64,000 nt of DNA from Chitinophagales bacterium (GTDB taxonomy: Bacteria; Bacteroidota; Bacteroidia; Chitinophagales; Saprospiraceae): NCBI GenBank assembly GCA_013298845.1, contig JAAFJN010000007.1, forward strand, positions 32,235-96,234, written 5' to 3'. The translations under genes were made by a program, and so were the position numbers. The notes beneath the pieces were generated by a model that was not told where the DNA came from, made no database searches, and worked only from the letters and a program-made list of their open reading frames with translations. This document shows, in pieces, positions 1-64,000 of the stretch. The stretch's first letter is position 1, and each line of letters starts with the position of its first letter.

Positions 1-380
1 ATTAACCTTTTATGGACGACTTCAAGGTCAATCTGCCCGTTGGAAGCCCGGACCTCATGCTTGAAGTCTAATACGTGGTTTTGCAAGTACATGATACCCA
101 TGAGCCATTCAGCAAGTAGTGGGAGTTGGGTGTCAAACAGCCGTAAATGTTGTGTTTGATCCGGTAAAATTCCTTTTTGTTCCATGTCTGCCTTTAAGTA
201 TTCAGACACTGCAAACGTAAAGTAACTTCGCACGCCTTCTGCTTTTAACCTTTCTAACATAAAGTCAAAAAGGTAATTTTTGGCTTGTGGCTCGTATTGT
301 TCGGGTTGACTATAGCGGATAAACTCTGCTACAATTCGGTTTCGAACCTCATTCATGCCTATTTTTCTACTGTCATCCAT
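1..380 (-). CDS. Unrecognised protein, 3' end beyond window edge
   Basis: An open reading frame on the minus strand starts at ATG 380-378 (MDDSRKIGMNEVRNRIVAEF) and stays open to base 1, giving at least 126 residues. The fragment is charged and probably largely helical, with no signal peptide or membrane segment and no motif I recognise. A perfect 17-bp inverted repeat covers its start codon, so the start region of the mRNA could fold into a hairpin or bind a protein. It follows the next minus-strand gene by about 200 bases. The coding call rests on the long open frame and sensible composition; function unknown. Confidence 0.6.
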   Translation of the reverse strand, partial: MDDSRKIGMNEVRNRIVAEFIRYSQPEQYEPQAKNYLFDFMLERLKAEGVRSYFTFAVSEYLKADMEQKGILPDQTQHLRLFDTQLPLLAEWLMGIMYLQNHVLDFKHEVRASNGQIDLEVVHKRL

Positions 381-415
381 AGGTAGTTAAATTTGTTCCA
401 AATTTAACTACCTAT
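379..415. promoter_or_regulatory. Perfect 17-bp inverted repeat over a start codon
   Basis: Bases 379-395 and 399-415 are exact reverse complements separated by three bases (TTC). The arm core is GGTAGTTAAATTTG. The repeat overlaps the first two bases of the minus-strand ATG at 380-378, so in the mRNA the start codon would lie at the base of a strong stem-loop. It could be an operator, a translation-blocking hairpin, or the scar of a mobile element. Confidence 0.7.
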
Positions 416-581
416 CTAAACAATATGGTGTACTTATTTTTAGGTACTCCCCCGAAAATTGAAAGGTTTTTTCCCTTGCGTTAACAAATTCAAAGAAAAT
501 TTTTTATTCAAAATCAACGAAATGCGATTTTTGGCGGGTGTAAATTCCCCCAAAACCGTCCCCGTATTTTTTCCAAAAAAA

Positions 582-1052
582 TTACCAATTCACACAAGTT
601 TCCGTCAATTGCCCGTTTCTCAACTCATACAACTCGTGCACCAACATAGTGATGCCCGGTAAACCGTATTTGTCAAAAAATACAATGGTGGGCAATGTCT
701 CGTAATCATGGGTATCTAAGTAGTCCGTTAACTGCTCCGCTAAATCCTCAATGTGCTCCACGTTTTTTACCACGAGTACTGCATTGGACAATGCCCCATG
801 CTCGTTCAGCCAACTGGTGAAGTTATCGTCTTTCAACCCGTTAAAAGTGTGAATTTGGGTACCTGCGTTGCGCTCCAACTGAATATCAATTTTGCTGATA
901 TCTTCGTAGTTGTCCAACCCAATACTTACCCATTCGTGGGGCGTAACGGCTAATGTAATCATTTTCTCTGCTCGGTTTAAAGCAGGTTCTGGGGCCAATC
1001 TTTTCGCTGATGATGGCGGCGGGATTACTAGAACGGGATTATACTCTGTCAT
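582..1052 (-). CDS. Hypothetical protein, about 156 residues
   Basis: I choose the internal start MTEYNPVLVIPPP because the residues before it look like untranslated sequence. The protein looks soluble and acidic, with the segment TLPTIVFFDKYGLPGITMLV near the C-terminus, and has no signal peptide. A start further upstream at 1154 is possible. I recognise no family. It reads in the same direction as the truncated gene at the window edge, so the two may be co-transcribed. Confidence 0.5.
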   Translation of the reverse strand: MTEYNPVLVIPPPSSAKRLAPEPALNRAEKMITLAVTPHEWVSIGLDNYEDISKIDIQLERNAGTQIHTFNGLKDDNFTSWLNEHGALSNAVLVVKNVEHIEDLAEQLTDYLDTHDYETLPTIVFFDKYGLPGITMLVHELYELRNGQLTETCVNW

Positions 1053-1231
1053 GAGATTATTGTTTAATAAATTAAAGTTGCCGCCGGCTGTTAACCGACT
1101 GTTAATATTATTAGTGCTAATTTTGTGCCAGTATGTCATGTCTTTGATAATCAATTGTTTGTGAAATTTTTTAGAAAGTCAAAAAAGCGAAATTTCCGAA
1201 AAAAACGAAAATTATAGTTCGTATTACTCGG

Positions 1232-1387
1232 CTATGACTCGCCCACCCAAAACGCCCCCGAATAACGGAGTAAATCTTGGGTAAGGCGGTCGTCATTCAT
1301 CAAATCTTGGGTGTTGGGGCGTTTCATTGGGAGTTTAGCCGTCAGTGCGGAAAAAAGTTGTGCGAGGCTTGTGAATACGTTTTTCAT
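1232..1387 (-). CDS. Small hypothetical protein, 51 residues
   Basis: A 51-residue frame (MKNVFTSLAQLFSALTAKLP...) begins 35 bases after the end of the small membrane protein gene on the same strand. It has an amphipathic N-terminus, then a polar half ending in FWVGES. Start ATG 1387-1385 is preceded by AT-rich sequence typical of this phylum. Support is only the position behind another gene and the reasonable composition. Confidence 0.4.
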   Translation of the reverse strand: MKNVFTSLAQLFSALTAKLPMKRPNTQDLMNDDRLTQDLLRYSGAFWVGES

Positions 1388-1421
1388 AATTGACTTATTT
1401 ATTGATGGGAAATGAGGATTG

Positions 1422-1742
1422 TTAGTTGAATAAAACCAGTGCCAAAGCGATAGCGCCCAGCAGCAAACCGATGAAAAAACCGGAGTTGAAGCCGCCGTCG
1501 TTGCGGATCCAATCTTCGCCGTCCCAGATGTGTTTTTTATCGGGCGAAAACAACGGTTCTCCACCCCGGTAACCACCACTTCGACGGCGGCGACCGTGGT
1601 ACTGCGAATAGTTGCGTTGGGTAGGTGGCACGGCTACATCCGGGGAAATAACAGGTGTTGCTTGCGCGCTGCGGTGCCGAAGATCATCGGTGAATAAATA
1701 ACCGAAAACCAAAATGACGATGCTGATGATAACGATTTCCAT
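1422..1742 (-). CDS. Small two-segment membrane protein
   Basis: A 106-residue protein starting MEIVIISIVILVFGYLF. Hydrophobic segments lie at residues 2-16 and about 85-104 (FFIGLLLGAIALALVLF). They flank an Arg/Gly-rich loop (HGRRRRSGGYRGG) and a region with KHIWDGEDW. A longer frame extends upstream to 1949, but that part is Lys/Phe-rich and AT-rich like non-coding DNA. No family recognised. Confidence 0.5.
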   Translation of the reverse strand: MEIVIISIVILVFGYLFTDDLRHRSAQATPVISPDVAVPPTQRNYSQYHGRRRRSGGYRGGEPLFSPDKKHIWDGEDWIRNDGGFNSGFFIGLLLGAIALALVLFN

Positions 1743-2312
1743 TGTTTGTAATGAATTTGATGGTGATTTCAATGGTGCGATGTTGTTGTTCTTATTGAAA
1801 AAACAGTGCCACACGGTTTTACAAGAACAAAGATTTTCTAAAAAATTGATTATCAATGTTTTAAGTTTTAAAACGCAAACGTCAAGATCAGAAAAAACGA
1901 AAAAAACAAGCAGTTTTTTTCGTTTTTCCCGAAAAATCCAGTGTACCATTCCCGTTTATTTTTCTGGTTGTTTTATTCGCCGGACGCGGGACTTGTATTT
2001 CCCGGCGTAAAAAAGGTTTTGCCAAAATGAAATTTAACAAAGATGAATCTGTTTTTTTCCAAAAATAATTTTGTGATTTTTTTATTTTTTTGGCTTAAAT
2101 TTCAATGTCTCATTTCTCCCCCCTTTTTGTCCAATTCTTCCCTTACTGCCTCAACTCCTTTTTTCAAATCTTGCATTTAAATTCTACTATACCGAGCATT
2201 GTCAGGTTTTGTGTACCACAGCAAGGGAGGCTTCCGGTGTTTTTTGCACAAAACCTGCCGTGTCGAAGTATGACTAGGTTTATCTGTTCTATTATTTTAA
2301 ATTAACTAACGT
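1743..2312. other. Long AT-rich intergenic region before the mannan locus
   Basis: About 570 bases without a convincing gene. It holds a GC-rich hairpin around 1978-2007, homopolymer T/A runs, and one copy of the GGTTTTGTGC palindromic repeat at about 2187-2274. The promoter of the SusC/SusD operon must lie in its 3' part. I could not fix a TAnnTTTG promoter here with confidence. Confidence 0.6.
2187..2274. repeat. Palindromic repeat family 1, copy A
   Basis: Arms CAGGTTTTGTG (2203-2213) and CACAAAACCTG (2247-2257) are exact reverse complements. They are flanked by TATAC on the left and AAGTAT on the right, as in the other copies near 7.2, 26.1 and 35.2 kb. It lies in the leader of the SusC gene. 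Confidence 0.75.
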
Positions 2313-5300
2313 ATGAAGCGAAAAATTTTTACGCAATACCTCAAAGCGGGGTGGGTAGGGCTTGTCCTCCTGTGCACCGCTTTTGTGGTGCAGGCCCAAG
2401 CGGTCAGCGGTATCGTAAAAGGGGACGACGGTGACGTACTCGTAGGTGTAAGTATCCGCAACGTTTCCCAACCCGGTATCGGGGCGGTGACCGATGGCAA
2501 TGGTTTCTTTTCTGTCAAATCCAATCCCGGCGATGTCCTCTCTTTGTCTTACACCGGTTACCAAAATCTCGACGTAACGGTAGGGGCCGAAACACGCCTC
2601 GAACTGACCATGACCACCGAAGGAAATGTCCTCAACGAGGCCGTGGTGGTGGGTTATGGCTCCGTCAAACGCAGCGACCTCACGGGGGCGGTATCGTCGG
2701 TGACGGGTGAACAATTGCGCTCCAGTGTAACCACCAACTTCGATCAGGCGCTGCAAGGCCGCGTGGCCGGGGTACAGGTGACCCAAAACTCCGGCGCGCC
2801 CGGTGCTACCGCGTCCATCCGGATTCGCGGTGCCAGTTCCATTAACCTTTCCAGCGAACCACTTTATGTCATTGACGGTATTCCGATTCAGGGCGATGGT
2901 TACGGCGTGGCGGGTTTTGATTGGTCCGGCGGTGCCAACGGCCAAAATCAGGTGAACCCTTTGTCGGCTATTAATCCCGCCGATATTGTGAGCATCGAAG
3001 TGTTAAAAGATGCCTCCGCAACGGCCATTTACGGTGCCCGCGCGGCCAATGGGGTCGTATTGGTGACCACAAAACGCGGCAAACCAAACGAATCTCGTAT
3101 TTCGTACAGTGGTTTTTACGCCAATCAGATGGTGGGCAAAACCTTAGACATGATGAATCTTTCCGATTTTGCCGAATACCAATTGCAGGTGTCGCGCGAC
3201 CTCGGTTTACCGCCCAACCAACGTTACCTCGATCCTACGTTGCTGGGCGAGGGCACCAACTGGCAAAATGAAGTTTTCCGAAATGCCGGTATGCAAAGCC
3301 ACCAACTCAGCGTAACGGGCGGCACTAAAAACACCAATTACGCCATTTCCGGTTCGGTTTTTGACCAGGATGGTATCATTATTGGCTCTAATTTTAAACG
3401 CCAAACGGTGCGCCTCAACCTCGATAATCAGGTGCGCACCTGGATGAAAGTGGGCGGTAGTTTTTCGTTTGCCAATATTGACGAAAAAATTACCCTCAAC
3501 GACGGCGGCGACGGCGTTGTCAGCCAGGCTCTGGTGATGCAACCCGACGTGGCGGTGCGCGATTTTAACGGCAACTGGGCCGGTCCCGAAATTCAGGCGG
3601 GTGCTTCTACCTGGAACCCGGTGGCGTTGGCGTTGTTGCGCAACAATACCTTGGGCCGCAAACGTGTCATGGGTAATTTCTTCGGCGATATTAACCTGTG
3701 GAAAGGGATGACGTTCCGTTCCGAAATTGGTATGGACGATAACCGCTCCATTAATAAGTCGTTCCAACCCACCTATAAATTTGGTATTCTCGAAAACAAC
3801 GAGAACCAATTGCGCCAACGCGATGAATCCAGTTTTTTCTGGGTTTGGAAAAATTACCTCACGCAGGAAGTGCATTTTAGCGAAAAATCACACCTCACGG
3901 TATTGCTCGGTCAGGAAGCCCAAAAATCCGCTTGGGAAGGTACCGACGTGCGCAAACGCAATTTTGCCTCCAACGATATTCAGGTGTTGAGTGAAGGAGA
4001 GGATTCGCCCATTCCGCCCAGCGGCTGGAAAGACGCGGCCACCATCGCTTCTTATTTTGCCCGTGCAAACTATAATTTTAACGACAAATATTTCGCAACG
4101 TTTACCCTGCGCGCCGACGGTTCCTCTAAGTTTGGTCCCGAAAATCGCTGGGGTTATTTCCCTTCCGGCTCGGTGGCCTATCGCCCGTCCAATGCCCTCA
4201 AAGTGCGTTTGGGTTACGGCGAAGTGGGTAATCAGGGCATCCCGAATTACCAGTTTGGTTCGGCTTTGCTAACGGTCAACACGCCATTTGGTACCTCGTA
4301 TCGCCCGGCCAATATCCCTAATCCGCAGTTGAAATGGGAAGCAACGCGCCAGTGGAACCTTGGTTTTGACGTGACGTTGATCAAAAACCGCATTGATGCC
4401 ACGGTGGATGTTTATTCCAAAAAAACCGATGGCCTTTTGTTGCAGGTATTTGTGCCCAATTACCTCGGTGGTTCTTCGTACGCCGACATTGGTGCGCCGT
4501 ACGCTAACGTGGGCAAAATGGAAAACAAGGGTATTGACCTTTCCATTAATTCCCGCAACGTGCGCCGCAAAAATTTCTCGTGGAATACCGACCTCACGTT
4601 CTCGCTCAACCGCAATAAAGTAACGGCCCTGAACGACGACGGCGCTATTTTCTGGCGCAACCTCTACTGGTATTCGGAGTTCCAAACGGCTACCCAAACG
4701 GCCGCCGGATTACCCATCGGGCAATTCTACGGCTACGTTACCGAAGGCATTTTTAAAGATGAAGCCGATATTTTGGCGCACGCCGTTCAAATTAACGACC
4801 CCAACAACGATGGCAAAAACCTCGTGGACAAACGCGCCGGGGTGTGGATTGGCGATGTCAAATTTAAAGACCTGAACGGCGACGGGAAAATTAACTCGCT
4901 CGACCAACGGGTAATTGGCGACCCAAACCCCGACTTTACCTTCGGCGTAAACAACACCTTCCGCGCCGGTCCGTTCGATTTGGTGGTGTACCTCAATGGC
5001 TCTTACGGGGCCGATATCCTCAATTACCAACGCGTAATGACCGAGGGCATGACCAGTGTATTCAACAACCAATCGGCCAACGTGGCCAACCGCGCGGTGT
5101 ACGGTTACGTGGACCCTGCCGGTTCGGACCTCGACCCGAAAAACGTGTACCTGGCCAATACCGAAGCCACTTTGCCGCGCCCAACGACGACGGACAACAA
5201 CCGGAACACGCGCATGAGCGACCGTTGGATTGAAGATGGTTCGTATCTGCGCCTGCAAAACGTGCGCCTTGGTTACACGTTGCCCAAAACAATGTTGGCC

Positions 5301-5483
5301 AAATACCGCGTGGCGAACCTGAAAGTGTACGTGAACGCGCAAAACCTTTATACACTCACCAATTACTCTGGTTACGATCCCGAAATCGGGGCATTTAACC
5401 AAAGCCCATTGTTGCAAAATGTGGATATGGGCCGTTATCCAACGCCACGGGTATTCACTTTTGGCATTGACGCGGAATTTTAA
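2313..5483 (+). CDS. susC: SusC/RagA-type TonB-dependent outer-membrane transporter
   Basis: A 1056-residue TonB-linked outer-membrane transporter for oligosaccharide uptake. Residues 1-30 form a signal peptide ending near VVQAQA. About 33-108 is a carboxypeptidase-regulatory-like domain. A plug domain follows, starting after NEAVVVGYGSVKRSDLTGAV. The rest is the 22-strand beta-barrel, ending with an aromatic C-terminus (FTFGIDAEF). It is directly followed, 12 bases on, by its SusD partner. The nearby mannanase genes suggest manno-oligosaccharides as substrate; that is inference from context. Length is normal for the family. Confidence 0.97.
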   Translation: MKRKIFTQYLKAGWVGLVLLCTAFVVQAQAVSGIVKGDDGDVLVGVSIRNVSQPGIGAVTDGNGFFSVKSNPGDVLSLSYTGYQNLDVTVGAETRLELTMTTEGNVLNEAVVVGYGSVKRSDLTGAVSSVTGEQLRSSVTTNFDQALQGRVAGVQVTQNSGAPGATASIRIRGASSINLSSEPLYVIDGIPIQGDGYGVAGFDWSGGANGQNQVNPLSAINPADIVSIEVLKDASATAIYGARAANGVVLVTTKRGKPNESRISYSGFYANQMVGKTLDMMNLSDFAEYQLQVSRDLGLPPNQRYLDPTLLGEGTNWQNEVFRNAGMQSHQLSVTGGTKNTNYAISGSVFDQDGIIIGSNFKRQTVRLNLDNQVRTWMKVGGSFSFANIDEKITLNDGGDGVVSQALVMQPDVAVRDFNGNWAGPEIQAGASTWNPVALALLRNNTLGRKRVMGNFFGDINLWKGMTFRSEIGMDDNRSINKSFQPTYKFGILENNENQLRQRDESSFFWVWKNYLTQEVHFSEKSHLTVLLGQEAQKSAWEGTDVRKRNFASNDIQVLSEGEDSPIPPSGWKDAATIASYFARANYNFNDKYFATFTLRADGSSKFGPENRWGYFPSGSVAYRPSNALKVRLGYGEVGNQGIPNYQFGSALLTVNTPFGTSYRPANIPNPQLKWEATRQWNLGFDVTLIKNRIDATVDVYSKKTDGLLLQVFVPNYLGGSSYADIGAPYANVGKMENKGIDLSINSRNVRRKNFSWNTDLTFSLNRNKVTALNDDGAIFWRNLYWYSEFQTATQTAAGLPIGQFYGYVTEGIFKDEADILAHAVQINDPNNDGKNLVDKRAGVWIGDVKFKDLNGDGKINSLDQRVIGDPNPDFTFGVNNTFRAGPFDLVVYLNGSYGADILNYQRVMTEGMTSVFNNQSANVANRAVYGYVDPAGSDLDPKNVYLANTEATLPRPTTTDNNRNTRMSDRWIEDGSYLRLQNVRLGYTLPKTMLAKYRVANLKVYVNAQNLYTLTNYSGYDPEIGAFNQSPLLQNVDMGRYPTPRVFTFGIDAEF

Positions 5484-5495
5484 AAAACGAATATC

Positions 5496-7163
5496 ATGAA
5501 AAACAGCATAAAATTTATAGCAGTACTGTGCCTGAGCCTGTTGGCTAATAGTGGCTGTCAAAAAGATTTTTTGGAAATTGAGCCGGTGGACAAACTGACG
5601 CAGGACAATTTTTACAAAAATGCTACCCAAATCCGGGCGGCCACGGCCTCTTTGTACGGGTTTCCCTGGTTCGATTTTAACGACAAGTTTTATTGGTTGG
5701 CCGGCGATTTGCTGGCGGGCAATATGTACTACACTTTCGATCAGGAAGGCCAGTTTTTTTATTTCAGTTACGGCGAGGGTAATGCCTATTTGTCGGGTGG
5801 CTGGAAAGGTTTGTACCGCGTAGTATCGTACGCTAATTCCATTATCAACGATATGCCGCGCATTGCCCGCGCCAACAACGTAGCGCAGGATGTTATTGAC
5901 AAAGCCCTCGGCGAGGCGCGTTTTATTCGTGGAACGGCCTATTATATGTTGGCCGAATATTGGGGTGAAGTGCCCATTGTGGAAAATTCTTCCGAATTGG
6001 TGGCTGCCAATAACCTGAAATTGCCCAAAAATACGCGTTCCAGCGTGTATGAAATGGCCCGCCGCGACCTTTCGTACGCTGCCGATGTGTTACCCGCCGT
6101 GGACCCCACGCCGGGCCGGGCCACCAAATGGGCTGCTAAAGCAACGTTGGCCAAATTGCACCTGACCATGGCCCAAAACCTGAGCGAGGGTGCTTCGGCT
6201 ACCAATTTTGCCACTGCCCAAGCACTCGCCGCCGAGGTTATTGAACAAAGTGGCCTCGCTTTGATGCCCAATTACGCTGATTTGTTCAAAATTGAGCACA
6301 ACAACAGCGCCGAGTCCCTTTTTGCCCTCCAGTGGATGGAAGGTGGCTACGCGTTTGGCAACAGCCGCCAGGCCAACTGGGCGCGCAGTTCGTACATCAC
6401 CGGTAACTCCGAAGCCTGGGGCGGCGGCAAATGTATGACCCTCGACTTTATGCAAAGTGTGGAGCAGGGCGACAAACGCCGTCCGGCGATTTACATGGCT
6501 CCCGGCGACCGCTACCCCGAAATTCGCAAAGCCAGCGGCGGATACGAGTACCAAATTGTGTTGCGCGACCCGGCGGACCCCAATGTGGTGCTTGAAAATG
6601 CCACTCCGGTGCTCAATAGCCTGAAAAAATACGTGGTTGGTTCTGCCGAAGACAACGGTGGAAAGGTTTCGACCGGACAGGCAACGGCCCTGAACCAATA
6701 CGTTATTCGCCTTGCCGATGTTTATTTGATCTACGCCGAAGCCACTTTGGGCGCGGCGGGTTCTACTTCGGACGCGAAAGCGCTCGAATATTTTAATGCA
6801 ATTCGTTCTCGGGCTGGATTGTCCCCGAAAACATCTATAACCTTTAACGACATTTTTAAAGAGCGTCGAGTCGAATTTGCGCTGGAAAGTATTGCATGGT
6901 TCGATGTAAAACGCTGGTACTATCGCGAGTCTTCCGCAGCGTTGGCTTATTTAAACAGCCAACAGCGGGAGTACACCTATTATCGCGATCAATCACCCAA
7001 TGCCGCTGATGAAAATCTGGTGGCTGGGTATATTTTAAATCCGCCGCCATCGGCAATTACCATTTCGGCAGCACAAATGCAGTTGCCCATTCCGGCCGCT
7101 GATGTGGTGTTTAACCCGCTTTTGGCCGCCGGTGAACCCGCGGTGGAATACGAATTCAAATAA
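5496..7163 (+). CDS. susD: SusD/RagB-type surface glycan-binding lipoprotein
   Basis: A 555-residue lipoprotein with signal peptidase II cysteine at residue 21 (LLANSGC). Family features include the N-terminal DFLEIEPVDKLTQDNFYKN stretch, TPR-like helices (EARFIRGTAYYMLAEYWGEVP) and a C-terminal RAGL...FKERRVEFALE segment. SusD proteins cap the SusC barrel from outside and deliver glycans to it. It is co-transcribed with the preceding SusC gene. The 3' intergenic region carries a palindromic repeat. Confidence 0.96.
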   Translation: MKNSIKFIAVLCLSLLANSGCQKDFLEIEPVDKLTQDNFYKNATQIRAATASLYGFPWFDFNDKFYWLAGDLLAGNMYYTFDQEGQFFYFSYGEGNAYLSGGWKGLYRVVSYANSIINDMPRIARANNVAQDVIDKALGEARFIRGTAYYMLAEYWGEVPIVENSSELVAANNLKLPKNTRSSVYEMARRDLSYAADVLPAVDPTPGRATKWAAKATLAKLHLTMAQNLSEGASATNFATAQALAAEVIEQSGLALMPNYADLFKIEHNNSAESLFALQWMEGGYAFGNSRQANWARSSYITGNSEAWGGGKCMTLDFMQSVEQGDKRRPAIYMAPGDRYPEIRKASGGYEYQIVLRDPADPNVVLENATPVLNSLKKYVVGSAEDNGGKVSTGQATALNQYVIRLADVYLIYAEATLGAAGSTSDAKALEYFNAIRSRAGLSPKTSITFNDIFKERRVEFALESIAWFDVKRWYYRESSAALAYLNSQQREYTYYRDQSPNAADENLVAGYILNPPPSAITISAAQMQLPIPAADVVFNPLLAAGEPAVEYEFK

Positions 7164-7171
7164 GTGATGCT

Positions 7172-7236
7172 TCGGCGCTGCCGGTTTTGTGCACAAAAAA
7201 ATTCAGATGCACAAAACCGGGTGGCGCTGAGTGTAC
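7172..7236. repeat. Palindromic repeat family 1, copy B
   Basis: Exact 13-bp arms CCGGTTTTGTGCA (7181-7193) and TGCACAAAACCGG (7208-7220), extended outward by imperfect pairing of the flanking GGCGCTG/GGCGCTGAG sequences. It lies between the SusD gene and the first glycan-binding protein gene and may shape relative transcript levels within the operon. Confidence 0.75.
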
Positions 7237-7260
7237 ATTCAAAAACGTAAAAACTGTATT

Positions 7261-8442
7261 ATGAAATTTTTTGTAAAAATAAACATATTTCTGTTGTTTT
7301 TGGCTTTGGGTGCGGGCTTGGTGAGTTCGTGCCGTAAGGAAAAAGACACATCCCGCGATTGTCCGGGTACACCGGCCATTAGTTATATCCGCTCCACGGA
7401 AGCCGTTAAATCGGATTCTTTGATCGTGGGCAGTTTTATGGGCAGCCTGATCGCCATTGTGGGCGAAAACTTGTGTAATGCTCAGCAAATGTGGTTCAAC
7501 GACCAAAAAGCCGTATTGAACCCCACTTATGTCACCGAAAACACCATTTTGGTCAACGTGCCCAGCACGGTTCCGGTGGAGGTGACCAATAAAATTCGTA
7601 TTCTTTTTGCCGATGGCTCGGAGTTGCTCCACGATTTCAGTGTCAATGTGCCCGCGCCAACGCTCACCAAAATCAAGTGCGAATACGTACCCGACGGTGA
7701 ATTGGTGGAATTGGAAGGCGATTTTTTCTTTGAACCCCTCAAAGTGGTGTTTGAAGGCGATGTGCAGGCCGATGTGGTGGCTTTGGACAAAACCCACCTC
7801 TCGGTACGCGTGCCATCGGGCGCACAACCCGGCCCCCTCAAAATCCAGACGAACTTTGGTACCATAAAATCCAAATTCTTTTTCCGCGATAACCGGAATA
7901 TTATTTTGGACTACGATGCCAAAAAACACGAAACCTGGACGGCTCCCATCGGCAACAACGATCCCGCCGGATGTTCGGGCGATTACGCTTTTTTCAAATC
8001 GGCGGCCAACAGCGCCTGGCAGTGGACGAACGAACTCACCATGCAATATTGGGCACCCCGCGGTCGCGGCAACGTACCGGTAGCGCAGGGTTTGGTGAGC
8101 GACCTGGCTTTAAAATTTGAAGTAAACGTACCGCAGGAATGGCGCGACGTGCGCATGGAAATTTTCTTTAGCCCCTTCGCCGACGACCACGGCCGCGACG
8201 GTGCCGTTCACGCCCGTTGGCAACCCTGGAAAGCGGGTCCGTACAAAACCAACGGCTGGGAAACCATTACCATTCCGCTCAAAGATTTTAAATACGGCAA
8301 AGATGACTCCGACGAAAACGGCACCAAATCCATCACCAACCTCGGCAGTTTGACCAACGTTGTGATGATGATGTTTGGTCCGGCGGCAGGCCCCAATCCG
8401 GTGCATATCTGTTTTGATAACATTCGGGTAGTTCCTCTTTAG
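7261..8442 (+). CDS. Surface glycan-binding lipoprotein with IPT/TIG domains
   Basis: A 393-residue lipoprotein; lipobox cysteine at residue 24 (GLVSSC). The middle resembles IPT/TIG immunoglobulin-like folds. The C-terminal half, from about residue 215, has the pattern of the surface glycan-binding protein B glycan-binding domain: a Trp-rich jelly-roll-like region with WQWTNELTMQYW, ARWQPWKAGPYKTNGWETI and a final CFDNIRVV. The frame extends 10 codons upstream, but ATG 7261 gives a proper signal peptide. It likely holds mannan at the cell surface for the enzymes downstream. Confidence 0.85.
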   Translation: MKFFVKINIFLLFLALGAGLVSSCRKEKDTSRDCPGTPAISYIRSTEAVKSDSLIVGSFMGSLIAIVGENLCNAQQMWFNDQKAVLNPTYVTENTILVNVPSTVPVEVTNKIRILFADGSELLHDFSVNVPAPTLTKIKCEYVPDGELVELEGDFFFEPLKVVFEGDVQADVVALDKTHLSVRVPSGAQPGPLKIQTNFGTIKSKFFFRDNRNIILDYDAKKHETWTAPIGNNDPAGCSGDYAFFKSAANSAWQWTNELTMQYWAPRGRGNVPVAQGLVSDLALKFEVNVPQEWRDVRMEIFFSPFADDHGRDGAVHARWQPWKAGPYKTNGWETITIPLKDFKYGKDDSDENGTKSITNLGSLTNVVMMMFGPAAGPNPVHICFDNIRVVPL

Positions 8443-8457
8443 TTAAAAATAAATATC

Positions 8458-10575
8458 ATGCAAAACATCATAAAAAAATACCTGTTGCCCTTATCGCTGC
8501 TCACGATGTTGCTGGCGATGTTTTTAGTGGTAGAATCGTGTAAAAAAGACGACGATACCGACGAATCACTCATTGTGCTCAACAGTTTTGGGCCTTCTCC
8601 GGCGTTGCGCGGGGGCGATTTGCGTTTTATTGGTAAAAATATGGACCAGGTAACGGCCATTATTTTGCCCAATGGCGTAGAAGTCACGACGTTTAAATCA
8701 AAAACGCCCACGCAAATTGTGATTACCGTTCCCGAAGCGACCGTTAATGGCCGCGTTACCCTCAAAACACCGCAGGGCGACATTCAGACTAAAACGGAAC
8801 TGACGATTTCGGAACCCATTAAACTTACTTCTTTTGCTCCGGCCAAAGTGCGCCCCGGCGGCGTATTAACCATCGAGGGCGATTACCTCAATTTGATCAA
8901 AGAAGTAATTTTTAGCAATAAAAAATCGGTGTTGTCCACGGCTTTTGCCAGCCAAACCAAAACCAAAATTGAAGTACCCGTTCCGGCGGATGCGCAATCG
9001 GGTATTATCGTGATTTCTAACGGCCTGGCCGACCCCATCCTGATTGAATCCACCACGGCCCTGGAAGTTACCCTTCCGTTGGGCGCAACGCTGGCCCCAA
9101 ATCCGGTAAAAGCGGGCAGCACCCTGACCATTTCCGGTACCGATATGGATTTGGTAAAAGAAGTGGTTTTCCCCGGCGGCGGCAAAGTGAGCACATTTAG
9201 CAGCCAAACGGCCGAAAAAATTGAACTTTCCGTACCCGCCGACGCCAAAGACGGTGAAGTGCGTTTGGCGGCGCAATCGCTGGTAGAAACCCCGGTTGCG
9301 GTGGCCATCGAACTGTTGTTGCCAACGGTGAGCGGCCTTGCGCCCAATCCGGTAAAACCCGGCACGACGGTGACCATTTCCGGTACCAACCTCGATCTGG
9401 TGACCTCGGTAGGATTTGGCGGCGGCAAATCGGGCGTAATTCAGGGCGGCGGCACGGCCACGGCCATTACCGTGAGTGTGCCCGTGGATGCCCAAACTGG
9501 CACCGTACAATTGGGTACGGCTTCGGGTAAATCGGTGACAACGGCGAATTTGGAGATGGTAAAACCGTCCATTACCGGCATGAGTCCCACCGATATTCAG
9601 TTTACCAACGAACTCACCATCACCGGGGCTAACCTCGATTTGGTGACCAATGTTAAGTTTTCGGGTGGAAAAGAAGCCGCTCCGACCAGCGCAACGGCCA
9701 ACGAACTCAAAGTGGCGGTGCCCGTAGGTACCACCAATGGCACCATAACGGTGGTTGCGGCCAACGGTGATGAAGTAACTTCCGCGGTTTCGTTGAATAT
9801 TTTGGCTTCTACCTCGGCGACCATTACCAATATGCCCACCGATGCCAAACCCGGCCAGATGATTTCCATCGAAGGCACTAATTTGGCCGAAGTTACCGAA
9901 GTCATTTTCCCCATTGACGTCACGGCCACGATGTTTGGCCAAAAAACCGACGTTTTGATTCAGGTCATCGTTCCGGCAACCGTAAAAACGGGTTTGGGCA
10001 CCATTCAACTCAAAACCGCAGCGGGCGAAATCATTACCTCGCCGGTGATTAATATTCAGGGCGTTGATCCGGTGGCCGATCCGTCGTTGGTATTTTTCAA
10101 CTTCGACGGCCTCGACGCATGGTGGGGCGACGCGGGTGGACCCGAAAATGACCCTGCTCTGTCGCTAAACGGCACCAATTACCACCGCGTGAACAAAGAA
10201 TGCAACGGTTGGACGGGCTTTTTCTGGCGCAACGGGGCCAATAATTTCCCCGGCGCTGTGATCGGTACCAACGTGGCCAATTACGTGCTGAAATTCGACA
10301 TTAACGTGTTGGAACCTATCACCGGCGGTGAATTTTCCTGGCGTTTGAAAGGCTCATCGGGCGATCACTGGTATTCCTGGAAACCGTGGGAAGCGACTGG
10401 CTCTTACGTCACCAGCGGCTGGGTAACGGTTACGATTAACCTCACCGATTTCTACGCGGGCGCTAATCCATTGGCCGATTTGTCCACCATCAACGAAGAT
10501 TTCGGGGTGGCCTTCAACGCTGGTACTTCGAAAGTAAACGCCTGCATTGATAACGTTCGCTTCGAACTGAAGTAA
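8458..10575 (+). CDS. Surface glycan-binding lipoprotein with IPT/TIG repeat array
   Basis: A 705-residue lipoprotein; lipobox cysteine at 28 (LVVESC) followed by KKDDD. About six IPT/TIG-like repeats of roughly 75-85 residues follow. Each has a PGxxLTISGxNLDLVxxVxF-type start and a VPxxAxxGxVxL-type end. The last 170 residues form the same Trp-rich glycan-binding domain as the preceding protein (WYSWKPWEATG, ACIDNVRFEL). The array probably acts as a stalk that lifts the binding domain from the surface. It begins 15 bases after the previous gene, so the two are co-expressed paralogues of different reach. Confidence 0.85.
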   Translation: MQNIIKKYLLPLSLLTMLLAMFLVVESCKKDDDTDESLIVLNSFGPSPALRGGDLRFIGKNMDQVTAIILPNGVEVTTFKSKTPTQIVITVPEATVNGRVTLKTPQGDIQTKTELTISEPIKLTSFAPAKVRPGGVLTIEGDYLNLIKEVIFSNKKSVLSTAFASQTKTKIEVPVPADAQSGIIVISNGLADPILIESTTALEVTLPLGATLAPNPVKAGSTLTISGTDMDLVKEVVFPGGGKVSTFSSQTAEKIELSVPADAKDGEVRLAAQSLVETPVAVAIELLLPTVSGLAPNPVKPGTTVTISGTNLDLVTSVGFGGGKSGVIQGGGTATAITVSVPVDAQTGTVQLGTASGKSVTTANLEMVKPSITGMSPTDIQFTNELTITGANLDLVTNVKFSGGKEAAPTSATANELKVAVPVGTTNGTITVVAANGDEVTSAVSLNILASTSATITNMPTDAKPGQMISIEGTNLAEVTEVIFPIDVTATMFGQKTDVLIQVIVPATVKTGLGTIQLKTAAGEIITSPVINIQGVDPVADPSLVFFNFDGLDAWWGDAGGPENDPALSLNGTNYHRVNKECNGWTGFFWRNGANNFPGAVIGTNVANYVLKFDINVLEPITGGEFSWRLKGSSGDHWYSWKPWEATGSYVTSGWVTVTINLTDFYAGANPLADLSTINEDFGVAFNAGTSKVNACIDNVRFELK

Positions 10576-10585
10576 AAGGGTTTTT

Positions 10586-10987
10586 GAAGGGTTGAATTGG
10601 TTTTGCCCGTTGTAGGGTAGCCACAAGGGCTACCCGTACATTGTTGCTCGTTGTAGTATATACGTTTTCGTCCGTTGCGACATACACGTTTTGAGGTGTG
10701 CCAATCTGCCAAATCTTCCAGATTTGGTAGATTTATGCCGCTAATGTGCCCACCCCGCAGGGCTTGGTTCATGTAGCACTTTATGTGCTGAAAAAACGTG
10801 TACGCTACAACGGGCAAAACAAGTTCAACCCTTCACAGTCTGTGGAAAAAATCTACCAAATCTGAAAGATTTGGCAGATTGACACGCTCTTGGGTGGTGA
10901 ATTCGGCCTGGAAAAACGTGTACGTCGCAACGCGCCAAAACGTGTACGCTACAACGGGCAAAACCAATTCAACCAATTCAACCCTTC
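10586..10987. repeat. Inverted-repeat element family 2, copy E1 (nested palindromes)
   Basis: The left arm 10586-10615 runs from GAAGGGTTGAATTGG to the core TTTTGCCCGTTGTAG. Its complement recurs at 10949-10974 (26 bases exact) and also, less completely, at 10796-10830. Inside lies a second inverted repeat of about 37 bases (10696-10734 versus 10849-10885) whose arms are themselves imperfect palindromes (CCAAATCT/AGATTTGG). A third hairpin at 10615-10635 has GGGTAGCC/GGGCTACCC arms. The 478-base gap between 10576 and 11053 is otherwise empty apart from short CAACCCTTCTCCACCACTT repeats running up to the next start codon. Confidence 0.75.
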
Positions 10988-11053
10988 AAACCAATTCAAC
11001 CCTTCTCCACCACTTCAACCCTTCTCCACCACTTCAACCCTTCTCAAGAAAGT

Positions 11054-12184
11054 ATGCAAAGACACCTGTACACCATTTTTTTAGTACTCATTTCCACGGG
11101 TTTGGCCGGACAACAATTGGCCGATGCATTGGCGACGCCGCGTACGAAAGCGCTGTTTAATAATTTGCAAAAAGCCGCTTTGGAGCGCAAAATTCTGTTT
11201 GGGCACCAGGACGATTTGGCGTACGGCGTGGGTTGGACCAAAGTACCCGGCGGCTCCGATGTGCGGTTTGCCTGCGGCGATTATCCGGCGGTGTACGGCT
11301 GGGAATTGGGTAATTTGGAGCACGATTCGGCGGCGAATATTGACCGGGTGAATTTTAAACAAATGAAAACCTGGATTCGCGAAGGGTACGAACGCGGCGG
11401 TGTCATTACCCTGAGTTGGCACATGGATAACTACCACACCGGCGGTTCCGCGTGGGATACGACGGCGGCGGTGCGCGATATTTTGCCCGGTGGCCGAGCG
11501 CACGACGCGTACAAACAAGACCTCGACCGATTGGCCAATTTTGTGAACGACCTGCGCGGCGGGTCCGTTTTCCGGCGGCACCATATTCCGGTGATTTTCC
11601 GGCCTTTCCACGAGCACACGGGCGCGTGGTTTTGGTGGGGAAAAACCCACACTTCTCCCGAAGATTTTAAAGCGTTGTGGAAATTTACCGTTTCTTACCT
11701 TCGCGACGAAAAAAAAGTCCACCATTTGTTGTACTCGTTTAGCACCTCTTATAATTTTGAAAACGAGTCGGAAATGCTGGAGTTTTACCCCGGCGACGAA
11801 TGGGTAGATATGCTCGGCATTGATTTTTACGCGTACAATAACAACCCCGAAACCTGGGCCGAATTCCGGAAAGTACAAACGATATTGGTCCAAACCGCCG
11901 AAAAACGGGGTAAAGTCCCCGCGCTCACCGAATTTGGTTTTGAAGCCATTCCGCAGTCCGACTGGTGGACGAATGTTTTCCTCAAAAACCTGCTCGATGA
12001 CCCGTTTGCCGGTCGCATCGCCTACGCCTGCGCGTGGCGAAATGCCAATACCAAGCACCATTATGTGCCATATCCGGGCAGTACCAGTGCTGCCGATTTC
12101 CAGGAATTTTACCGCCACGAGAATACCCTTTTTGAAAAAGACCTCTGGAATTTTTATAAATGGTCCTCGGAGAGAAGACCTTAG
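11054..12184 (+). CDS. Glycoside hydrolase family 26 beta-mannanase
   Basis: A 376-residue secreted enzyme with a signal peptide cleaved near residues 18-20 (TGLAGQQ). The GH26 fold is shown by GHQDDLAYGVGW near the N-terminus, FRPFHEHTGAWFWWG with the acid/base Glu187, and LTEFGFE with the nucleophile Glu293. The spacing is right for retaining endo-beta-1,4-mannanases. It probably cuts mannan at the surface or in the periplasm to feed the upstream SusC/SusD pair. The reading frame ends inside the following inverted-repeat element, which provides the last codons and the TAG stop. Confidence 0.92.
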   Translation: MQRHLYTIFLVLISTGLAGQQLADALATPRTKALFNNLQKAALERKILFGHQDDLAYGVGWTKVPGGSDVRFACGDYPAVYGWELGNLEHDSAANIDRVNFKQMKTWIREGYERGGVITLSWHMDNYHTGGSAWDTTAAVRDILPGGRAHDAYKQDLDRLANFVNDLRGGSVFRRHHIPVIFRPFHEHTGAWFWWGKTHTSPEDFKALWKFTVSYLRDEKKVHHLLYSFSTSYNFENESEMLEFYPGDEWVDMLGIDFYAYNNNPETWAEFRKVQTILVQTAEKRGKVPALTEFGFEAIPQSDWWTNVFLKNLLDDPFAGRIAYACAWRNANTKHHYVPYPGSTSAADFQEFYRHENTLFEKDLWNFYKWSSERRP

Positions 12185-12365
12185 ATCGAAGACGAAAGAC
12201 CTTAGACTGCCCGTTGTAGCGTAGTGAATAGTGTAGAGTGAAAAGTGAAAAATATTTTTTAAAACATTTAAAATGAACGCTCTACGCTTAGTGAACCTTA
12301 GTGTATTCTGAGTTTCTTAGTGGTAAAAACCGCTCTACGACGGGCAGTCTAAGGTCTTCTGTCTC
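12174..12365. repeat. Inverted-repeat element family 2, copy E2
   Basis: Arms of 23 bases at 12197-12219 (from AGACCTTAGACTG to CCCGTTGTAG) and 12335-12357 are reverse complements with one mismatch. The interior shares a core with the copy at 42.8-43.0 kb, including ATTTAAAATGAAYGCT and a right end CTACGACGRGCA. The element starts inside the GH26 gene and supplies its TAG stop, and it ends about 20 bases before the next start codon. Confidence 0.8.
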
Positions 12366-12381
12366 AAAAAAAACAAACACT

Positions 12382-14826
12382 ATGAATAAACTTGTACTTT
12401 TTATCGGATACCTGCTCCTGCCAATACTTACCTTTGCACAGGTGCCTGTTATTCAATCCGTTACGCCCGTTTCCGCTACGGTGGAACAATTCAACAAATT
12501 TGAAGCCCGCGTCGCTCTGAGCGCCGCGTGGACCAACCCGTACGACTACGACGAAATTCGGGTATTTGCGGTGTTTACGGCCCCCGATGGTACATCAACT
12601 ACCGTGGATGGTTTTTACATGGAAGGTTTTCAGGGACCAAATACAACCACTGGTGGAATAACCGCCCAAACGGCTGGTAATGGGTTTTACATCCGTTTTT
12701 CGCCCCGACAAACCGGTGCCTGGACCTGCAAAGTATCCTGCGCTACCGCCGCCGGTACCGGTACTTCCAACGCGATTTCGTTTAATTGCACCGCACCCGC
12801 AACCGCCAACAACAACGGTTTTGTACAGGTGGGCGACGGCAATTATTTTAAATTCGACAACGGCAGCCAATACATTCCCATTGGCGAAAATATCGCCTGG
12901 CAATCGGCTAATGCCTACCTCGATTACCAAAAATGGCTCACCAAACTCTCCGACAACGGCGGCAATTTCATGCGCCTCTGGTTGTGCCATTGGGGTTTGG
13001 GCATCGAATGGAAAAACAACAGCAACGGCTTTTCCGGTTTAAAAAAATACAAACAATCCAACGCTTTTTACCTCGATTGGCTCCTGGATTATTGCGCCAG
13101 CAAAGGCGTTTATACGATGTTTTGCATCAATCACCACGGGCAGGTATCGTCGCAGGTGAATCCCAATTGGTCCGAAAGTCCGTACAACGCCGCAAACGGC
13201 GGCCCCTGCACCAATACCTGGGATTTTTTCACCAATACACAGGCCCAAGCCGCGCACAAAAACCGCCTCCGGTACATCGTGGCCCGCTGGGGCGCTTACC
13301 GCAGCATCATGACCTGGGAGTTGTTTAATGAAGTGAACTGGACCGATAATTTTGTCCAAAATAAACCTGCCATCGTGGATTGGCACGCCGAAATGGCCAC
13401 TTACCTCAAACAAAACGACCCCGTTCAACGCCCGGTAAGTACCAGTTTTGGCAGCCCGGCCAGCGAAGACGCGGCACTCTGGAATAACCCCGACATGGAC
13501 TATACCCAACGCCATTATTACGTGGACAGCCCCAATTTGGAATCCATTTTGGCAGCGGGCAGCCTCGAAAATTTGCAGGCGTACGATAAACCAGTGCTCA
13601 TTGGGGAATTTGGTCTCGGATCGGACGGCAGCGGCCTCGGTAACCTGGACCCCAATGGCATTCACGTGCACAATAATCTTTGGGGGCCGCTCATGGGGGG
13701 CAGTATGGGAACAGGTATGACCTGGTGGTGGGACAATTACATTGATCCGCGCGACCTGTATTACCACTTTAAAGGCCCGGCGACACTGGCCGCTCAGGTA
13801 GAACTGGAAGCCCGAAAATTCCGCCCTAATGCTTCGGCTTTTGTGACCGGTGCTCCCGGTGATCTTAGCCTCAGCGCCGGTCTTGGTTGGGGCGAATTGG
13901 GCGATACTTCCATTCAGGTCGCCAGCAACGGCACAATTACCCCCGCTTCACCCAAATTGAGCCAGTTTTTGTACGGCTCCGTGTGGAATACCCAATACCG
14001 CCGCCCACCGAGTTTTTCGGTGAATATGCCGCAAGCAGGCACCTTTAAAGTACTCACCGGCGGGCAGGCGGGCAACAACCCCAAATTGGTCATTTGGGTG
14101 GATGGTGCGCAGGTACTCAACGTGGTTCCCGCCACAAACCAAACGTATTCGGTGAATGTCCCCGCCGGACAACACACCGTAAAAGTGGATAATCTCGGTA
14201 CTGATTGGCTGGGTATTGCCGCTTATACTTTTAGCGGCATCGGGGCGAAGGTAAAACCCTACGTGATGGTGTCGGAAGATAAAAAATACCTGGCGGCGTG
14301 GCTCTTAAACACCGAATACAACCACGTTTACGTAAAAAATAACGGCGTTCCAACGGCAGTTAACGGGGCTACTTTAACGGTAGATAACCTGTTGTCCGGC
14401 GCGTATCAGGCGCGTTGGATCAACCCGCTCACGGGCGATTTGGTGTCGTCGGAAGAAGTGACGGTGACGGGCAATTCCCTGCAATTGGACCTGCCCGAAC
14501 TGGTGTGGGATTTGGCACTGGTGCTCGAAACGGTTCCCGTTGGCACCGCCGATTTGGTTGCTGCCGTACCCATGAATATTTGGCCCAATCCGGTGGAGGC
14601 CACCGATACCCGTTTGCAATTTACCCTGCCGCAGCGCAGCGACATTGCTGTTTCGCTCTACGATGCCGCCGGGGCCTGGGTGCACGAGGTGTACGTGGGT
14701 ACCCACGACGCGGGCGAACAACAAATTACGGTGGATATTCCGTCGTTTTTGGCCAATGGCGTGTATTGGGTACACCTGAAAACCGATCGGGCCGTGGCAG
14801 CCAAGGCGATTGGGGTGTTTAGATAG
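12382..14826 (+). CDS. GH5-like secreted glycanase with DUF5060-like N-terminus and T9SS type A tail
   Basis: An 814-residue protein starting MNKLVLFIGYLL, with a signal peptide to about residue 20. An Ig-like DUF5060-type N-terminal domain (about 25-140) is followed by a (beta/alpha)8 glycosidase domain (about 155-470). The catalytic pair are Glu317 in ELFNEVNW and Glu409 in LIGEFGLG; GMTWWWDNY lines the cleft. A carbohydrate-binding-like region and a C-terminal type IX sorting domain follow (NIWPNPVE ... NGVYWVHL). In this locus the likely substrate is beta-mannan, but GH5 specificity cannot be read from sequence alone. The ATG at 12382 is chosen over an upstream frame that runs through the repeat element. 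Confidence 0.88.
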   Translation: MNKLVLFIGYLLLPILTFAQVPVIQSVTPVSATVEQFNKFEARVALSAAWTNPYDYDEIRVFAVFTAPDGTSTTVDGFYMEGFQGPNTTTGGITAQTAGNGFYIRFSPRQTGAWTCKVSCATAAGTGTSNAISFNCTAPATANNNGFVQVGDGNYFKFDNGSQYIPIGENIAWQSANAYLDYQKWLTKLSDNGGNFMRLWLCHWGLGIEWKNNSNGFSGLKKYKQSNAFYLDWLLDYCASKGVYTMFCINHHGQVSSQVNPNWSESPYNAANGGPCTNTWDFFTNTQAQAAHKNRLRYIVARWGAYRSIMTWELFNEVNWTDNFVQNKPAIVDWHAEMATYLKQNDPVQRPVSTSFGSPASEDAALWNNPDMDYTQRHYYVDSPNLESILAAGSLENLQAYDKPVLIGEFGLGSDGSGLGNLDPNGIHVHNNLWGPLMGGSMGTGMTWWWDNYIDPRDLYYHFKGPATLAAQVELEARKFRPNASAFVTGAPGDLSLSAGLGWGELGDTSIQVASNGTITPASPKLSQFLYGSVWNTQYRRPPSFSVNMPQAGTFKVLTGGQAGNNPKLVIWVDGAQVLNVVPATNQTYSVNVPAGQHTVKVDNLGTDWLGIAAYTFSGIGAKVKPYVMVSEDKKYLAAWLLNTEYNHVYVKNNGVPTAVNGATLTVDNLLSGAYQARWINPLTGDLVSSEEVTVTGNSLQLDLPELVWDLALVLETVPVGTADLVAAVPMNIWPNPVEATDTRLQFTLPQRSDIAVSLYDAAGAWVHEVYVGTHDAGEQQITVDIPSFLANGVYWVHLKTDRAVAAKAIGVFR

Positions 14827-14879
14827 TATTCTCCCCCAAAACCTTTTATTAATGCGCTAAAAAATCCCCCCAAACGCTG

Positions 14880-14887
14880 TATTTTTG
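14880..14887 (+). promoter_or_regulatory. TAnnTTTG promoter element of the hybrid sensor gene
   Basis: TATTTTTG matches the Bacteroidota -7 consensus TAnnTTTG and ends five bases before ATG 14893. Transcription would start at or very near the start codon, giving a leaderless or nearly leaderless mRNA. No clear -33 TTG was found at the right distance. Confidence 0.5.
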
Positions 14888-14892
14888 CCCCA

Positions 14893-17800
14893 ATGGGCTT
14901 TTTGCGAACAATATTTCAAATCGGCGGCTGCGTGCTTGCGATCTTGTTGGTGGGTATTAACGGTATGGCGCAACGGCGCGAACTGGTGTTCGAAGCCATT
15001 TCTCCCGACAGCGAAATCGGGCAACGCACCGTATCCGGGATGTTGCAGGATCGGCATGGGTATATCTGGCTGGCTACCTGGTCGGGCCTATGGCGGTACG
15101 ATGCCTATTCGTTTCGGCAGTTTGGCAACGAATCGGGGTTAAAAAGCAGCAAAATTACCGATGTTTTTGAAGAAAAAGACGGAACCATTTGGGCGGCTAC
15201 CCGGAACAACGGCCTTTACCGGTTTAACCAGGGTACCGAAATGTTCGATCCCGTCGCCGAAGTATTGCCCGCCCAACAACCGCTTCAGGCCCAAAACATC
15301 ACTTCGGTGTTCCGCGACCGCAGCGGTCGTTACTGGATTGGTGCCGAAGAAGGGTTATCCATGTACGACCCCGCCCGCCAAACTTTCACCGCCGTGGCGT
15401 TGCCGGGGGTAACCCCGCCGCCCAGCGAAAATATTTACCTTTATTCCATTTGCCAAACCGACGATGGCAGCATTTGGGTGGGAGGCTCGCACGGGGTGTA
15501 TTATTTGCCGGGCAACGCCCCATCGGTGGAATTTAGGCAGGTGGTCATGCACCCCGACGGCGTTTCGCCCCAAAAAGTGGAGTTTCACAATTTTATTTAC
15601 AAAGTTCAACCCGTAAAAGGCAATGCCTCGGCGCTGTGGGTCTGCTCCAAACAGGGACTCAAATGGCTCGATTTTTCCGGCGATTTTCTTCAAAACAACC
15701 GCCCCGCCCCCGGGAAAGTCACCTATTTTGAATACGAATCGGGCAATTCGGCCAGTTTAACCCACAATTTTGTCACCGATATTTGTACCAGCAATTACCC
15801 CGCTCCGGGTGCGTTGTGGGTTTCGACGTTTAATGGACTCAATCTGCTGTTACCCACCAACGGCGATATTACCGCCAATGCCTACAAAAACGGGCAATAC
15901 CAGCGCATTTTTGCCAAAGACGGCGCGGGTGGCCTGCAATCCAACAATATTGCCTCGCTGTTTTGTGACCGCAGCGGACTGGTTTGGATCGGTACCGACC
16001 GCGGATTAAATAAATTAGACCCCCGTTTTTCCAATTTTGATTTGTTTCGGCTCCGTCGTCCGGCCCAATTGGCCGATGAAGCAGTGTCCTTTTTGTCGCG
16101 CACGACGCAAAATGTGTGGGTGAGTGCTTTTGGGGGCGGCATTTTTCGTATTCCGTTGCTCAATGGTCAGCCGCAATGGTCGGCAGCGCGCCACCATACG
16201 TTATCGGCGCCCGACCAATCGCCCGTAACGGGGTTTATTTCGGCCATTTTACCCGATAAAGAAGGTTATATTTGGGTGTTAACGCAAGGCGCGGGTGTTT
16301 TTCGTTTTCGCGAAAAAGACGCACCCGTTGCGGGAGGGGCCATTCCGAACACCATTGTTTTTGACAAAGGCAATACGGTAACGAGCCTGAGCGACAATTA
16401 TATTATGTCGGGTGTGCTGCGCAAAGACGGCCAAATCTGGTTTGGGTGCTGGGACGCGGGCATTAACCTGTACCGGCCCAACAACGGTGGCAAAATGCTC
16501 CGATTTACCACCACTACCGATCAGCGGGTAGATTTTCACCTGTTGCCCGTGGTGGCATTGGCCGAAACCGAAGAAAACGGCGTTGCGTATTTGTGGGCCG
16601 GTACCCGTGGCGGTGGCTTGTTCCAATTGGCCTTCGACGAAACCAACGAAAGTTTAAGTTTGGTGCGTCGCTGGCACCGCGAGGCCGGTACCGCGAGTGA
16701 TCAGATCAACGGTAATTTTATCACCTCGGTACAAACCGACCGCGAAGGCAACCTTTGGGTAACCTCCGAAAGTGCGCTATTGGTCAAGAAAAAAGGCGAA
16801 AAAGAGTTTCAGGCGAGTATCCCAACCGATTTTCCGCCCGCGCTCCATTACGAAGCCGTGGTGCAGGATGCCAACGGTCGCTACTGGATTAGTACGGGCA
16901 ACGGCATTGGGTTGTTTCATGAACAATATACCCCCGAAGCGGTGTTTTTTACTAACCGCAACGGCCTGCGGGAGCGGTCCTTTAACAGCGGCGCGGCCAT
17001 TCAATTGGAAAATGGCACCATTTTGTTCGGCGGGATCAACGGAATTACCCATTTTCAGCCCGAACAGATTCAACTCGATACGTTTTTGCCCGTTCCCGTG
17101 ATTACCGGTTTGCGTTTGTTCAACAAAGCCGTGGTGCCGGGCCAACGCACCGAGGAAGGTTTTTTATTGGAAAAAAGCCTCGCCGCATTGCCCAAATTGG
17201 TGCTGACCCACCGCGACAACGTGGTGAGTTTTGAATTCTCCGGCCTGCACTATTCGTACGCCGAGCACCACCGTTTTGCTTATAAATTGGAGGGTTTTGA
17301 CCCCGATTGGATTTATACCGACGCGGCGCACCGACTGGCGCATTACACCAATTTGCCCTCCGGAACCTACACTTTTTTGGTAAAAACCGCCAATGCCGAC
17401 GGCGTTTGGAACCCCGACCCCGCTCGCCTCGTCGTGAAGGTATTGCCGCCGTTTTGGCGGTCGTGGTGGGCGTATCTGCTGTACGTTGCGGTGGTGTTGG
17501 GCGTTATTTGGGGCATTATCCGGGTATTGCTGATGCGCGCCGATTACGAAAATAAAATACAATTAGAGCGGCTCGAAAAGGAAAAATTGGAGGAAGTTAA
17601 CCAAATGAAACTCATCTTTTTTACCAATATCAGCCACGAATTAAAAACCCCGTTGACCCTGATTATCAGCCCGTTAGAAGAAATCATTCGCAACCGAACC
17701 GCCGGAAACAACGCGGTGCAGGCCACGTTTTCGATGATGCACCGCAACGCCGTGCGCCTGTTGACCATGATTAACCAATTGCTCGATATTCGCAAAGCCG

Positions 17801-19182
17801 AAGCCGGACTCATGCACATGGAGCGGCAACCGGGCAATGTCGTGCAGTTTGTGGGCGAAATGTACCTCTCGTTCCGCGAATTGGCCCACCAACGCAAAAT
17901 TCAGTTTGAAATCAGCACCCAACACACGCAACTCAATGCGTTGTACGATGCCGACCAATTGGAAAAAGTGTTTTTTAATATTTTGTCCAATGCCTTCAAA
18001 TTTACGCCGCCGGGCGGGAAAGTCGCCGTTTCAATGGGCACCGATGCCGACCAAAAGCGTTATTTTGTGCGGGTGGAAGACAACGGGAAAGGCATTCCGG
18101 CCGATAAACTGCCCTTTATTTTTGAACGCTATTTCCGCGCCGAGGAACAAACCCAAATCGAGGCGGAAGACGGCGGCACCGGCATTGGTTTGTCGTTGGT
18201 AAAACACATTGTGGAACTGCACGAAGGCAGCATTGACGTGGAAAGTACACCCGGCAAAGGGTCGGTGTTCACCGTTTGGTTGCCCTTGCCCCCGGCGGTA
18301 ACGGCCATTGAAGAAGTGCCCGATTGGTCGGAAGACAACGCCACCTTTGCGCCCGCCGAAGTGTTGCCGGAATGGAGCACGGCCCCCGCATCCACGCCCG
18401 TGTCGGGGCAGGAGCCGGTAGTAAAACCGCAATTGCTGGTGATTGAAGACAACGCCGATATTCGCGAATACCTGGCCGCGCACCTCGCCGAAGAATACGA
18501 CGTGGAAATGGCCGAAAACGGCGAACAGGGCCTCGAAAAAGTGCTAAAACTGGTGCCCGATCTCGTTATTTGTGATATTTCCATGCCCGGCATGGATGGC
18601 ATTGAACTGACCCGCCAGGTGAAATCGCGGGTGGAAATTTCGCACATTCCGGTGATTTTGCTCACCGCCCGCACGGCCCTTATTTTTAAAATGGACGGCC
18701 TCGAATCGGGGGCTGATGACTACATTACCAAACCCTTTAACCTGAGTTTGTTGCAATTGCGCATTCGGAATTTGATTGAATCCCGCCGGGTGTTGCGCGA
18801 AAAATTTGCCAAAGGAATGCAGCGGTTTGACCCCACCCCCGGCGATATTTTATTGCCCGATCTCGATCAGGAATTTTTGGCAAAAACCACCCAAATTGTG
18901 GAAGAAAACATCGAAGATCCCGATTTTTCGATTGATGACCTGGCCCGCAAATTATTGATGAACCGCAAACAGGTCTATCGCAAAATTAAAGCCCTCACCG
19001 ACAGCACCCCCGTGGAATTTATCCGGGTGATTCGGCTCAAACGCGCCGCTGCGCTCCTGCGCTCGCACCAGTTTACCATTTCGGAGGTGACCTACAAAGT
19101 GGGTTTTCAGGACTTAAAGTATTTCCGCGAGCGTTTCCGGGCGTTTTTTGGGGTTAACCCGTCCGATATGATGGAGGATTAG
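14893..19182 (+). CDS. Hybrid two-component system sensor/regulator (HTCS)
   Basis: A 1429-residue one-protein signal system. In order: signal peptide (1-26); two periplasmic beta-propellers of ligand-binding repeats with DRxGxxWIGT-type motifs (about 30-760); a Y_Y_Y domain (about 780-850); a transmembrane helix near 860-880; HisKA with phospho-accepting His915 (FFTNISHELKTPL); HATPase with NAFKFTPPGG, DNGKGIP and GTGIGLSLVKH; a receiver domain with Asp1228 (CDISMPGMDG); and a C-terminal AraC DNA-binding domain (to 1429). Such proteins sense oligosaccharides in the periplasm and switch on the neighbouring utilisation locus, here probably the mannan genes at 2.3-14.8 kb. Confidence 0.96.
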   Translation: MGFLRTIFQIGGCVLAILLVGINGMAQRRELVFEAISPDSEIGQRTVSGMLQDRHGYIWLATWSGLWRYDAYSFRQFGNESGLKSSKITDVFEEKDGTIWAATRNNGLYRFNQGTEMFDPVAEVLPAQQPLQAQNITSVFRDRSGRYWIGAEEGLSMYDPARQTFTAVALPGVTPPPSENIYLYSICQTDDGSIWVGGSHGVYYLPGNAPSVEFRQVVMHPDGVSPQKVEFHNFIYKVQPVKGNASALWVCSKQGLKWLDFSGDFLQNNRPAPGKVTYFEYESGNSASLTHNFVTDICTSNYPAPGALWVSTFNGLNLLLPTNGDITANAYKNGQYQRIFAKDGAGGLQSNNIASLFCDRSGLVWIGTDRGLNKLDPRFSNFDLFRLRRPAQLADEAVSFLSRTTQNVWVSAFGGGIFRIPLLNGQPQWSAARHHTLSAPDQSPVTGFISAILPDKEGYIWVLTQGAGVFRFREKDAPVAGGAIPNTIVFDKGNTVTSLSDNYIMSGVLRKDGQIWFGCWDAGINLYRPNNGGKMLRFTTTTDQRVDFHLLPVVALAETEENGVAYLWAGTRGGGLFQLAFDETNESLSLVRRWHREAGTASDQINGNFITSVQTDREGNLWVTSESALLVKKKGEKEFQASIPTDFPPALHYEAVVQDANGRYWISTGNGIGLFHEQYTPEAVFFTNRNGLRERSFNSGAAIQLENGTILFGGINGITHFQPEQIQLDTFLPVPVITGLRLFNKAVVPGQRTEEGFLLEKSLAALPKLVLTHRDNVVSFEFSGLHYSYAEHHRFAYKLEGFDPDWIYTDAAHRLAHYTNLPSGTYTFLVKTANADGVWNPDPARLVVKVLPPFWRSWWAYLLYVAVVLGVIWGIIRVLLMRADYENKIQLERLEKEKLEEVNQMKLIFFTNISHELKTPLTLIISPLEEIIRNRTAGNNAVQATFSMMHRNAVRLLTMINQLLDIRKAEAGLMHMERQPGNVVQFVGEMYLSFRELAHQRKIQFEISTQHTQLNALYDADQLEKVFFNILSNAFKFTPPGGKVAVSMGTDADQKRYFVRVEDNGKGIPADKLPFIFERYFRAEEQTQIEAEDGGTGIGLSLVKHIVELHEGSIDVESTPGKGSVFTVWLPLPPAVTAIEEVPDWSEDNATFAPAEVLPEWSTAPASTPVSGQEPVVKPQLLVIEDNADIREYLAAHLAEEYDVEMAENGEQGLEKVLKLVPDLVICDISMPGMDGIELTRQVKSRVEISHIPVILLTARTALIFKMDGLESGADDYITKPFNLSLLQLRIRNLIESRRVLREKFAKGMQRFDPTPGDILLPDLDQEFLAKTTQIVEENIEDPDFSIDDLARKLLMNRKQVYRKIKALTDSTPVEFIRVIRLKRAAALLRSHQFTISEVTYKVGFQDLKYFRERFRAFFGVNPSDMMED

Positions 19183-19189
19183 TCGCTGC

Positions 19190-20161
19190 TTACCGCCGCG
19201 TATCAAACAAGTACGACAAATGCAACTCGTGCGACGAACCAAACGGCAGTTCAAAAGTCGTAATATTGTAATCGTAGGCGTAACCAATTTTTAAAGCCCC
19301 GTTTTCGGCCAAAAAGCCGGGCAAATTAAAACCCGCTTCCAAATGAACCAGGCCATTGGGGTTAAAACCGCCGCCCACCCAAAAGGTCCGCATGGGCTGA
19401 AACCGTGCCAACAGGTGTACATTGGTGCGCGCTCCGGTGGCATCTTTTACCCAAATGGTGGTTTCCAAAAAACTTTCGGCGTTAAAAAAGTGGTACCAGC
19501 CGCCCGTAAAAAAAACGTGTGGTACCCGCGTCACCGGCACCTGATTGGTACCACTTTGCACCTGCACCCGCGCCGCCAACAACTGCGGCACCGACAACCC
19601 GGCGTAGATATTATCGCCTTTTAAACGCCCTTTTTTAAGCCTTTTGTAATAAAAAGCCCCCACGCCCACCTCCGGCCGGGTAGTGGCAATATCTTCGGTG
19701 GGAATAGAACCATCGGTGAGGTCTTCCCACAAAATGCGTTCGTGTTGCAAGCGGTACTGGGTGGCTCCGGCGTTAAAACCCAACGAAAAAGCCCCCAAAT
19801 AAGGGTCTTCGGCAAAAAGGCTGGCAATGCGCACGTGCGCCCCCGTGAGGCTGAGTGGCCCCGTTCGGTCCTGCAACAGCATCACCCCCGATGCCAGGTT
19901 AAAACCCCGGCCTCGGTTGTGGTTATCGTGGATAAAATCGACGGACGCGTGAATCGTGCGGGGCGTTTGCGGGTGCGCCGACCACTGCATCCGGTACGAG
20001 GTGTTAAGGGCGGTATTGTATTCGTACAAAAAATAATCGCTGTTCACCGAAGCCGGATTAATGTAACTGTACATTTGCCGAAACTGAACCTGATAAGGCA
20101 ATTGTTGGGCGGTTAAAGCCGTCGAAAACGTCAAAAAAAGCAGTATAGCCGTATATTTCAT
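19190..20161 (-). CDS. PorP/SprF family T9SS-associated membrane protein
   Basis: A 323-residue outer-membrane beta-barrel protein: signal peptide (TALTAQQLPYQ), then the family opening with FRQMYSYINPASVNSDYF, repeated aromatic strands, and a C-terminal LGYAYDYNIT/ELHLSYLF-like end. PorP/SprF proteins act with the type IX secretion system and help deliver proteins carrying type B sorting domains. It begins 24 bases after the caspase-like gene, so it is the last gene of the sigma-protease operon. A likely client is the type B adhesin encoded divergently at 27.0-28.9 kb (inference). Confidence 0.9.
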   Translation of the reverse strand: MKYTAILLFLTFSTALTAQQLPYQVQFRQMYSYINPASVNSDYFLYEYNTALNTSYRMQWSAHPQTPRTIHASVDFIHDNHNRGRGFNLASGVMLLQDRTGPLSLTGAHVRIASLFAEDPYLGAFSLGFNAGATQYRLQHERILWEDLTDGSIPTEDIATTRPEVGVGAFYYKRLKKGRLKGDNIYAGLSVPQLLAARVQVQSGTNQVPVTRVPHVFFTGGWYHFFNAESFLETTIWVKDATGARTNVHLLARFQPMRTFWVGGGFNPNGLVHLEAGFNLPGFLAENGALKIGYAYDYNITTFELPFGSSHELHLSYLFDTRR

Positions 20162-20185
20162 GGGTAAAATCGTTGAGTTAGGGTA

Positions 20186-23176
20186 TTATTCCAAAATAAC
20201 CAAAGGGGTTTTGCCATCGGCTAAAAACAGGTTAGGACGTTGGCCGGTTTTGGTTTTGGGGCGTTTTTTGTCCACCAAAGCGGGCACTTCTTTTTGCATA
20301 AAATCAAACAACTCCCGAACGTCCAATTGGCGGTTTTGGTTAAGATCCAACGTGTTTTTAGCGTTGCCAAATTGTTGTAAACCTTTCATCAGCGCGTGGG
20401 TAAAAGCGCCGTTTTGCCAGGCATCGTCTTCGTAACTAAACTCGTCGGGTTGGCAGGACAGCAGCATATTGAGGCCATTTTTGCGCTCGGCAATGTGCGC
20501 AATACCCGAACCGGGCGCGTTGCCGCTGTGGCAGGCATCAATGATAAAAAGTTTGCGGCAAGGCACCGTTTGGATATAATTGATAATATCCTGCTCAAAA
20601 TCGAGGCTGGTTTCTTCCAAAAAAGGCGCGTCGTAATCGCTGGCGGCCAACCGAAAACTACCGTCGTAACTGCCCATACCGTGGCCCGAAACAAAAATAA
20701 CGAGCAGGTCTTTGGGCAAAATTTGCAAAGCGGCGTAGCGGTATTGTACGCGACGCAATGTTTTTAAAATGGCCGTTTTGGTCGTTTTTTCTTCCGAAAA
20801 CAGCGTATCCACGAATATTTTATCAAAAGCCGCGTTGGGCAAACCCGTCATGGCGGCGCAAAAATCGCGGGCATCTTTGGTGGTGTATTTGAGGTCGGCG
20901 GCCGGTACCCCGATGCAAATCAAATGCAGGTTGGGTTTGGCGGGCGAATACGCAATGTTAAGCGGCTCACTTTTGATGGGGCCATTGGGGCCTTGCACCA
21001 CGGCTTGCAGCACATTTTCGCCCTTTTGCAGGCGCACCGATTGCGAAAACGTTCGGCTGGCCTTATCGCCTTTTATTTGTACTTCGTCAAATTTGGCCCC
21101 GGTGCTGCACGGTACACCGTTGATTTCTAAACAAAATTGCTGTTTTTGAACGGGTTTGTTCGATACAATTTTAATTTGTACCGTAATGTCTTCCTGGGTC
21201 CAGACCAACTCCGAGCGTTCAAAATTATCAGGATTGGGATACACCCACACGGCCACGGTGTAATCGGCCTGAGCGGGGGTACTGTTGACGGGCAGGGTGG
21301 CGGCACGCACGTCGAAAGTGGCCGTTGAGGTGGCAAAATACTCCAGGGTTGCGTCGTCGGCGCGGGCCAGAAGTTGAAATACACTTTGCCCCACGCTGGT
21401 ATTTTCGGGGGTAACGGGGAGCCAAAAGGTGGCCTCGGCACCGGGCGCAATGGCTCCCAAAACGGCGTTGGCCGGTACTTTTACCCCCGGCGGCGCGGTA
21501 ATGGCCAAATTCACCTCCTGGGCGGTGGCATTTCCGGTGTTGCGGGCCACAACCCGCACTTGGGTCGTTTGGCCCAGCACCAATGCCGAATCGGGCGCGG
21601 CGATGGAGAGCGAAAGTTGTGGTTCCGCCACGCCATTGGTTCGGAGGCGCACCGTTTGTGGTGCCCCCACGGGTGTTGTCCCTACGTAATATTGCAGCCG
21701 TAATTCGTGGGTGCCCGCCGTAATATTTCCCGATAACAGCAACGGAATGGGGCGTTGGTATTCCTGGTTGGGCAACAAGGGCGGCAACATGATTGAGCGG
21801 CCCTGATTCACGGTAAAGGGCAGGCTCGTGGCGTTCAAAATTGTAGCGGATACCTGATACATGGGCACTTGCGTGGTGTTTTTTAATCCGGCGACGAAGT
21901 GCATACGTTGGGTATTGGCGGCGTTTTCCGGGGCCAGCAACTGAATATCGGTGGGCATGGAAATGCGGATATTTTCGAGGTTGGCCGCCGTTGTGAGGGC
22001 GGTAGACAGTTCAAACAGCCAGCCCTGGCGCATTTTGAGCACTTTTTTGGCCGTAGTACCCAGCGCAATCAAACGGCCGTCGGGGTGTTGGAGCAGGGCG
22101 CGTACTTCGTCGTCGAGTTTTGACCCGTAGTAAAAATCCTGGGGATTGGTGCCGGTGGCCGAAAGGAGCGAGAGCCAGGCCGAAATACGGCGGCTGCCCC
22201 GTTCAAAAGAAGCACTGCCGCCACCGGTCATCAGGCGGCCATCGGCCAATTGGAGGATACAGTGGCTTTGGTCAAATTCGCGGCCTCCCAGCGTGGTGTA
22301 CGACTGCAAAACGCCCGTTTGGTCCAACAGGGCAATGCACCCGTTTTCGCGCAAAGGCGTACCGGTTACGTTGCCGGTTATGGCCAATTGGGCGGTACCC
22401 AAGGTCGTAATTCCGGTCCCGCACTCCGCTTGCGCGGTCGGAAACGTTTTTTCCATGGTCATTTTTCCCGCCGGATTTATCCCCCCGATCCACAGTTTAT
22501 TTTGGTCATATTCGGTTACCTGTCCCGTCATGAACAACGTACCATCGGGGCCGTTGGTAGCCGCATAAATGGCCGTTGGAAGCAAATGGTATTGAAATTT
22601 TTTGTCAAAAACCACCTCCAACGCGGGCGAAAGCAGCACGACCCACGCTTGGGCGCCGCTGTTTCCGGCCAACCACACGGAGCCATCGGGCAGGGCGGCA
22701 GCGGCGGTAAATGCGTCATCTTGCGCGGTTCCGAGCAATATTTCGCGTTCGATATGGCCATTTTCGTTTAGAATTAAGGCCCAACCATCGCTTTTGCCAA
22801 AATAATTGGCGCGCACTTTCGATTTTCCACCGGGTTTTTCCGAATAACCGGCCAGCAGGTAGCGGCCATCGGGCAGGGTGATGATTTGGTGGGCGCCGTC
22901 GTCGCCTTTTCGGCCAATGTGGCGCTCGGTCAAAAGGCCCAACCGGCTGTCGAACAAGGCCAAACTAATATCTTGCCCCCCGTTATCGCCTTTAGCGGCG
23001 TTACCCACGCTGGCAATATCGCCGCGCCAATTGGTGCAGGCCGATACCAGTTCGTCTTGCCCGGCACTGCCAATATACCGCTGTTGGAGGGGTTTGGCGG
23101 GCAAAACGAGCGACTGCCCGGCTACAACAGTAACCAGACAGGAGCAATATAGAACGGAAAAAAATTTATTGAGCAT
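20186..23176 (-). CDS. Secreted caspase-like (C14) protease with CARDB and propeller-like N-terminus
   Basis: A 996-residue protein with a signal peptide (SCLVTVVAGQ). Residues about 30-390 carry repeats of the delta-60/propeller kind (PDGRYLLAGYS, PDGSVWLAGNS, ADGRLMTGGGS). About 500-620 resembles a CARDB domain, followed by an Ig-like segment. The C-terminal 260 residues are a caspase-like peptidase with catalytic His832 (VSGHGMGS) and Cys882 (IDACHSGN), both present. The start MLNKFFSV lies inside the end of the preceding papain-like gene (11-base overlap), which implies translational coupling. Activity on the cell surface or in the periplasm is inferred from the signal peptide. Confidence 0.88.
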   Translation of the reverse strand: MLNKFFSVLYCSCLVTVVAGQSLVLPAKPLQQRYIGSAGQDELVSACTNWRGDIASVGNAAKGDNGGQDISLALFDSRLGLLTERHIGRKGDDGAHQIITLPDGRYLLAGYSEKPGGKSKVRANYFGKSDGWALILNENGHIEREILLGTAQDDAFTAAAALPDGSVWLAGNSGAQAWVVLLSPALEVVFDKKFQYHLLPTAIYAATNGPDGTLFMTGQVTEYDQNKLWIGGINPAGKMTMEKTFPTAQAECGTGITTLGTAQLAITGNVTGTPLRENGCIALLDQTGVLQSYTTLGGREFDQSHCILQLADGRLMTGGGSASFERGSRRISAWLSLLSATGTNPQDFYYGSKLDDEVRALLQHPDGRLIALGTTAKKVLKMRQGWLFELSTALTTAANLENIRISMPTDIQLLAPENAANTQRMHFVAGLKNTTQVPMYQVSATILNATSLPFTVNQGRSIMLPPLLPNQEYQRPIPLLLSGNITAGTHELRLQYYVGTTPVGAPQTVRLRTNGVAEPQLSLSIAAPDSALVLGQTTQVRVVARNTGNATAQEVNLAITAPPGVKVPANAVLGAIAPGAEATFWLPVTPENTSVGQSVFQLLARADDATLEYFATSTATFDVRAATLPVNSTPAQADYTVAVWVYPNPDNFERSELVWTQEDITVQIKIVSNKPVQKQQFCLEINGVPCSTGAKFDEVQIKGDKASRTFSQSVRLQKGENVLQAVVQGPNGPIKSEPLNIAYSPAKPNLHLICIGVPAADLKYTTKDARDFCAAMTGLPNAAFDKIFVDTLFSEEKTTKTAILKTLRRVQYRYAALQILPKDLLVIFVSGHGMGSYDGSFRLAASDYDAPFLEETSLDFEQDIINYIQTVPCRKLFIIDACHSGNAPGSGIAHIAERKNGLNMLLSCQPDEFSYEDDAWQNGAFTHALMKGLQQFGNAKNTLDLNQNRQLDVRELFDFMQKEVPALVDKKRPKTKTGQRPNLFLADGKTPLVILE

Positions 23177-24689
23177 AGACTTTGAGCGTGATAGCAACGG
23201 CCAGTTGGTGTTGAACGGGGTCGGCTAATGCTTTAAACGACATTTTTTGCGGCGAAAACTGCGCGTTGGGAGCCTTGATTAATACATCCCCAAACGTGGC
23301 TTCTACTTGTTCGGCAAAGGTGCCGTTGTGTTGGTTGAGTTGGGCCAAACGTTGGTCGAAGCCCGGAATAGCCGCGTGGCTGTACAAAATGCAGAGGTGT
23401 TCATAACCCGGCATCGGGATTTGCAGCAGCACATCTTCGGAGGGGATAACAATTTCTACCGTTTTTTCGAGCATAAACCCCGCCGAAGCCATGTTTTCTT
23501 GGCGGCGTGGAAAATGCAGATTGATTTCTTTTTGGGCATTTTGGCTAAAAACGTAGATGTAGCGGCCTTTGGGCACTTCGCGGGCGACCAGTTGAAACAC
23601 ATCGCCCACGTTAAATACCGGGCGTTCGGTGGTGTAATTTCCCGGCCATTCCGGCACGACTTTGGTGCTGATTTCTTCAAAAAACATCACTTCTTCGCCG
23701 TAGGCATTGGTCACGCTGCCGGAGGGTTGCCGAAACGCAAATGCCCCTTCCAGCGCGTATTGGGCCGAAACCGGTGCTTCGCCCGAAGTGGCGGCGGTCA
23801 CTGGCGGCGCGGTGGCAGTTGGGGCAAAAGTGGTGGAGGTATTGGGTTGCGGCACAATGACGTAGGCGTACCGGCAAAGGCGTTCAAAATCGGCGAAATT
23901 CACCCGAATAAAGCCATTTTGCCCCCACGATGGCCCAAAACTATTGAACAATTCGACGTATTTTTCCACGCTGTTATACCCCACCAACACCAACGCGTGG
24001 TAGCCGTTTACCGTTTCCGAATCGGCCGGATCCCATTGGGTGGCACCGGGCAAAAGGTCAAAAAAACTTTTGGTAATACCCATGCCCACCACCAATGGCG
24101 TTTGGGTGGCCAACACTTTGCACACCTTCCCAATTTTATTTTTAGGTTCTTCGTCGAGGGTAAACACCGCCGCGTAATCTTGCGCTTTAAATTGCTGCGC
24201 CTCCAAAAAAGTTTGGTCATTGGGCAAAGAATGGCAATCGTCGGGGTTAAACGCGAACGACGCTTCCAAACAATCGCCTTTTTCTTTTAATACCCGCAGC
24301 GCATCTTCGAGGTAAGCCCCTTCCGAGCAATCGGTGTGGTTGGCGCGGACCTGGTTGTAAATAAACGCCGCCGAGTTGGCGTATTGGGTAATCTGGGCTT
24401 TATCGGTGGTTTGGGTCTGAATAGCGCGCTGAATCGTGGTAGCGCCATAACCCACGGCCCAGCCCACGCAGGTACCCGTCCGGCGTTGGTCGCCCGCCAC
24501 CGGGCAGTACTTTTTCAGGCTTACTTTCACCGGTATTTCGTTGTATTTCACCCCGCTATAAGCCGGTAAAACGGGTATTTGGCGGTATTTTTCGTCGGAA
24601 ACCAGTAAACCGGCGGATTGGGCCGTTAACCAATAAGCGGGCAAAAAAGTCGCCCAAATAAGGGCAAAAAGCAGTTTATTGTTGCGCAT
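23166..24689 (-). CDS. Secreted papain-like (C1A) cysteine protease with DUF4384 domain
   Basis: A 507-residue protein: signal peptide (MRNNKLLFALIWATF...), then a papain fold with oxyanion Gln in GDQRRTGTCVGW, nucleophile Cys74, His231 (GYHALVLVGY) and Asn249 (NSFGPSWG). After a Thr/Ala/Pro-rich linker, about residues 330-470 resemble DUF4384 (GDVFQLVAREVPKGRYIYVF). The chosen start overlaps the TPR gene by 14 bases. With the caspase-like neighbour it gives two cysteine proteases of different clans in one operon, suggesting processing of one by the other or of shared surface targets (inference). Confidence 0.88.
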   Translation of the reverse strand: MRNNKLLFALIWATFLPAYWLTAQSAGLLVSDEKYRQIPVLPAYSGVKYNEIPVKVSLKKYCPVAGDQRRTGTCVGWAVGYGATTIQRAIQTQTTDKAQITQYANSAAFIYNQVRANHTDCSEGAYLEDALRVLKEKGDCLEASFAFNPDDCHSLPNDQTFLEAQQFKAQDYAAVFTLDEEPKNKIGKVCKVLATQTPLVVGMGITKSFFDLLPGATQWDPADSETVNGYHALVLVGYNSVEKYVELFNSFGPSWGQNGFIRVNFADFERLCRYAYVIVPQPNTSTTFAPTATAPPVTAATSGEAPVSAQYALEGAFAFRQPSGSVTNAYGEEVMFFEEISTKVVPEWPGNYTTERPVFNVGDVFQLVAREVPKGRYIYVFSQNAQKEINLHFPRRQENMASAGFMLEKTVEIVIPSEDVLLQIPMPGYEHLCILYSHAAIPGFDQRLAQLNQHNGTFAEQVEATFGDVLIKAPNAQFSPQKMSFKALADPVQHQLAVAITLKVYAQ

Positions 24690-25452
24690 TTTGAATATTT
24701 TGAAGCAATTGGGCGGCTTGTGGGCCAAAAATACCATCGGGCGGAATAGCCGATAACACTTCGCGGGCAGCATCGGGGCGGTTGGTGGCCAAATAAGCCA
24801 ACCCCAAGTACCAACGCGCTGCCTCCTGCACGGGTGGTTCGGGCGATTGCTGGGCATCGGCTAAGGGCTGAATGGCCTGTGCGGCCTGACCGTTCAGGAG
24901 GCGGGCCACGCCAAGGTAGGTTAATGCCGCAAAATCCGGGTTGTTTTGGGTATAATCCGCGAGCAACGGAATGGCTTGGGCATAATTGGCGGCATCGTAA
25001 GCCTGCATGGCGGTTTTTAAGGCACCGGAGGTGTTTACAAACAACACATTTTCCAAAGGTTGCAGCGCGTTTTGGGCCAATTCCTGCGTCGTCGTTGTTG
25101 TAACCGTGGCCGTTGCCGCCGCCGGGGCAGATGTCCAGAAATACACGCCGGTACCAACGCTCAGCGCCAAAATAGCGGCCATCAACCAGGTTTTCCAGCC
25201 AGTTCCCCCCGATGCGGGCGGATTAGCGGGCGGGAATCCTTCTTCCTCGATGACTTGGGAAAGGACCGCGTTGGCAGCCAACATTTCTTTGTTGCGCAGG
25301 GCAAGGGCCAGGTTTTGGCTAAACCGCAGTTCGTCGGCGAGTTCGGGTTGTTGCTGCGCCTGGTTGCGCAATTCCTGTACTTGCGCGGGATCTAATTTTT
25401 TTTGAACCAGATCGTGTATTTTTTCCTGAATGGGATAATTTGTATTTTCCAT
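24676..25452 (-). CDS. Membrane-anchored TPR protein, candidate anti-sigma partner
   Basis: A 258-residue protein. The N-terminal 75 residues are cytosolic and helical (IQEKIHDLVQKKLDPAQVQE). One transmembrane helix lies near 86-106 (TWLMAAILALSVGTGVYFW). An Ala/Thr linker and three to four TPR-like repeats follow outside. Its position 11 bases after the ECF sigma gene and its topology are those of Bacteroidota anti-sigma-like proteins, although no zinc-binding HC2 motif is visible. The start MENTNYPIQ is preferred over an upstream Met that would overlap the sigma gene. Confidence 0.8.
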   Translation of the reverse strand: MENTNYPIQEKIHDLVQKKLDPAQVQELRNQAQQQPELADELRFSQNLALALRNKEMLAANAVLSQVIEEEGFPPANPPASGGTGWKTWLMAAILALSVGTGVYFWTSAPAAATATVTTTTTQELAQNALQPLENVLFVNTSGALKTAMQAYDAANYAQAIPLLADYTQNNPDFAALTYLGVARLLNGQAAQAIQPLADAQQSPEPPVQEAARWYLGLAYLATNRPDAAREVLSAIPPDGIFGPQAAQLLQNIQNAQQ

Positions 25453-25463
25453 TGTTAGTTGTA

Positions 25464-26027
25464 TTAACTGTTGGTCAAAAAGTTTTCCACTAATTTTTTG
25501 AGTTTTTTCCGGCAATCAAAAATGCGTTTTCGGAGGTTATTATAATCGTAGTTCATTTGTCGGGCAATGTCCAGCAGGGGCACTTCTTCGAGGTGAAACA
25601 GCCGGATAATATCGTCGCAGGGAGCATCGAGGTGTTGTAGGCAATGGTGAATGGCTTCAATTTGGCGGTCTTTGGCAATGGCCGCCGCCACCGAAATATC
25701 GTGGTCGTCGGTGATGGACACCCGCGACACGTCCAACTCATCGGTACGGCGCACTTTTCGCCGCCGCAGTTCGTCGCGCCAGGTATTGGAGGTCAGCATG
25801 TAAATAAAACGATCCAATTTGCCCTCTTCCTGGTAGCGATTATCGCGAAAAACCTGCCAAAGTTCCAGGATAACCGTTTGTACCATTTCGCGGGCATCGT
25901 TGTCGCTGCCGCTGTTTTTTTTCACATATCCGGTAATCATGCCGCCATAAGTGCGATATAAGTACCGGAATACCTCGGGATTATTGTCGAGTAAACCGTC
26001 TTTAATTTGTGTTGTTGTATAAACCAT
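25464..26027 (-). CDS. ECF-type RNA polymerase sigma factor
   Basis: A 187-residue sigma-70 family factor. Region 2 spans about 20-90 (DNDAREMVQTVILELWQVF ... LDRFIYMLTSNTWRDELRR) and region 4 is about 130-182 with a helix-turn-helix around LLDIARQMNYDYNNLRKRIF. First gene of the operon that continues with the TPR protein, two proteases and PorP/SprF. I set the start at ATG 26027 because upstream sequence contains the palindromic repeat and a candidate promoter of the same type as those of the neighbouring genes, which suggests autoregulation. Confidence 0.93.
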   Translation of the reverse strand: MVYTTTQIKDGLLDNNPEVFRYLYRTYGGMITGYVKKNSGSDNDAREMVQTVILELWQVFRDNRYQEEGKLDRFIYMLTSNTWRDELRRRKVRRTDELDVSRVSITDDHDISVAAAIAKDRQIEAIHHCLQHLDAPCDDIIRLFHLEEVPLLDIARQMNYDYNNLRKRIFDCRKKLKKLVENFLTNS

Positions 26028-26035
26028 CGTTCTTA

Positions 26036-26113
26036 TATACTGAGCGTCGCTTGCTTTTGTGCCCCACAACATGGGGCGTACCAGGGTTGGCAGGCACAAA
26101 ACGTTGAAGTATA
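26036..26113. repeat. Palindromic repeat family 1, copy C
   Basis: Outer arms TATACT (26036-26041) and AGTATA (26108-26113), inner arms TTTTGTGCC (26055-26063) and GGCACAAAA (26093-26101), and a small central hairpin GCCCC/GGGGC (26062-26078). It lies in the predicted 5' leader of the sigma-factor operon. Confidence 0.75.
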
Positions 26114-26141
26114 ACCTCAAATATTTGCGCTTGTTTGCATA

Positions 26142-26168
26142 ATATTGCGTAGTGCCGGAATTGTTACT
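26142..26168 (-). promoter_or_regulatory. ECF-type promoter candidate for the sigma-protease operon
   Basis: On the minus strand AGTAACA (26168-26162) is followed after 12 bases by CGCAATAT (26149-26142). This is close to the GGTAACA-N12-TGCGATAT site on the plus strand 35 bases away. It lies about 115 bases upstream of the sigma gene start and would make the operon self-activating. Confidence 0.5.
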
Positions 26169-26202
26169 GAAAAAAAAGAAAAAGTTTTTTTACCGATGCT
26201 CC

Positions 26203-26227
26203 GGTAACATTTTTTAAACGTTGCGAT
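26203..26227 (+). promoter_or_regulatory. ECF-type promoter candidate P1 (GGTAACA-N12-TGCGAT)
   Basis: GGTAACA at 26203-26209, 12 bases, then TGCGATAT at 26222-26229. It is 30 bases before the start of the Fn3/CARDB-like gene and repeats upstream of three other plus-strand genes. Confidence 0.65.
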
Positions 26228-26256
26228 ATGGGCGGGTACATTAACTTGAATTGACT

Positions 26257-27048
26257 ATGATACTACGAGTAATATTAATTTGGATCTGCTGCACTCCGGC
26301 ACTTTGGGCACAAGAAACACCCCTTTCAATGGGCGCGGGTAACGAAGCCGAAGCCCTCGCGCCGGGCAATGTACACGCGAGCGACGGCGTGTACGACAAA
26401 TTTGTACTGGTGCGCTGGGATGCAGGCGAGCAAAGCGGGCAGTTCAGGGTATTTCGCGCATTGTCCGTGCGCGGTGCTTCGATGCAGGAACTTACCGCCA
26501 AACCCCAAAAAAGTACCTGGTTTTGCGATTATAGTGCCGAAAAAGGCCGCGATTATTATTACGCCATTTCGGAAACCAATGCGGCGGGCGAAGCGCAACT
26601 TACGCCTTTTGACAAAGGTTTTATCCGAAAAGACAGCAAATTGGTCATGGATGAATCTGTTTCTTCGGTGAACCTCGATAAAGTGGCCGCCGGAAAACAA
26701 GTGTATGTCCTCATCGAAGAAATTCAAACCGATACCACTGTGTTTGAGGCCGGGGCCACCGTGGCTTACCGCCTGCAATTGAGCAATTTGTTTGACGAAA
26801 CCACGCCGCGCACCGATATTAAAATATTCCTCTCCGCCGATAATACCTGGGATTTTGAAGACCAATTGCTGGTATCTAAATCGTACAGTGGTTTTCCAGG
26901 CAGCACGCGCCCCTTGTTGAATGAGTTTTTGGAATTAAAAAAGCCGCTTGTCCCCGGTAATTATTTCCTGATTGCCGTTGCGGCACCCAAAGGGCAAATT
27001 TTAGAGGCAAAAACGGCCGTTACACCTATAACAATTATTGGAAAATGA
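26257..27048 (+). CDS. Secreted Fn3/CARDB-like protein
   Basis: A 263-residue protein with a signal peptide (MILRVILIWICCTPALWAQ). Residues about 40-125 resemble a fibronectin type III fold (DKFVLVRWDAGEQSGQFRVF ... YYYAISETNAAG). About 145-255 resemble a CARDB domain (FEAGATVAYRLQLSNLFDET ... PLVPGNYFLIAVA). It overlaps the next gene by four bases (ATGA), so they form one translationally coupled unit. No enzymatic motif. It may assist the adhesin encoded downstream. Confidence 0.75.
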   Translation: MILRVILIWICCTPALWAQETPLSMGAGNEAEALAPGNVHASDGVYDKFVLVRWDAGEQSGQFRVFRALSVRGASMQELTAKPQKSTWFCDYSAEKGRDYYYAISETNAAGEAQLTPFDKGFIRKDSKLVMDESVSSVNLDKVAAGKQVYVLIEEIQTDTTVFEAGATVAYRLQLSNLFDETTPRTDIKIFLSADNTWDFEDQLLVSKSYSGFPGSTRPLLNEFLELKKPLVPGNYFLIAVAAPKGQILEAKTAVTPITIIGK

Positions 27049-28934
27049 GGTATTTTATTGGGCTATTGGCCTTGTTCGTGGCGTTTGCAGTGGCGGCGCA
27101 AGACCCCTGCGACCCGCCCTTGGCGGCTTCTTTGTCAGTATTCCCCACCGAAGTATGCTCCGACGGGGTTGTAACGGTCACGTTTTCGTTACCACCCGAC
27201 GACGGCGACGCATTCGACGTAGTGTTTAGTGTTAACGGCGTTACGGCGCAATTGTCGGGAATTTTGGATGGGCACACGGAGCAAATAACCATTACGGGTA
27301 CTACCGTTATCCGGCTCGAACAAGTCACCAACAACGACGACGACGACGATACGTGTTTTACCAATTTTAACACCCAAATCACCGTCACGGTATCGGGGAT
27401 TCAGGTGGATTTTTCCCCGCAAAACCCTACTTGTGACCAAAATAACGGCAGTATTACCGTTACCGCCAACGGTGGTACCGGGCCGTATCAATACAGCCTC
27501 GACGGAGGGGCGGCGCAAAACAGCCCCGTTTTTTCGGGACTGGGAGCGGGTAATTATCTCCTTTCCGTCACCGATGTTGCGGGTTGCGCGGGTGAAATAT
27601 TCGCCACTTTAACCACTGGTGATGCCCCGTTTTTATCGGTATTGAACCAAACCGCTCCGGGTTGCGGCCAAAATACGGGCACCATCACGCTCACGGCCAG
27701 CGGCGGCACTGCCCCGTACCAATACAGCCTGAACGGCGGCGCATTCCAGAACAGCGCGAGTTTTGGCGGCTTGGGCGCGGGTGTTTTCACATTTACGGTG
27801 CGCGACGCGGCCAATTGCACGGCGCAAATAACGGCGGAGTTAACCAGTCCGGGCGCCCCGTTTTTATCGGTATTGAACCAAACCGCCCCGGGTTGCGGCC
27901 AAAATACGGGTGCCATCACGCTCACGGCCAGCGGCGGCACTGCTCCGTACCAATACAGCCTGAACGGCGGCGCATTCCAGAACAGCGCGAGTTTTGGCGG
28001 CTTGGGCGCGGGCACGTACGTGTGTGAGGTGCGCGACGCGACGAATTGCACCACCAGTATCACCGCGGTACTCACCGATAACAGCATTGGTTTGCCACCG
28101 GCCAGTATTAGCGCAACCGATACGAGAGGCTGTTCCGATATGGTATTTGGTTTAACGGCCAATGCCCCCGCCGGAACCACGGGCACGTGGATGTGTTCCG
28201 GTTGTACCATTGCGCAACCCTCTCAACCTCAATTATCGCTGAGCGGACTTCCGCCGGGAAATACGGTGGTGAGTTGGGTGCTTTCAACGCCCAATTGCCC
28301 CAATTACAGCAGCGCATCGGTGACGATTACCATTTTTGATCCACCGGTGGCCAATACCGATGGGGTATTTCAGGTAACGGTCCCCAATCCGGTGGAAGTG
28401 CCCGTTTTGATCAACGACGCAGCCAGCGCGACCGTTTTTACCGAAATTATGGCACCGCCCCAAAAAGGAACGGTGACGTTTGGGCAAAACCAGGAGTTAT
28501 TGTACCAGCCTTTTGCCAATGCGCAGGGGGCCGATACCTTGGTTTATCGCCTTTGTTACGATGAATGTCCGCAGGTTTGTGATTCGGCGATGGTGTTGTT
28601 TCAAATTATTTCCGAAAACGACCCTTGTTTTATCACGGGCGACACCACGAATATATTAACCAATGGCCTCACGCCCAACAACGATGACATCAATGACAAA
28701 TTGGTGTTTCGGATCGTGGACGTGAAAGAGTGTGAAGTGAATTACCTACTTAGCGATTTGATTATTTACAACCGCTGGGGCGACGTGGTGTACGAATCTA
28801 AGCCCTATAACAACGACTGGGAAGGCACCAACCGCGATGGTACGCCGTTGCCGCCGGGGGTGTATTATTTTGTGTTGCGGGTGTATTTGGAGCAACCGTA
28901 TTCGCAGTTTGGGAATGTGATTATTATTCGGTAA
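27045..28934 (+). CDS. SprB-repeat adhesin with T9SS type B (gliding-associated) sorting domain
   Basis: A 629-residue secreted protein with a signal peptide (FVAFAVAAQDPCD). Three SprB-type repeats occupy about 125-345, each with NTGTITLTASGGTAPYQYS-like sequence. Two are nearly identical at DNA level (231-base period). The C-terminal 85 residues form the gliding-motility-associated C-terminal domain: LTPNNDDINDKL, IYNRWGDVVYES, W.G.NRDG.PLPPGVYYFVLR. Type B tails direct export by T9SS together with a PorP/SprF partner, and one is encoded at the end of the divergent operon. Likely a surface adhesin. Confidence 0.9.
   Translation: MRYFIGLLALFVAFAVAAQDPCDPPLAASLSVFPTEVCSDGVVTVTFSLPPDDGDAFDVVFSVNGVTAQLSGILDGHTEQITITGTTVIRLEQVTNNDDDDDTCFTNFNTQITVTVSGIQVDFSPQNPTCDQNNGSITVTANGGTGPYQYSLDGGAAQNSPVFSGLGAGNYLLSVTDVAGCAGEIFATLTTGDAPFLSVLNQTAPGCGQNTGTITLTASGGTAPYQYSLNGGAFQNSASFGGLGAGVFTFTVRDAANCTAQITAELTSPGAPFLSVLNQTAPGCGQNTGAITLTASGGTAPYQYSLNGGAFQNSASFGGLGAGTYVCEVRDATNCTTSITAVLTDNSIGLPPASISATDTRGCSDMVFGLTANAPAGTTGTWMCSGCTIAQPSQPQLSLSGLPPGNTVVSWVLSTPNCPNYSSASVTITIFDPPVANTDGVFQVTVPNPVEVPVLINDAASATVFTEIMAPPQKGTVTFGQNQELLYQPFANAQGADTLVYRLCYDECPQVCDSAMVLFQIISENDPCFITGDTTNILTNGLTPNNDDINDKLVFRIVDVKECEVNYLLSDLIIYNRWGDVVYESKPYNNDWEGTNRDGTPLPPGVYYFVLRVYLEQPYSQFGNVIIIR
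27624..28017 (+). repeat. In-frame tandem SprB repeats of 231 bases
   Basis: The segment starting GCCCCGTTTTTATCGG at 27624 recurs at 27855 with only a few changes over about 160 bases. Recent tandem duplication or gene conversion within the adhesin gene. Confidence 0.85.
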
Positions 28935-28965
28935 GGAGTATTTTTTTCAAAAAAAAGCCAGCACC

Positions 28966-28992
28966 GGTAACATTTAACCCGCCGTGCGATGT
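28966..28992 (+). promoter_or_regulatory. ECF-type promoter candidate P2
   Basis: GGTAACA at 28966-28972, a 12-base spacer, then TGCGATGT at 28985-28992, 21 bases before ATG 29013. Same motif as P1, P3 and P4. Confidence 0.65.
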
Positions 28993-29012
28993 GTTGCAAA
29001 CACGCACGATTC

Positions 29013-29846
29013 ATGAAATACCGCATACTTGGGCTTTTATTGGCACTATTCATCGGTGCCGCACCGCTTTTGGGGCAACATTTGGGCACCAGCCTTAATT
29101 TTGGCCTGCGCAAAACGTTTAATTTTTCCGAAAAAAACCTGTGGGTGCTTCGGCAGCAGGTGCAATTGAACCCCGAAATAGAACGCTACAACGACCGTTA
29201 TGGCGATTATTTTAACGAAGATGATTTTTGGGTAATTCCAACGCGTTATCAGAACCCGGACAACGATGCCGAACCCGACGACGATGATAATAACGGCTCC
29301 TCCTCCGGGGGCGGAAATACCCCGCTGTTCCCGGAACTCAACGACGCACCTACCCGCGTTTTGGTGGAGTGGCGTTCCACCACGTCCACGGTATTTACCC
29401 ATAAAATACGGCCCTGGCTGCGGGTAAACAGCGCTTACGCCTTTTTTTACAACGGCAACGACCGCCGACACACTTTCCGTACCGAATTGGATTACCGCGT
29501 GGTGAAGCAGTTTTATCCCAAAAGCAAATGGGATATTTCGGTGCGCAGCCTGGTGCAATGCAGTGGCCAACGCGACGATGGCGCACTCGAATGGGCAACG
29601 TTTTGGGTGCCGCGTTTTGATGTGGAATGGAAATACCGCCCCCGGCACACGCTGGCCATTAGCCAAACGGTCAACGGCGTATTAGAAGATCAACGCGTGG
29701 CCTTTGACCGTTGGCGCTTGGCGTGTAACCTGCAATTTGACCTGAGTAAAAAACACCGCTACACTTTTGGATACCAGTACCAACGACGGCTCGATCAGCC
29801 CGTTCGTTCGCACACGCTCCAGTTTAGTTACGAAATAAGATTATAG
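29013..29846 (+). CDS. DUF2490-like outer-membrane protein
   Basis: A 277-residue protein with a signal peptide (MKYRILGLLLALFIGAAPLLGQ), an acidic Asp/Gly/Ser-rich loop near residues 88-100, and alternating amphipathic strands ending RSHTLQFSYEIRL, as in outer-membrane barrels. The pattern (FRTELDYRVVKQFYPKSKWD; RHTLAISQTVNG) resembles DUF2490 proteins. The ATG at 29013 is chosen over one 24 bases upstream because of the signal peptide. It has its own copy of the shared promoter-like motif. Confidence 0.65.
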   Translation: MKYRILGLLLALFIGAAPLLGQHLGTSLNFGLRKTFNFSEKNLWVLRQQVQLNPEIERYNDRYGDYFNEDDFWVIPTRYQNPDNDAEPDDDDNNGSSSGGGNTPLFPELNDAPTRVLVEWRSTTSTVFTHKIRPWLRVNSAYAFFYNGNDRRHTFRTELDYRVVKQFYPKSKWDISVRSLVQCSGQRDDGALEWATFWVPRFDVEWKYRPRHTLAISQTVNGVLEDQRVAFDRWRLACNLQFDLSKKHRYTFGYQYQRRLDQPVRSHTLQFSYEIRL

Positions 29847-29943
29847 GAATAGCAGTACAGTTTTCTATTGACCGATGTTACGCTTTTATTTGCCCTCCGT
29901 AATCGAGCACCTCGTCCGCTGTTTGGCGGATGGGGTGTGTTGT

Positions 29944-30678
29944 TTATTGGTGTTTCTTTTTTAGTTCTTTGGCCAATTTAATCGAATGTTTCAACGAGTT
30001 TTTATTGTTCCAATCGCTGTGCGCAATAATGATAAATTTGGGTTTTGGGTACTTTTTTTGCACTTTTTTGAGGGTTGCGGCGTATTCCAGCACGTTGGCA
30101 TCGCCCAAATAACCGAGGGTTTCGTCGTCCGCGCCTTTAATTAAACACCCGCCGTAGAGGATTTTTTCTTTTCCAAACCAAAGTACAATATTATCGGCGG
30201 TATGTCCTTCGCCGGGGTAAAAGGTTTCAAAACGGTATTGCCCGATCTGGAACACCGTATCTTTTGTTGTCAAAAATTCCGCGCGTTTTTTGCCGTTTTT
30301 TTGACTCAATTCATCGGTGTATGCTGTCGTGTAGGTTTTTATGCCTTGTTGACGGTAATATTCCAGCCCGGCCGTTTTGTCGCTGTGCCAGTGGGTAGCA
30401 ATGGCAAATACCACCTTTTGTTGGTGTCTTTTTTGAATGCTGTCGAGCAAGGGTTGAAACTGCGTGGTATCCCAAGGGGTATCAAACAGCGCAACACCCT
30501 GGTTGGTCACGAGGTACATGCCATTGGCGGGCACCTGGTAGCCTTCGTACAGGTTGTAAGTGGTGTAAATGTAAAAATCGCCCGTGAGGTGGGTGATGTT
30601 CAACGGTGGTTTTTGGGTTTGGCCAAAAATACTGTTCAGGGTGCATAAAAATGCAAAGATCAGGGTGGCAAAGCGCAT
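29944..30678 (-). CDS. Subclass B1 metallo-beta-lactamase
   Basis: A 244-residue secreted enzyme with a signal peptide (FAFLCTLNSIFGQ). All zinc ligands of subclass B1 are visible: ATHWHSDKTAGL (His, His, Asp), GEGHTADNIVLWF (His), GGCLIKG (the Cys ligand typical of B1) and IIAHSDWNN (final His). It should hydrolyse beta-lactams including carbapenems, as B1 enzymes of environmental Bacteroidota do; the actual spectrum is not readable from sequence. It stands alone, convergent with the DUF2490-like gene, with no mobile element near it. A minus-strand TAATTTTG element lies in its upstream region. Confidence 0.88.
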   Translation of the reverse strand: MRFATLIFAFLCTLNSIFGQTQKPPLNITHLTGDFYIYTTYNLYEGYQVPANGMYLVTNQGVALFDTPWDTTQFQPLLDSIQKRHQQKVVFAIATHWHSDKTAGLEYYRQQGIKTYTTAYTDELSQKNGKKRAEFLTTKDTVFQIGQYRFETFYPGEGHTADNIVLWFGKEKILYGGCLIKGADDETLGYLGDANVLEYAATLKKVQKKYPKPKFIIIAHSDWNNKNSLKHSIKLAKELKKKHQ

Positions 30679-30842
30679 AGTGGTCTTGTTAAAAAGTGGG
30701 TGTTATTTGAATAGTTTAGTCACAAAATTAGCGCAGCGGCCGCGCCATTCGGCCGGTTTTTCTGCCAAAAAGATATTTTACGCCTACCAAAGCGCGAATT
30801 TTTCCCAAAAGTTAATTTTGAGTAAATTTTTTTCCCGCCCGT

Positions 30843-30869
30843 GGTAACATTGTCGAGCCACTCCGATAT
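30843..30869 (+). promoter_or_regulatory. ECF-type promoter candidate P4
   Basis: GGTAACA at 30843-30849, a 12-base spacer, then TCCGATAT at 30862-30869 (one change from TGCGATRT), 41 bases before the glycerate kinase start. Confidence 0.55.
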
Positions 30870-30910
30870 ACCGTGGAATTTGAAGTTTTACAGTATAAAA
30901 AACACACACC

Positions 30911-32095
30911 ATGAATATTTTGATTGCTCCGTCTGGTTTTAAAGAAAGTTTAATGGCTGATGCCGTGGCTAATTGTATCGAAAATGGCGTTCGCCGCATT
31001 ATTGGCAACGCGAATATCCATAAAATTCCGGTGGTGGATGGCGGCGAAGGTTTTGCCAAAATTTTGATCCATGCGACCGGCGGTACTTTACACGAAGTAC
31101 AAACCACCGGCCCAACGGGTGAAAAAATACCAAGCCACTTTGGTTTTTTGGGTGGAGAAACCAAAAAAACGGCGATTCTCGAAATGGCCGCCACGGCGGG
31201 TTTATCGTTGGTTCCCCGCGATGTACGCAACCCCATGCTCACGACGACCTACGGGGTGGGTGAACTTATCCGCCACGCCCTCGACGCCGGTGCCGAACGG
31301 ATCCTCATCGGTTGCGGCGACAGCGGCACCAACGACGGCGGGGCCGGTATGGTGCAGGCGTTGGGTGCGCGTTTGCTCGACCGCAATGGCCACGATATTC
31401 GTTTGGGCGCTATCGGGTTGTTGGACCTGCACACCATTGATATTACCCACCTCGACCCCCGGTTGAAACAAGTACAAATTGACGTGGCCTGCAATCCGCA
31501 CGTACAGTTGTGCGGCGAACAAGGGGTTGCGCGGATATTTGGCCCCCAAAAAGGCGCTACGCCCGAACAAGTGAACCTGTTAGATGCTGCTTTGACGCAT
31601 TGGGGAAGCCTGATTGAAACAAGCCTTGGGCAACGGGTAATCGGGGTGCCGGGCAGTGGGGCTTCGGGTGGATTAGGTTCCGGGTTAATGGCTTTTTTGA
31701 ACGCCAAACTGCACCCGCGTTACGATATTATCATGAAATACCAGCAGGTAGAGCAAAAATTGCCGGGTATGGACCTGGTCATCAGTGCCGAAGGTGCCAT
31801 TGATTTTCAAACGCCCAAGGGCAAAGTTCCCGCCGAAGTAGCCCGCATGGCCAAATTATACGGTATTCCGGTGGTGGTGCTGGCCGGTACCATCGGCAAA
31901 AATGCCCAGGACAACTACGATTACGGCATTGACGCATTTACCACCATTTTGCAAACGCCCTGCACCCTCGAACACGCCATTACCAATTGTGAATCGCTGG
32001 TAGAATCGGCTACCGAACGCCTTTTGCGGGCCATTTTGGTGGGTATGCACATGTCGCAACGAGCCCACGATGTCGCATTGGGCCAGGCGGCTTAA
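30911..32095 (+). CDS. Glycerate kinase (GarK/GlxK type)
   Basis: A 394-residue cytosolic kinase that phosphorylates glycerate to 2-phosphoglycerate. Family signatures: NILIAPSGFKESLMADAVA at the start, PVVDGGEGFAK, ATAGLSLVPRDVRNPM, IGCGDSGTNDGGAGM, and GSGASGGLGSGLMAF in the second half. Length is normal. The following gene encodes a DASS-type carrier, so the pair probably serves uptake and use of glycerate or a related acid (inference). Confidence 0.92.
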   Translation: MNILIAPSGFKESLMADAVANCIENGVRRIIGNANIHKIPVVDGGEGFAKILIHATGGTLHEVQTTGPTGEKIPSHFGFLGGETKKTAILEMAATAGLSLVPRDVRNPMLTTTYGVGELIRHALDAGAERILIGCGDSGTNDGGAGMVQALGARLLDRNGHDIRLGAIGLLDLHTIDITHLDPRLKQVQIDVACNPHVQLCGEQGVARIFGPQKGATPEQVNLLDAALTHWGSLIETSLGQRVIGVPGSGASGGLGSGLMAFLNAKLHPRYDIIMKYQQVEQKLPGMDLVISAEGAIDFQTPKGKVPAEVARMAKLYGIPVVVLAGTIGKNAQDNYDYGIDAFTTILQTPCTLEHAITNCESLVESATERLLRAILVGMHMSQRAHDVALGQAA

Positions 32096-32153
32096 TTACC
32101 TTTTTTGAACCGGAATTGCGGGTTAAATTTTTGCGCTATTTTTTATTTAAAAG

Positions 32154-33527
32154 ATGAATAACCTAAAAAAATATTCCCAAGGGCTGCCATTATTGGTGGC
32201 TTTTGGGCTTTCTGCCGCTATATTTTGGGCTACGCCCGGATTATCGCCCGCTGGGCAGCGGACATTGGTGGTGTTTGTGTGGGCCATTGTCGGGTGGTCA
32301 TTCACTGCGCTGGATGCCACGGTGGTGGCCATTGGTGCCGCCCTGTTATTGTGGGGTTTGGGCTTAACGCAGGGGCAATTGGTGTTGTCGGGTTTGGGCG
32401 ATTCGTTTATTGGTTTTGTTATTGCCGGGTTTATGTTGGGTGGCGCGTACAAATTGACCGGTTTATCGGGCCAAATGGCGCGTTGGTTTGGCCAACGGGC
32501 GCACAGCGTCCGCGATTTGTTTTATTGGCTAACGTTGGCGTTGGTCGTCTTGTCGTTTGTTATTCCGGCTACATCGGCGCGGGCAGCCCTGATGTTGCCC
32601 ATTTACACTGCGGTCTCGGCCCGTTTGCCCACCGCCGGGGCGCGCAAGGGATTGGCCGTTTTGTTTCCGGTCATTATTGTATTGTCGTGCGTTACGTCGT
32701 ACCTCGGGGCGGGTGCCAATTTACTGACGGCCAGTTATGTCACCAGTGTCACGGGCGAAAAGATCAGTTACCTGCAATGGTTGTTGCTGGGTGGCCCCGT
32801 TGGTATCGTGAGTTGTGGGGTATCGGCCTGGGTTATTGTGCATTTGTTTTTGACCAAAGCCGAACGCAATATGCCTTTTGAGGTCATTGAAACCGACAAT
32901 ACGCCCGTCAATGGGACCAATAACCGGCGGTTGGGCATAGTCACCGGGGGGTTATTGGCCCTCTGGACGACCGAACCCCTCCACCATTTAGATGCCGGGA
33001 TGGTAGCCCTGGCGGGTGCCTTGGTGCTTTGTGTCCCTCAAACGGGCGTTATGACCCTCAAACAAGCCCTTAAAGAAGTAGAATGGTCGTTGGTGTTGTT
33101 TATGGCAGCCACTGTAGAACTCAGCCGCGCGTTGGTGGACAACGGTGTGGTGGCGTATTGTATGGCGGCATTTAGCCGGGGCATCAACGGCTGGTCCGGC
33201 GAGTTGGTATTGGTGGTTGTATTGGCGGCGGCCCTCATATCGCATATTTTGATCCATTCCCGCACGGCGCGGGCGGCGGTGTTGTTGCCGGTATTGGTTC
33301 CGTTGGCCATGTCGGCGGGGCATTCGGGGTTATTGGTCGCGTTTTTCGCCAATGCCGCGATGGGTTATTGCATTACCCTGCCGATATGCGCCAAACCCGT
33401 GGCGTTGTTCAGCACTGCCGGTGACAATGCCTACACCAGCCGCGATTTGTTGCGCCTTAGCGCGTGGTTACTGCCGTTTCATTTATTGTTGTTTGTGGCG
33501 GGGTATTGGGTGTATCGGTTATTTTAA
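32154..33527 (+). CDS. DASS/SLC13-type anion symporter
   Basis: A 457-residue membrane protein with about 11-12 hydrophobic segments. Typical DASS features are an SFIPATSARAALMLPI-like element (VIPATSARAALMLPIY) in the first half and HSRTARAAVLLPVLVPLA in the second, the two re-entrant repeat motifs. It lies 58 bases after the glycerate kinase gene, same strand, and is probably co-transcribed. Substrate unknown; glycerate or another small organic acid is favoured by context. Confidence 0.85.
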   Translation: MNNLKKYSQGLPLLVAFGLSAAIFWATPGLSPAGQRTLVVFVWAIVGWSFTALDATVVAIGAALLLWGLGLTQGQLVLSGLGDSFIGFVIAGFMLGGAYKLTGLSGQMARWFGQRAHSVRDLFYWLTLALVVLSFVIPATSARAALMLPIYTAVSARLPTAGARKGLAVLFPVIIVLSCVTSYLGAGANLLTASYVTSVTGEKISYLQWLLLGGPVGIVSCGVSAWVIVHLFLTKAERNMPFEVIETDNTPVNGTNNRRLGIVTGGLLALWTTEPLHHLDAGMVALAGALVLCVPQTGVMTLKQALKEVEWSLVLFMAATVELSRALVDNGVVAYCMAAFSRGINGWSGELVLVVVLAAALISHILIHSRTARAAVLLPVLVPLAMSAGHSGLLVAFFANAAMGYCITLPICAKPVALFSTAGDNAYTSRDLLRLSAWLLPFHLLLFVAGYWVYRLF

Positions 33528-33563
33528 GGGAAAGGAGTTTTTAAAAAAAAGTAAAAAAACGCC

Positions 33564-33591
33564 GGTAACAATTTTTCCTACCCTGCGATGT
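33564..33591 (+). promoter_or_regulatory. ECF-type promoter candidate P3
   Basis: GGTAACA at 33564-33570, a 13-base spacer, then TGCGATGT at 33584-33591, 33 bases before ATG 33624. The spacer is one base longer than in the other copies. Confidence 0.6.
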
Positions 33592-33623
33592 ACTGCCAAA
33601 TATTTAACCAAACACATTTCATT

Positions 33624-35096
33624 ATGAACAACACCAGTTTTATCTCAACGATTACACGTATTTGCGTTTTGAGCCTGCTTTTACTCGGTTTTATCTCGGT
33701 ATCGGCCCAAAATTGCTCTCAACCTTCCAACCTTAATTCTATTGTATTATCCGGTGGTTCAGTGGCCCTCTCGTGGGCACCTCCCGGTGGTGCGGCCAGT
33801 TTTGTGGTGCAGTACCGCGTGGGCAACAGCGGTCCGTGGTTGGCCGGAGGCACCGTGACAACGCCGAACCAAGTCATTTCGGGCTTGTTGCCAGAGACCG
33901 TTTACACCTGGCGGGTACGGGCCAATTGCTCCACTTTTTCCAGCGTGGCGACCTTTAATTCCGGCGGCAACACGGGCGGCAACACGGCGTGTTCTTCGCC
34001 ATCCAACCTCGATGCGTTTGTTACCTCCGAAACAAGTGCCGACCTCAGTTGGGCACCCATTGATGGGGCATTTTATTACACCGTGCAGTATCGCCTGAAC
34101 AATGTGGGGGGCTGGACCAACGCCGGTTCGGTTTCCGGTACCAGTATTTCGGTGGTCAATTTATTGCCCAACTCTGAATATGGCTGGCGCGTAAAAGCCA
34201 GTTGTTCGGTGTATTCCAGTGTGGCCTTGTTCAACACCGGTATCCTCGGTGGCGGTGGCAATACTTCTTGCTCGCAGCCCTCTAACCTGGAGGCGGTGGC
34301 CTTGTCCAATACATCGGTGAATCTCGTTTGGTCGGCCATTCAGGAAGCCCAAAACTACACCGTTGAATACCGCAAAGGGTTGTCGGGGGCATGGTTAAAT
34401 GCCGGAACCGTTACGGCTACGAACTTGGTATTAACCGGCTTATTACCCGCTACCGAGTACTCTTGGCGCGTAAAAGCCAGTTGCTCCGATTTCTCCAGCC
34501 AGGCCGTATTTACCACGGGTGGCAGCGGTGGTTCCGGCGGTGGCGGCGGCAGTACTTCTTGTTCGGCCCCTTCCAACACCAATACGTTGGTGGTAACGCC
34601 CACCACGGCTACCATCGAATGGGAAGCGCAAGCCGGCGCCCTCAATTACACGGTGCAATACCGCCGAATTAATGTGTCAACTTACATTACCGTGGGCACA
34701 TTTACGGCCGCAACGGCATCCATTGCGGGTCTTTTGCCCAATACCGAATACGTTTGGCGCGTAAAAGCCAATTGTTCACCTTACGGTAGCGATGTCCAAT
34801 TTTCAACCCCGGCGCAGGCTGGTAGTTTTGCCGCTGCGCGTTCGGTGGAAGAAGCAACCCTGATTTCCATTTTCCCCAATCCGGTATCGGGTGGATGGGC
34901 GCAAATTGTCGGGTACCAGCCGGATACGCAATTGGAATTGTACAGTATCACCGGACAAATGGTGCGCAACCAGGTTTTATTGGCCGATAATGCCCAAATT
35001 GATCTTGTTGGTTTAAAAGCGGGCACTTATTTTGCCCGTTTCCAACAACCCAACGTCGTGGCGACAACGCTTCGTTTGATGGTTGTTCAGGACTAA
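33624..35096 (+). CDS. Secreted four-Fn3-domain protein with T9SS type A tail
   Basis: A 490-residue protein with a signal peptide (LLLGFISVSAQ) and four fibronectin type III repeats of about 85-95 residues, each opening with C(S)xPSNL and closing with YxWRVKAxCSxFSS. The repeats are joined by Gly/Ser linkers (one with GGSGGSGGGGGS). The C-terminal 80 residues are a T9SS type A sorting domain (SIFPNPVSGG ... LKAGTYFARF). Two Cys per repeat suggest disulfide-locked domains. Surface-attached binding or structural protein; no catalytic domain seen. Confidence 0.85.
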   Translation: MNNTSFISTITRICVLSLLLLGFISVSAQNCSQPSNLNSIVLSGGSVALSWAPPGGAASFVVQYRVGNSGPWLAGGTVTTPNQVISGLLPETVYTWRVRANCSTFSSVATFNSGGNTGGNTACSSPSNLDAFVTSETSADLSWAPIDGAFYYTVQYRLNNVGGWTNAGSVSGTSISVVNLLPNSEYGWRVKASCSVYSSVALFNTGILGGGGNTSCSQPSNLEAVALSNTSVNLVWSAIQEAQNYTVEYRKGLSGAWLNAGTVTATNLVLTGLLPATEYSWRVKASCSDFSSQAVFTTGGSGGSGGGGGSTSCSAPSNTNTLVVTPTTATIEWEAQAGALNYTVQYRRINVSTYITVGTFTAATASIAGLLPNTEYVWRVKANCSPYGSDVQFSTPAQAGSFAAARSVEEATLISIFPNPVSGGWAQIVGYQPDTQLELYSITGQMVRNQVLLADNAQIDLVGLKAGTYFARFQQPNVVATTLRLMVVQD

Positions 35097-35119
35097 TTGA
35101 CGCTTCTAAAAAACAAAAA

Positions 35120-35153
35120 GAGGCCGCCGTACCACTCCCGGTACGACGGCCTC
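35120..35153 (-). terminator. Intrinsic terminator of the Cys-repeat protein gene
   Basis: A 14-base stem, GAGGCCGCCGTACC (35120-35133) with GGTACGACGGCCTC (35140-35153), one mismatch. Read on the minus strand it is followed by a T-rich run, so it ends the transcript coming from 36871. Confidence 0.8.
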
Positions 35154-35163
35154 AACGCGTATT

Positions 35164-35225
35164 TATACTGAGCGGCTACGGGTTCTGTAAATGTTTACGC
35201 ACAAAACCGGTAGCGTCAAAGTATA
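35164..35225. repeat. Palindromic repeat family 1, copy D
   Basis: Outer arms TATACT (35164-35169) and AGTATA (35220-35225) are identical to copy C. The inner right half GCACAAAACCGGTAGCG faces an eroded left half CTACGGGTTCTGT. It lies between two convergent genes, just behind the minus-strand stop codon. Confidence 0.7.
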
Positions 35226-35233
35226 ATGCTTGT

Positions 35234-36871
35234 TTATTGCTTCACAATGCGGCTGGTTACCACCCCATTTTCGGCGTTGTACACCCGAACCATGTACATA
35301 CCGGCGGCTACACCGCTGAGGTTGACATTGGCTTGTGGGTTGGCAACGTTGTTTTGAACCAATACCGCGCGACCATTGATGTCGAACAATTCGATGCGAC
35401 TGATTTCACCTTCTTTCAAACGAATGTTCACCACTTCGTTCGCCGGATTTGGGCTGATTTGTACATCAAAGGCCACTTTTACGTCGTTGGTGCCCGATAC
35501 GGATTGGGTACCGAAATAGTTTTTAGCCGCTTCATTGCCGTTGTTCATCAAAGAATCGAAACCACAATTGATCGTGATCCACTCGATAAATTCTTCGTCG
35601 GTGGCAAACGTTGGAGCGGTAAACCAGCAAGCCGGAATGTCGGCAACCCATACAGAGTCACAGGCAACGAGATAGTTGATAAATTGCTGGAACGTCGTTA
35701 CCGAGGGCGGAATATTGATCAAACAGGGCGGAATACCGGTGGTGTCGTAAGGCAATGGGCAGTTGTCCAATGCGTAACACACCACTTCGTGTACGCAAGT
35801 GAATGGACCTGCACCGTCGAGGCAAGTGTAACCTTCTGCCAACAAATCAGCGATGGCCTGTTCAACGGCAACCGGATCACAATCGCCCGTAGTATCAATG
35901 GTCGGTGGGCAGTTTTCAAACAGGAAATTCACTACATCATCCGTGCAAGCGAACGGGCCGGCCCCCACGAGGCAGTCAAAACCTTGAGCGATGAAGTCAT
36001 TTTGCAGTTGATTCACAGAAGCAGAATCGCAAGGATTACCCCAACCCGTAGAATCTTGCGGGCAGTTGGTAAAGGCGTAGTTAAATACTTCGTCCACACA
36101 AACGAACGGACCGGCACCCACGAGGCAATCGAAACCTTCGGCGATCAGTTCGTTTTGAACCTGATACACGTAGTTAGAATCGCAAGGATTACCCCAACCC
36201 GTAGAATCTTGCGGGCAATTGGTAAGCGCGTATTCAAACAAATTATCCAAACACTCGAACGGACCGGCCCCCACGAGGCAATCGAAACCTTGGGTAATGA
36301 GGTCGTTTTGGCATTGGGCCACTACCGCCGGATCGCAGGGATCACCACCGATGGTATCACCGGGGAATACGCAGTTTTCAAAGGCATAGTCCACCACATC
36401 GTCCACGCAGGCAAACGGACCAGCCCCCACGAGGCATTCAAAACCCTGTGCGATCATGTCGTCGGTGAAAGCGGCCACGGTCAGCGGGTCGCAAGGGCTG
36501 CCGCCGTTACCGCCGGGCGGGCAATTGGCCAGGGCGTATTCGATAACGTCGTCGGTACATTCAAACGGACCAGCGCCCACGAGGCATTCAAAACCCTGGT
36601 TAACCAAATCGTTGGTAACATTGGCCACCGAGGTCGGGTCGCAAAAGTTAAAAGCATTGCTGTCGGGTGGACAATTGGTAAAGGCAAAATTGAGTACTTC
36701 ATCCACGCAGGTGAATGGCCCGGCATTTACCAGGCAATCAAAACCCTGACTAATAAGCGAGGATTGAGCCTCGGCAACGGTGGCCGGGTCGCAAGGGTTG
36801 CCCGGCTGCGCCGATGCGAGATTGGCCGAAAAAACGACCGCAAGGATGAGGAATAATAATTTTTTAAGCAT
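35234..36871 (-). CDS. Secreted Cys-rich tandem-repeat protein with T9SS type A tail
   Basis: A 545-residue protein with a signal peptide (MLKKLLFLILAVVFSANLASAQ). Seven repeats of about 48-52 residues follow (about 25-375), each of the form CDPxxVxxxxxDLIxQGFDCLVGAGPFxCxDxVxxYAxxNCP with four conserved cysteines, then a degenerate eighth. The C-terminal 80 residues are a type A sorting domain (VQISPNPANEVV ... GVAAGMYMVRVYNAE). Consecutive repeats share linkers such as CPQDSTGWGNPCDS, showing recent duplication. I do not recognise the repeat family. Likely a disulfide-stabilised surface rod. Confidence 0.85.
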   Translation of the reverse strand: MLKKLLFLILAVVFSANLASAQPGNPCDPATVAEAQSSLISQGFDCLVNAGPFTCVDEVLNFAFTNCPPDSNAFNFCDPTSVANVTNDLVNQGFECLVGAGPFECTDDVIEYALANCPPGGNGGSPCDPLTVAAFTDDMIAQGFECLVGAGPFACVDDVVDYAFENCVFPGDTIGGDPCDPAVVAQCQNDLITQGFDCLVGAGPFECLDNLFEYALTNCPQDSTGWGNPCDSNYVYQVQNELIAEGFDCLVGAGPFVCVDEVFNYAFTNCPQDSTGWGNPCDSASVNQLQNDFIAQGFDCLVGAGPFACTDDVVNFLFENCPPTIDTTGDCDPVAVEQAIADLLAEGYTCLDGAGPFTCVHEVVCYALDNCPLPYDTTGIPPCLINIPPSVTTFQQFINYLVACDSVWVADIPACWFTAPTFATDEEFIEWITINCGFDSLMNNGNEAAKNYFGTQSVSGTNDVKVAFDVQISPNPANEVVNIRLKEGEISRIELFDINGRAVLVQNNVANPQANVNLSGVAAGMYMVRVYNAENGVVTSRIVKQ

Positions 36872-36883
36872 GATAAAATAAGC

Positions 36884-36991
36884 AGTTTTTGTGTTTAAAA
36901 ATTAACGTAGGGCGCGGCCCTCGTGGCCGCCCGCATAGTTTTTGTGTTTAAAAATTTGACGTTGTGGGCGACCACGAGGATCGCCCGTATA
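36884..36991. repeat. Two-unit intergenic repeat with GC-rich hairpins
   Basis: The 20-base sequence AGTTTTTGTGTTTAAAAATT occurs at 36884-36903 and again at 36937-36956. Each copy is followed by a GC-rich hairpin of the same kind: GGGCGCGGCC...GGCCGCCC (36910-36934) and GGGCGACCACGAGGATCGCCC (36966-36986). A related hairpin sits in element E1 at 10615-10635. Confidence 0.7.
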
Positions 36992-37072
36992 TTTTCAAAA
37001 TGGCATAAAAAGGGCCATTGCAGTGCAGTTTGCAATGCATATTTATTTGAAAATCAAATATTTAGGCTAAGT

Positions 37073-38638
37073 TTAAAACCGGTGTGTCAATCCGGCGGTA
37101 ATGCTCATTTGTTGCCAGCGGGCCTCCAACTGACCATTGGAGTGGAGGGCATTTCCCAGCCACCAAACCGCGCCGGGGGCCAGGTGCAGCGCGTATGTAG
37201 GGTGCAATTGGTACTCGAACCGAGTGACGGCGCTAATACCCAACCCAAAACGGCGATTGTACACTTCTTTTAAATCGAGAGTTCCCACGGCGGGGTCTTG
37301 GGCGGCGACCAAACCTTTGGCGCTGCGCCAGACACTGCCATCTACCCCTGCGCCCGCGCTAAAGGCAAACCGACCCATCTGTATGAGTTGTCGGCCCAAG
37401 GTCAGGCGCAAGTTGATAGATGCAAATTGATTGTACTGTACTATTCGGACCGTCTGCGTTCCCGCAATGACTGTATCGCCGTAGGTGCGAACTTCCGATC
37501 CAAAACCGTCGATGCGTGAAACTTTTAATAAGACATTACTGTACGTGTAATTTTTAGGCTGATCAAAGGTGTAGTTTAATCGTTCGTACCATTGGTTATA
37601 GTGCAGGCTGGCTTCCACAAATCCCTTTTTGCCCAAAGAACGTTGGAACCCGGCGTTAAAAGTGAAAGAGGGGAGCGCCGTTTCGGTGCTTTGCCGAAGT
37701 GCCGCGTATTGTTCCGATTCTCCGTCCACTACTCGGAAAACCTGCCGGGCACCGAGCCATCCACCACTGGCAAATACCGCAAAGGTGGCAGAAGGGGAAT
37801 GTTTCTTGATAATGGTGGCAGTGGGTTCTTGCGGCGTTGGCAAATACGGGGCCGGTAAGGCGGGCAGAATTACCGTAGCCATGACCGGAACCGCAATACC
37901 ACGGGCGGGAAGTGAAAAAATGTCGTCGTAGGTGCGGGTATAACTAACGGATGTTGCTGTTGTTTCGGGCACCGCGTTGGCCATTGGCACCGTATTGTTG
38001 CCGTTGGCCGTTGCAGCGGTATGGATTTCGTTGGCGGCGGGCGCGTTGTTCCCCTGGTTCGGGGCAGATTCCGGGGTTTTAACGGCGTTGCCGGAGGGGG
38101 CCGCCGGGGCATTTGTCGCAATCGGCTGGACACCGGCGGGAGGATTGGTCAATTGGTCGGCCGCTTTGCCGTTATGGGCCGCCTGTGGGGTATTCACCCG
38201 GCGGGCGGATTGGGTGAGGGTGGGTATAAATGTTGTATTTTGAACGGCTGAAGGCGTTGATATGCCGTTGGTTGTTGGGTTCGTGCTTGGAGTGTTTTCC
38301 GTACTAATGCCTTTTGAAGCATTGGTCGAAGTGGCTTCCGGGGTGGTTTGGAGGGCGGTTGTGACCGGGTTAACCACCGGATTTCCGACTGGTGCGGCGG
38401 GTTTTTCCGCCATGTCATTTTGCACCGGAGTTGCCGGAACTGCGCGCGTTTTTAGCCACAGGTAGGAACCGCAGGAACCCACAAACAGCAGCAATAACAA
38501 CACAGTGGCCAGACGGCGGCTGCCCCGCTGGTGTTGTTGCACCCGGCGTTGGTTCAGCTCGGCCCACTCCCGGTCCAAATCGAGGTCCGATTCGTGCCCG
38601 AGTAAGCGTTCTTTTATGGTGTCAAAAATATTTTTCAT
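37073..38638 (-). CDS. Inner-membrane-anchored protein with C-terminal beta-barrel-like domain, sigma partner
   Basis: A 521-residue protein four bases after an ECF sigma gene. Residues 1-42 are charged and cytosolic (DTIKERLLGHESDLDLDREW); a transmembrane helix lies at about 46-63. A 200-residue Pro/Thr/Asn/Ala-rich low-complexity linker follows, and about 270-521 look like an outer-membrane beta-barrel of the porin-like type (FAVFASGGWLGARQVF ... SITAGLTHRF). The layout suggests an anti-sigma-like cytosolic tail joined across the periplasm to a barrel. Function inferred from position. Confidence 0.7.
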   Translation of the reverse strand: MKNIFDTIKERLLGHESDLDLDREWAELNQRRVQQHQRGSRRLATVLLLLLFVGSCGSYLWLKTRAVPATPVQNDMAEKPAAPVGNPVVNPVTTALQTTPEATSTNASKGISTENTPSTNPTTNGISTPSAVQNTTFIPTLTQSARRVNTPQAAHNGKAADQLTNPPAGVQPIATNAPAAPSGNAVKTPESAPNQGNNAPAANEIHTAATANGNNTVPMANAVPETTATSVSYTRTYDDIFSLPARGIAVPVMATVILPALPAPYLPTPQEPTATIIKKHSPSATFAVFASGGWLGARQVFRVVDGESEQYAALRQSTETALPSFTFNAGFQRSLGKKGFVEASLHYNQWYERLNYTFDQPKNYTYSNVLLKVSRIDGFGSEVRTYGDTVIAGTQTVRIVQYNQFASINLRLTLGRQLIQMGRFAFSAGAGVDGSVWRSAKGLVAAQDPAVGTLDLKEVYNRRFGLGISAVTRFEYQLHPTYALHLAPGAVWWLGNALHSNGQLEARWQQMSITAGLTHRF

Positions 38639-38642
38639 GTTG

Positions 38643-39230
38643 TTAAATTACGTTAGCCATTTTTTTTTCAGGGGTGAATTTGCTTCTCAGCATGGCTTTT
38701 GCCTTAAATAATTGCGATTTGGAGGTTTGGGTACTAATGCCTAATTGATCCGCGATTTCCTGGTGACTAAAGCCGTCAATAACAAAAAGGTTAAAAACGG
38801 TTCGGTATCCGGGCGGCAACTCCTCAATCACGGCCATAATTTGTTCTTCCGAGAGGTCCTGCAGGGCGTTGTTATCATTTTCCGGTTCGTCGGGTACATC
38901 GGGAACGAGGTCAATATCTTCCCAGTACATGGGTTTTTTTCGCAGGTTTTTCAGGGCGGTATTAATGGCAATTCGGTTCATCCAGGTGTCAATACTGCCT
39001 TTTTCCGGGTCGTATTGGTGTATTTTTTCAAAAACCGTGATGAACGTATCGTGCATAATGTCTCTTGCGTCCAGGTGGTGGTTTTCGTAGCGGCGGCAGG
39101 TCGTCAGTAATTTTGGCGCGCAGCGGTTGAACAACAGGCGCTGGCAATGCTCCTGCTGCTGTTGACAACCGGCAATAATCTGCTCCAGATTATATTCCTG
39201 CCGTTTAGAAAAAATACTAACAATCTTCAT
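38643..39230 (-). CDS. ECF-type RNA polymerase sigma factor
   Basis: A 195-residue sigma-70 family factor. Region 2: DARDIMHDTFITVFEKIHQ and DTWMNRIAINTALKNLR. Region 4: LPPGYRTVFNLFVIDGFSHQ and EIADQLGISTQTSKSQLF. It lies between a small lipoprotein gene (36 bases upstream) and the membrane/barrel protein gene (four bases downstream), so all three are probably one operon. Confidence 0.93.
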   Translation of the reverse strand: MKIVSIFSKRQEYNLEQIIAGCQQQQEHCQRLLFNRCAPKLLTTCRRYENHHLDARDIMHDTFITVFEKIHQYDPEKGSIDTWMNRIAINTALKNLRKKPMYWEDIDLVPDVPDEPENDNNALQDLSEEQIMAVIEELPPGYRTVFNLFVIDGFSHQEIADQLGISTQTSKSQLFKAKAMLRSKFTPEKKMANVI

Positions 39231-39266
39231 GTCGCGCGCTCCGCAAACGTTGATTAAAAAATGATT

Positions 39267-39905
39267 TTACATGCCCATTCGGCCAAAATAACAGGTAAAA
39301 CTCCCCGAAAGGGCCTTAGTTTGCCCATTTTGTACGTTCATCATAATGCCGCTGAGTTGAACCGTTGCGCGGTCGGTAATCCAAACCAAACCGGGCGCGA
39401 GGGTATCTGTTTTTACCGCTTCTTCGACGTTGCTGACGTTAATATTCAGATTGTCGGCTGCGTAATAATTAAACACAACGGAATCCAGTATAAGCGGCTG
39501 GTTGAAGTTGCGGCCCCGCAAAATCCAATCCTGAATACTGGCCAACGACGAATCGTCCATGATTACCGAACAACAACCCTGGTATGTACCCTCGGTAATT
39601 TTTTCTTCGGTGGGCAAAATAGGAGACCAAAACAAATTAAACGTCGGTATTTGATCTACGTATGATGCCAAATTATAACCCTCGTTTACACCTGGATTAA
39701 GCGAATCCGATTGAACCGTGCTGTAAATGGTATCCGCCGGTAATTTTATTGTTCCCAGCGTAAGGTTCCCGTAATACGTAATGAGCGTAGTATCGGGTTC
39801 AACTACTGGCTCGTTTTCCGTAACGTTGTATTCATTACCCCGGTAGCACGACGACCACACGGTAGCAACGACCATCCAAAACAGGTATATTTTTATGCGA
39901 TTCAT
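39267..39905 (-). CDS. Hypothetical lipoprotein upstream of a sigma factor
   Basis: A 212-residue protein with a lipobox (VVATVWSSC, start MNRIKIYLFW). The mature part is beta-rich and polar, with the pair GCCS and a final SGSFTCYFGRMGM. No family recognised. It is read in the same direction as the sigma gene 36 bases downstream and may be part of the sensed envelope function. The start is chosen at 39905 because it gives a standard lipoprotein signal. Confidence 0.65.
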   Translation of the reverse strand: MNRIKIYLFWMVVATVWSSCYRGNEYNVTENEPVVEPDTTLITYYGNLTLGTIKLPADTIYSTVQSDSLNPGVNEGYNLASYVDQIPTFNLFWSPILPTEEKITEGTYQGCCSVIMDDSSLASIQDWILRGRNFNQPLILDSVVFNYYAADNLNINVSNVEEAVKTDTLAPGLVWITDRATVQLSGIMMNVQNGQTKALSGSFTCYFGRMGM

Positions 39906-40065
39906 AAGTACAGAGATATTTAGTCGGTGAACAATAAAGTGCTTTTTGTGCCCCATGTTTTAACGTAACGCGGATAAAAAAAGGCAGCCGGTTAACCTGA
40001 CTACCTTATATATCCACCCGGTTGCCAAACGTTGCCTGGGCGATGGGTAAATTTTTTAAAAAAAA

Positions 40066-40986
40066 TTATTTTTCCACCACGCGCCCAAAAAGCGCTTCGG
40101 TGATTTTGGCCTGGTACTGGTTTAATACCCGCTCCTGAAACCCCATTGGGTGGTGTTTGGAGACGTATTGGCGCGATTTGAGGGCCACATCGAAGTTGTT
40201 TTTGGTAAAATGGCGAAATTTACGACGCCAAAAATTGACGGTCACCCGCATACACAGTTGGTCGGCCCAATTGCCCCTAAACCCACCCAATACCGATTCG
40301 AGCAGGCGTTTGGGCCATTGGCGCAGTTCCGGGTGCACGTTTTTGGTGCAGCGGCGTTGGGTATTTGGGTAAAACTGCTGCGATACCCATTCGTTTGCAT
40401 TCATAAAATCGTGGTACAACCCAGGGTTATACACCGGTAATAAAGTGGCGCATTCGGTGGCGGTAAAGCGGTTTTTTTCCTCAATTTCGAGGTGTTTGCT
40501 GTCAATTAAATAATTGATACAGAAATATTTGTGCGAATTAAACAAAAATATTTTTTTATACAATACCAGTAAGGTACGCGCCAGCCAAAGGCGATTGGGG
40601 CGGGTAATCAGGAAAAAATCAATGTCGCCGTCGGGGGCCATGGTGTTTTTGGACAAAGAACCAGATACCATAACGGCTTCTACAAAAGGAAACTGCCCGA
40701 TAAATTTGCCCATTTGGTAGGCTTTGGGTAAAAAAAGCGCGGCCCGTTCGTTTTTTTCGCGGCGTTGAACCAACCAATTCGCATCCGGGGCCGATTGAAA
40801 ATAGGCGTCGTATTGCCAAATCCGGCCACTTTCCACCATTTGTTGTAATACCAGTTGTAGTTCGGGGAACGACAAATCAGGGGCGCGGATAAAGCCCATG
40901 ATTTCTTCGGCGGTCAGCGGATGCCGGAAGACTTCAAAATAACAAAGCACCTCCAGTACAGAGGACTGTAAGGATTCCCTTAACAT
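40066..40986 (-). CDS. Nucleotidyltransferase-fold protein
   Basis: A 306-residue cytosolic protein. The pol-beta-type nucleotidyltransferase motif is clear: VSGSLSKNTMAPDGDIDFFLI, with GS and the DxD pair. An N-terminal winged-helix-like part precedes it (CYFEVFRHPLTAEEIMGFI), and a helical C-terminus follows. Such proteins occur singly in Bacteroidota; substrate unknown. Start MLRESLQSS is chosen since the 79 residues upstream look like intergenic DNA shared with the divergent peptidase gene. Confidence 0.75.
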   Translation of the reverse strand: MLRESLQSSVLEVLCYFEVFRHPLTAEEIMGFIRAPDLSFPELQLVLQQMVESGRIWQYDAYFQSAPDANWLVQRREKNERAALFLPKAYQMGKFIGQFPFVEAVMVSGSLSKNTMAPDGDIDFFLITRPNRLWLARTLLVLYKKIFLFNSHKYFCINYLIDSKHLEIEEKNRFTATECATLLPVYNPGLYHDFMNANEWVSQQFYPNTQRRCTKNVHPELRQWPKRLLESVLGGFRGNWADQLCMRVTVNFWRRKFRHFTKNNFDVALKSRQYVSKHHPMGFQERVLNQYQAKITEALFGRVVEK

Positions 40987-41173
40987 GGGGCGTATTGTAG
41001 TAGTTGTAAATGTATTGGATGCGGACACTACGAGGTAAATGTGAAATCGAAGGTAGGTATACTTTTGAGTACTTGGCCCAAATTGGCTTATTTTTTTGTC
41101 AAAAGTGTATTTTAAAGGACAAAACAGCGTTTGTGTATCTATCTTTGTCCTCCTAAATTGTACTTTTAAGGAA

Positions 41174-42427
41174 ATGAATACACAAAAAATACTCGTTACT
41201 GCATGGGCACTCGTTGTGTCCATTGCTGCCGTTTCGGCCCAAGACTATTCGCCCTATTCTTTTAAAGCGGATAAATTACTCGAAGCAACCTCCGTCAAAA
41301 ACCAACAACAAACGGGCACTTGCTGGGCCTTTAGTTGCGCTTCCTACCTCGAAAGTGAGGTGCGCCGCCTCAATAATATGGAGGTGGATTTGTCCGAAAT
41401 GTTCGTGGTACGCCACGTTTATCGCCAAAAATGCGAAAACTACGTTCGCCGTCAGGGCACGGCGCAGTTCAGCGAAGGCGGTCTGGCCCATGATCTTATT
41501 CAGGCCGTTCGCCGTTATGGCATTGTTCCCGACGATGTTTATCCCGGCCGCAAAGACCCTTCCAAACCCTTTAACCATAGCAATATTGAACGTACTTTGC
41601 GCGACAAGTGCAAAGAATTGGTGGAATTGGGCAAAAAAGGGGAATTGCCTACCGGCTGGATTACCGCTATTGATCAAATTCTCGACGAAGAATTTGGCAA
41701 ATTGCCCGGCAAATTCAGCATTGATGGTCGGCCTTACACCGCGCAGTTGTACCGCGATTATTTGGGTATCCGCCCCGATGATTACGTTACCATTACTTCA
41801 TTTACCCACCATCCGTTTTATGAGCCGTTTGTACTCGAAGTGCCGGATAATTTTTCCAACGGCCTCGTGCACAACCTGCCCCTCGACGAAATGATGCGAT
41901 GCCTCACCTATGCCCTCCAGCAAGGCCACAGTGTAGAATGGGATGCCGATGTGAGTAACGAAGGTTTTTCGGCCAAAAACGGGTTGGCCATTGTTCCGGC
42001 TAAAAAATGGGCCGATAAAAACGAAGCCCAGCGCGAAGGTGCTTTCCGTTTTGTGGAGCCGCAGGTAAAAGCCACGCAGGCTTACCGCCAGGAATTGTTC
42101 GATAAACAAGTAACGATGGATGACCACCTGATGCACATTACCGGCTTAGAAACGGAAACCAACAGCGGTGAAAAGTATTATCGGGTAAAAAATTCATGGG
42201 GAGAAGTGTCGGACCTCAAAGGCTACCTGCGGGTATCGGATACCTATATGCGCCTCAATACCATTTCGTTTATGGTCAACAAAAATGCACTTCCCAAAGA
42301 TGTTGCCACGCGCCTCAATTTGCTCGACGATCCCCAAGCATCCAAGGTTGACGATGGTAAAACTCCGGTAAAAATCAAAACCGTTCGCCCAACAGCCACT
42401 CCAAGTTTCAAAAAAGCATCAGAATAA
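41174..42427 (+). CDS. Aminopeptidase C-like (C1B, bleomycin hydrolase family) peptidase
   Basis: A 417-residue exported cysteine peptidase with a signal peptide (MNTQKILVTAWALVVSIAAVSAQ). Active-site signatures of the C1B family: VKNQQQTGTCWAFS with Cys50, DDHLMHITG with His, and YYRVKNSWGE with Asn. Family members are usually cytosolic aminopeptidases; the signal peptide marks this as a periplasmic or secreted form, common in Bacteroidota. It is followed five bases later by a HIT-family gene. A TATCTTTG element at 41140-41147 may be its promoter. Confidence 0.9.
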   Translation: MNTQKILVTAWALVVSIAAVSAQDYSPYSFKADKLLEATSVKNQQQTGTCWAFSCASYLESEVRRLNNMEVDLSEMFVVRHVYRQKCENYVRRQGTAQFSEGGLAHDLIQAVRRYGIVPDDVYPGRKDPSKPFNHSNIERTLRDKCKELVELGKKGELPTGWITAIDQILDEEFGKLPGKFSIDGRPYTAQLYRDYLGIRPDDYVTITSFTHHPFYEPFVLEVPDNFSNGLVHNLPLDEMMRCLTYALQQGHSVEWDADVSNEGFSAKNGLAIVPAKKWADKNEAQREGAFRFVEPQVKATQAYRQELFDKQVTMDDHLMHITGLETETNSGEKYYRVKNSWGEVSDLKGYLRVSDTYMRLNTISFMVNKNALPKDVATRLNLLDDPQASKVDDGKTPVKIKTVRPTATPSFKKASE

Positions 42428-42432
42428 AAAAC

Positions 42433-42834
42433 ATGCCCACCATTTTCACCCGCATCGTTAACGGGGAGATTCCCTGTTATAAAGTCGCCGAAACCGAACG
42501 TTTTTTGGCGTTTTTGGACATTTCACCCCGCACCAAAGGCCATACATTGTGTATCCCCAAGGAGGAAATAGATTATATTTTTGACCTGGACGACGCGCAT
42601 TTACAGGACCTGATGGTGTTTTCCAAACGCGTCGCCAAAGCCTTACAACAGGTTGTTCCGTGTCTTCGGGTAGGGGTTGCCGTGGTGGGTTTGGAAGTGC
42701 CGCACGCGCATATTCACCTGTTTCCGCTCAATTCTATGGCCAATTTTGGTTTCGACCACCCGCCCGTAGTTATGTCGGGCGAAGAATTGCAGGCTTTAGC
42801 CGCCGCCGTGAATAATGCTTTTTTTAGTGAATAG
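42433..42834 (+). CDS. HIT family nucleotide hydrolase
   Basis: A 133-residue protein of the Hint/HIT branch: FTRIVNGEIPCYKVAE at the start and the triad VPHAHIHLFPL near residue 97. These hydrolyse nucleotide phosphoramidates or diadenosine compounds. It is immediately behind the peptidase gene. The last two codons and the TAG stop lie inside inverted-repeat element E3. Confidence 0.92.
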   Translation: MPTIFTRIVNGEIPCYKVAETERFLAFLDISPRTKGHTLCIPKEEIDYIFDLDDAHLQDLMVFSKRVAKALQQVVPCLRVGVAVVGLEVPHAHIHLFPLNSMANFGFDHPPVVMSGEELQALAAAVNNAFFSE

Positions 42835-43024
42835 TGAAGAGTGAAAAGTGAAGAGTGTATAGTGAAAAGTGAAAAATGTTTTTTAGTGTATTTAAAATGA
42901 ATGCTATGTAATTAATAGATTTTAGCGTATTGCCTTTTGGTTATAAAAAGAATACCCTACGACGAGCAAACTTTTCACTTTTCACTCTTCACTCTTCACT
43001 CATCACTCTTCACTATTCACTCTA
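42825..43024. repeat. Inverted-repeat element family 2, copy E3, between convergent genes
   Basis: Left arm (about 42825-42876) is built of AGTGAA/AGTGAAA heptamer-like units and the right arm (about 42970-43024) of their complements (TTCACTCTTCACT...). The interior is homologous to copy E2 (TTTAAAATGAATGCT ... CCCTACGACGAGCAAA). The left end supplies the TAG of the HIT gene and the right end the TAG of the DsrE-like gene. Confidence 0.8.
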
Positions 43025-43456
43025 AAACCCCGCTTTAATGTAAGCCCAACCCGCGTCTTGTTTTAAAACAACTTCGACGATGCCCGCCGGAACGGTACGG
43101 CATTCGGAAATGAGGTCGGTGCGGGCAATTTTACGTTCGCGCAACGTATTTTCGCAAGCCACAAAATCAACGCCTTTTGCGTGTAATTCTTTAATTTTTT
43201 CGGCTTGTTTGGTGGTTGCTGTTTGTAAAAAAGTAATGCCATTGTTGTGGCAAACCACCTCTACTTTAGCCTTGGGAGCGGCTGCCATAAAATTGTAAAT
43301 TTGTTTGACCAACGCCTTTTGGGCGAGGGTATCGTTTGTGGTGAGTTGAAACACTACTTTCAACTTTTTTTGGGTAACCACCGGATTGGTTTGTTGGGCC
43401 TGTGCGCCCGTTGCGAGGGCAACGAACAATAATAACGTGGATAAAAATTTCATCAT
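43022..43456 (-). CDS. Exported DsrE/DsrF-like protein
   Basis: A 144-residue protein with a signal peptide (FLSTLLLFVALATGAQAQ). The DsrE fold is suggested by KVVFQLTTNDTLAQKALVKQ, KVEVVCHNNGITFLQ with a Cys in the usual place, and GVDFVACENTL with a second Cys. These small proteins are linked to sulfur relay or thiol chemistry; exported forms are common in Bacteroidota. Two adjacent ATGs (43456, 43453) are equally possible. Its minus-strand TATCTTTG promoter and a Crp/Fnr-type palindrome lie just upstream. The stop codon is inside repeat element E3. Confidence 0.8.
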   Translation of the reverse strand: MMKFLSTLLLFVALATGAQAQQTNPVVTQKKLKVVFQLTTNDTLAQKALVKQIYNFMAAAPKAKVEVVCHNNGITFLQTATTKQAEKIKELHAKGVDFVACENTLRERKIARTDLISECRTVPAGIVEVVLKQDAGWAYIKAGF

Positions 43457-43473
43457 GATACAAATGTTTGGCC

Positions 43474-43481
43474 CAAAGATA
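43474..43481 (-). promoter_or_regulatory. TAnnTTTG promoter element of the DsrE-like gene
   Basis: Minus-strand TATCTTTG, 17 bases before the ATG, with its 5' end 23 bases from the TGTGA-N6-TCACA palindrome. Confidence 0.6.
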
Positions 43482-43504
43482 CAAGTATAAACATTGCTGA
43501 TTAC

Positions 43505-43520
43505 TGTGACAATTATCACA
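43505..43520. promoter_or_regulatory. Crp/Fnr-superfamily palindromic operator
   Basis: TGTGACAATTATCACA is a perfect TGTGA-N6-TCACA palindrome between the divergent DsrE-like and DUF983 genes. It lies 22-23 bases from a TAnnTTTG element on each side, the position of a class II activator near -42 for both promoters. Confidence 0.6.
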
Positions 43521-43542
43521 CAGCCCTCCTGATAATTTATCG

Positions 43543-43550
43543 TAACTTTG
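43543..43550 (+). promoter_or_regulatory. TAnnTTTG promoter element of the DUF983 gene
   Basis: TAACTTTG, 14 bases before ATG 43565 and 22 bases after the TGTGA-N6-TCACA site. No -33 TTG is seen, consistent with activator dependence. Confidence 0.6.
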
Positions 43551-43564
43551 CAGCACACTAATTA

Positions 43565-43981
43565 ATGAACTTTCTAATGGCTGTTTTTAAAAAAGAAACA
43601 AAGAAATACAGTATATTTTACCTGAAATGCCCCCGTTGCCACGAGGGTGAAATGTTTGAAACGGGTAGTTGGAGTTTTGTAAAACCATTCAATATGCACC
43701 AGCGCTGCCCTAAATGCGACCTGGATTATTTCCCGGAGCCGGGTTATTATTACGGTGCCATGTTTATTTCCTACATCTGGACGGGCTGGTTCTGTTTGCT
43801 GTTTGTGGCCATTTTTCACTGGATTCTCGGTTGGAGCCAAGAGTGGGCGTTTGGCCTGCTCATTGCCTTTTTGGCGGTCAATTTTGTGTATATTTTCCGT
43901 ATTTCCCGCCTTATGTGGATCAATGTGAATGTTCGTTACGACAAAGACGCCATCGCCAAACACCAACAACCCACCCCGTAA
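43565..43981 (+). CDS. DUF983 membrane protein
   Basis: A 138-residue protein with a zinc-ribbon-like N-terminus (CPRCHEG, then CPKCDLDYFPEPGYYYGAMF) and two transmembrane helices at about 78-97 and 100-120. This is the DUF983 pattern, function unknown. A second ATG at 43577 could be used. Divergent from the DsrE-like gene with a shared regulatory site. Its TAA stop lies within a perfect palindrome. Confidence 0.85.
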   Translation: MNFLMAVFKKETKKYSIFYLKCPRCHEGEMFETGSWSFVKPFNMHQRCPKCDLDYFPEPGYYYGAMFISYIWTGWFCLLFVAIFHWILGWSQEWAFGLLIAFLAVNFVYIFRISRLMWINVNVRYDKDAIAKHQQPTP

Positions 43982-44005
43982 AACCGCACGGCCGTGCGGT
44001 TTTAC
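43978..44005. terminator. Perfect 28-base palindrome between convergent genes
   Basis: Bases 43978-43991 and 43992-44005 are exact complements with no loop (core CCGCACGGCCGTGCGG, flanked by AAAA/TTTT). It overlaps the DUF983 stop codon and lies just before the stop of the M29 peptidase gene, so it can end transcription from both sides. Confidence 0.75.
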
Positions 44006-44014
44006 GGTACAATA

Positions 44015-45106
44015 TTAAATCAAAAATTGTCCTTTCCGGTAAATCACATCACCATCAGCGGTAATGGCACCGCCTTTGGTCATATCGGTAATCATGTCCC
44101 AATGCACCGGTGATTCGTTTTTGCCGCCGGTTTGCAGGTAACTTTGCCCAATGGCCAGGTGCACAGTGCCGCCAATTTTTTCGTCAAAAAGAATATTTTT
44201 GGTCATTTTAGTGATGCCGTAATTGGTACCAATGGCCGCTTCGCCAAACCGGCGGGTACCCGGCATGGAAAAAATGTGGTCCAAAAAATCCTTGCCCCGT
44301 TTGGCCTCCCAACGCTGGATATAGCCTTTTTCAACCCACAAAGTCACTTCTTCTACCTCGTGTCCCTGGTAAATGCAGGGGAAGGTGTAATGGATAACAC
44401 CCTCCACGCTGTCCTCCACGGGACTGGTATACACCTCCCCGGAGGGCATATTGGTTTGTCCGTCGGAGTTAATCCAGGTTCGGCCCTCGCACGAAAAGGT
44501 GAGATCAGTACCGTGGTCGCTGGTGTAACGCACCTGCTTAGTAGCGTTGAGGTGATCCACGATGCGTTGTTGGTTGGCGCGCAATTGCAACCAGGCGGCC
44601 TGCGGATCGGGTTCGTTGAGTTTGCAGGCATTAAATACAAAATCTTCGTATTCACTGAGCGACATACCGGCCTCCTGGGCGGCGGCATCGGTGGGCCACT
44701 GGCAGAGGTTGCGGCGCAGGCGACGGTCGGCCGTGCGTTCAAAATAGTGTTTATTTTGTTGTTTTAAGCCCTCTTGGCGCCATTTGACGCGTTCTTCGGG
44801 GGCATTTTGCATTTCCCGCAAATTAAAAGGCGCGCGGATGGACAAAAAGCAATCGAAGGTTTCCATGGCAACGCTTTGCAGTACACCAGGGGTGCGCAGC
44901 GCCTGTTCGGTGGCTGATTCGTGTAAAATTCGGTCGCGTTCCCGGAATGCCAGGTCAACTTCCACTACGGCGGCTCCGGCTTCTAATGCTACTTGGTAAA
45001 ATGAACGCACCAGGGGTTCGGCGAGGGTAGTAGTGCTTACAAAAACTTTGTCGCCCGGGCGGATTTGCAAACAATAATGGGCGAGTAATTCGGCGTATTT
45101 TTTCAT
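44015..45106 (-). CDS. M29 family metallo-aminopeptidase
   Basis: A 363-residue cytosolic peptidase of the AmpS/thermophilic aminopeptidase family. Metal-site signatures: MPSGEVYTSPVEDSVEG, FGEAAIGTNYGIT, GTVHLAIGQSY and SPVHWDMITDMT. Start MKKYAELLAHYC is typical for the family; an upstream Met would add an unlikely 11 residues. Stands alone between convergent and divergent neighbours. Confidence 0.9.
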   Translation of the reverse strand: MKKYAELLAHYCLQIRPGDKVFVSTTTLAEPLVRSFYQVALEAGAAVVEVDLAFRERDRILHESATEQALRTPGVLQSVAMETFDCFLSIRAPFNLREMQNAPEERVKWRQEGLKQQNKHYFERTADRRLRRNLCQWPTDAAAQEAGMSLSEYEDFVFNACKLNEPDPQAAWLQLRANQQRIVDHLNATKQVRYTSDHGTDLTFSCEGRTWINSDGQTNMPSGEVYTSPVEDSVEGVIHYTFPCIYQGHEVEEVTLWVEKGYIQRWEAKRGKDFLDHIFSMPGTRRFGEAAIGTNYGITKMTKNILFDEKIGGTVHLAIGQSYLQTGGKNESPVHWDMITDMTKGGAITADGDVIYRKGQFLI

Positions 45107-45280
45107 TTTAAATGAATGTTTTGGACAAAGGTAAAGCATGGCCGAAGAAAAAGTCGCCGACGAAAGGCCCGGAATCGTTTCTTTTGCCAGATAACCGGAA
45201 TATTTCGGAAATTTGTGGTACTTATGCGCCTTGTAGCGTTTAAAATAGCATTTTTATACGGAGCGCATTATCAGAAGTAT

Positions 45281-45865
45281 ATGTTGAAATTATTGGCCAA
45301 TTTCTTTTCAGTTATCGGGCATCCGTTATGGACGGCCTCGGCGTTTGCGGTGTGGGCATTGTACGCGTATGAGTCGCCGGAGCGCGCCGCCCGGTTGTCG
45401 TGGCTGGTCATTGCGGTCGTGATTGTGCCGGTCGTGTACCGCACGGTGCAAGGCGTTCGACGCGGGACGTACACCAATTTTGACGTGTCTAACCGCGAAC
45501 AGCGGCAACGTTGGTACAATTTTCCATTGTTATTATTGGGAGCGGTGACGGCGGCGTTGTTCTTGAGCCAACAACCTTTGCGGCTTTCGGGCGCGTTTTT
45601 GTGCGTTTGGGCTTTGTTGGCCGCCGCTCAATTGTTGAATAAATACTTAAAGGTCTCTTTACACGTTGGGATAAATGCCTTTATTGCCGTTTTCCTGGGG
45701 TTAATGTACCTCCCGGCTGCCGGTTGGATGGCGCTGGTCGGTACGGGCGTTATTGCCTGGTCGAGGGTGCATTTGCAACGGCACACCTGGCCCGAAGTTG
45801 GAATCGGAATGGTTTTGGGCGTTTTGGCGGGCGGGTTATACGGTTTCTTTTTTGGGGCAAATTAA
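45281..45865 (+). CDS. PAP2-superfamily-like membrane protein
   Basis: A 194-residue protein with about six transmembrane segments. The C-terminal part LKVSLHVGINAFIAVF, then SRVHLQRHTWPEVGIGMVLG fits the SxHxxxxxA and SRxxLxxHxxxDV motifs of PAP2 phosphatases in degenerate form. The first half has TVQGVRRGTYTNFDVSNREQ. An alternative Met lies 57 bases upstream. Substrate unknown; lipid or polyprenyl phosphate is usual for the family. Confidence 0.7.
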   Translation: MLKLLANFFSVIGHPLWTASAFAVWALYAYESPERAARLSWLVIAVVIVPVVYRTVQGVRRGTYTNFDVSNREQRQRWYNFPLLLLGAVTAALFLSQQPLRLSGAFLCVWALLAAAQLLNKYLKVSLHVGINAFIAVFLGLMYLPAAGWMALVGTGVIAWSRVHLQRHTWPEVGIGMVLGVLAGGLYGFFFGAN

Positions 45866-45940
45866 TCCTTTTTCAACGCCATTTTTGCCGTGGACAAAAT
45901 TAACCTGCGCACAGGATAGCGAAATATCGCTGAACCCATT

Positions 45941-45948
45941 TACATTTG
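45941..45948 (+). promoter_or_regulatory. TAnnTTTG promoter element of the thiolase gene
   Basis: TACATTTG, 33 bases before ATG 45982. No -33 TTG recognised. Confidence 0.4.
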
Positions 45949-45981
45949 CCATGTTTATATTAAGAACGTAAAAACAAAATT

Positions 45982-47154
45982 ATGGAAGCATATATCGTAG
46001 CGGGTTATCGTTCCGCAGTTGGTAAAGCCGGTCGTGGTGGTTTTAAATCCTACCGCCCCGATGATCTTGCCGTAGATGTCATTACCCATTTGATGGCCTC
46101 CGTGCCGGATATTGAAAAAAAATTGGTAGACGACGTTATCGTGGGCTGCGCTAACCCGGAAGGGGAGCAGGGCTTACAAATTGGTCGCCTTATCTCCAAT
46201 CGCGCCCTCGGCAAAGACGTTCCCGGCATGACCGTGAACCGTTATTGCGCTTCGGGTCTCGAAACCATTTCCATCGCCGTGGCCAAAATCCGCGCGGGAA
46301 TGGGGCATATTTACGTGGCCGGTGGTGCCGAAAGCATGAGCCTGATCCCGATGACGGGTTACAAACTGGCCCCCAACTACAATATTGCCGCCAATACCCC
46401 CGACTATCTGGTGGGTATGGGCCTCACCGCCGAAGCCGTAGCCGCCAAATGGGATATTTCCCGCGAGCAGGCCGATACGTTTTCTGTGCGTTCGCACGCG
46501 TTGGCCGGTGCCGCCATTAAAGACGGCAAATTCAAAGACGAAATTGTGCCCGTTAAAGTAAAAGAAGTGTGGGTAGAAAACGATAAACGCAAAGAACGCG
46601 ATACGATCGTGGATACCGACGAAGGCGTTCGCGCCGATACCAGCCTCGAAGGGTTGGGCAAATTGCGCCCCGCTTTCGCGGTGGGTGGTTCGGTAACCGC
46701 CGGTAACTCTTCTCAAACCTCCGACGGCGCGGCATTTGTACTCGTGGTATCGGAAGAAGTGGTTAAACGGTACAACCTTACCCCTATTGCGCGCCTTGCG
46801 GCGTGTTCAGTGGCGGGTGTAGAACCCATCCTCATGGGCATTGGCCCTTGCGCGGCAATTCCCAAAGCATTGGCGCAGGCGGGCAAATCCCTCAACGACA
46901 TCGAACTGATCGAACTCAACGAAGCCTTTGCTGCGCAGGCATTGGCCGTAATAAAAGAAGCGGGGCTTAATCCCGAAATCGTCAACGTGAACGGCGGCGC
47001 GATTGCGCTGGGACACCCCCTCGGTTGCACCGGTGCCAAATTATCCGTCCAGTTGTTCAACGAAATGCGCCGCCGCCAACTCAAATATGGTATGGTAACG
47101 GCTTGTGTAGGCGGCGGACAAGGTATTGCCGGCGTTTACGAATTACTTAACTAA
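45982..47154 (+). CDS. Acetyl-CoA C-acyltransferase (thiolase)
   Basis: A 390-residue thiolase. Acylated Cys89 in NRYCASGLETIS, base His in NVNGGAIALGHPLGCTGAK, and second Cys in VTACVGGGQGIAGVYEL are all present. It cleaves or forms 3-ketoacyl-CoA; a FadA-like degradative role is more likely than biosynthesis given the N-terminus (AYIVAGYRSAVGKAGRGG), but no beta-oxidation partner gene is adjacent. Single-gene unit with a hairpin behind it. Confidence 0.93.
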   Translation: MEAYIVAGYRSAVGKAGRGGFKSYRPDDLAVDVITHLMASVPDIEKKLVDDVIVGCANPEGEQGLQIGRLISNRALGKDVPGMTVNRYCASGLETISIAVAKIRAGMGHIYVAGGAESMSLIPMTGYKLAPNYNIAANTPDYLVGMGLTAEAVAAKWDISREQADTFSVRSHALAGAAIKDGKFKDEIVPVKVKEVWVENDKRKERDTIVDTDEGVRADTSLEGLGKLRPAFAVGGSVTAGNSSQTSDGAAFVLVVSEEVVKRYNLTPIARLAACSVAGVEPILMGIGPCAAIPKALAQAGKSLNDIELIELNEAFAAQALAVIKEAGLNPEIVNVNGGAIALGHPLGCTGAKLSVQLFNEMRRRQLKYGMVTACVGGGQGIAGVYELLN

Positions 47155-47161
47155 AAAAACG

Positions 47162-47199
47162 GGGTGTGCAAAAGTCCTTAATGGGCTTTTTGCACACCC
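47162..47199. terminator. Hairpin between thiolase and lytic transglycosylase genes
   Basis: Arms GGGTGTGCAAAA (47162-47173) and TTTTGCACACCC (47188-47199) are exact complements, extended inward by GTCC/GGGC. It starts eight bases after the thiolase stop and ends 17 bases before the next ATG. A terminator for thiolase or an attenuator for the next gene. Confidence 0.6.
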
Positions 47200-47215
47200 T
47201 CCTCAAAAAAAAGAT

Positions 47216-48130
47216 ATGCTGACTGTAAAGAATTTGCTGATTGTCAATGCTTTGCTGGCGTCAGGTTTTGCGGTATTGATGTTCTGTTCTTTCGGCGGAA
47301 ATGATTCCGGGAAATCGGCGGGCGCTACTTTGTCACCCGAACAAGTGATAAAAACCATCAACCTCGACAAAGATTTTACGTTTTGTGGGGAAAAATTCCC
47401 GATGGATAACCCCGATGTGCGCCAACGCCTCGACGCGGAATTGTTGCGCAACGTGTATTCACATTCTTCTACACTCATCGCCCTCAAACGCGCCAATGCG
47501 TTGTTTCCGGTTATTGAACCCATTTTGAAAGAAGAAGGTGTACCCGACGACATTAAATACCTCGCCGTTGCCGAAAGTGTATTGTCCAATGCCGTTTCTC
47601 CGGCGGGTGCACGGGGCGTTTGGCAGTTTATGAAAGCAACCGGTACCCAATACGGATTGGAAATTAGCACGGAAGTGGATGAGCGTTATCATTTGGAAAA
47701 AGCCACCCGCGCCGCCTGCAAATACCTCAAAGGGCAACGCGAACAATTGGGTTCCTGGGTGCTTTCCGCCGCCGCTTACAACGCCGGACCGGGCCGTATT
47801 TCGCAGGATAAAGCCACCCAACGCGCCGATAACTTTTTTGAAATGAACCTGGCCGCCGACGAAACCATGCGTTATCCGTTTCGGATTATGGCCATCAAAG
47901 AGGTGATGAGTAACCCCGATTTGTACGAATACAATATTGATAAAGAACACCTTTATCCCACGCTCCCTAAAGGTAAAGTGATAGAAGTGAATGAACCAGT
48001 GCCGAACTGGGGCGATTTTGCCAAAAAATACGGTACAAATTACCGCGATCTTAAAGTGCTGAATCCCTGGTTGATTGACAGTAAATTGACCAACAAGGAA
48101 CGGAAAACCTACAAAGTGGTAGTACCATAA
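47216..48130 (+). CDS. Lytic transglycosylase (MltD-like, SLT domain)
   Basis: A 304-residue envelope enzyme with an N-terminal hydrophobic anchor (LLIVNALLASGFAVLMFCSF). The SLT fold spans about 95-240: DIKYLAVAESVLSNAVSPAGA with the catalytic Glu, ARGVWQFMKATGTQYGL and SAAAYNAGPGRISQ. The C-terminus (WGDFAKKYGTNYRDLKVLNP) resembles a single LysM-like module. It cleaves peptidoglycan glycan strands during remodelling. ATG 47216 follows directly on the hairpin. Confidence 0.88.
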   Translation: MLTVKNLLIVNALLASGFAVLMFCSFGGNDSGKSAGATLSPEQVIKTINLDKDFTFCGEKFPMDNPDVRQRLDAELLRNVYSHSSTLIALKRANALFPVIEPILKEEGVPDDIKYLAVAESVLSNAVSPAGARGVWQFMKATGTQYGLEISTEVDERYHLEKATRAACKYLKGQREQLGSWVLSAAAYNAGPGRISQDKATQRADNFFEMNLAADETMRYPFRIMAIKEVMSNPDLYEYNIDKEHLYPTLPKGKVIEVNEPVPNWGDFAKKYGTNYRDLKVLNPWLIDSKLTNKERKTYKVVVP

Positions 48131-48146
48131 AGCCAGCGTATGATAC

Positions 48147-49034
48147 ATGCGCCAGATTTTTAGCGCAATCCACCGGTACGGCGGTGCGCCTACTTTACAC
48201 GTATTTTATCATATCGTTACCGACGATACGGCTCCGCACGTGCGGGGGCTGTATCCTGTGCGCTCCATTCGGCAGTTTCGGGAAGATATGGACTGGCTTT
48301 TGCGTCATTTTATCCCCGTCACCCTCGATGAATTGGCCGCTCCGCCCTCGGCCCGGCCCGGTTTTCACGTGAGTTTCGACGATGGTTTGCGGCAGTGTTA
48401 CGAAACCATAACGCCTATTTTGTTGGAAAAAGGGATTCCCGCGACGTTTTTTGTCAATCCCGATTTTGTGGACAACCGGGCATTCATGTACCGGTACACC
48501 GCTAGTTTGATCCTCCAACAACGCCCCGATCTGCGCCGCGAATTGTTACAAATGACCATTCACGACGACGATACTTTGGTGCAAATGGCTCATCAAAATG
48601 GCATTGATCCCGAAACATTTCTCCACGAATATCAGCCTTACATGACGCGGGCGCAAATTCAGGAACTGTCCAATTACGGTTTTACCATCGGGGCACACAG
48701 CATGAACCACCCCATGTACGCCCAAATCCCGGAACCAGAGCAAGTGCAGCAAACCCTCGACAGCCTCGCGTGGGTGCGTGCGCACACGCAGGAGACCAAT
48801 CCGCCTTTTGCCTTTCCTTTCACCGATTTTGGGGTAAAAAAGACCTTTTTTGCCCAATTACCGCCCAATACCTTGAGTTTTGGTTGCGCCGGATTAAAAA
48901 AAGAAAACCACCCCGGCCATTTTCAACGGTTGGCCATGGAAAAAAACACCCGCAGCGCTGCCGCCATCGTGGAATCGGCGTACGCCGGGTATTTGGCTAA
49001 ATTATTGCTGGGGCGGCACGTGGCCCGGCGCTAA
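48147..49034 (+). CDS. Polysaccharide deacetylase family protein (CE4-like)
   Basis: A 295-residue protein with the NodB-type elements FHVSFDDGLRQCYE (metal Asp pair), PATFFVNPDFVDN, and GFTIGAHSMNHPMY (metal His pair). No signal peptide, so a cytosolic or membrane-peripheral role is likely. It begins 16 bases after the transglycosylase gene, suggesting joint cell-envelope function. Confidence 0.82.
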   Translation: MRQIFSAIHRYGGAPTLHVFYHIVTDDTAPHVRGLYPVRSIRQFREDMDWLLRHFIPVTLDELAAPPSARPGFHVSFDDGLRQCYETITPILLEKGIPATFFVNPDFVDNRAFMYRYTASLILQQRPDLRRELLQMTIHDDDTLVQMAHQNGIDPETFLHEYQPYMTRAQIQELSNYGFTIGAHSMNHPMYAQIPEPEQVQQTLDSLAWVRAHTQETNPPFAFPFTDFGVKKTFFAQLPPNTLSFGCAGLKKENHPGHFQRLAMEKNTRSAAAIVESAYAGYLAKLLLGRHVARR

Positions 49035-49050
49035 AGGCTACGAAATCACG

Positions 49051-49079
49051 TTGTAGAAACGCAATCTTTGCTATCTTTG
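49051..49079 (+). promoter_or_regulatory. Complete Bacteroidota promoter of gldG
   Basis: TTG at 49051-49053 and TATCTTTG at 49072-49079 match the -33/-7 consensus with an 18-base spacer. The -7 box ends eight bases before ATG 49088, so the transcript would have almost no 5' leader. Confidence 0.65.
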
Positions 49080-49087
49080 CACCCGCT

Positions 49088-50860
49088 ATGGAAAAAACGA
49101 CCAAACGCAGATCACCCCGTGCGCAGGCACTGCTTCAATTCGGGCTTATTGTAGGCATAATTTTCTTTGTCAATTTTATCGCCAACACCTTTTATACGCA
49201 TTTTGACCTCACGGAAGAAAAGCGCTTCACGCTGACCAAACCCACCCGCGAACTGCTCAACGGGCTGAACGAACGCGTCTTTATCGAAGTATTGCTCGAC
49301 GGCGAATTTCCGGCGGGTTTTAAACGGCTCCAAAGTACTACCCGCGAAATGCTCGATGATTTCCGCTCCGAAACCGGTTACGTGGATTATCGCTTCGAGG
49401 ACCCCTCGGCAGGCAGCATCGACGATATCAACGACCGGCGCAAAGCGTTGAGTGAAAACGGGATCAACCCCGTGAACCTCCGGGTGATGGAGCAGGGCGA
49501 ATCTACCCAAAAGTTGATTTATCCCTTTGCCATTGTGCACTACAAAAACCGGCAAATGCCCGTTAAACTGCTCGAAAATGAATCACCGACGCTCTCCCCC
49601 GACGAGGTGATTAACAATTCCGTGAGTTTGTTGGAGTACAAATTTGCCAATGCCATTAAAAAATTAGAGGCCCAGAGCAAACCCATTATCCTATTCACCG
49701 ATGGTCACGGCGAATTAAGTGAACTGCAAACCACCGATTTGCAGCGCAGTTTGTCGCAGTTTTACGAAACCGACCGCATCATTCTGGACTCGGTGGTGGA
49801 AGTTCCCACCAAGTCCACGTTGGCCAAAAAACCGGCGCAACCCGGCGAGTTCATTCGCAAACCCTGCGAAATGTTGATTATCGCCAAACCCAAAACGGCT
49901 TTTTCCGAAAAAGATAAATTCAAAATTGACCAGTACGTCATGAACGGCGGCAAGGTTATTTGGTTGATTGATCGCTTGGGCGCTTCGCTCGACAGTATGC
50001 GCATAAACGGGCATTTTATCCCCCGCGATTATCCCATCAATCTCGAAGATATTTTGTTCAAATACGGCGTGCGGATTCAACCGGATTTAGTGGTTGATTT
50101 ACAATGCACCAAAATTCCGTTGCAAACCGGCGTGGTCGGCAATGCGCCGCAGTACGAAATGTTCCCGTGGTTTTTCCACCCGGCGGTATTGCCCTCGGTG
50201 GATCACCCGATTGTAAAAAATCTGGACCGCACGGAACTCCGTTTCTGTTCGTCCATTGATACCATTCGCACCAAAACGGCGGTGAAAAAAACGCCAATAT
50301 TGCGCACGAGTAAGTACAGCCGTTTGCAATTTAGCCCCATTGATTTGTCGTTTGATATTTTGCGCTACCAACCCGATCCGGCGAAATTTGACAAAGGAGA
50401 ACAAAACGTGGGGGTATTGCTGGAAGGTATTTTTCCGTCGAACTACGAAAATCGGGTGTCGCAGGAAATGGCGGCCGGACTCACCCGCGCCGGGGTACAG
50501 TTCAAATCCGTGAGTGAACCAACGCGGATGTTGGTCATCAGCGACGGCGATGTAGCGGCCAATCCCACGCGGATTGACGAAAAGGGCGAAGAAACCTGGT
50601 TACCCTTGGGTTTTAACAAATTTGAACGCACCACCTATTCCAACAAAGATTTGATGCTCAACGCCGTTGAATATCTGACCGATGCTTCGGGCGTAATTGA
50701 AGCCCGCAGCCGCGAAGTAAAATTGCGTTTGTTGGATACGGTAAGCGCCAAATCCGAAAAAACCTTTTGGCAATCCGTCAATATTGGCACTTCGGTGGCT
50801 TTTGTGGCGTTGTTTGGGTTTTTATTTACCTGGTTGAGAAAAAGAAAATACAGCCGATAA
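49088..50860 (+). CDS. gldG: Gliding motility-associated ABC transporter subunit GldG
   Basis: A 590-residue protein with a transmembrane helix at about 16-37 (FGLIVGIIFFVNFIANTFY), the family opening HFDLTEEKRFTLTKPTRELL, a large periplasmic part with an ABC-type-uptake domain (PIILFTDGHGELSE), and a C-terminal helix (about 565-583) followed by RKRKYSR. GldG is the auxiliary membrane part of the GldAFG complex linked to gliding and T9SS organisms. The usual upstream gldF is not here; the gene has its own promoter. Confidence 0.9.
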   Translation: MEKTTKRRSPRAQALLQFGLIVGIIFFVNFIANTFYTHFDLTEEKRFTLTKPTRELLNGLNERVFIEVLLDGEFPAGFKRLQSTTREMLDDFRSETGYVDYRFEDPSAGSIDDINDRRKALSENGINPVNLRVMEQGESTQKLIYPFAIVHYKNRQMPVKLLENESPTLSPDEVINNSVSLLEYKFANAIKKLEAQSKPIILFTDGHGELSELQTTDLQRSLSQFYETDRIILDSVVEVPTKSTLAKKPAQPGEFIRKPCEMLIIAKPKTAFSEKDKFKIDQYVMNGGKVIWLIDRLGASLDSMRINGHFIPRDYPINLEDILFKYGVRIQPDLVVDLQCTKIPLQTGVVGNAPQYEMFPWFFHPAVLPSVDHPIVKNLDRTELRFCSSIDTIRTKTAVKKTPILRTSKYSRLQFSPIDLSFDILRYQPDPAKFDKGEQNVGVLLEGIFPSNYENRVSQEMAAGLTRAGVQFKSVSEPTRMLVISDGDVAANPTRIDEKGEETWLPLGFNKFERTTYSNKDLMLNAVEYLTDASGVIEARSREVKLRLLDTVSAKSEKTFWQSVNIGTSVAFVALFGFLFTWLRKRKYSR

Positions 50861-50882
50861 GGTTTTCCGTACCCTAAAAAAA

Positions 50883-50918
50883 GAGGCCGTCTCACAAGTC
50901 AACTTGCGAGACGGCCTC
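50883..50918. terminator. Bidirectional intrinsic terminator
   Basis: Stem GAGGCCGTCTC (50883-50893) with GAGACGGCCTC (50908-50918), with a second stem CAAGT/ACTTG inside, flanked by A-runs and T-runs. It serves both gldG and the convergent porV gene. Confidence 0.9.
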
Positions 50919-50941
50919 TTTTTTGTTATAAATGGCTTGGC

Positions 50942-52153
50942 TTAGTCTTCTTCACCGTCGCCAAATGCCCCAAAATCAAACAGCAACGAGAAACGAAGCG
51001 TATTGTCGAGCGGGTTGCGGCGGTTGGTTGTTGGAACGATATACGAGAAATTCAAACCGAAAATTTGGTATTTTAAACCTAAACCAACGCTGAAATATTT
51101 GCGGTTACCTTTTGAATAGTTTTCGTTAAAATAACCGGCGCGAACGGCGAATTGATCATCGTACCAGTATTCCACCCCGGCACCAACGGTAATTTCTTTC
51201 AATTCTTCCTGGAAACCACCGGGCGCATCGCCAAATGACTGGAAAATACCACCAATGGGTGATTGTTGGCGGTAATCTGCCACTTCGTCCTCATCGGTAT
51301 CACAAATTAGCGGATCTGGGTCATCGCAAGGCGTAGGCACAAGCAATTTGTTGAAATCGGCGGTAAACGTCAACGTGTTAAATTCGTCGAGGTGCATGCG
51401 GTAAGCCGTTCCCAAACCCATGTTGGTGGGCAGGTAATCACGGATGTTCGACTGCGTATAAGTTACTTTGTTACCGAGGTTCGTGATTGCAAGACCGAGG
51501 GTAAAATCGGCTTTTTTATCGGAAAAATTCATCGGTGTTTTGTACGTCAGCGACAAGTCGGCTGCACCGGCAACGGCTGGACGAATTTCTACGCCTTCTA
51601 CCTGAACGCCGGTAGCGAGGCTGGAGAAAATAAATTTAGCCGCTACGCCTGCCGACAGTTTTTCGGACAGTTTACGGGCATAACCAGCCGAAATTTCAAA
51701 TTCGTTGGGTTGGCCGGTACCCAGTGGGTTACCGCTATCGTCGGTGAAATCAATGCTGCCGAGGGAGAAATAACGCAAGCCAAAACCAATGGCCTGGCGA
51801 TCATCCAGTTTTTTATAACCGGCCAGATAAGCCAAATACACGTCATTGAGACCTAAAGCGCGCATCCAGGGCGTAAATGTGGCCGAAATAGACACATTTT
51901 TATCAACGAAAGCCATTTTAGAAGGATTGTAGTGCATGGAGTTGGCATCTGCAGTGGTTGCAATGCCGGCATCGCCTAACGCGCCACCGCGTGAATCAGG
52001 TACGATACGAAGGAACGGAACAGCCGATACTACTGCGTTAGCGCATTTTTCGCCTGTAACCTTGTTAATGCCATTCACGCATTGTGCTTGTGCGTTTTGA
52101 GCGATCAAAATGCCGCAGATGGCTAACACTGATAAAGTAAGGATCTTTCTCAT
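50942..52153 (-). CDS. porV: T9SS outer-membrane protein PorV (LptO)
   Basis: A 403-residue outer-membrane barrel with a signal peptide ending near AQNAQAQ. PorV marks are FLRIVPDSRGGALGDAGIAT, ADANSMHYNPSKMAFVDKN and the FadL-like strand pattern to LLFDFGAFGDGEED. PorV shuttles T9SS cargo with type A tails from the translocon to the attachment complex, matching the type A proteins elsewhere in this window. It contains an acidic loop with DTDEDEVADY around residue 280. Confidence 0.92.
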   Translation of the reverse strand: MRKILTLSVLAICGILIAQNAQAQCVNGINKVTGEKCANAVVSAVPFLRIVPDSRGGALGDAGIATTADANSMHYNPSKMAFVDKNVSISATFTPWMRALGLNDVYLAYLAGYKKLDDRQAIGFGLRYFSLGSIDFTDDSGNPLGTGQPNEFEISAGYARKLSEKLSAGVAAKFIFSSLATGVQVEGVEIRPAVAGAADLSLTYKTPMNFSDKKADFTLGLAITNLGNKVTYTQSNIRDYLPTNMGLGTAYRMHLDEFNTLTFTADFNKLLVPTPCDDPDPLICDTDEDEVADYRQQSPIGGIFQSFGDAPGGFQEELKEITVGAGVEYWYDDQFAVRAGYFNENYSKGNRKYFSVGLGLKYQIFGLNFSYIVPTTNRRNPLDNTLRFSLLFDFGAFGDGEED

Positions 52154-52289
52154 AAATTTAATAACAAAAACTGTCGTTTTTTAGTTGGTACAACGTATTA
52201 TATGCATTGTAGTTTATACCTTGATACGCGAAATGGCGTTTGGGTTGCCTACATTTTTTAAAAAAGCGAAAATCGGGCCAAAGTTTCTT

Positions 52290-52691
52290 GGAGGGTTGAA
52301 TTTGTTCGGAAGGGTTGAATTGGTTATGAAAGGGTTGAATTTGTTGAATTTGTTGAATTTGTTTTGCCCGTCGTAGCGTACACGTTTTTTGTTGCTCGTT
52401 GTAGGGTGTGCGTTTTTTTGTTTTTGGGATAAATGTCTTTCTGAGCGAGGCGTGCTTTATGCGGCTAATTTTTTTTAAAAACACCGACAGCGAAGATACC
52501 CGTCGTACTTTTGCCAGCAATGAAGTAGTTTGGATTTGCAAAAACAGCCCTTCATAAGTTCCTCAAACGTGTACGCTACGACGGGCAAAACAAATTCAAC
52601 AAATTCAACAAATTCAACAAATTCAACAAATTCAACAAATTCAACCCTTTCACAACAAATTCAACCCTTTCACAGCAAATTCAACCCTTCT
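52290..52691. repeat. Inverted-repeat element family 2, copy E4
   Basis: Left arm about 52290-52387: GGAGGGTTGAATTTG units, then TTTTGCCCGTCGTAG and CGTACACGTTT. Right arm about 52564-52691: AAACGTGTACGC, TACGACGGGCAAAAC, then AAATTCAAC units and CAACCCTT. The core ends are exact complements over about 28 bases. The interior has TTTATGCGGCTAAT, also in copy E1. The right end touches the next start codon (ATG 52693). The 539-base gap 52154-52692 holds nothing else I can identify except the porV promoter region next to 52153. Confidence 0.8.
52592..52645 (+). repeat. Six perfect tandem copies of AAATTCAAC
   Basis: Nine-base unit repeated six times without change, followed by two further copies spaced by CCTTTCACARC. 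The opposite arm of the element has three complementary units (52339-52371 region). Likely length-variable. Confidence 0.9.
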
Positions 52692-52692
52692 A

Positions 52693-53058
52693 ATGGCAAA
52701 AATAGTACTATTGATCACCGCTTTTTTTCTTTGTTCCAGCGCTGTGCCGCCCAAGGCCATCGAATGGACTGTAGATAAACAATATGATTTCGGAACGGTT
52801 GAACTGGGTTCGGTGAGCGGAGCCGTTTTTACCTTTAAAAATGTTTCCGACGACCTCGTGGTGTTGCAAACCGTACGCACCACCTGCGGTTGTACGGCGG
52901 CCAAATGGACCGAAACGCCCATTAAACCCGGGGAAGAGGGCGAAATTCGCATCGAATATTCGGCGGATAAAACGGGGAATTTTCGCAAAAAAATCAAGGT
53001 ATTCTTTGATGCCATGCGCAAACCCGAAATCCTTACCATTCACGGCGTAACGGAATAA
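52693..53058 (+). CDS. DUF1573 exported protein
   Basis: A 121-residue protein: signal peptide (MAKIVLLITAFFLCSSAV), then a single DUF1573 Ig-like domain (YDFGTVELGSVSGAVFTFKN, TTCGCTAAKW, IKPGEEGEIRIEY). These single-domain proteins are widespread in Bacteroidota and of unknown role. The repeat element E4 runs right up to its start codon, so its promoter must lie inside the element. Confidence 0.85.
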   Translation: MAKIVLLITAFFLCSSAVPPKAIEWTVDKQYDFGTVELGSVSGAVFTFKNVSDDLVVLQTVRTTCGCTAAKWTETPIKPGEEGEIRIEYSADKTGNFRKKIKVFFDAMRKPEILTIHGVTE

Positions 53059-53072
53059 AGGGCCGTTCTTTT

Positions 53073-53885
53073 CTATTTTATAATGTCCACTTTGGCCGTT
53101 TGACTGCCATCGCGGATCAATTGTGCCGTCGAAATAGTAATGGTCACGTTTTTGCCATCGGACAGGGCCACTTGTTGCCCATTTTTGAACGGTGGAACGG
53201 TGACCGCTTTTTGGGTCAGTTCGTACAACAGCGAATGGCTGTCTTGCAAAGGCATATTCACGTTAACCAATTCGAGTTCGTGGTGGCCAAATTCGCTCAA
53301 TCCAAAGGTATAACCCGAGTTGGTTTCTCCCCCTTGCAAAATCCCGAAATACACCCAGCAGTACACAGGCAACCCGTCGCGGCCCATATTGCGCGCCGAT
53401 TCGAGGTAATACCCTTTGGATAACAGCAGGTATTGGTTGTTCATGTAAACGCCCGGCGCGTCGTTAATACCAGCCAATGAACCAGCGGCCACCCGGGTGA
53501 AAATTCGGTAAAGTTCGACGGTAACCGATTCATCGCCGAGAATAGAGATCACCAATTGCGCTTTGTGCCCTTTGGTTTCCTTAGCGGCATCTTTCCAGAG
53601 CCACGAAATGCCGGCGGCAATGCTCATTTCATCGGGGTTAACCGGATAGTCTAAATACGCCAGCATAATGGTCGCTCCCGGGGTCGAAAAAACCGCTGTT
53701 TTGTCGGATATGGTAGATGAATCAACGCGAACGTACCAATTTGACGGCAATTCTGCTTTGATTTTATTAAAGTCGGGGCATTGTTTGCTGTTCAGCAGAA
53801 TGGTACCCGTAATTACTTTAGTGGTGTTGCTTTGCGCCATCAATAAGGTGGTGGCCAAACAAAACAGAAGGGTGAAAAAACGCAT
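53073..53885 (-). CDS. DUF4261-like exported protein
   Basis: A 270-residue protein with a signal peptide (FTLLFCLATTLLMAQ). The middle has PVNPDEMSIAAGISWLWKDA and KGHKAQLVISILGD, and the C-terminal third SGYTFGLSEFGHHELELVN, which fits the DUF4261 pattern as I remember it. Usual members are cytosolic; here there is an export signal. Function unknown. Convergent with the DUF1573 gene with 14 bases between stops. Confidence 0.6.
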   Translation of the reverse strand: MRFFTLLFCLATTLLMAQSNTTKVITGTILLNSKQCPDFNKIKAELPSNWYVRVDSSTISDKTAVFSTPGATIMLAYLDYPVNPDEMSIAAGISWLWKDAAKETKGHKAQLVISILGDESVTVELYRIFTRVAAGSLAGINDAPGVYMNNQYLLLSKGYYLESARNMGRDGLPVYCWVYFGILQGGETNSGYTFGLSEFGHHELELVNVNMPLQDSHSLLYELTQKAVTVPPFKNGQQVALSDGKNVTITISTAQLIRDGSQTAKVDIIK

Positions 53886-53927
53886 TTTTTTGATGATCAG
53901 TTTTTAGAGCAGGTTTCAGCCATACTC

Positions 53928-56042
53928 TTAATAGGTTAACAAACTGCGCAGCGCTGCTTCCACTTTTTGCGCCGAAGGAATCATGGTGGCTTCCAGGGTG
54001 CTGTTCAGCGGGACGGCGGGCATATTTTCGGCCCCAATGGTACGCACCGGAGCGTCGAGGTATTCAAAACAAAACTCCGCGACGCGGGCGGCAATACTTT
54101 GGGCAAAAGTATTTTTGACCGGCTCTTCAGTAACGACCAAAACGCGCCCGTGTTGTCGGGCTTGTTCAAAAATAGCGGCTTCGTCCAAAGGTGCAATGGT
54201 GCGCAGGTCCAAAATGCTCACTTGCCCCGGCAGGTTTTTCGCAGCGTTGAGTGCCCAGTGGACCCCCATTCCGTACGTAATAACGGCCACGGCTTCTCCC
54301 TTCCGGATGCGTTCGGCATCGGCTTGTAATTCCAGCCGCGCTTTCCCGAACGGTACGCGGTAGTCCTCATCGGGTTCAACGGTGCGGGCGGCGTCGGTGC
54401 CGGGTACTTTGGACCAGTACAAGCCCTTGTGTTCCAGTACCACCACCGGATTTGGGTCGTCAATGGCCGATTTGAGCAGGCCCTTCAGGTCGGCACCATT
54501 GCTGGGGTACGCGATTTTGATGCCTCGGATATTGGATAAAACACTTTCTACACTGCTGCTGTGGTAAGGGCCGCCGCTGCCGTACGCCCCAATGGGCACG
54601 CGCAGCACGCACGATACCGGCCATTTGCCGTTGGTGAGGTAACAACTGCGCGATACCTCGGTAAATAACTGGTTAAGCCCCGGCCAAATATAATCGGCAA
54701 ACTGAACTTCCACGATGGGTTTGAGGCCCACGGCGCTCATGCCCACCGTACTGCCCACAATAAATGCTTCCTGAATGGGCGTATTAAACACGCGGTGATC
54801 GCCAAATTTTTCGGCCAAAGTAGCGGCCTCGCGGAATACACCGCCCAACCGACGGCCCACATCCTGGCCATAAAGCAAAGTGGTGGGTTGTTGGCGCAGG
54901 GCTTCTTCCACGGCAAACAGGGCGCAATCTACCATGACCTTGGCTTCGCGCTGGTCGGGTGTGCGGTTTCCGGTTTCGGTGGTAATGGGCGTTGGGGCAA
55001 ATTCGTGGGTGAACAAATCTTCCGGGCGCGGGTCTTCGGCAACTTTGGCCAGTTCAAAGTCATCCGTCACCGTCTTTTGCGCCTCTTGTTCGATATCTTG
55101 AATGTTTTTTTCCGAAAAACCGTTGTCCCGTAACAATTGCACCAGTTTGGGATAAGGGTCGCGGCTTTGGTGCTCGTCCAAATCGTCGCGGTACCATTCT
55201 TTGCGCACCCCCGACGTGTGGTGGTTGAGCAGCGGCACCCGTGCGTGCAACAGCATCGGGCGGCGTTCGGCGCGAATGGTTTGTACGCAGTGGTGTACGG
55301 CGGCCCAGCAAGCGGCAAAGTCGCTGCCGTCAATGCTAATGGCTTCGAGGCCGGGGAAACCAGCGGCGTATTGGGCGGCGTTGGCCACGCGGGTTTCGGC
55401 GGCGTTGGCCGATATGTCCCAACCGTTATCCTGTACCAGGTATAGGATGGGTAATTTTTTGAGCACGGCCATTTGAAAGGCTTCGGCGATTTCACCCTCT
55501 GTTACCGAGGCATCACCCAGGGAACACACCACAAAAGGCCGTTCGTGGGCCATTTCGGGGAACTGCGCGGGCATTTGTTCTTTGTACCAAAAACCCAAAG
55601 CCGAACCCGTGGCCGGAATGGCCTGCATGCCCGTGGCGCTGCTTTGGTGCGGAATTTTGGGTTTATCGGCATCGCGCAAACTGGGGTGGCAATAGTACGA
55701 ACGCCCGCCCGAAAAAGGGTCGTCGCGTTTGGCCATGAGTTGCAGCATCAGGTCGTAGGGGCGCATCCCGATGGCGAGCAACATACTGTCGTCGCGGTAG
55801 TAAGGATAGGCGTAATCTTGCGGCTGTAAATGTAACCCAAGGGCGATTTGAATGGCTTCGTGTCCGCGCGAAGTGGCGTGCACGTATTTGCTGACGAACT
55901 TAAAATTATTTTCGTAGTGCTCCGTCATGGTTTTGGCGGTGGCCATAAGCCGAAGCGCTTTTTCTAATATTTTTTTGTCGGGAAAAATTTGGGCGAATGC
56001 TGGTGGTGGTGTCACCTTTGTTTGTTTTACTGTTTTTGACAT
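53928..56042 (-). CDS. 2-oxoacid dehydrogenase E1, fused alpha and beta subunits
   Basis: A 704-residue thiamine-diphosphate enzyme. The alpha part (about 20-370) has SRGHEAIQIALGL, and CSLGDASVTEGEIAEAF with the ThDP-binding GDxxxxEG element. The beta part (about 385-704) has LLYGQDVGRRLGGVF, FNTPIQEAFIVG, VEVQFADYIWPGLNQL and a C-terminal transketolase-like end. It is likely the branched-chain or pyruvate dehydrogenase E1; specificity is not readable. No E2 or E3 gene is adjacent. Start MSKTVKQTK is six bases from the divergent acetyltransferase start. Confidence 0.9.
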   Translation of the reverse strand: MSKTVKQTKVTPPPAFAQIFPDKKILEKALRLMATAKTMTEHYENNFKFVSKYVHATSRGHEAIQIALGLHLQPQDYAYPYYRDDSMLLAIGMRPYDLMLQLMAKRDDPFSGGRSYYCHPSLRDADKPKIPHQSSATGMQAIPATGSALGFWYKEQMPAQFPEMAHERPFVVCSLGDASVTEGEIAEAFQMAVLKKLPILYLVQDNGWDISANAAETRVANAAQYAAGFPGLEAISIDGSDFAACWAAVHHCVQTIRAERRPMLLHARVPLLNHHTSGVRKEWYRDDLDEHQSRDPYPKLVQLLRDNGFSEKNIQDIEQEAQKTVTDDFELAKVAEDPRPEDLFTHEFAPTPITTETGNRTPDQREAKVMVDCALFAVEEALRQQPTTLLYGQDVGRRLGGVFREAATLAEKFGDHRVFNTPIQEAFIVGSTVGMSAVGLKPIVEVQFADYIWPGLNQLFTEVSRSCYLTNGKWPVSCVLRVPIGAYGSGGPYHSSSVESVLSNIRGIKIAYPSNGADLKGLLKSAIDDPNPVVVLEHKGLYWSKVPGTDAARTVEPDEDYRVPFGKARLELQADAERIRKGEAVAVITYGMGVHWALNAAKNLPGQVSILDLRTIAPLDEAAIFEQARQHGRVLVVTEEPVKNTFAQSIAARVAEFCFEYLDAPVRTIGAENMPAVPLNSTLEATMIPSAQKVEAALRSLLTY

Positions 56043-56048
56043 TGTTTT

Positions 56049-56495
56049 ATGCAAAAAATCATCGAATTGGAAGGGCCTCCAAATGAGCAGGCCAAAGGTA
56101 CGCTGGCAAATTTGTACCAAACAATATTTGGGTCAACTGTTTCTGCCGAAATGCGGGAAAGGTTGGAATTTAACCAGGATATACTGCTTTTGTTCGCCGT
56201 AGACACCAATAATGAGGCCATTGGCTTTAAAATTGGCTACCGCGACGATCCCGAAACCTATTATTCGTGGCTGGGCGGTGTGTTGCCGCAGTACCGAGGG
56301 GAGGGCATTGCGGCGCGTTTGATGGAACGGCAACACGTTTGGTGTGCGGCGCGCGGCTATAAGTACGTGCGCACCAAAACCATGAACCAATGGCGTTCGA
56401 TGCTTTTGTTAAATATCAAAATGGGATTTGACGTTATTGGCACCCAAACGGGGCGAAGCGGGGTGGTGAAAATTATTTTGGAGAAGGTTTTGTGA
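56049..56495 (+). CDS. GNAT family N-acetyltransferase
   Basis: A 148-residue acetyltransferase. The acetyl-CoA-binding motif A is GVLPQYRGEGIAARLMERQ (Q/R-x-x-G-x-G/A form), preceded by LLFAVDTNNEAIGFKIGYR and followed by KTMNQWRSMLLLNIKMGFDV, typical of the fold. Substrate unknown. Divergent from the E1 gene with only six bases between the two ATGs. Confidence 0.85.
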   Translation: MQKIIELEGPPNEQAKGTLANLYQTIFGSTVSAEMRERLEFNQDILLLFAVDTNNEAIGFKIGYRDDPETYYSWLGGVLPQYRGEGIAARLMERQHVWCAARGYKYVRTKTMNQWRSMLLLNIKMGFDVIGTQTGRSGVVKIILEKVL

Positions 56496-56543
56496 TGAAT
56501 AGAAATTGGTTTTTGGAAAAATTATTGAAAATTAAATAGTGGA

Positions 56544-56576
56544 TTGATTAATGTGCATATTTTTTATTTAACTTTG
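56544..56576 (+). promoter_or_regulatory. TTG/TAnnTTTG promoter of the Excalibur lipoprotein gene
   Basis: TTG at 56544-56546 and TAACTTTG at 56569-56576 with a 22-base spacer, 23 bases before ATG 56600. Confidence 0.5.
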
Positions 56577-56599
56577 TGCACTCATTTAATCTTCTGTCT

Positions 56600-56908
56600 A
56601 TGAAGTATATCTTTATTTTAGGTGTCTTTATTGTTTCTTGTGTGAAATCGCCTTCTCACTCTTGTCTTGATACTAACTGTGCCAATTACACTTCCCAAAG
56701 TGAGGCTCAGGCTGCTTTTGATGCTGACCCAGAGTGCCGCAATGATTTAGATCAAGATAAAGATGGTATCGCCTGTGAAGAGCCAGGGAATTCTGTAAAA
56801 AATTGTCAATCTACTTCAAATTGTGGATGTTCAAATAAAACTAAATCTGAATGCGGTGACGACCCTTGTTGTAAGTGGGTGGTTGGCGAAGGATGTAAAT
56901 GTAAATAA
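56600..56908 (+). CDS. Excalibur-like calcium-binding lipoprotein
   Basis: A 102-residue lipoprotein with lipobox Cys14 (GVFIVSC). It carries DLDQDKDGIACEEP, the DxDxDGxxCE calcium-binding signature of Excalibur domains, and then a Cys-rich tail with 10 cysteines (NCGCSNKTKSECGDDPCC ...). Codon use is AT-rich compared with surrounding genes. The Cys-rich end may be a second small metal-binding or disulfide module. It precedes a secreted hypothetical gene by five bases. Confidence 0.75.
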   Translation: MKYIFILGVFIVSCVKSPSHSCLDTNCANYTSQSEAQAAFDADPECRNDLDQDKDGIACEEPGNSVKNCQSTSNCGCSNKTKSECGDDPCCKWVVGEGCKCK

Positions 56909-56913
56909 GAATT

Positions 56914-57492
56914 ATGAAAAATGTATGGATTTTGATATTGCTCTTCTCAGTGCAGTTATCGGCTCAAAGTAAAATTACGCGCTCCGTTTCGTATATTTTA
57001 GATAAGTACGAAAATAAATGGCAGCACCGTGGAGGTGATGTAGAAACGATTCGTTTTGTAGCCTTAAAACGGGTAACAGAAAAGGATAGTTCAGTAACTA
57101 TGCAACTTACAGTTACGAACAAAGATTGGGAAAAAACGAGTGTCACTCAGGGTATCGCCGTGGCTGGCAATGGTGGTGTCGCTATTGGAGGAGGATCAAT
57201 CGAAACTGTTGAAAAAAAGGTTGGTTTTATTATTTTTTCAAAAATTGAAGCAACTGAACTTTTCAAATTTGAAAACGAAATGTACCTCAAATCTATTTCT
57301 GGCGATGATTTTGAAAAAGAAACGACGTGGACCCTGAATATAGGAGATAGGTTCATCTCGTCTGTTATTTACAATGGCAATAATAAATGGGTGCATATCT
57401 GGACTCTCGACGGAGCGAGTTTTGAAATTCCGGAGACTGAACTTTTGCCCATGTTTAGAAAGTTAAGTGTAATTTCTGGAATCATTGATTGA
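56914..57492 (+). CDS. Hypothetical secreted protein, 192 residues
   Basis: A signal peptide (MKNVWILILLFSVQLSAQ) is followed by a beta-rich domain with a Gly-rich stretch (GIAVAGNGGVAIGGGS) and the end LLPMFRKLSVISGIID. No family recognised. AT-rich like its upstream partner, and probably co-transcribed with it. Confidence 0.7.
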   Translation: MKNVWILILLFSVQLSAQSKITRSVSYILDKYENKWQHRGGDVETIRFVALKRVTEKDSSVTMQLTVTNKDWEKTSVTQGIAVAGNGGVAIGGGSIETVEKKVGFIIFSKIEATELFKFENEMYLKSISGDDFEKETTWTLNIGDRFISSVIYNGNNKWVHIWTLDGASFEIPETELLPMFRKLSVISGIID

Positions 57493-57517
57493 TATTTGAC
57501 TGTCATAAGCACAAGAT

Positions 57518-57748
57518 ATGATAAACAAGAATATACTCATTTTATCCCCGGAAGAAAAATCAAAGGTTCCCCCCTTTGTTTATGGTAAATATTATCTCAA
57601 AGGCCGTGAAGAGGGCGTTTTCTCGACCATCAAACAATATATGCTCAGCGTGCCCACTGCCACCAACGAGCAAATTTCCTCCATTTTTTTGGTAGATATT
57701 GAATTTGTTCAGTCCGTCCGTGCCTCCATTCAGGCCGAGCAACAATAA
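57518..57748 (+). CDS. Small duplicated protein, copy 1 (76 residues)
   Basis: Short protein with VPPFVYGKYYLKGREEG and a C-terminal helix pair NATNEQISSIF/VDIEFVQSVRAS-like. The C-terminal part recalls the tails of Rpn/PD-(D/E)XK transposase-related proteins (an EG-rich helix, then a short DNA-binding-like hairpin), but the nuclease core is missing. Possibly a remnant kept as a small gene. Its 3' half is almost identical to the next gene. Confidence 0.6.
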   Translation: MINKNILILSPEEKSKVPPFVYGKYYLKGREEGVFSTIKQYMLSVPTATNEQISSIFLVDIEFVQSVRASIQAEQQ

Positions 57749-57761
57749 AATAAAACGTGCC

Positions 57762-58001
57762 ATGCCGGATAACAATCTAATTATCGCCCCCAAAGACAAA
57801 TCAAAGATACCTCCCTTTGTTTACGGTAAATATTATCTCAAAGGTTTTGAAGAAGGTTACAAAGAAGGCGTTTTCTTTGTGGTTAAGCAGTTTGTTTTGA
57901 ATTTGCCCAACGCTACCAACGAGCAAATTTCCTCCATTTTTTTGGTAGATATTGAATTTGTTCAGTCTGTCCGTGCCTCCATTCAGGCCAAGCAACAATA
58001 A
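57762..58001 (+). CDS. Small duplicated protein, copy 2 (79 residues)
   Basis: Paralogue of the preceding gene, starting MPDNNLIIAP, with a three-residue insertion (EEGYKEG). The last 80 bases differ from copy 1 at only two or three sites, so the duplication is recent or kept uniform by gene conversion. Function unknown. Confidence 0.6.
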   Translation: MPDNNLIIAPKDKSKIPPFVYGKYYLKGFEEGYKEGVFFVVKQFVLNLPNATNEQISSIFLVDIEFVQSVRASIQAKQQ

Positions 58002-58010
58002 TACCCGCCA

Positions 58011-60083
58011 TTAAGGCAAAGCAAACGCCACCACCTGATGGCCCTTTTTGGTGCCTAATTTAGTGCCGCCGCAAGCCACAACAATGTATTGCTTGCCGTT
58101 TACCTCGTACATAGCCGGTGTTGCAAAAGCCGGAGCGGGCAGGGTTGTTTGCCACAATAGTTGCCCCGTGTGCCGGTCAAACGCCCGGAATTTCCCGTCT
58201 TTTGTAGCCGCAATGAAGAGTAAGCCATTGGCCGTAATCACCGGTCCGCCGTAATTCTCGCAACCCGTTGGGGCATTGTTGAGTTCAGGGGTTTCGCCCA
58301 GCGGAATTTGCCATTTAAATTGCCCGTTATTTAAATCAATGGCCGTTAAGGTGCCCCAAGGTGGTGCAATGCCGGGCAGCCCTTTGTTATCTAAAAATTT
58401 ATGGTATCCCGTGTGTTGATAGGGGAGCGCGTGCGTAACCACGGCACTGCCAACTTCTTTTTTTTCTTGCCCTAATAACCAATTCGCAACGGCATTTTTT
58501 TCATCGGCCGCCAATTGTGGGAAACCGGGCATCATGCCTTTGCCAGTGGTGAGTAAGGTTAACATCGTCGCGTTGGTATGCTTTTTTTCAATTCCGGTGA
58601 GGGCAGGGTAGCCACTTTGTGCGTTACCCGAACGGTCGTTTTTGTGGCAGTTGGCGCAGTTGGCCAGGTACACCGCCTCGCCTTTGGAGATATTTTTTTG
58701 TGGTTTTGCCGCTCCTGCGGGTTCCATTTGGAGTATCCAGGCCATTTCGTTGGCATTGACGTACAAAATACCCGCTTCAGGATCGGCGGCCGCACCACCC
58801 CATTCGGCACCACCATCGTAACCGGGCAGCAAAAATACCCCGTCGAGGTTGGGGGGCGCAAATAAGCGTTTATCAGCCCGTTGGAAAGTGGCCAGCAGTT
58901 CGGCCTGGTTTTCGGCGTAGGGGCTAAGGTCTTTTTCGGTGAGTGTATGCGATTGTCGGGCGAATGGTTGGGGCAATACCGGTACCGGTTGCGTTGCCCA
59001 ACTTTGCTCGCCCGCCAAATTCGACGTCGGAGCGGGTACCTCCTGCACGGGAAACAACGGTTGCCCAAAATCCCGGTCAAAAACAAATACGTAACCCTGT
59101 TTGGTCACTTGGGCTACGGCATCTATGGTTTTGCCGTGGCGTTGTACCTGAATCAAATTCGGCGGGGCCGGTGGATCGCGGTCCCAAATATCGTGGTGGT
59201 TGAACTGAAAATGCCATTTACGCCGCCCCGTGCGGGCATCGAGCGCGAGTAAACAGTTGGCGTACAGGTTTTTCCCAATGCGGTCGCCGCCGTAAAAATC
59301 GGGTGCGGCCGAACCGGTGGGAACAAAAACCAGTCCGCGTTCGCGGTCAATGGCCATACCGGCCCAGTTGTTGGCCGCTCCCACGGAGGTATTGCGGTAA
59401 GCATTCGGACTCCAGGTATCGTATCCCTGTTCGTAAGGGTAAGGAATGGTATGAAAGGTCCAGGCTAGTTGCCCCGTGCGCACATTAAAGGCCCGTATAT
59501 CGCCGGGCGCCGCGTCCGGGCCTTCGGCGAGGCGGAGGGGCATAATAATCAAATCCTCAAACAGAGTGCCGGGCGTATTGGAAATAACAAATTTTTCCTG
59601 CGCCGAAGCGGGTAAACCCAAATGCAAATCTACCCGGCCACCATCGCCAAAACTGGTAATCGGTTGCCCGGTTTGGGCGTTCAGGGCGTACAAATGTGGC
59701 CCAATGGTGTATAAAATGCGTTTATCGGCCCCGTCTTCCCAGTACGTTACCCCGCGACTGGTGCTGTGCCACACTTTGAGTAGGTCGCCAAACCGCCAAA
59801 GTTCCTTGCCGGTAGCGGCATCGAGGGCAAATGCCTGTACCGTTGCCGATACACTGTACAAAACGCCATCCACAATAATTGGATTCATTTGCATCTGGCC
59901 ACTGTCGGGTGATGCATACGTCCAGGCAACCTGCAATTGCGCAACGTTATCGGGGGAAATTTGTGAAAGGGTAGAGTAGTGGTTGCGGTCGGGGCCACCA
60001 AGGTATTCGCGCCACTCGGAGTAGCGTTGGTCGCGGGTGGTACAGGCCGATAAAAAAAGGAGGAACGGGTATAAATGGCGCAT
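58011..60083 (-). CDS. PQQ-dependent dehydrogenase lipoprotein with internal cytochrome c domain
   Basis: A 690-residue quinoprotein. Lipobox Cys14 (FLLFLSAC). PQQ propeller blades run through most of the protein (DAATGKELWRFG, NVRTGQLAWTFHT, DARTGRRKWHFQFNHHDIWDRD). A haem c motif CANCH at 476-480 sits in an inserted mono-haem domain (about 465-545, axial Met probably in GKGMMPGFPQL). Blade sequence then resumes (NGLLFIAATKDGKFRAFDRHTG). It would oxidise a sugar or alcohol in the periplasm and pass electrons through its own haem. Similar to membrane glucose dehydrogenase-type quinoproteins; substrate unknown. Confidence 0.9.
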   Translation of the reverse strand: MRHLYPFLLFLSACTTRDQRYSEWREYLGGPDRNHYSTLSQISPDNVAQLQVAWTYASPDSGQMQMNPIIVDGVLYSVSATVQAFALDAATGKELWRFGDLLKVWHSTSRGVTYWEDGADKRILYTIGPHLYALNAQTGQPITSFGDGGRVDLHLGLPASAQEKFVISNTPGTLFEDLIIMPLRLAEGPDAAPGDIRAFNVRTGQLAWTFHTIPYPYEQGYDTWSPNAYRNTSVGAANNWAGMAIDRERGLVFVPTGSAAPDFYGGDRIGKNLYANCLLALDARTGRRKWHFQFNHHDIWDRDPPAPPNLIQVQRHGKTIDAVAQVTKQGYVFVFDRDFGQPLFPVQEVPAPTSNLAGEQSWATQPVPVLPQPFARQSHTLTEKDLSPYAENQAELLATFQRADKRLFAPPNLDGVFLLPGYDGGAEWGGAAADPEAGILYVNANEMAWILQMEPAGAAKPQKNISKGEAVYLANCANCHKNDRSGNAQSGYPALTGIEKKHTNATMLTLLTTGKGMMPGFPQLAADEKNAVANWLLGQEKKEVGSAVVTHALPYQHTGYHKFLDNKGLPGIAPPWGTLTAIDLNNGQFKWQIPLGETPELNNAPTGCENYGGPVITANGLLFIAATKDGKFRAFDRHTGQLLWQTTLPAPAFATPAMYEVNGKQYIVVACGGTKLGTKKGHQVVAFALP

Positions 60084-60145
60084 ACATTGGTGCGGTTAAA
60101 CGGCAAATGTAGGCGAATAAAAGCAAGAAAAGGCGGGTAACTGTT

Positions 60146-60529
60146 TTATTTTTCTTTGGCCAAAATGGTCATAAACCACACCTCAAATATGGTATAAACG
60201 ACGTAAGCCAGCAAAAAGACCGCAACAAACCATTGATTGGTGGGTTGGGTAACTTCCCGATAAACAAACAACATGGCCAGCGCAAGCACCATTTTACCAA
60301 ATACCGAGGCCGAAATAAGACCACTGAAAGCCATTCGGTTGGTGCTCCGGTTGGTGCTTTTCCCGGCGTAAAATAACCCCACGTTCAGGAGCACAAAAAC
60401 CAGCAAGGTAATGATCGAAAGTCCCCAATGTTCGCGCGCTGCGGGCACGAGCAGGTGCAATAAAGCGAGTAAAGCGGCAGTCCCCGCAGTAACGGCGGCA
60501 AGTACCTTAAAAAAGCGTTGAGGAGACAT
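60146..60529 (-). CDS. Small four-helix membrane protein of the AtpI-linked type
   Basis: A 127-residue protein with four transmembrane segments, following the AtpI-like gene by three bases. In Bacteroidota a protein of this size and topology usually lies between atpI and atpB; I assign it by that context. Here no atpB follows. Confidence 0.65.
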   Translation of the reverse strand: MSPQRFFKVLAAVTAGTAALLALLHLLVPAAREHWGLSIITLLVFVLLNVGLFYAGKSTNRSTNRMAFSGLISASVFGKMVLALAMLFVYREVTQPTNQWFVAVFLLAYVVYTIFEVWFMTILAKEK

Positions 60530-60532
60530 GAG

Positions 60533-60760
60533 TTAGTCGCGCAGCAGTTGTTTGTACAGAGAGTACAGTGAACCCACCATAAAAAGTATGGTAAGAAAAA
60601 CCGCCCACAGCGGGCGGTCAAGTTGCATTTTGGTATCGAGCCATTTGCCGATAAATACACCGGCGAGGCAAGCCCCCAAGAGTTGGATGGCCATGCCGCT
60701 GTATTTGGCAAATGCCTTAATTGTTTGTTGTTGCTTTTCCGGCGATGGTGGCACTGGCAT
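60533..60760 (-). CDS. AtpI-like protein (putative F0F1-ATPase accessory subunit)
   Basis: A 75-residue protein with two transmembrane helices and the motif LLGACLAGVFIGKWLD, typical of the AtpI/F0F1-ATPase-subunit family that helps assemble the c-ring. Its start overlaps the end of the bactofilin gene by 44 bases. Confidence 0.75.
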   Translation of the reverse strand: MPVPPSPEKQQQTIKAFAKYSGMAIQLLGACLAGVFIGKWLDTKMQLDRPLWAVFLTILFMVGSLYSLYKQLLRD

Positions 60761-61175
60761 TGGACTTTACATCTTCAGATTTAGTAGAGCCATTGGAATG
60801 GCCAGTTCCCATTTTGCAGTCTACGTTAAATTTAGCGCCGCTTTGTACCAACAATTTGCCGGTAGCGATATCGCCGTCAATTTCGGCGGTTTCCCGCACG
60901 TTGAGCAATTCGGTGACGCTGAGGGTTCCTTTAAAACGACCTTCGATAACGGCATTTTGGCAAGAAATTTCGCCTTCAACGCTGCCAGTTGGGCCAATAA
61001 TGACTTTAGATTTGCAAATGAGTTTGCCTTTAATGGTACCATCCACGCGGATATCGCTATCGCAGCGCACGGTACCTTCAACGGTAGTTCCTTTTACGAG
61101 GGCATTAAGGCCACCGACCGAAGGTGTACTGGTGGTGGTTTTGGAGTCTTCTGAACTTTTACTACTTCCGAACAT
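60717..61175 (-). CDS. Bactofilin
   Basis: A 152-residue cytoskeletal protein. The central part (about 22-115) is the bactofilin right-handed beta-helix with hydrophobic repeats (GTTVEGTVRCDSDIRVDG, GKLICKSKVIIGPTGSVEG, ISCQNAVIEGRFKG), flanked by disordered Ser/Thr-rich ends. It polymerises into filaments without nucleotide, often linked to cell shape. First gene of a three-gene operon. Confidence 0.88.
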   Translation of the reverse strand: MFGSSKSSEDSKTTTSTPSVGGLNALVKGTTVEGTVRCDSDIRVDGTIKGKLICKSKVIIGPTGSVEGEISCQNAVIEGRFKGTLSVTELLNVRETAEIDGDIATGKLLVQSGAKFNVDCKMGTGHSNGSTKSEDVKSNASATIAGKATTNN

Positions 61176-61561
61176 AGTTGTTTAGTCTTTATTATCCCGC
61201 GTCGTGGGCGGAATGTGATAAAAGAGATGCACGCGGTGGAAAAATAAAATCACATGCAATTGTTAAATGGGGATTATAGCGACACTTCAACATTCATGGG
61301 TACAGTCGCTTAAAAATTTAACCGCAAAGAAACGAAAAAAATTTCGATTCAGTATAACGCGCTTCCAAACAAGGTGGTAAAACTGCCGTTCAGGGGGCAT
61401 TTCCTTGGTTTTAGTAGGACAAAAATGAAAAAGATTCCCGATGCACACAAGCAAACGGGAATCTTTTTTTGAAGTGTTAGTTTGTGAATTGTTTTCCACA
61501 AACCAACGTATTGCTAATCAATTCTTTGCAATACTTATCAACAGTGGATGCGAGTAAGTTT
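61176..61561. other. Intergenic region between bactofilin and PorP/SprF genes
   Basis: About 385 bases with no gene. It holds the terminator at 61433-61470 and AT-rich sequence next to the bactofilin start, which should contain its promoter. No repeat of either dispersed family. Confidence 0.6.
61433..61470. terminator. Intrinsic terminator
   Basis: Stem GATTCCCG (61433-61440) with CGGGAATC (61456-61463), A-run on one side and seven Ts on the other. It ends the minus-strand PorP/SprF transcript and can work in both directions. Confidence 0.85.
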
Positions 61562-62611
61562 TTAGAAGTTCGGGCAATAAACACCACGACGCTCTGGTCC
61601 GCACACTTTATATAGCAAAGAGAACTCGAAAGCACCGTTACCGTTGGTGGCGTTGCGCAGGCTGGATGTATTGATGTCGTAACTAAAGCCCAATGTGAAT
61701 TGTTCGTAATCGAAGCGGGTGCTCAGGATGATAGCATCCATCAATTTACCTTGATCAAGTTTGTTGGAAACACGTGCCCACGCACCCAACTGGAACGCCT
61801 GGTGGTAGCGACGGCTGTTGCCCAAAAGGAACTTGAAGGAGTTACCTACGTTTACCTGGAAAGATGGACCCTGGAAAAAAGATACCACCCCTGGCAACAT
61901 ACTTACACGTTGTGCTACTTCAAATTCACCGCCAAAGTGAGCAGTTAATTTGCCGTACAGCGGAATGTTTTGCTCCTGGAAGGATACGTTGGCGCGGTTC
62001 AAGTGACTAAATGCCGTACCAAAATAAAAGTTGTTGTTTTCATCAAATACACTGAACCACAACAAACCAGCCGACATGTCGAGGAACACAAAACTGGGGT
62101 CAAGAACAATACCAGGTGCCAAGTCAGGATTGTATTGGCCGCCGTCGTTTTGAGAAGGCCACTGCAATTGCTGGCTGTTGATAGAGCGGTTGCTCACCCC
62201 AAAATCAGCACCAACCACAAGGTAGTGGGCTTTGCGGCGGGTTCCACCCATTTTTTTGGCGTAAGAGCCGGAAAGACGTGCCTGAATCGTTGCAAATTCA
62301 GAAGCACCGGCTTTGTCACCCCAAAGTGTACCACCCAATCCGAAATAGTCATAACGGCCAGTAGTCATTTTCTGGTCGTACGAAGCGGAGTACGTATTGT
62401 AAGCGTTCTGCTTCAGTACAGAAGCCCATTGGTTGCGGTAATTGGCTGTGAAGCGGTGATTACAGTTCATAACGCCTGTCATCGCAGGGTTAAGGTTGAG
62501 CGGGCTCATGTAGAACTGTGAAAAGTGAATGTCCTGAGCCGTAACAGCAAAAGCCGAGCACATGGCCAACACAAGCACCAAAACATTGCGTAGCGTCGTA
62601 GTTTTTTTCAT
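61562..62611 (-). CDS. PorP/SprF family T9SS-associated membrane protein
   Basis: A 349-residue protein: signal peptide (MCSAFAVTAQ), then DIHFSQFYMSPLNLNPAMTG, the hallmark start of PorP/SprF proteins, and NYRNQWASVLKQNAYNTYSAS. It ends with LLYKVCGPERRGVYCPNF, an unusual Cys-containing tail. Unlike the copy at 19.2-20.2 kb it is a single gene with its own terminator and no adjacent type B adhesin, so it may serve distant cargo. Confidence 0.92.
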   Translation of the reverse strand: MKKTTTLRNVLVLVLAMCSAFAVTAQDIHFSQFYMSPLNLNPAMTGVMNCNHRFTANYRNQWASVLKQNAYNTYSASYDQKMTTGRYDYFGLGGTLWGDKAGASEFATIQARLSGSYAKKMGGTRRKAHYLVVGADFGVSNRSINSQQLQWPSQNDGGQYNPDLAPGIVLDPSFVFLDMSAGLLWFSVFDENNNFYFGTAFSHLNRANVSFQEQNIPLYGKLTAHFGGEFEVAQRVSMLPGVVSFFQGPSFQVNVGNSFKFLLGNSRRYHQAFQLGAWARVSNKLDQGKLMDAIILSTRFDYEQFTLGFSYDINTSSLRNATNGNGAFEFSLLYKVCGPERRGVYCPNF

Positions 62612-62875
62612 AAATCGGACAAACGGTGTGTTTGAGCAGTAAGTGGATAATTATTAAATTGCAGTAGGCTGTAAATTCCTTTGCTAAGGCAAAAGTAAGA
62701 TGGAATTTATTGCCAACGAAATTTCAACCAACATTTTAACAGATTTACCTCGAATTTGAGTCCGAGGGCGTTTCAGGTGCTTTAAACGGGCAAATAAAAA
62801 GGATGTTTTTCGTTTCGTTTTTTTAACAAATCACCATTTATACAATGGCAACGCCAACAAGAAGCAATCCGGGGG

Positions 62876-63355
62876 TTATTCGCTGCCTGAAAGCCCGGGT
62901 TTTTTACCCCACTCCGGAAAGTCTTCCAAAAAATGCCAATCGTGCGCCGCGTAATCAATGCCACAACAATACGTCTGCAAACCATTGGTAATGGCCACAA
63001 AAGGCACCCCCAATGCCGTATTGTACCGCACAGCCTGAGACATTACCCCCTGGTCAACTGGTACCTTGGGCGATTTGCACTCCACCAATAACCACGGGCG
63101 TACATCCTGGTCAAACACCACAATGTCGCAGCGGCGCGGCATTCCGTTGACTTCAATCCCAATTTCGGAGCGGACGCGGTTGATCGGGTACTGCATACCT
63201 TGTAACAGGTACTGCAACGTCAGTTGGCGCAATAACTCTTCCGGGGTCATGACCACAAATTTTTTGCGAACGGGATCAAAAATTTTTTGTTTCCCCTCGA
63301 TGACTTTGATTTGTAAGGCCGAACGGTACTTTAAAAAATCAAGTTGCAGCAGCAT
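62876..63355 (-). CDS. Stand-alone HsdR N-terminal-like nuclease domain protein
   Basis: A 159-residue protein matching the type I restriction enzyme R N-terminal domain: PVRKKFVVMTPEELLRQLTLQYL, IGIEVNGMPRRCDIVVFDQDVRPWLLVECKSPK (split PD-(D/E)XK motif: Asp and ECK), and VSQAVRYNTALGVPFVAITNG-like end. There is no helicase, HsdM or HsdS, so it is not a restriction system; such free-standing copies are common in Bacteroidota. Confidence 0.85.
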   Translation of the reverse strand: MLLQLDFLKYRSALQIKVIEGKQKIFDPVRKKFVVMTPEELLRQLTLQYLLQGMQYPINRVRSEIGIEVNGMPRRCDIVVFDQDVRPWLLVECKSPKVPVDQGVMSQAVRYNTALGVPFVAITNGLQTYCCGIDYAAHDWHFLEDFPEWGKKPGLSGSE

Positions 63356-63446
63356 AATTTGGCCGCAAATAACCGCATTATTTGGATAAAAATAGTCACA
63401 AATGTGCTTAACGAATTTCGGTCACCGCCTTTTTTAAAATAACCCC

Positions 63447-63454
63447 TAATTTTG
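63447..63454 (+). promoter_or_regulatory. TAnnTTTG promoter element of the deiminase gene
   Basis: TAATTTTG, 31 bases before ATG 63486. Confidence 0.4.
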
Positions 63455-63485
63455 GCGACATTTTGTGACGTATAAAAACAATACC

Positions 63486-64000
63486 ATGACAAGAATTTTT
63501 ACTTTTTTGCTCAGCCTTTTATGGCTTCCTACGGGACTACTCGCCCAACATTATAACCAAACCCCGCCGCCCGAAGGCGTGCGCACCATGGCCGAATGGG
63601 AAGAATGTGGCACTTTGTGCGTCACCTGGCGCTCGTACCCCGATATTTTAGAAAAAATTGTAAAAGCCGCCCATCAGGAAACCAAAGTGCTGGTGTTGGT
63701 GCGCAACCAGGCATCCGTGGCAGCAGTTACCGATTCGCTGGTAAATGAAGACGTGGATATGGCCAACGTTCAGGTGGTGTTTGAACCCAGTACAACCGTC
63801 TGGATCCGCGATTACGGCCCCACCTCGGTGTATATCAACGACGTAGACTCGATGTTGCTCGTAGATTGGATTTACAACCGCAACCGCCCGGCCGACGATA
63901 CCATGTCGGTAGGCATTGGGCAATTGTTGGGGGTACCAGTGTATTCTACCCGCACGGCTCCGTACGATCTGGTGAATACCGGCGGGAATTTTATGGCCGA
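63486..64000 (+). CDS. Agmatine/peptidylarginine deiminase family protein, truncated by window edge
   Basis: The first 171 residues of an exported deiminase: signal peptide (LLSLLWLPTGLLAQ), then TPPPEGVRTMAEWEECGTLCVTW and STTVWIRDYGPTSVYIND (substrate-binding Arg-Asp of the PAD-porph family), then RPADDTM and a final VNTGGNFMA. The rest, with the catalytic Cys, lies outside the window. The exported form makes a peptidylarginine deiminase-like role more likely than agmatine breakdown. Confidence 0.85.
   Translation, partial: MTRIFTFLLSLLWLPTGLLAQHYNQTPPPEGVRTMAEWEECGTLCVTWRSYPDILEKIVKAAHQETKVLVLVRNQASVAAVTDSLVNEDVDMANVQVVFEPSTTVWIRDYGPTSVYINDVDSMLLVDWIYNRNRPADDTMSVGIGQLLGVPVYSTRTAPYDLVNTGGNFMA

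Follow-up and report, generated by a model that had tools for sequence, protein, structure and literature searches.

A two-part motif around an ECF sigma factor operon of a Saprospiraceae genome as its predicted autoregulated promoter

Described ECF systems and the sigma operon

ECF (group IV) sigma factors are defined by the presence of the sigma2 and sigma4 domains alone, joined by a linker of less than 50 residues, with AAC in the -35 box and CGT in the -10 box of their promoters as hallmarks that were later no longer considered defining (PMC8103513). Positive autoregulation and a cognate anti-sigma factor transcribed together with the sigma gene are further features of the group. As outlined in that source, the RpoE/RseA and SigW/RsiW pairs share with the locus described here a two-domain sigma factor, an AAC-containing -35 box, autoregulation (predicted in our case) and an adjacent membrane-protein gene. 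In contrast to them, the -10 box reads C[GA]AT here, the candidate anti-sigma factor bears TPRs, and the operon includes two cysteine-protease-type proteins and a PorP/SprF protein. Among Bacteroidota, SigP of Porphyromonas gingivalis (PMC4800418) and SM6 of Flavobacterium psychrophilum (PMC9723704) likewise connect ECF control with type IX secretion genes. The targets these accounts describe include the secretion machine, whereas those predicted here are cargo, a PorP/SprF protein and metabolic genes, and both the motif suggested for SigP, C(T)AAA(G/C/T)A(T)A(C)T(A/G)A (PMC4800418), and the CGT box of SM6 (PMC9723704) differ from GTAACA-N12-TGC[GA]ATAT. The remFG-sprCDBF operon of Flavobacterium also joins an SprB-type adhesin to SprF and has alternative promoter types, in that case sigma-54 (SM4) and SM5 boxes as given in PMC9723704, in contrast to the ECF-type box found here, which has a sigma gene of its own nearby. 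Finally, in the CASP-sigma/Csx30/Csx29 system of type III-E CRISPR, as presented in PMC10028731, an ECF sigma factor, an inhibitor (here a candidate) and a caspase-type protease are co-encoded, with target motifs in the locus; unlike in that system, no CRISPR gene is found among the identified genes of our sigma operon, the protease-type proteins show apparent signal peptides, the candidate for the inhibitor's role is a membrane protein, and cleavage would be hypothetical. No description of the motif or the operon was recognised in a literature search, judging by titles and abstract openings.

The sigma operon occupies the minus strand of the window, that is, the whole 64-kb stretch of DNA analysed. 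Its first gene encodes an ECF sigma factor of 187 aa (25464–26027), the predicted reader of the motif, which matches TIGR02937 with 72.6 bits (cut-off 42.9) and Sigma70_r2 above the Pfam cut-off, with r4_2 just under it (23.3 vs 25.7 bits). Its regions span residues 23–91 and 124–176, separated by a linker of about 32 residues, so that it contains only sigma2 and sigma4, as in the group IV definition. The next gene, in 16 out of 16 loci, encodes a membrane protein with C-terminal TPRs (24676–25452), followed by a papain-type (C1) cysteine protease (23166–24689; PF00112), in which Q69, C75, H232, and N250 (numbered on the translation from 24692) are conserved in at least 90% of 16 sequences. 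Downstream lie a caspase-type (C14) protein (20186–23197; PF00656) of uncertain start codon, with a NEW3-type domain (PF10633), weak delta-60 repeats (TIGR02608, below cut-off) and residues H839 and C889 conserved in at least 90% of up to 11 sequences, and a PorP/SprF-family type IX secretion membrane protein (19190–20161; PF11751; TIGR03519, 133 bits vs 90.55).

The TPR membrane protein is a candidate anti-sigma factor on weak fold evidence: the top VIA row for a four-helix model of its N-terminus was the anti-sigma factor RsiW, as a weak match, while Foldseek returned no significant fold for this region and Pfam and NCBIfam searches matched no curated anti-sigma model. Class I anti-sigma factors have four helices in their N-terminal domain, a three-helix bundle plus a fourth helix, and act by binding and inhibiting their sigma factor. 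A paralogous pair of this sigma factor and TPR protein is encoded elsewhere in the genome, at G000:C12. According to PMC7406223, class I anti-sigma domains accompany just 6% of the ECF factors of Bacteroidetes, and for this reason a TPR-bearing anti-sigma candidate accompanied by cysteine-protease-type proteins would be of interest, if confirmed.

The motif in the window and in the whole genome

An initial annotation had proposed the pattern GGTAACA-N12/13-TGCGATRT at four plus-strand positions, 20 to 45 bases before a gene, plus a minus-strand variant ahead of the sigma operon. Strict matches were found at 26203–26229 and 28966–28992, both with a spacer of 12, and at 33564–33591, with a spacer of 13; the fourth copy, at 30843–30869, reads GGTAACA-N12-TCCGATAT and thus departs by one mismatch from the second box as printed. 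The distances held throughout, as these sites end 27, 20, 32, and 41 bases, respectively, before the start codons, and the minus-strand variant, AGTAACA-N12-CGCAATAT, is indeed present at 26142–26168. Each of the five copies is oriented toward the gene that follows it, and all of them fall inside 7.5 kb. Strict matches expected in the window amounted to 0 (100 dinucleotide shuffles; the other shuffles mentioned below preserved base composition alone). The sigma-side site, the weakest of this genome, scores 12/15, level with the highest score among 60 shuffles of that region, and is therefore weak on its own.

Across the 6.37-Mb genome (G000), the strict form showed four matches, three in the window and one on another contig (G000:C9:208), which ends 35 bases before a distant gene for a TPR protein; the reversed control pattern gave none. 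The genome-wide scan that the initial annotation had named as its refutation test was thus passed, with all four strict matches ending 20 to 35 bases before a gene. The regulon had been predicted to be local, and the sites do cluster near the sigma operon, the one on the other contig being the departure. Allowing up to two mismatches, 28 matches vs 20 reversed ones were obtained with spacer 12, and 20 vs 21 with spacer 13; with counts falling toward background in this way, no broad regulon was found in the genome. Overlap with open frames did not separate the two-mismatch matches from the true sites, because four of the five true sites also overlap some open frame.

Recurrence in related genomes and anatomy of the aligned sites

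Among 60 genomes including this one, the sigma gene was detected in five, the strict motif in five and both in four (Fisher 5e-5, with kinship ignored). Genome G030 has a motif site lacking both the purine and the A/T tract described below, and no sigma or Fn3 gene was found in its assembly (89% complete). In the 5.8-Mb genome G009, all six relaxed matches are confined to an 18.4-kb stretch containing the sigma gene. The divergent pair of sites was kept in this genome and in four congeners, where the surrounding DNA is otherwise unalignable, and the congener sites before the sigma gene score 13–14/15 with spacer 12. Sites also recur before the same genes in other genera. For these comparisons, alignments below 95 bits (congeners and other genera) or 60 bits (sigma-locus sets) were dropped, hence the omission of the Fn3 homologue of L194.

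In 16 sigma-bearing genomes, the motif preceded 40 of 45 genes leading a transcription unit vs none of 70 operon-internal genes, and the reversed pattern appeared in one of the 115 windows. Of the 16 sigma loci, 14 had it ahead of the sigma gene, the pattern being missed at the sigma genes of G141 and L193, at fnA of G141 and L188, and at the 33% glycerate-kinase homologue of G035. Six previously unused sigma loci were scored with the boxes as first proposed, and a spacer of 12 was seen in the best match upstream of sigma at all six (scores 11–12) and upstream of the Fn3 gene in three out of three (scores 12–14); taken singly, only two of the six sigma sites exceeded all 40 shuffles of their own region. 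With the same boxes, the operon-internal C1 gene of L187 scores 12.

Over 396 genomes of the order, a single strict match was found in five besides G000 and G009, and a reversed-control match in eight, so these single matches resemble background. No strict motif was detected in G141, G200, G218, G264, or G315, genomes of other genera with a close sigma factor, which carry second-box variants; a sixth, distant sigma match (G367, 29%) was not used. Regarding CotH-type genes, the motif was found at G006 alone of 17 loci scored, besides G030. The copies of the sigma-negative G027 and G034 (70% identity) have no motif, and this comparison helps only partly because the copy of the sigma carrier G009 (60% identity) has none either.

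Alignment of 39 sites revealed an A/T tract (mean 6.3/7) 14 to 20 bases upstream, a first box [GA]GTAACA, a spacer of 12 bases (once 13), a second box TGC[GA]ATAT and, beyond it, a purine whose position is constant. The logo was built from 39 of 40 sites, the TPR/OMP site of G006 being left out for incomplete context. The purine, seven bases past the second box, occupies the same column in 39/39 sites (P 4e-11, where spacing, pattern and purine column had been fixed after most sites had been seen) and in six of seven sites outside this set. GTAAC, with the AAC of ECF -35 boxes, is present in the five window sites and in 39/39 aligned ones, for which the collecting pattern required it. Thus, of the ECF-type promoter originally proposed, the AAC upstream box and an ECF-like geometry stand, whereas the second box is mostly C[GA]AT in place of the textbook CGT.

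In the sigma proteins, the stretch YDY[ND]NLRKRIFDCRKKLK of region 4 is shared by 10 orthologues, just as the sites share GTAAC, whereas the end of region 2 differs from genus to genus, and so does the -10 box. Region 4 may be what reads GTAAC, with region 2 reading CRAT, and the fixed purine would be the transcription start.

Proposed regulator, competing readings and predicted target genes

We consider it highly probable, from comparison of sequences, that the motif is the promoter through which the ECF factor at 25464–26027 regulates itself and its targets. The two-part signal before the sigma gene and its neighbours, several of which encode predicted cell-surface proteins, found in most of the sigma-carrying relatives examined, is likely a start switch, and its recognition by this factor is what we infer. 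The regulon reading first put forward for this factor gained support from conservation at the same genes, co-occurrence with sigma, the fixed purine and the absence of the motif before 30 other sigma genes. The divergent pair at 26142–26229 would provide the autoregulation, with a start predicted at 26135 for the sigma operon.

The genome contains 38 Sigma70_r2 matches, so another factor could have the same specificity, and a second ECF factor (38643–39230) sits 5–13 kb from the sites; the local sigma factor would then be merely one of its targets. We regard this as improbable, since the motif follows the local sigma locus across genomes and none of 30 upstream regions of other sigma genes, that of 38643–39230 included, scored above background (30 of the 38 matches were covered, the local factor being among the other eight, with windows set from domain positions). 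Still less probable is that the motif is the operator of a DNA-binding activator with transcription starting elsewhere. An HTH-domain regulator, a hybrid kinase/AraC protein (14893–19182), is encoded beside the sigma operon and could play such a role, but two unlike boxes that point to genes, separated by a constant spacer and followed at fixed distance by a purine, are what a promoter is expected to show. As for chance matches or copies of locally duplicated DNA, which the confinement of the window sites to 7.5 kb might suggest, we give them hardly any credence: none was expected in shuffles, the seven middle spacer columns hold at most 0.08 bit over the 39 sites, in contrast to the conserved boxes, and other genera have sites before these genes as well. 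A chance origin was rejected on the shuffles, the reversed control, the co-occurrence with sigma and the 396-genome scan.

If the autoregulated-promoter reading holds, the membrane TPR protein may keep sigma bound until a signal comes from the envelope, and the operon's cysteine proteases, together with its PorP/SprF protein, may process, secrete or sense surface cargo. A more speculative extension, which we think doubtful, is a self-contained envelope circuit in which the exported caspase-type and papain-type proteases cut the membrane TPR anti-sigma protein upon engagement of the PorP/SprF-adhesin apparatus. A single ECF factor, with a promoter code of its own, would then build and monitor one type IX surface structure and couple it to glycerate metabolism. 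The comparative data link a single promoter code to a single sigma factor in a genome with 38 sigma-domain matches, and a start base is predicted; the assignment is therefore directly testable. The circuit would help to tell when type IX adhesins are made by uncultured Saprospiraceae, and it offers a candidate orthogonal promoter/sigma pair.

Besides its own operon (TPR membrane, papain-type, caspase-type, and PorP/SprF proteins), the predicted regulon includes four transcription units of the plus strand. The site at 26203–26229 (predicted start 26236) would serve an exported two-domain beta-sandwich protein, Fn3-like and Ig/CARDB-like (26257–27048), and an SprB-repeat adhesin with a type B sorting domain (27045–28934; SprB, CHU_C), a type IX cargo by its TIGR04131 match (35.9 bits vs 35). 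The site at 28966–28992 (predicted start 28999) precedes a gene weakly matching DUF2490 (29013–29846; PF10677, E 1.5e-4, below cut-off), and the motif was found before 7/7 DUF2490 genes, this one included, plus one more in G023.

The site at 30843–30869 (predicted start 30876) would drive a glycerate kinase (30911–32095; PF02595) and a DASS-type anion symporter (32154–33527; PF00939). All four close glycerate-kinase copies found, this one and three with 70–81% identity, are preceded by the motif, in contrast to the 33% homologue mentioned above; those of G200, G315, and L187, which lie near sigma, came to light only through fetched sigma loci. That this kinase is a general regulon member within the genus was rejected, as it was detected in G000 only of the 60 genomes (E ≤ 1e-90). 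Finally, the site at 33564–33591 (predicted start 33598) lies before a four-Fn3 protein with a type A sorting domain (33624–35096; fn3 ×4, Por_Secre_tail), also a type IX cargo by its TIGR04183 match (41.8 bits vs 23), whose G009 orthologue has the motif upstream too.

Motif copies in the window and in the genome

Of the four plus-strand copies of GGTAACA-N12/13-TGCGATRT claimed in the initial annotation, those at 26203, 28966 and 33564 are strict matches, where none are expected in shuffled sequence, whereas the copy at 30843 carries one mismatch. The minus-strand variant placed before the sigma gene (25464-26027, minus strand) is present and scores 12 of 15. Along the 6.37-Mb genome (89 contigs), the strict motif occurs four times and its reversed control not at all. 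The fourth copy (G000:C9:208, on another contig) ends 35 bases before the gene of a TPR protein, which, on visual inspection, we take to carry a signal peptide and a C-terminal outer-membrane barrel. When up to two mismatches were allowed, 28 matches were found with spacer 12 (20 for the reversed motif) and 20 with spacer 13 (21 reversed), and overlap with open frames did not separate two-mismatch matches from true sites.

Conservation and anatomy of the sites

The sigma/Fn3 intergenic region of this genome and four congeners contains two outward-pointing motifs in otherwise unalignable DNA. Other genera carry the same operon, with a sigma factor 50-55% identical and boxes such as TACGATAT and TGCAATAT. 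With the originally proposed boxes, genes leading a transcription unit scored 11-15 of 15 in ten genomes and internal genes 9-11, the exception among the leading genes being a 33% glycerate-kinase homologue that scores 9. When named genomes were scanned, 14 sigma loci were recovered, every one from a MAG titled Saprospiraceae, Chitinophagales or Bacteroidetes bacterium; eight of them are duplicates of genomes already studied and six are new. In all six new loci, the top-scoring site upstream of sigma has a 12-base spacer; these sites reach 11-12 against shuffle means of 9.2-10.0, and only two of the six beat all 40 shuffles; C1 of locus L187, an internal gene, also scores 12.

In 16 sigma-bearing genomes, a motif pattern composed after most sites had been seen was found before 40 of 45 leading genes (sigma, 14/16; Fn3, 11/13; DUF2490, 7/7; glycerate kinase, 4/5; four-Fn3, 2/2; TPR/OMP, 2/2) and before none of 70 internal ones (TPR membrane protein, C1, C14, PorP/SprF, SprB-repeat and DASS genes); reversed, it appeared in 1 of 115 windows. 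The DUF2490 gene of comparison genome G023 likewise has a site; two contigs have in common the end that contains it, an arrangement suggesting that in this genome DUF2490 lies after C1.

Full context was available for 39 sites, collected with a pattern that required GTAAC. They show this box, then A/T-preferring bases, a mid-spacer without information and TGC[GA]ATAT, and 14-20 bases upstream they have an A/T tract (mean 6.3 of 7). When they are aligned by their second box, a single column holds a purine in every one of the 39 (P 4e-11 against 0.54 elsewhere). If this purine is +1, CRAT would span -12 to -9 and GTAAC would span -32 to -28, which would be an ECF-like geometry; the five predicted starts in the window give leaders of 14-108 bases. 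Among seven sites outside the set, six have the purine and six at least 5 A/T of 7. The single one failing both, before a CotH-type gene at 1966-1992 (minus strand) of L068 (G030:C93), comes from a genome with no sigma gene found and is perhaps a decaying site. Eleven other matches, of which one falls within an open frame of the own genome and ten belong to genomes where no sigma gene was found, have the purine in 7 cases and a mean A/T tract of 3.8.

The sigma factor associated with the motif

Among 60 genomes, including the own one, the sigma gene (E<=1e-20) and the strict motif were each found in five and both in four (Fisher 5e-5, kinship ignored), and the Fn3 gene is present in exactly the same five genomes as the sigma gene. 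The exceptions are G035, with sigma and slightly different boxes, and G030 (89% complete), with one site and no sigma found. Relaxed to GTAACW-N12-TGCGATRT, the pattern gave 19 matches (17 different) in the five sigma carriers and 6 matches in five of the other 55 genomes, its control giving 4 in all 60; in G009 (5.8 Mb), all six relaxed matches lie within 18.4 kb that includes the sigma gene. Among 396 genomes of the order, two or more strict matches occur only in the own genome and in G009, in a sample whose listing lacks G006 and G023, both with several strict matches in the 60-genome set.

The own genome has 38 Sigma70_r2 matches, and upstream of the 30 with loci no motif rose above background (scores 9-11). 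The local factor has sigma2, with sigma4 just under the Pfam cut-off, and passes the NCBIfam cut-off for the ECF superfamily; among the 25 of 44 matches listed, no narrower NCBIfam model passes. Across ten orthologues its region-4 stretch hardly changes, which is also true of GTAAC, and both the end of region 2 and the -10 box differ from genus to genus, a parallel that fits the local factor as reader of the motif and does not prove it.

A second ECF factor (38643-39230, minus strand), after which 37073-38638 (minus strand) encodes a protein of 521 aa with no Pfam match, has no motif above background before it. The same holds for the sigma gene (28%) of a paralogous module in the own genome, L093 (G000:C12:113001-133000; 9760-11076, plus strand, and 4206-5555, minus strand), which also encodes a TPR membrane protein (27%) and a C1-like protein (29%).

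PMC8103513 gives as ECF hallmarks a two-domain factor that is autoregulated and co-transcribed with an anti-sigma factor, and promoters with an AAC and a CGT box; in contrast to the CGT box described there, the local system has CRAT, and its anti-sigma factor is a candidate only. SigP and SM6, as far as their published descriptions go, likewise tie ECF factors to type IX secretion, but differ in motifs and targets. CASP-sigma, as described, offers a working analogue of a protease-controlled inhibitor.

Predicted regulon and neighbouring genes

Predicted members of the regulon are the sigma operon, the Fn3/SprB-repeat pair (26257-27048 and 27045-28934), DUF2490 (29013-29846), glycerate kinase/DASS (30911-32095 and 32154-33527), the four-Fn3 cargo (33624-35096) and the distant TPR/OMP gene. 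Judging by two contig ends that share the site, G006 seems to have a 41% homologue of this last gene next to the SprB-repeat gene. In relatives the motif also precedes CotH-type cargo (G006 and G030) and two kinds of protein that match nothing in Pfam, one of 153 aa in G009 and G023 and one of 363 aa in G009. Just one of the 60 genomes yielded a close glycerate kinase, and at three loci outside this set such a gene lies beside sigma, with the motif. In G023, a strict motif lies shortly upstream of a class I/II aminotransferase gene (L072, G023:C185:12001-21000, at 5096-5122, plus strand), possibly a second metabolic target.

A two-component regulator of hybrid type (Reg_prop, HisKA, receiver, AraC-type HTH) is encoded at 14893-19182 (plus strand), just past the sigma operon on its PorP/SprF side. 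Two near-identical SprB-repeat units were seen by eye in tandem within the adhesin gene (27626-28060). Finally, DUF2490 and glycerate kinase are separated by an opposite-strand gene (29944-30678, minus), which encodes what by eye looks like a metallo-beta-lactamase-fold hydrolase.
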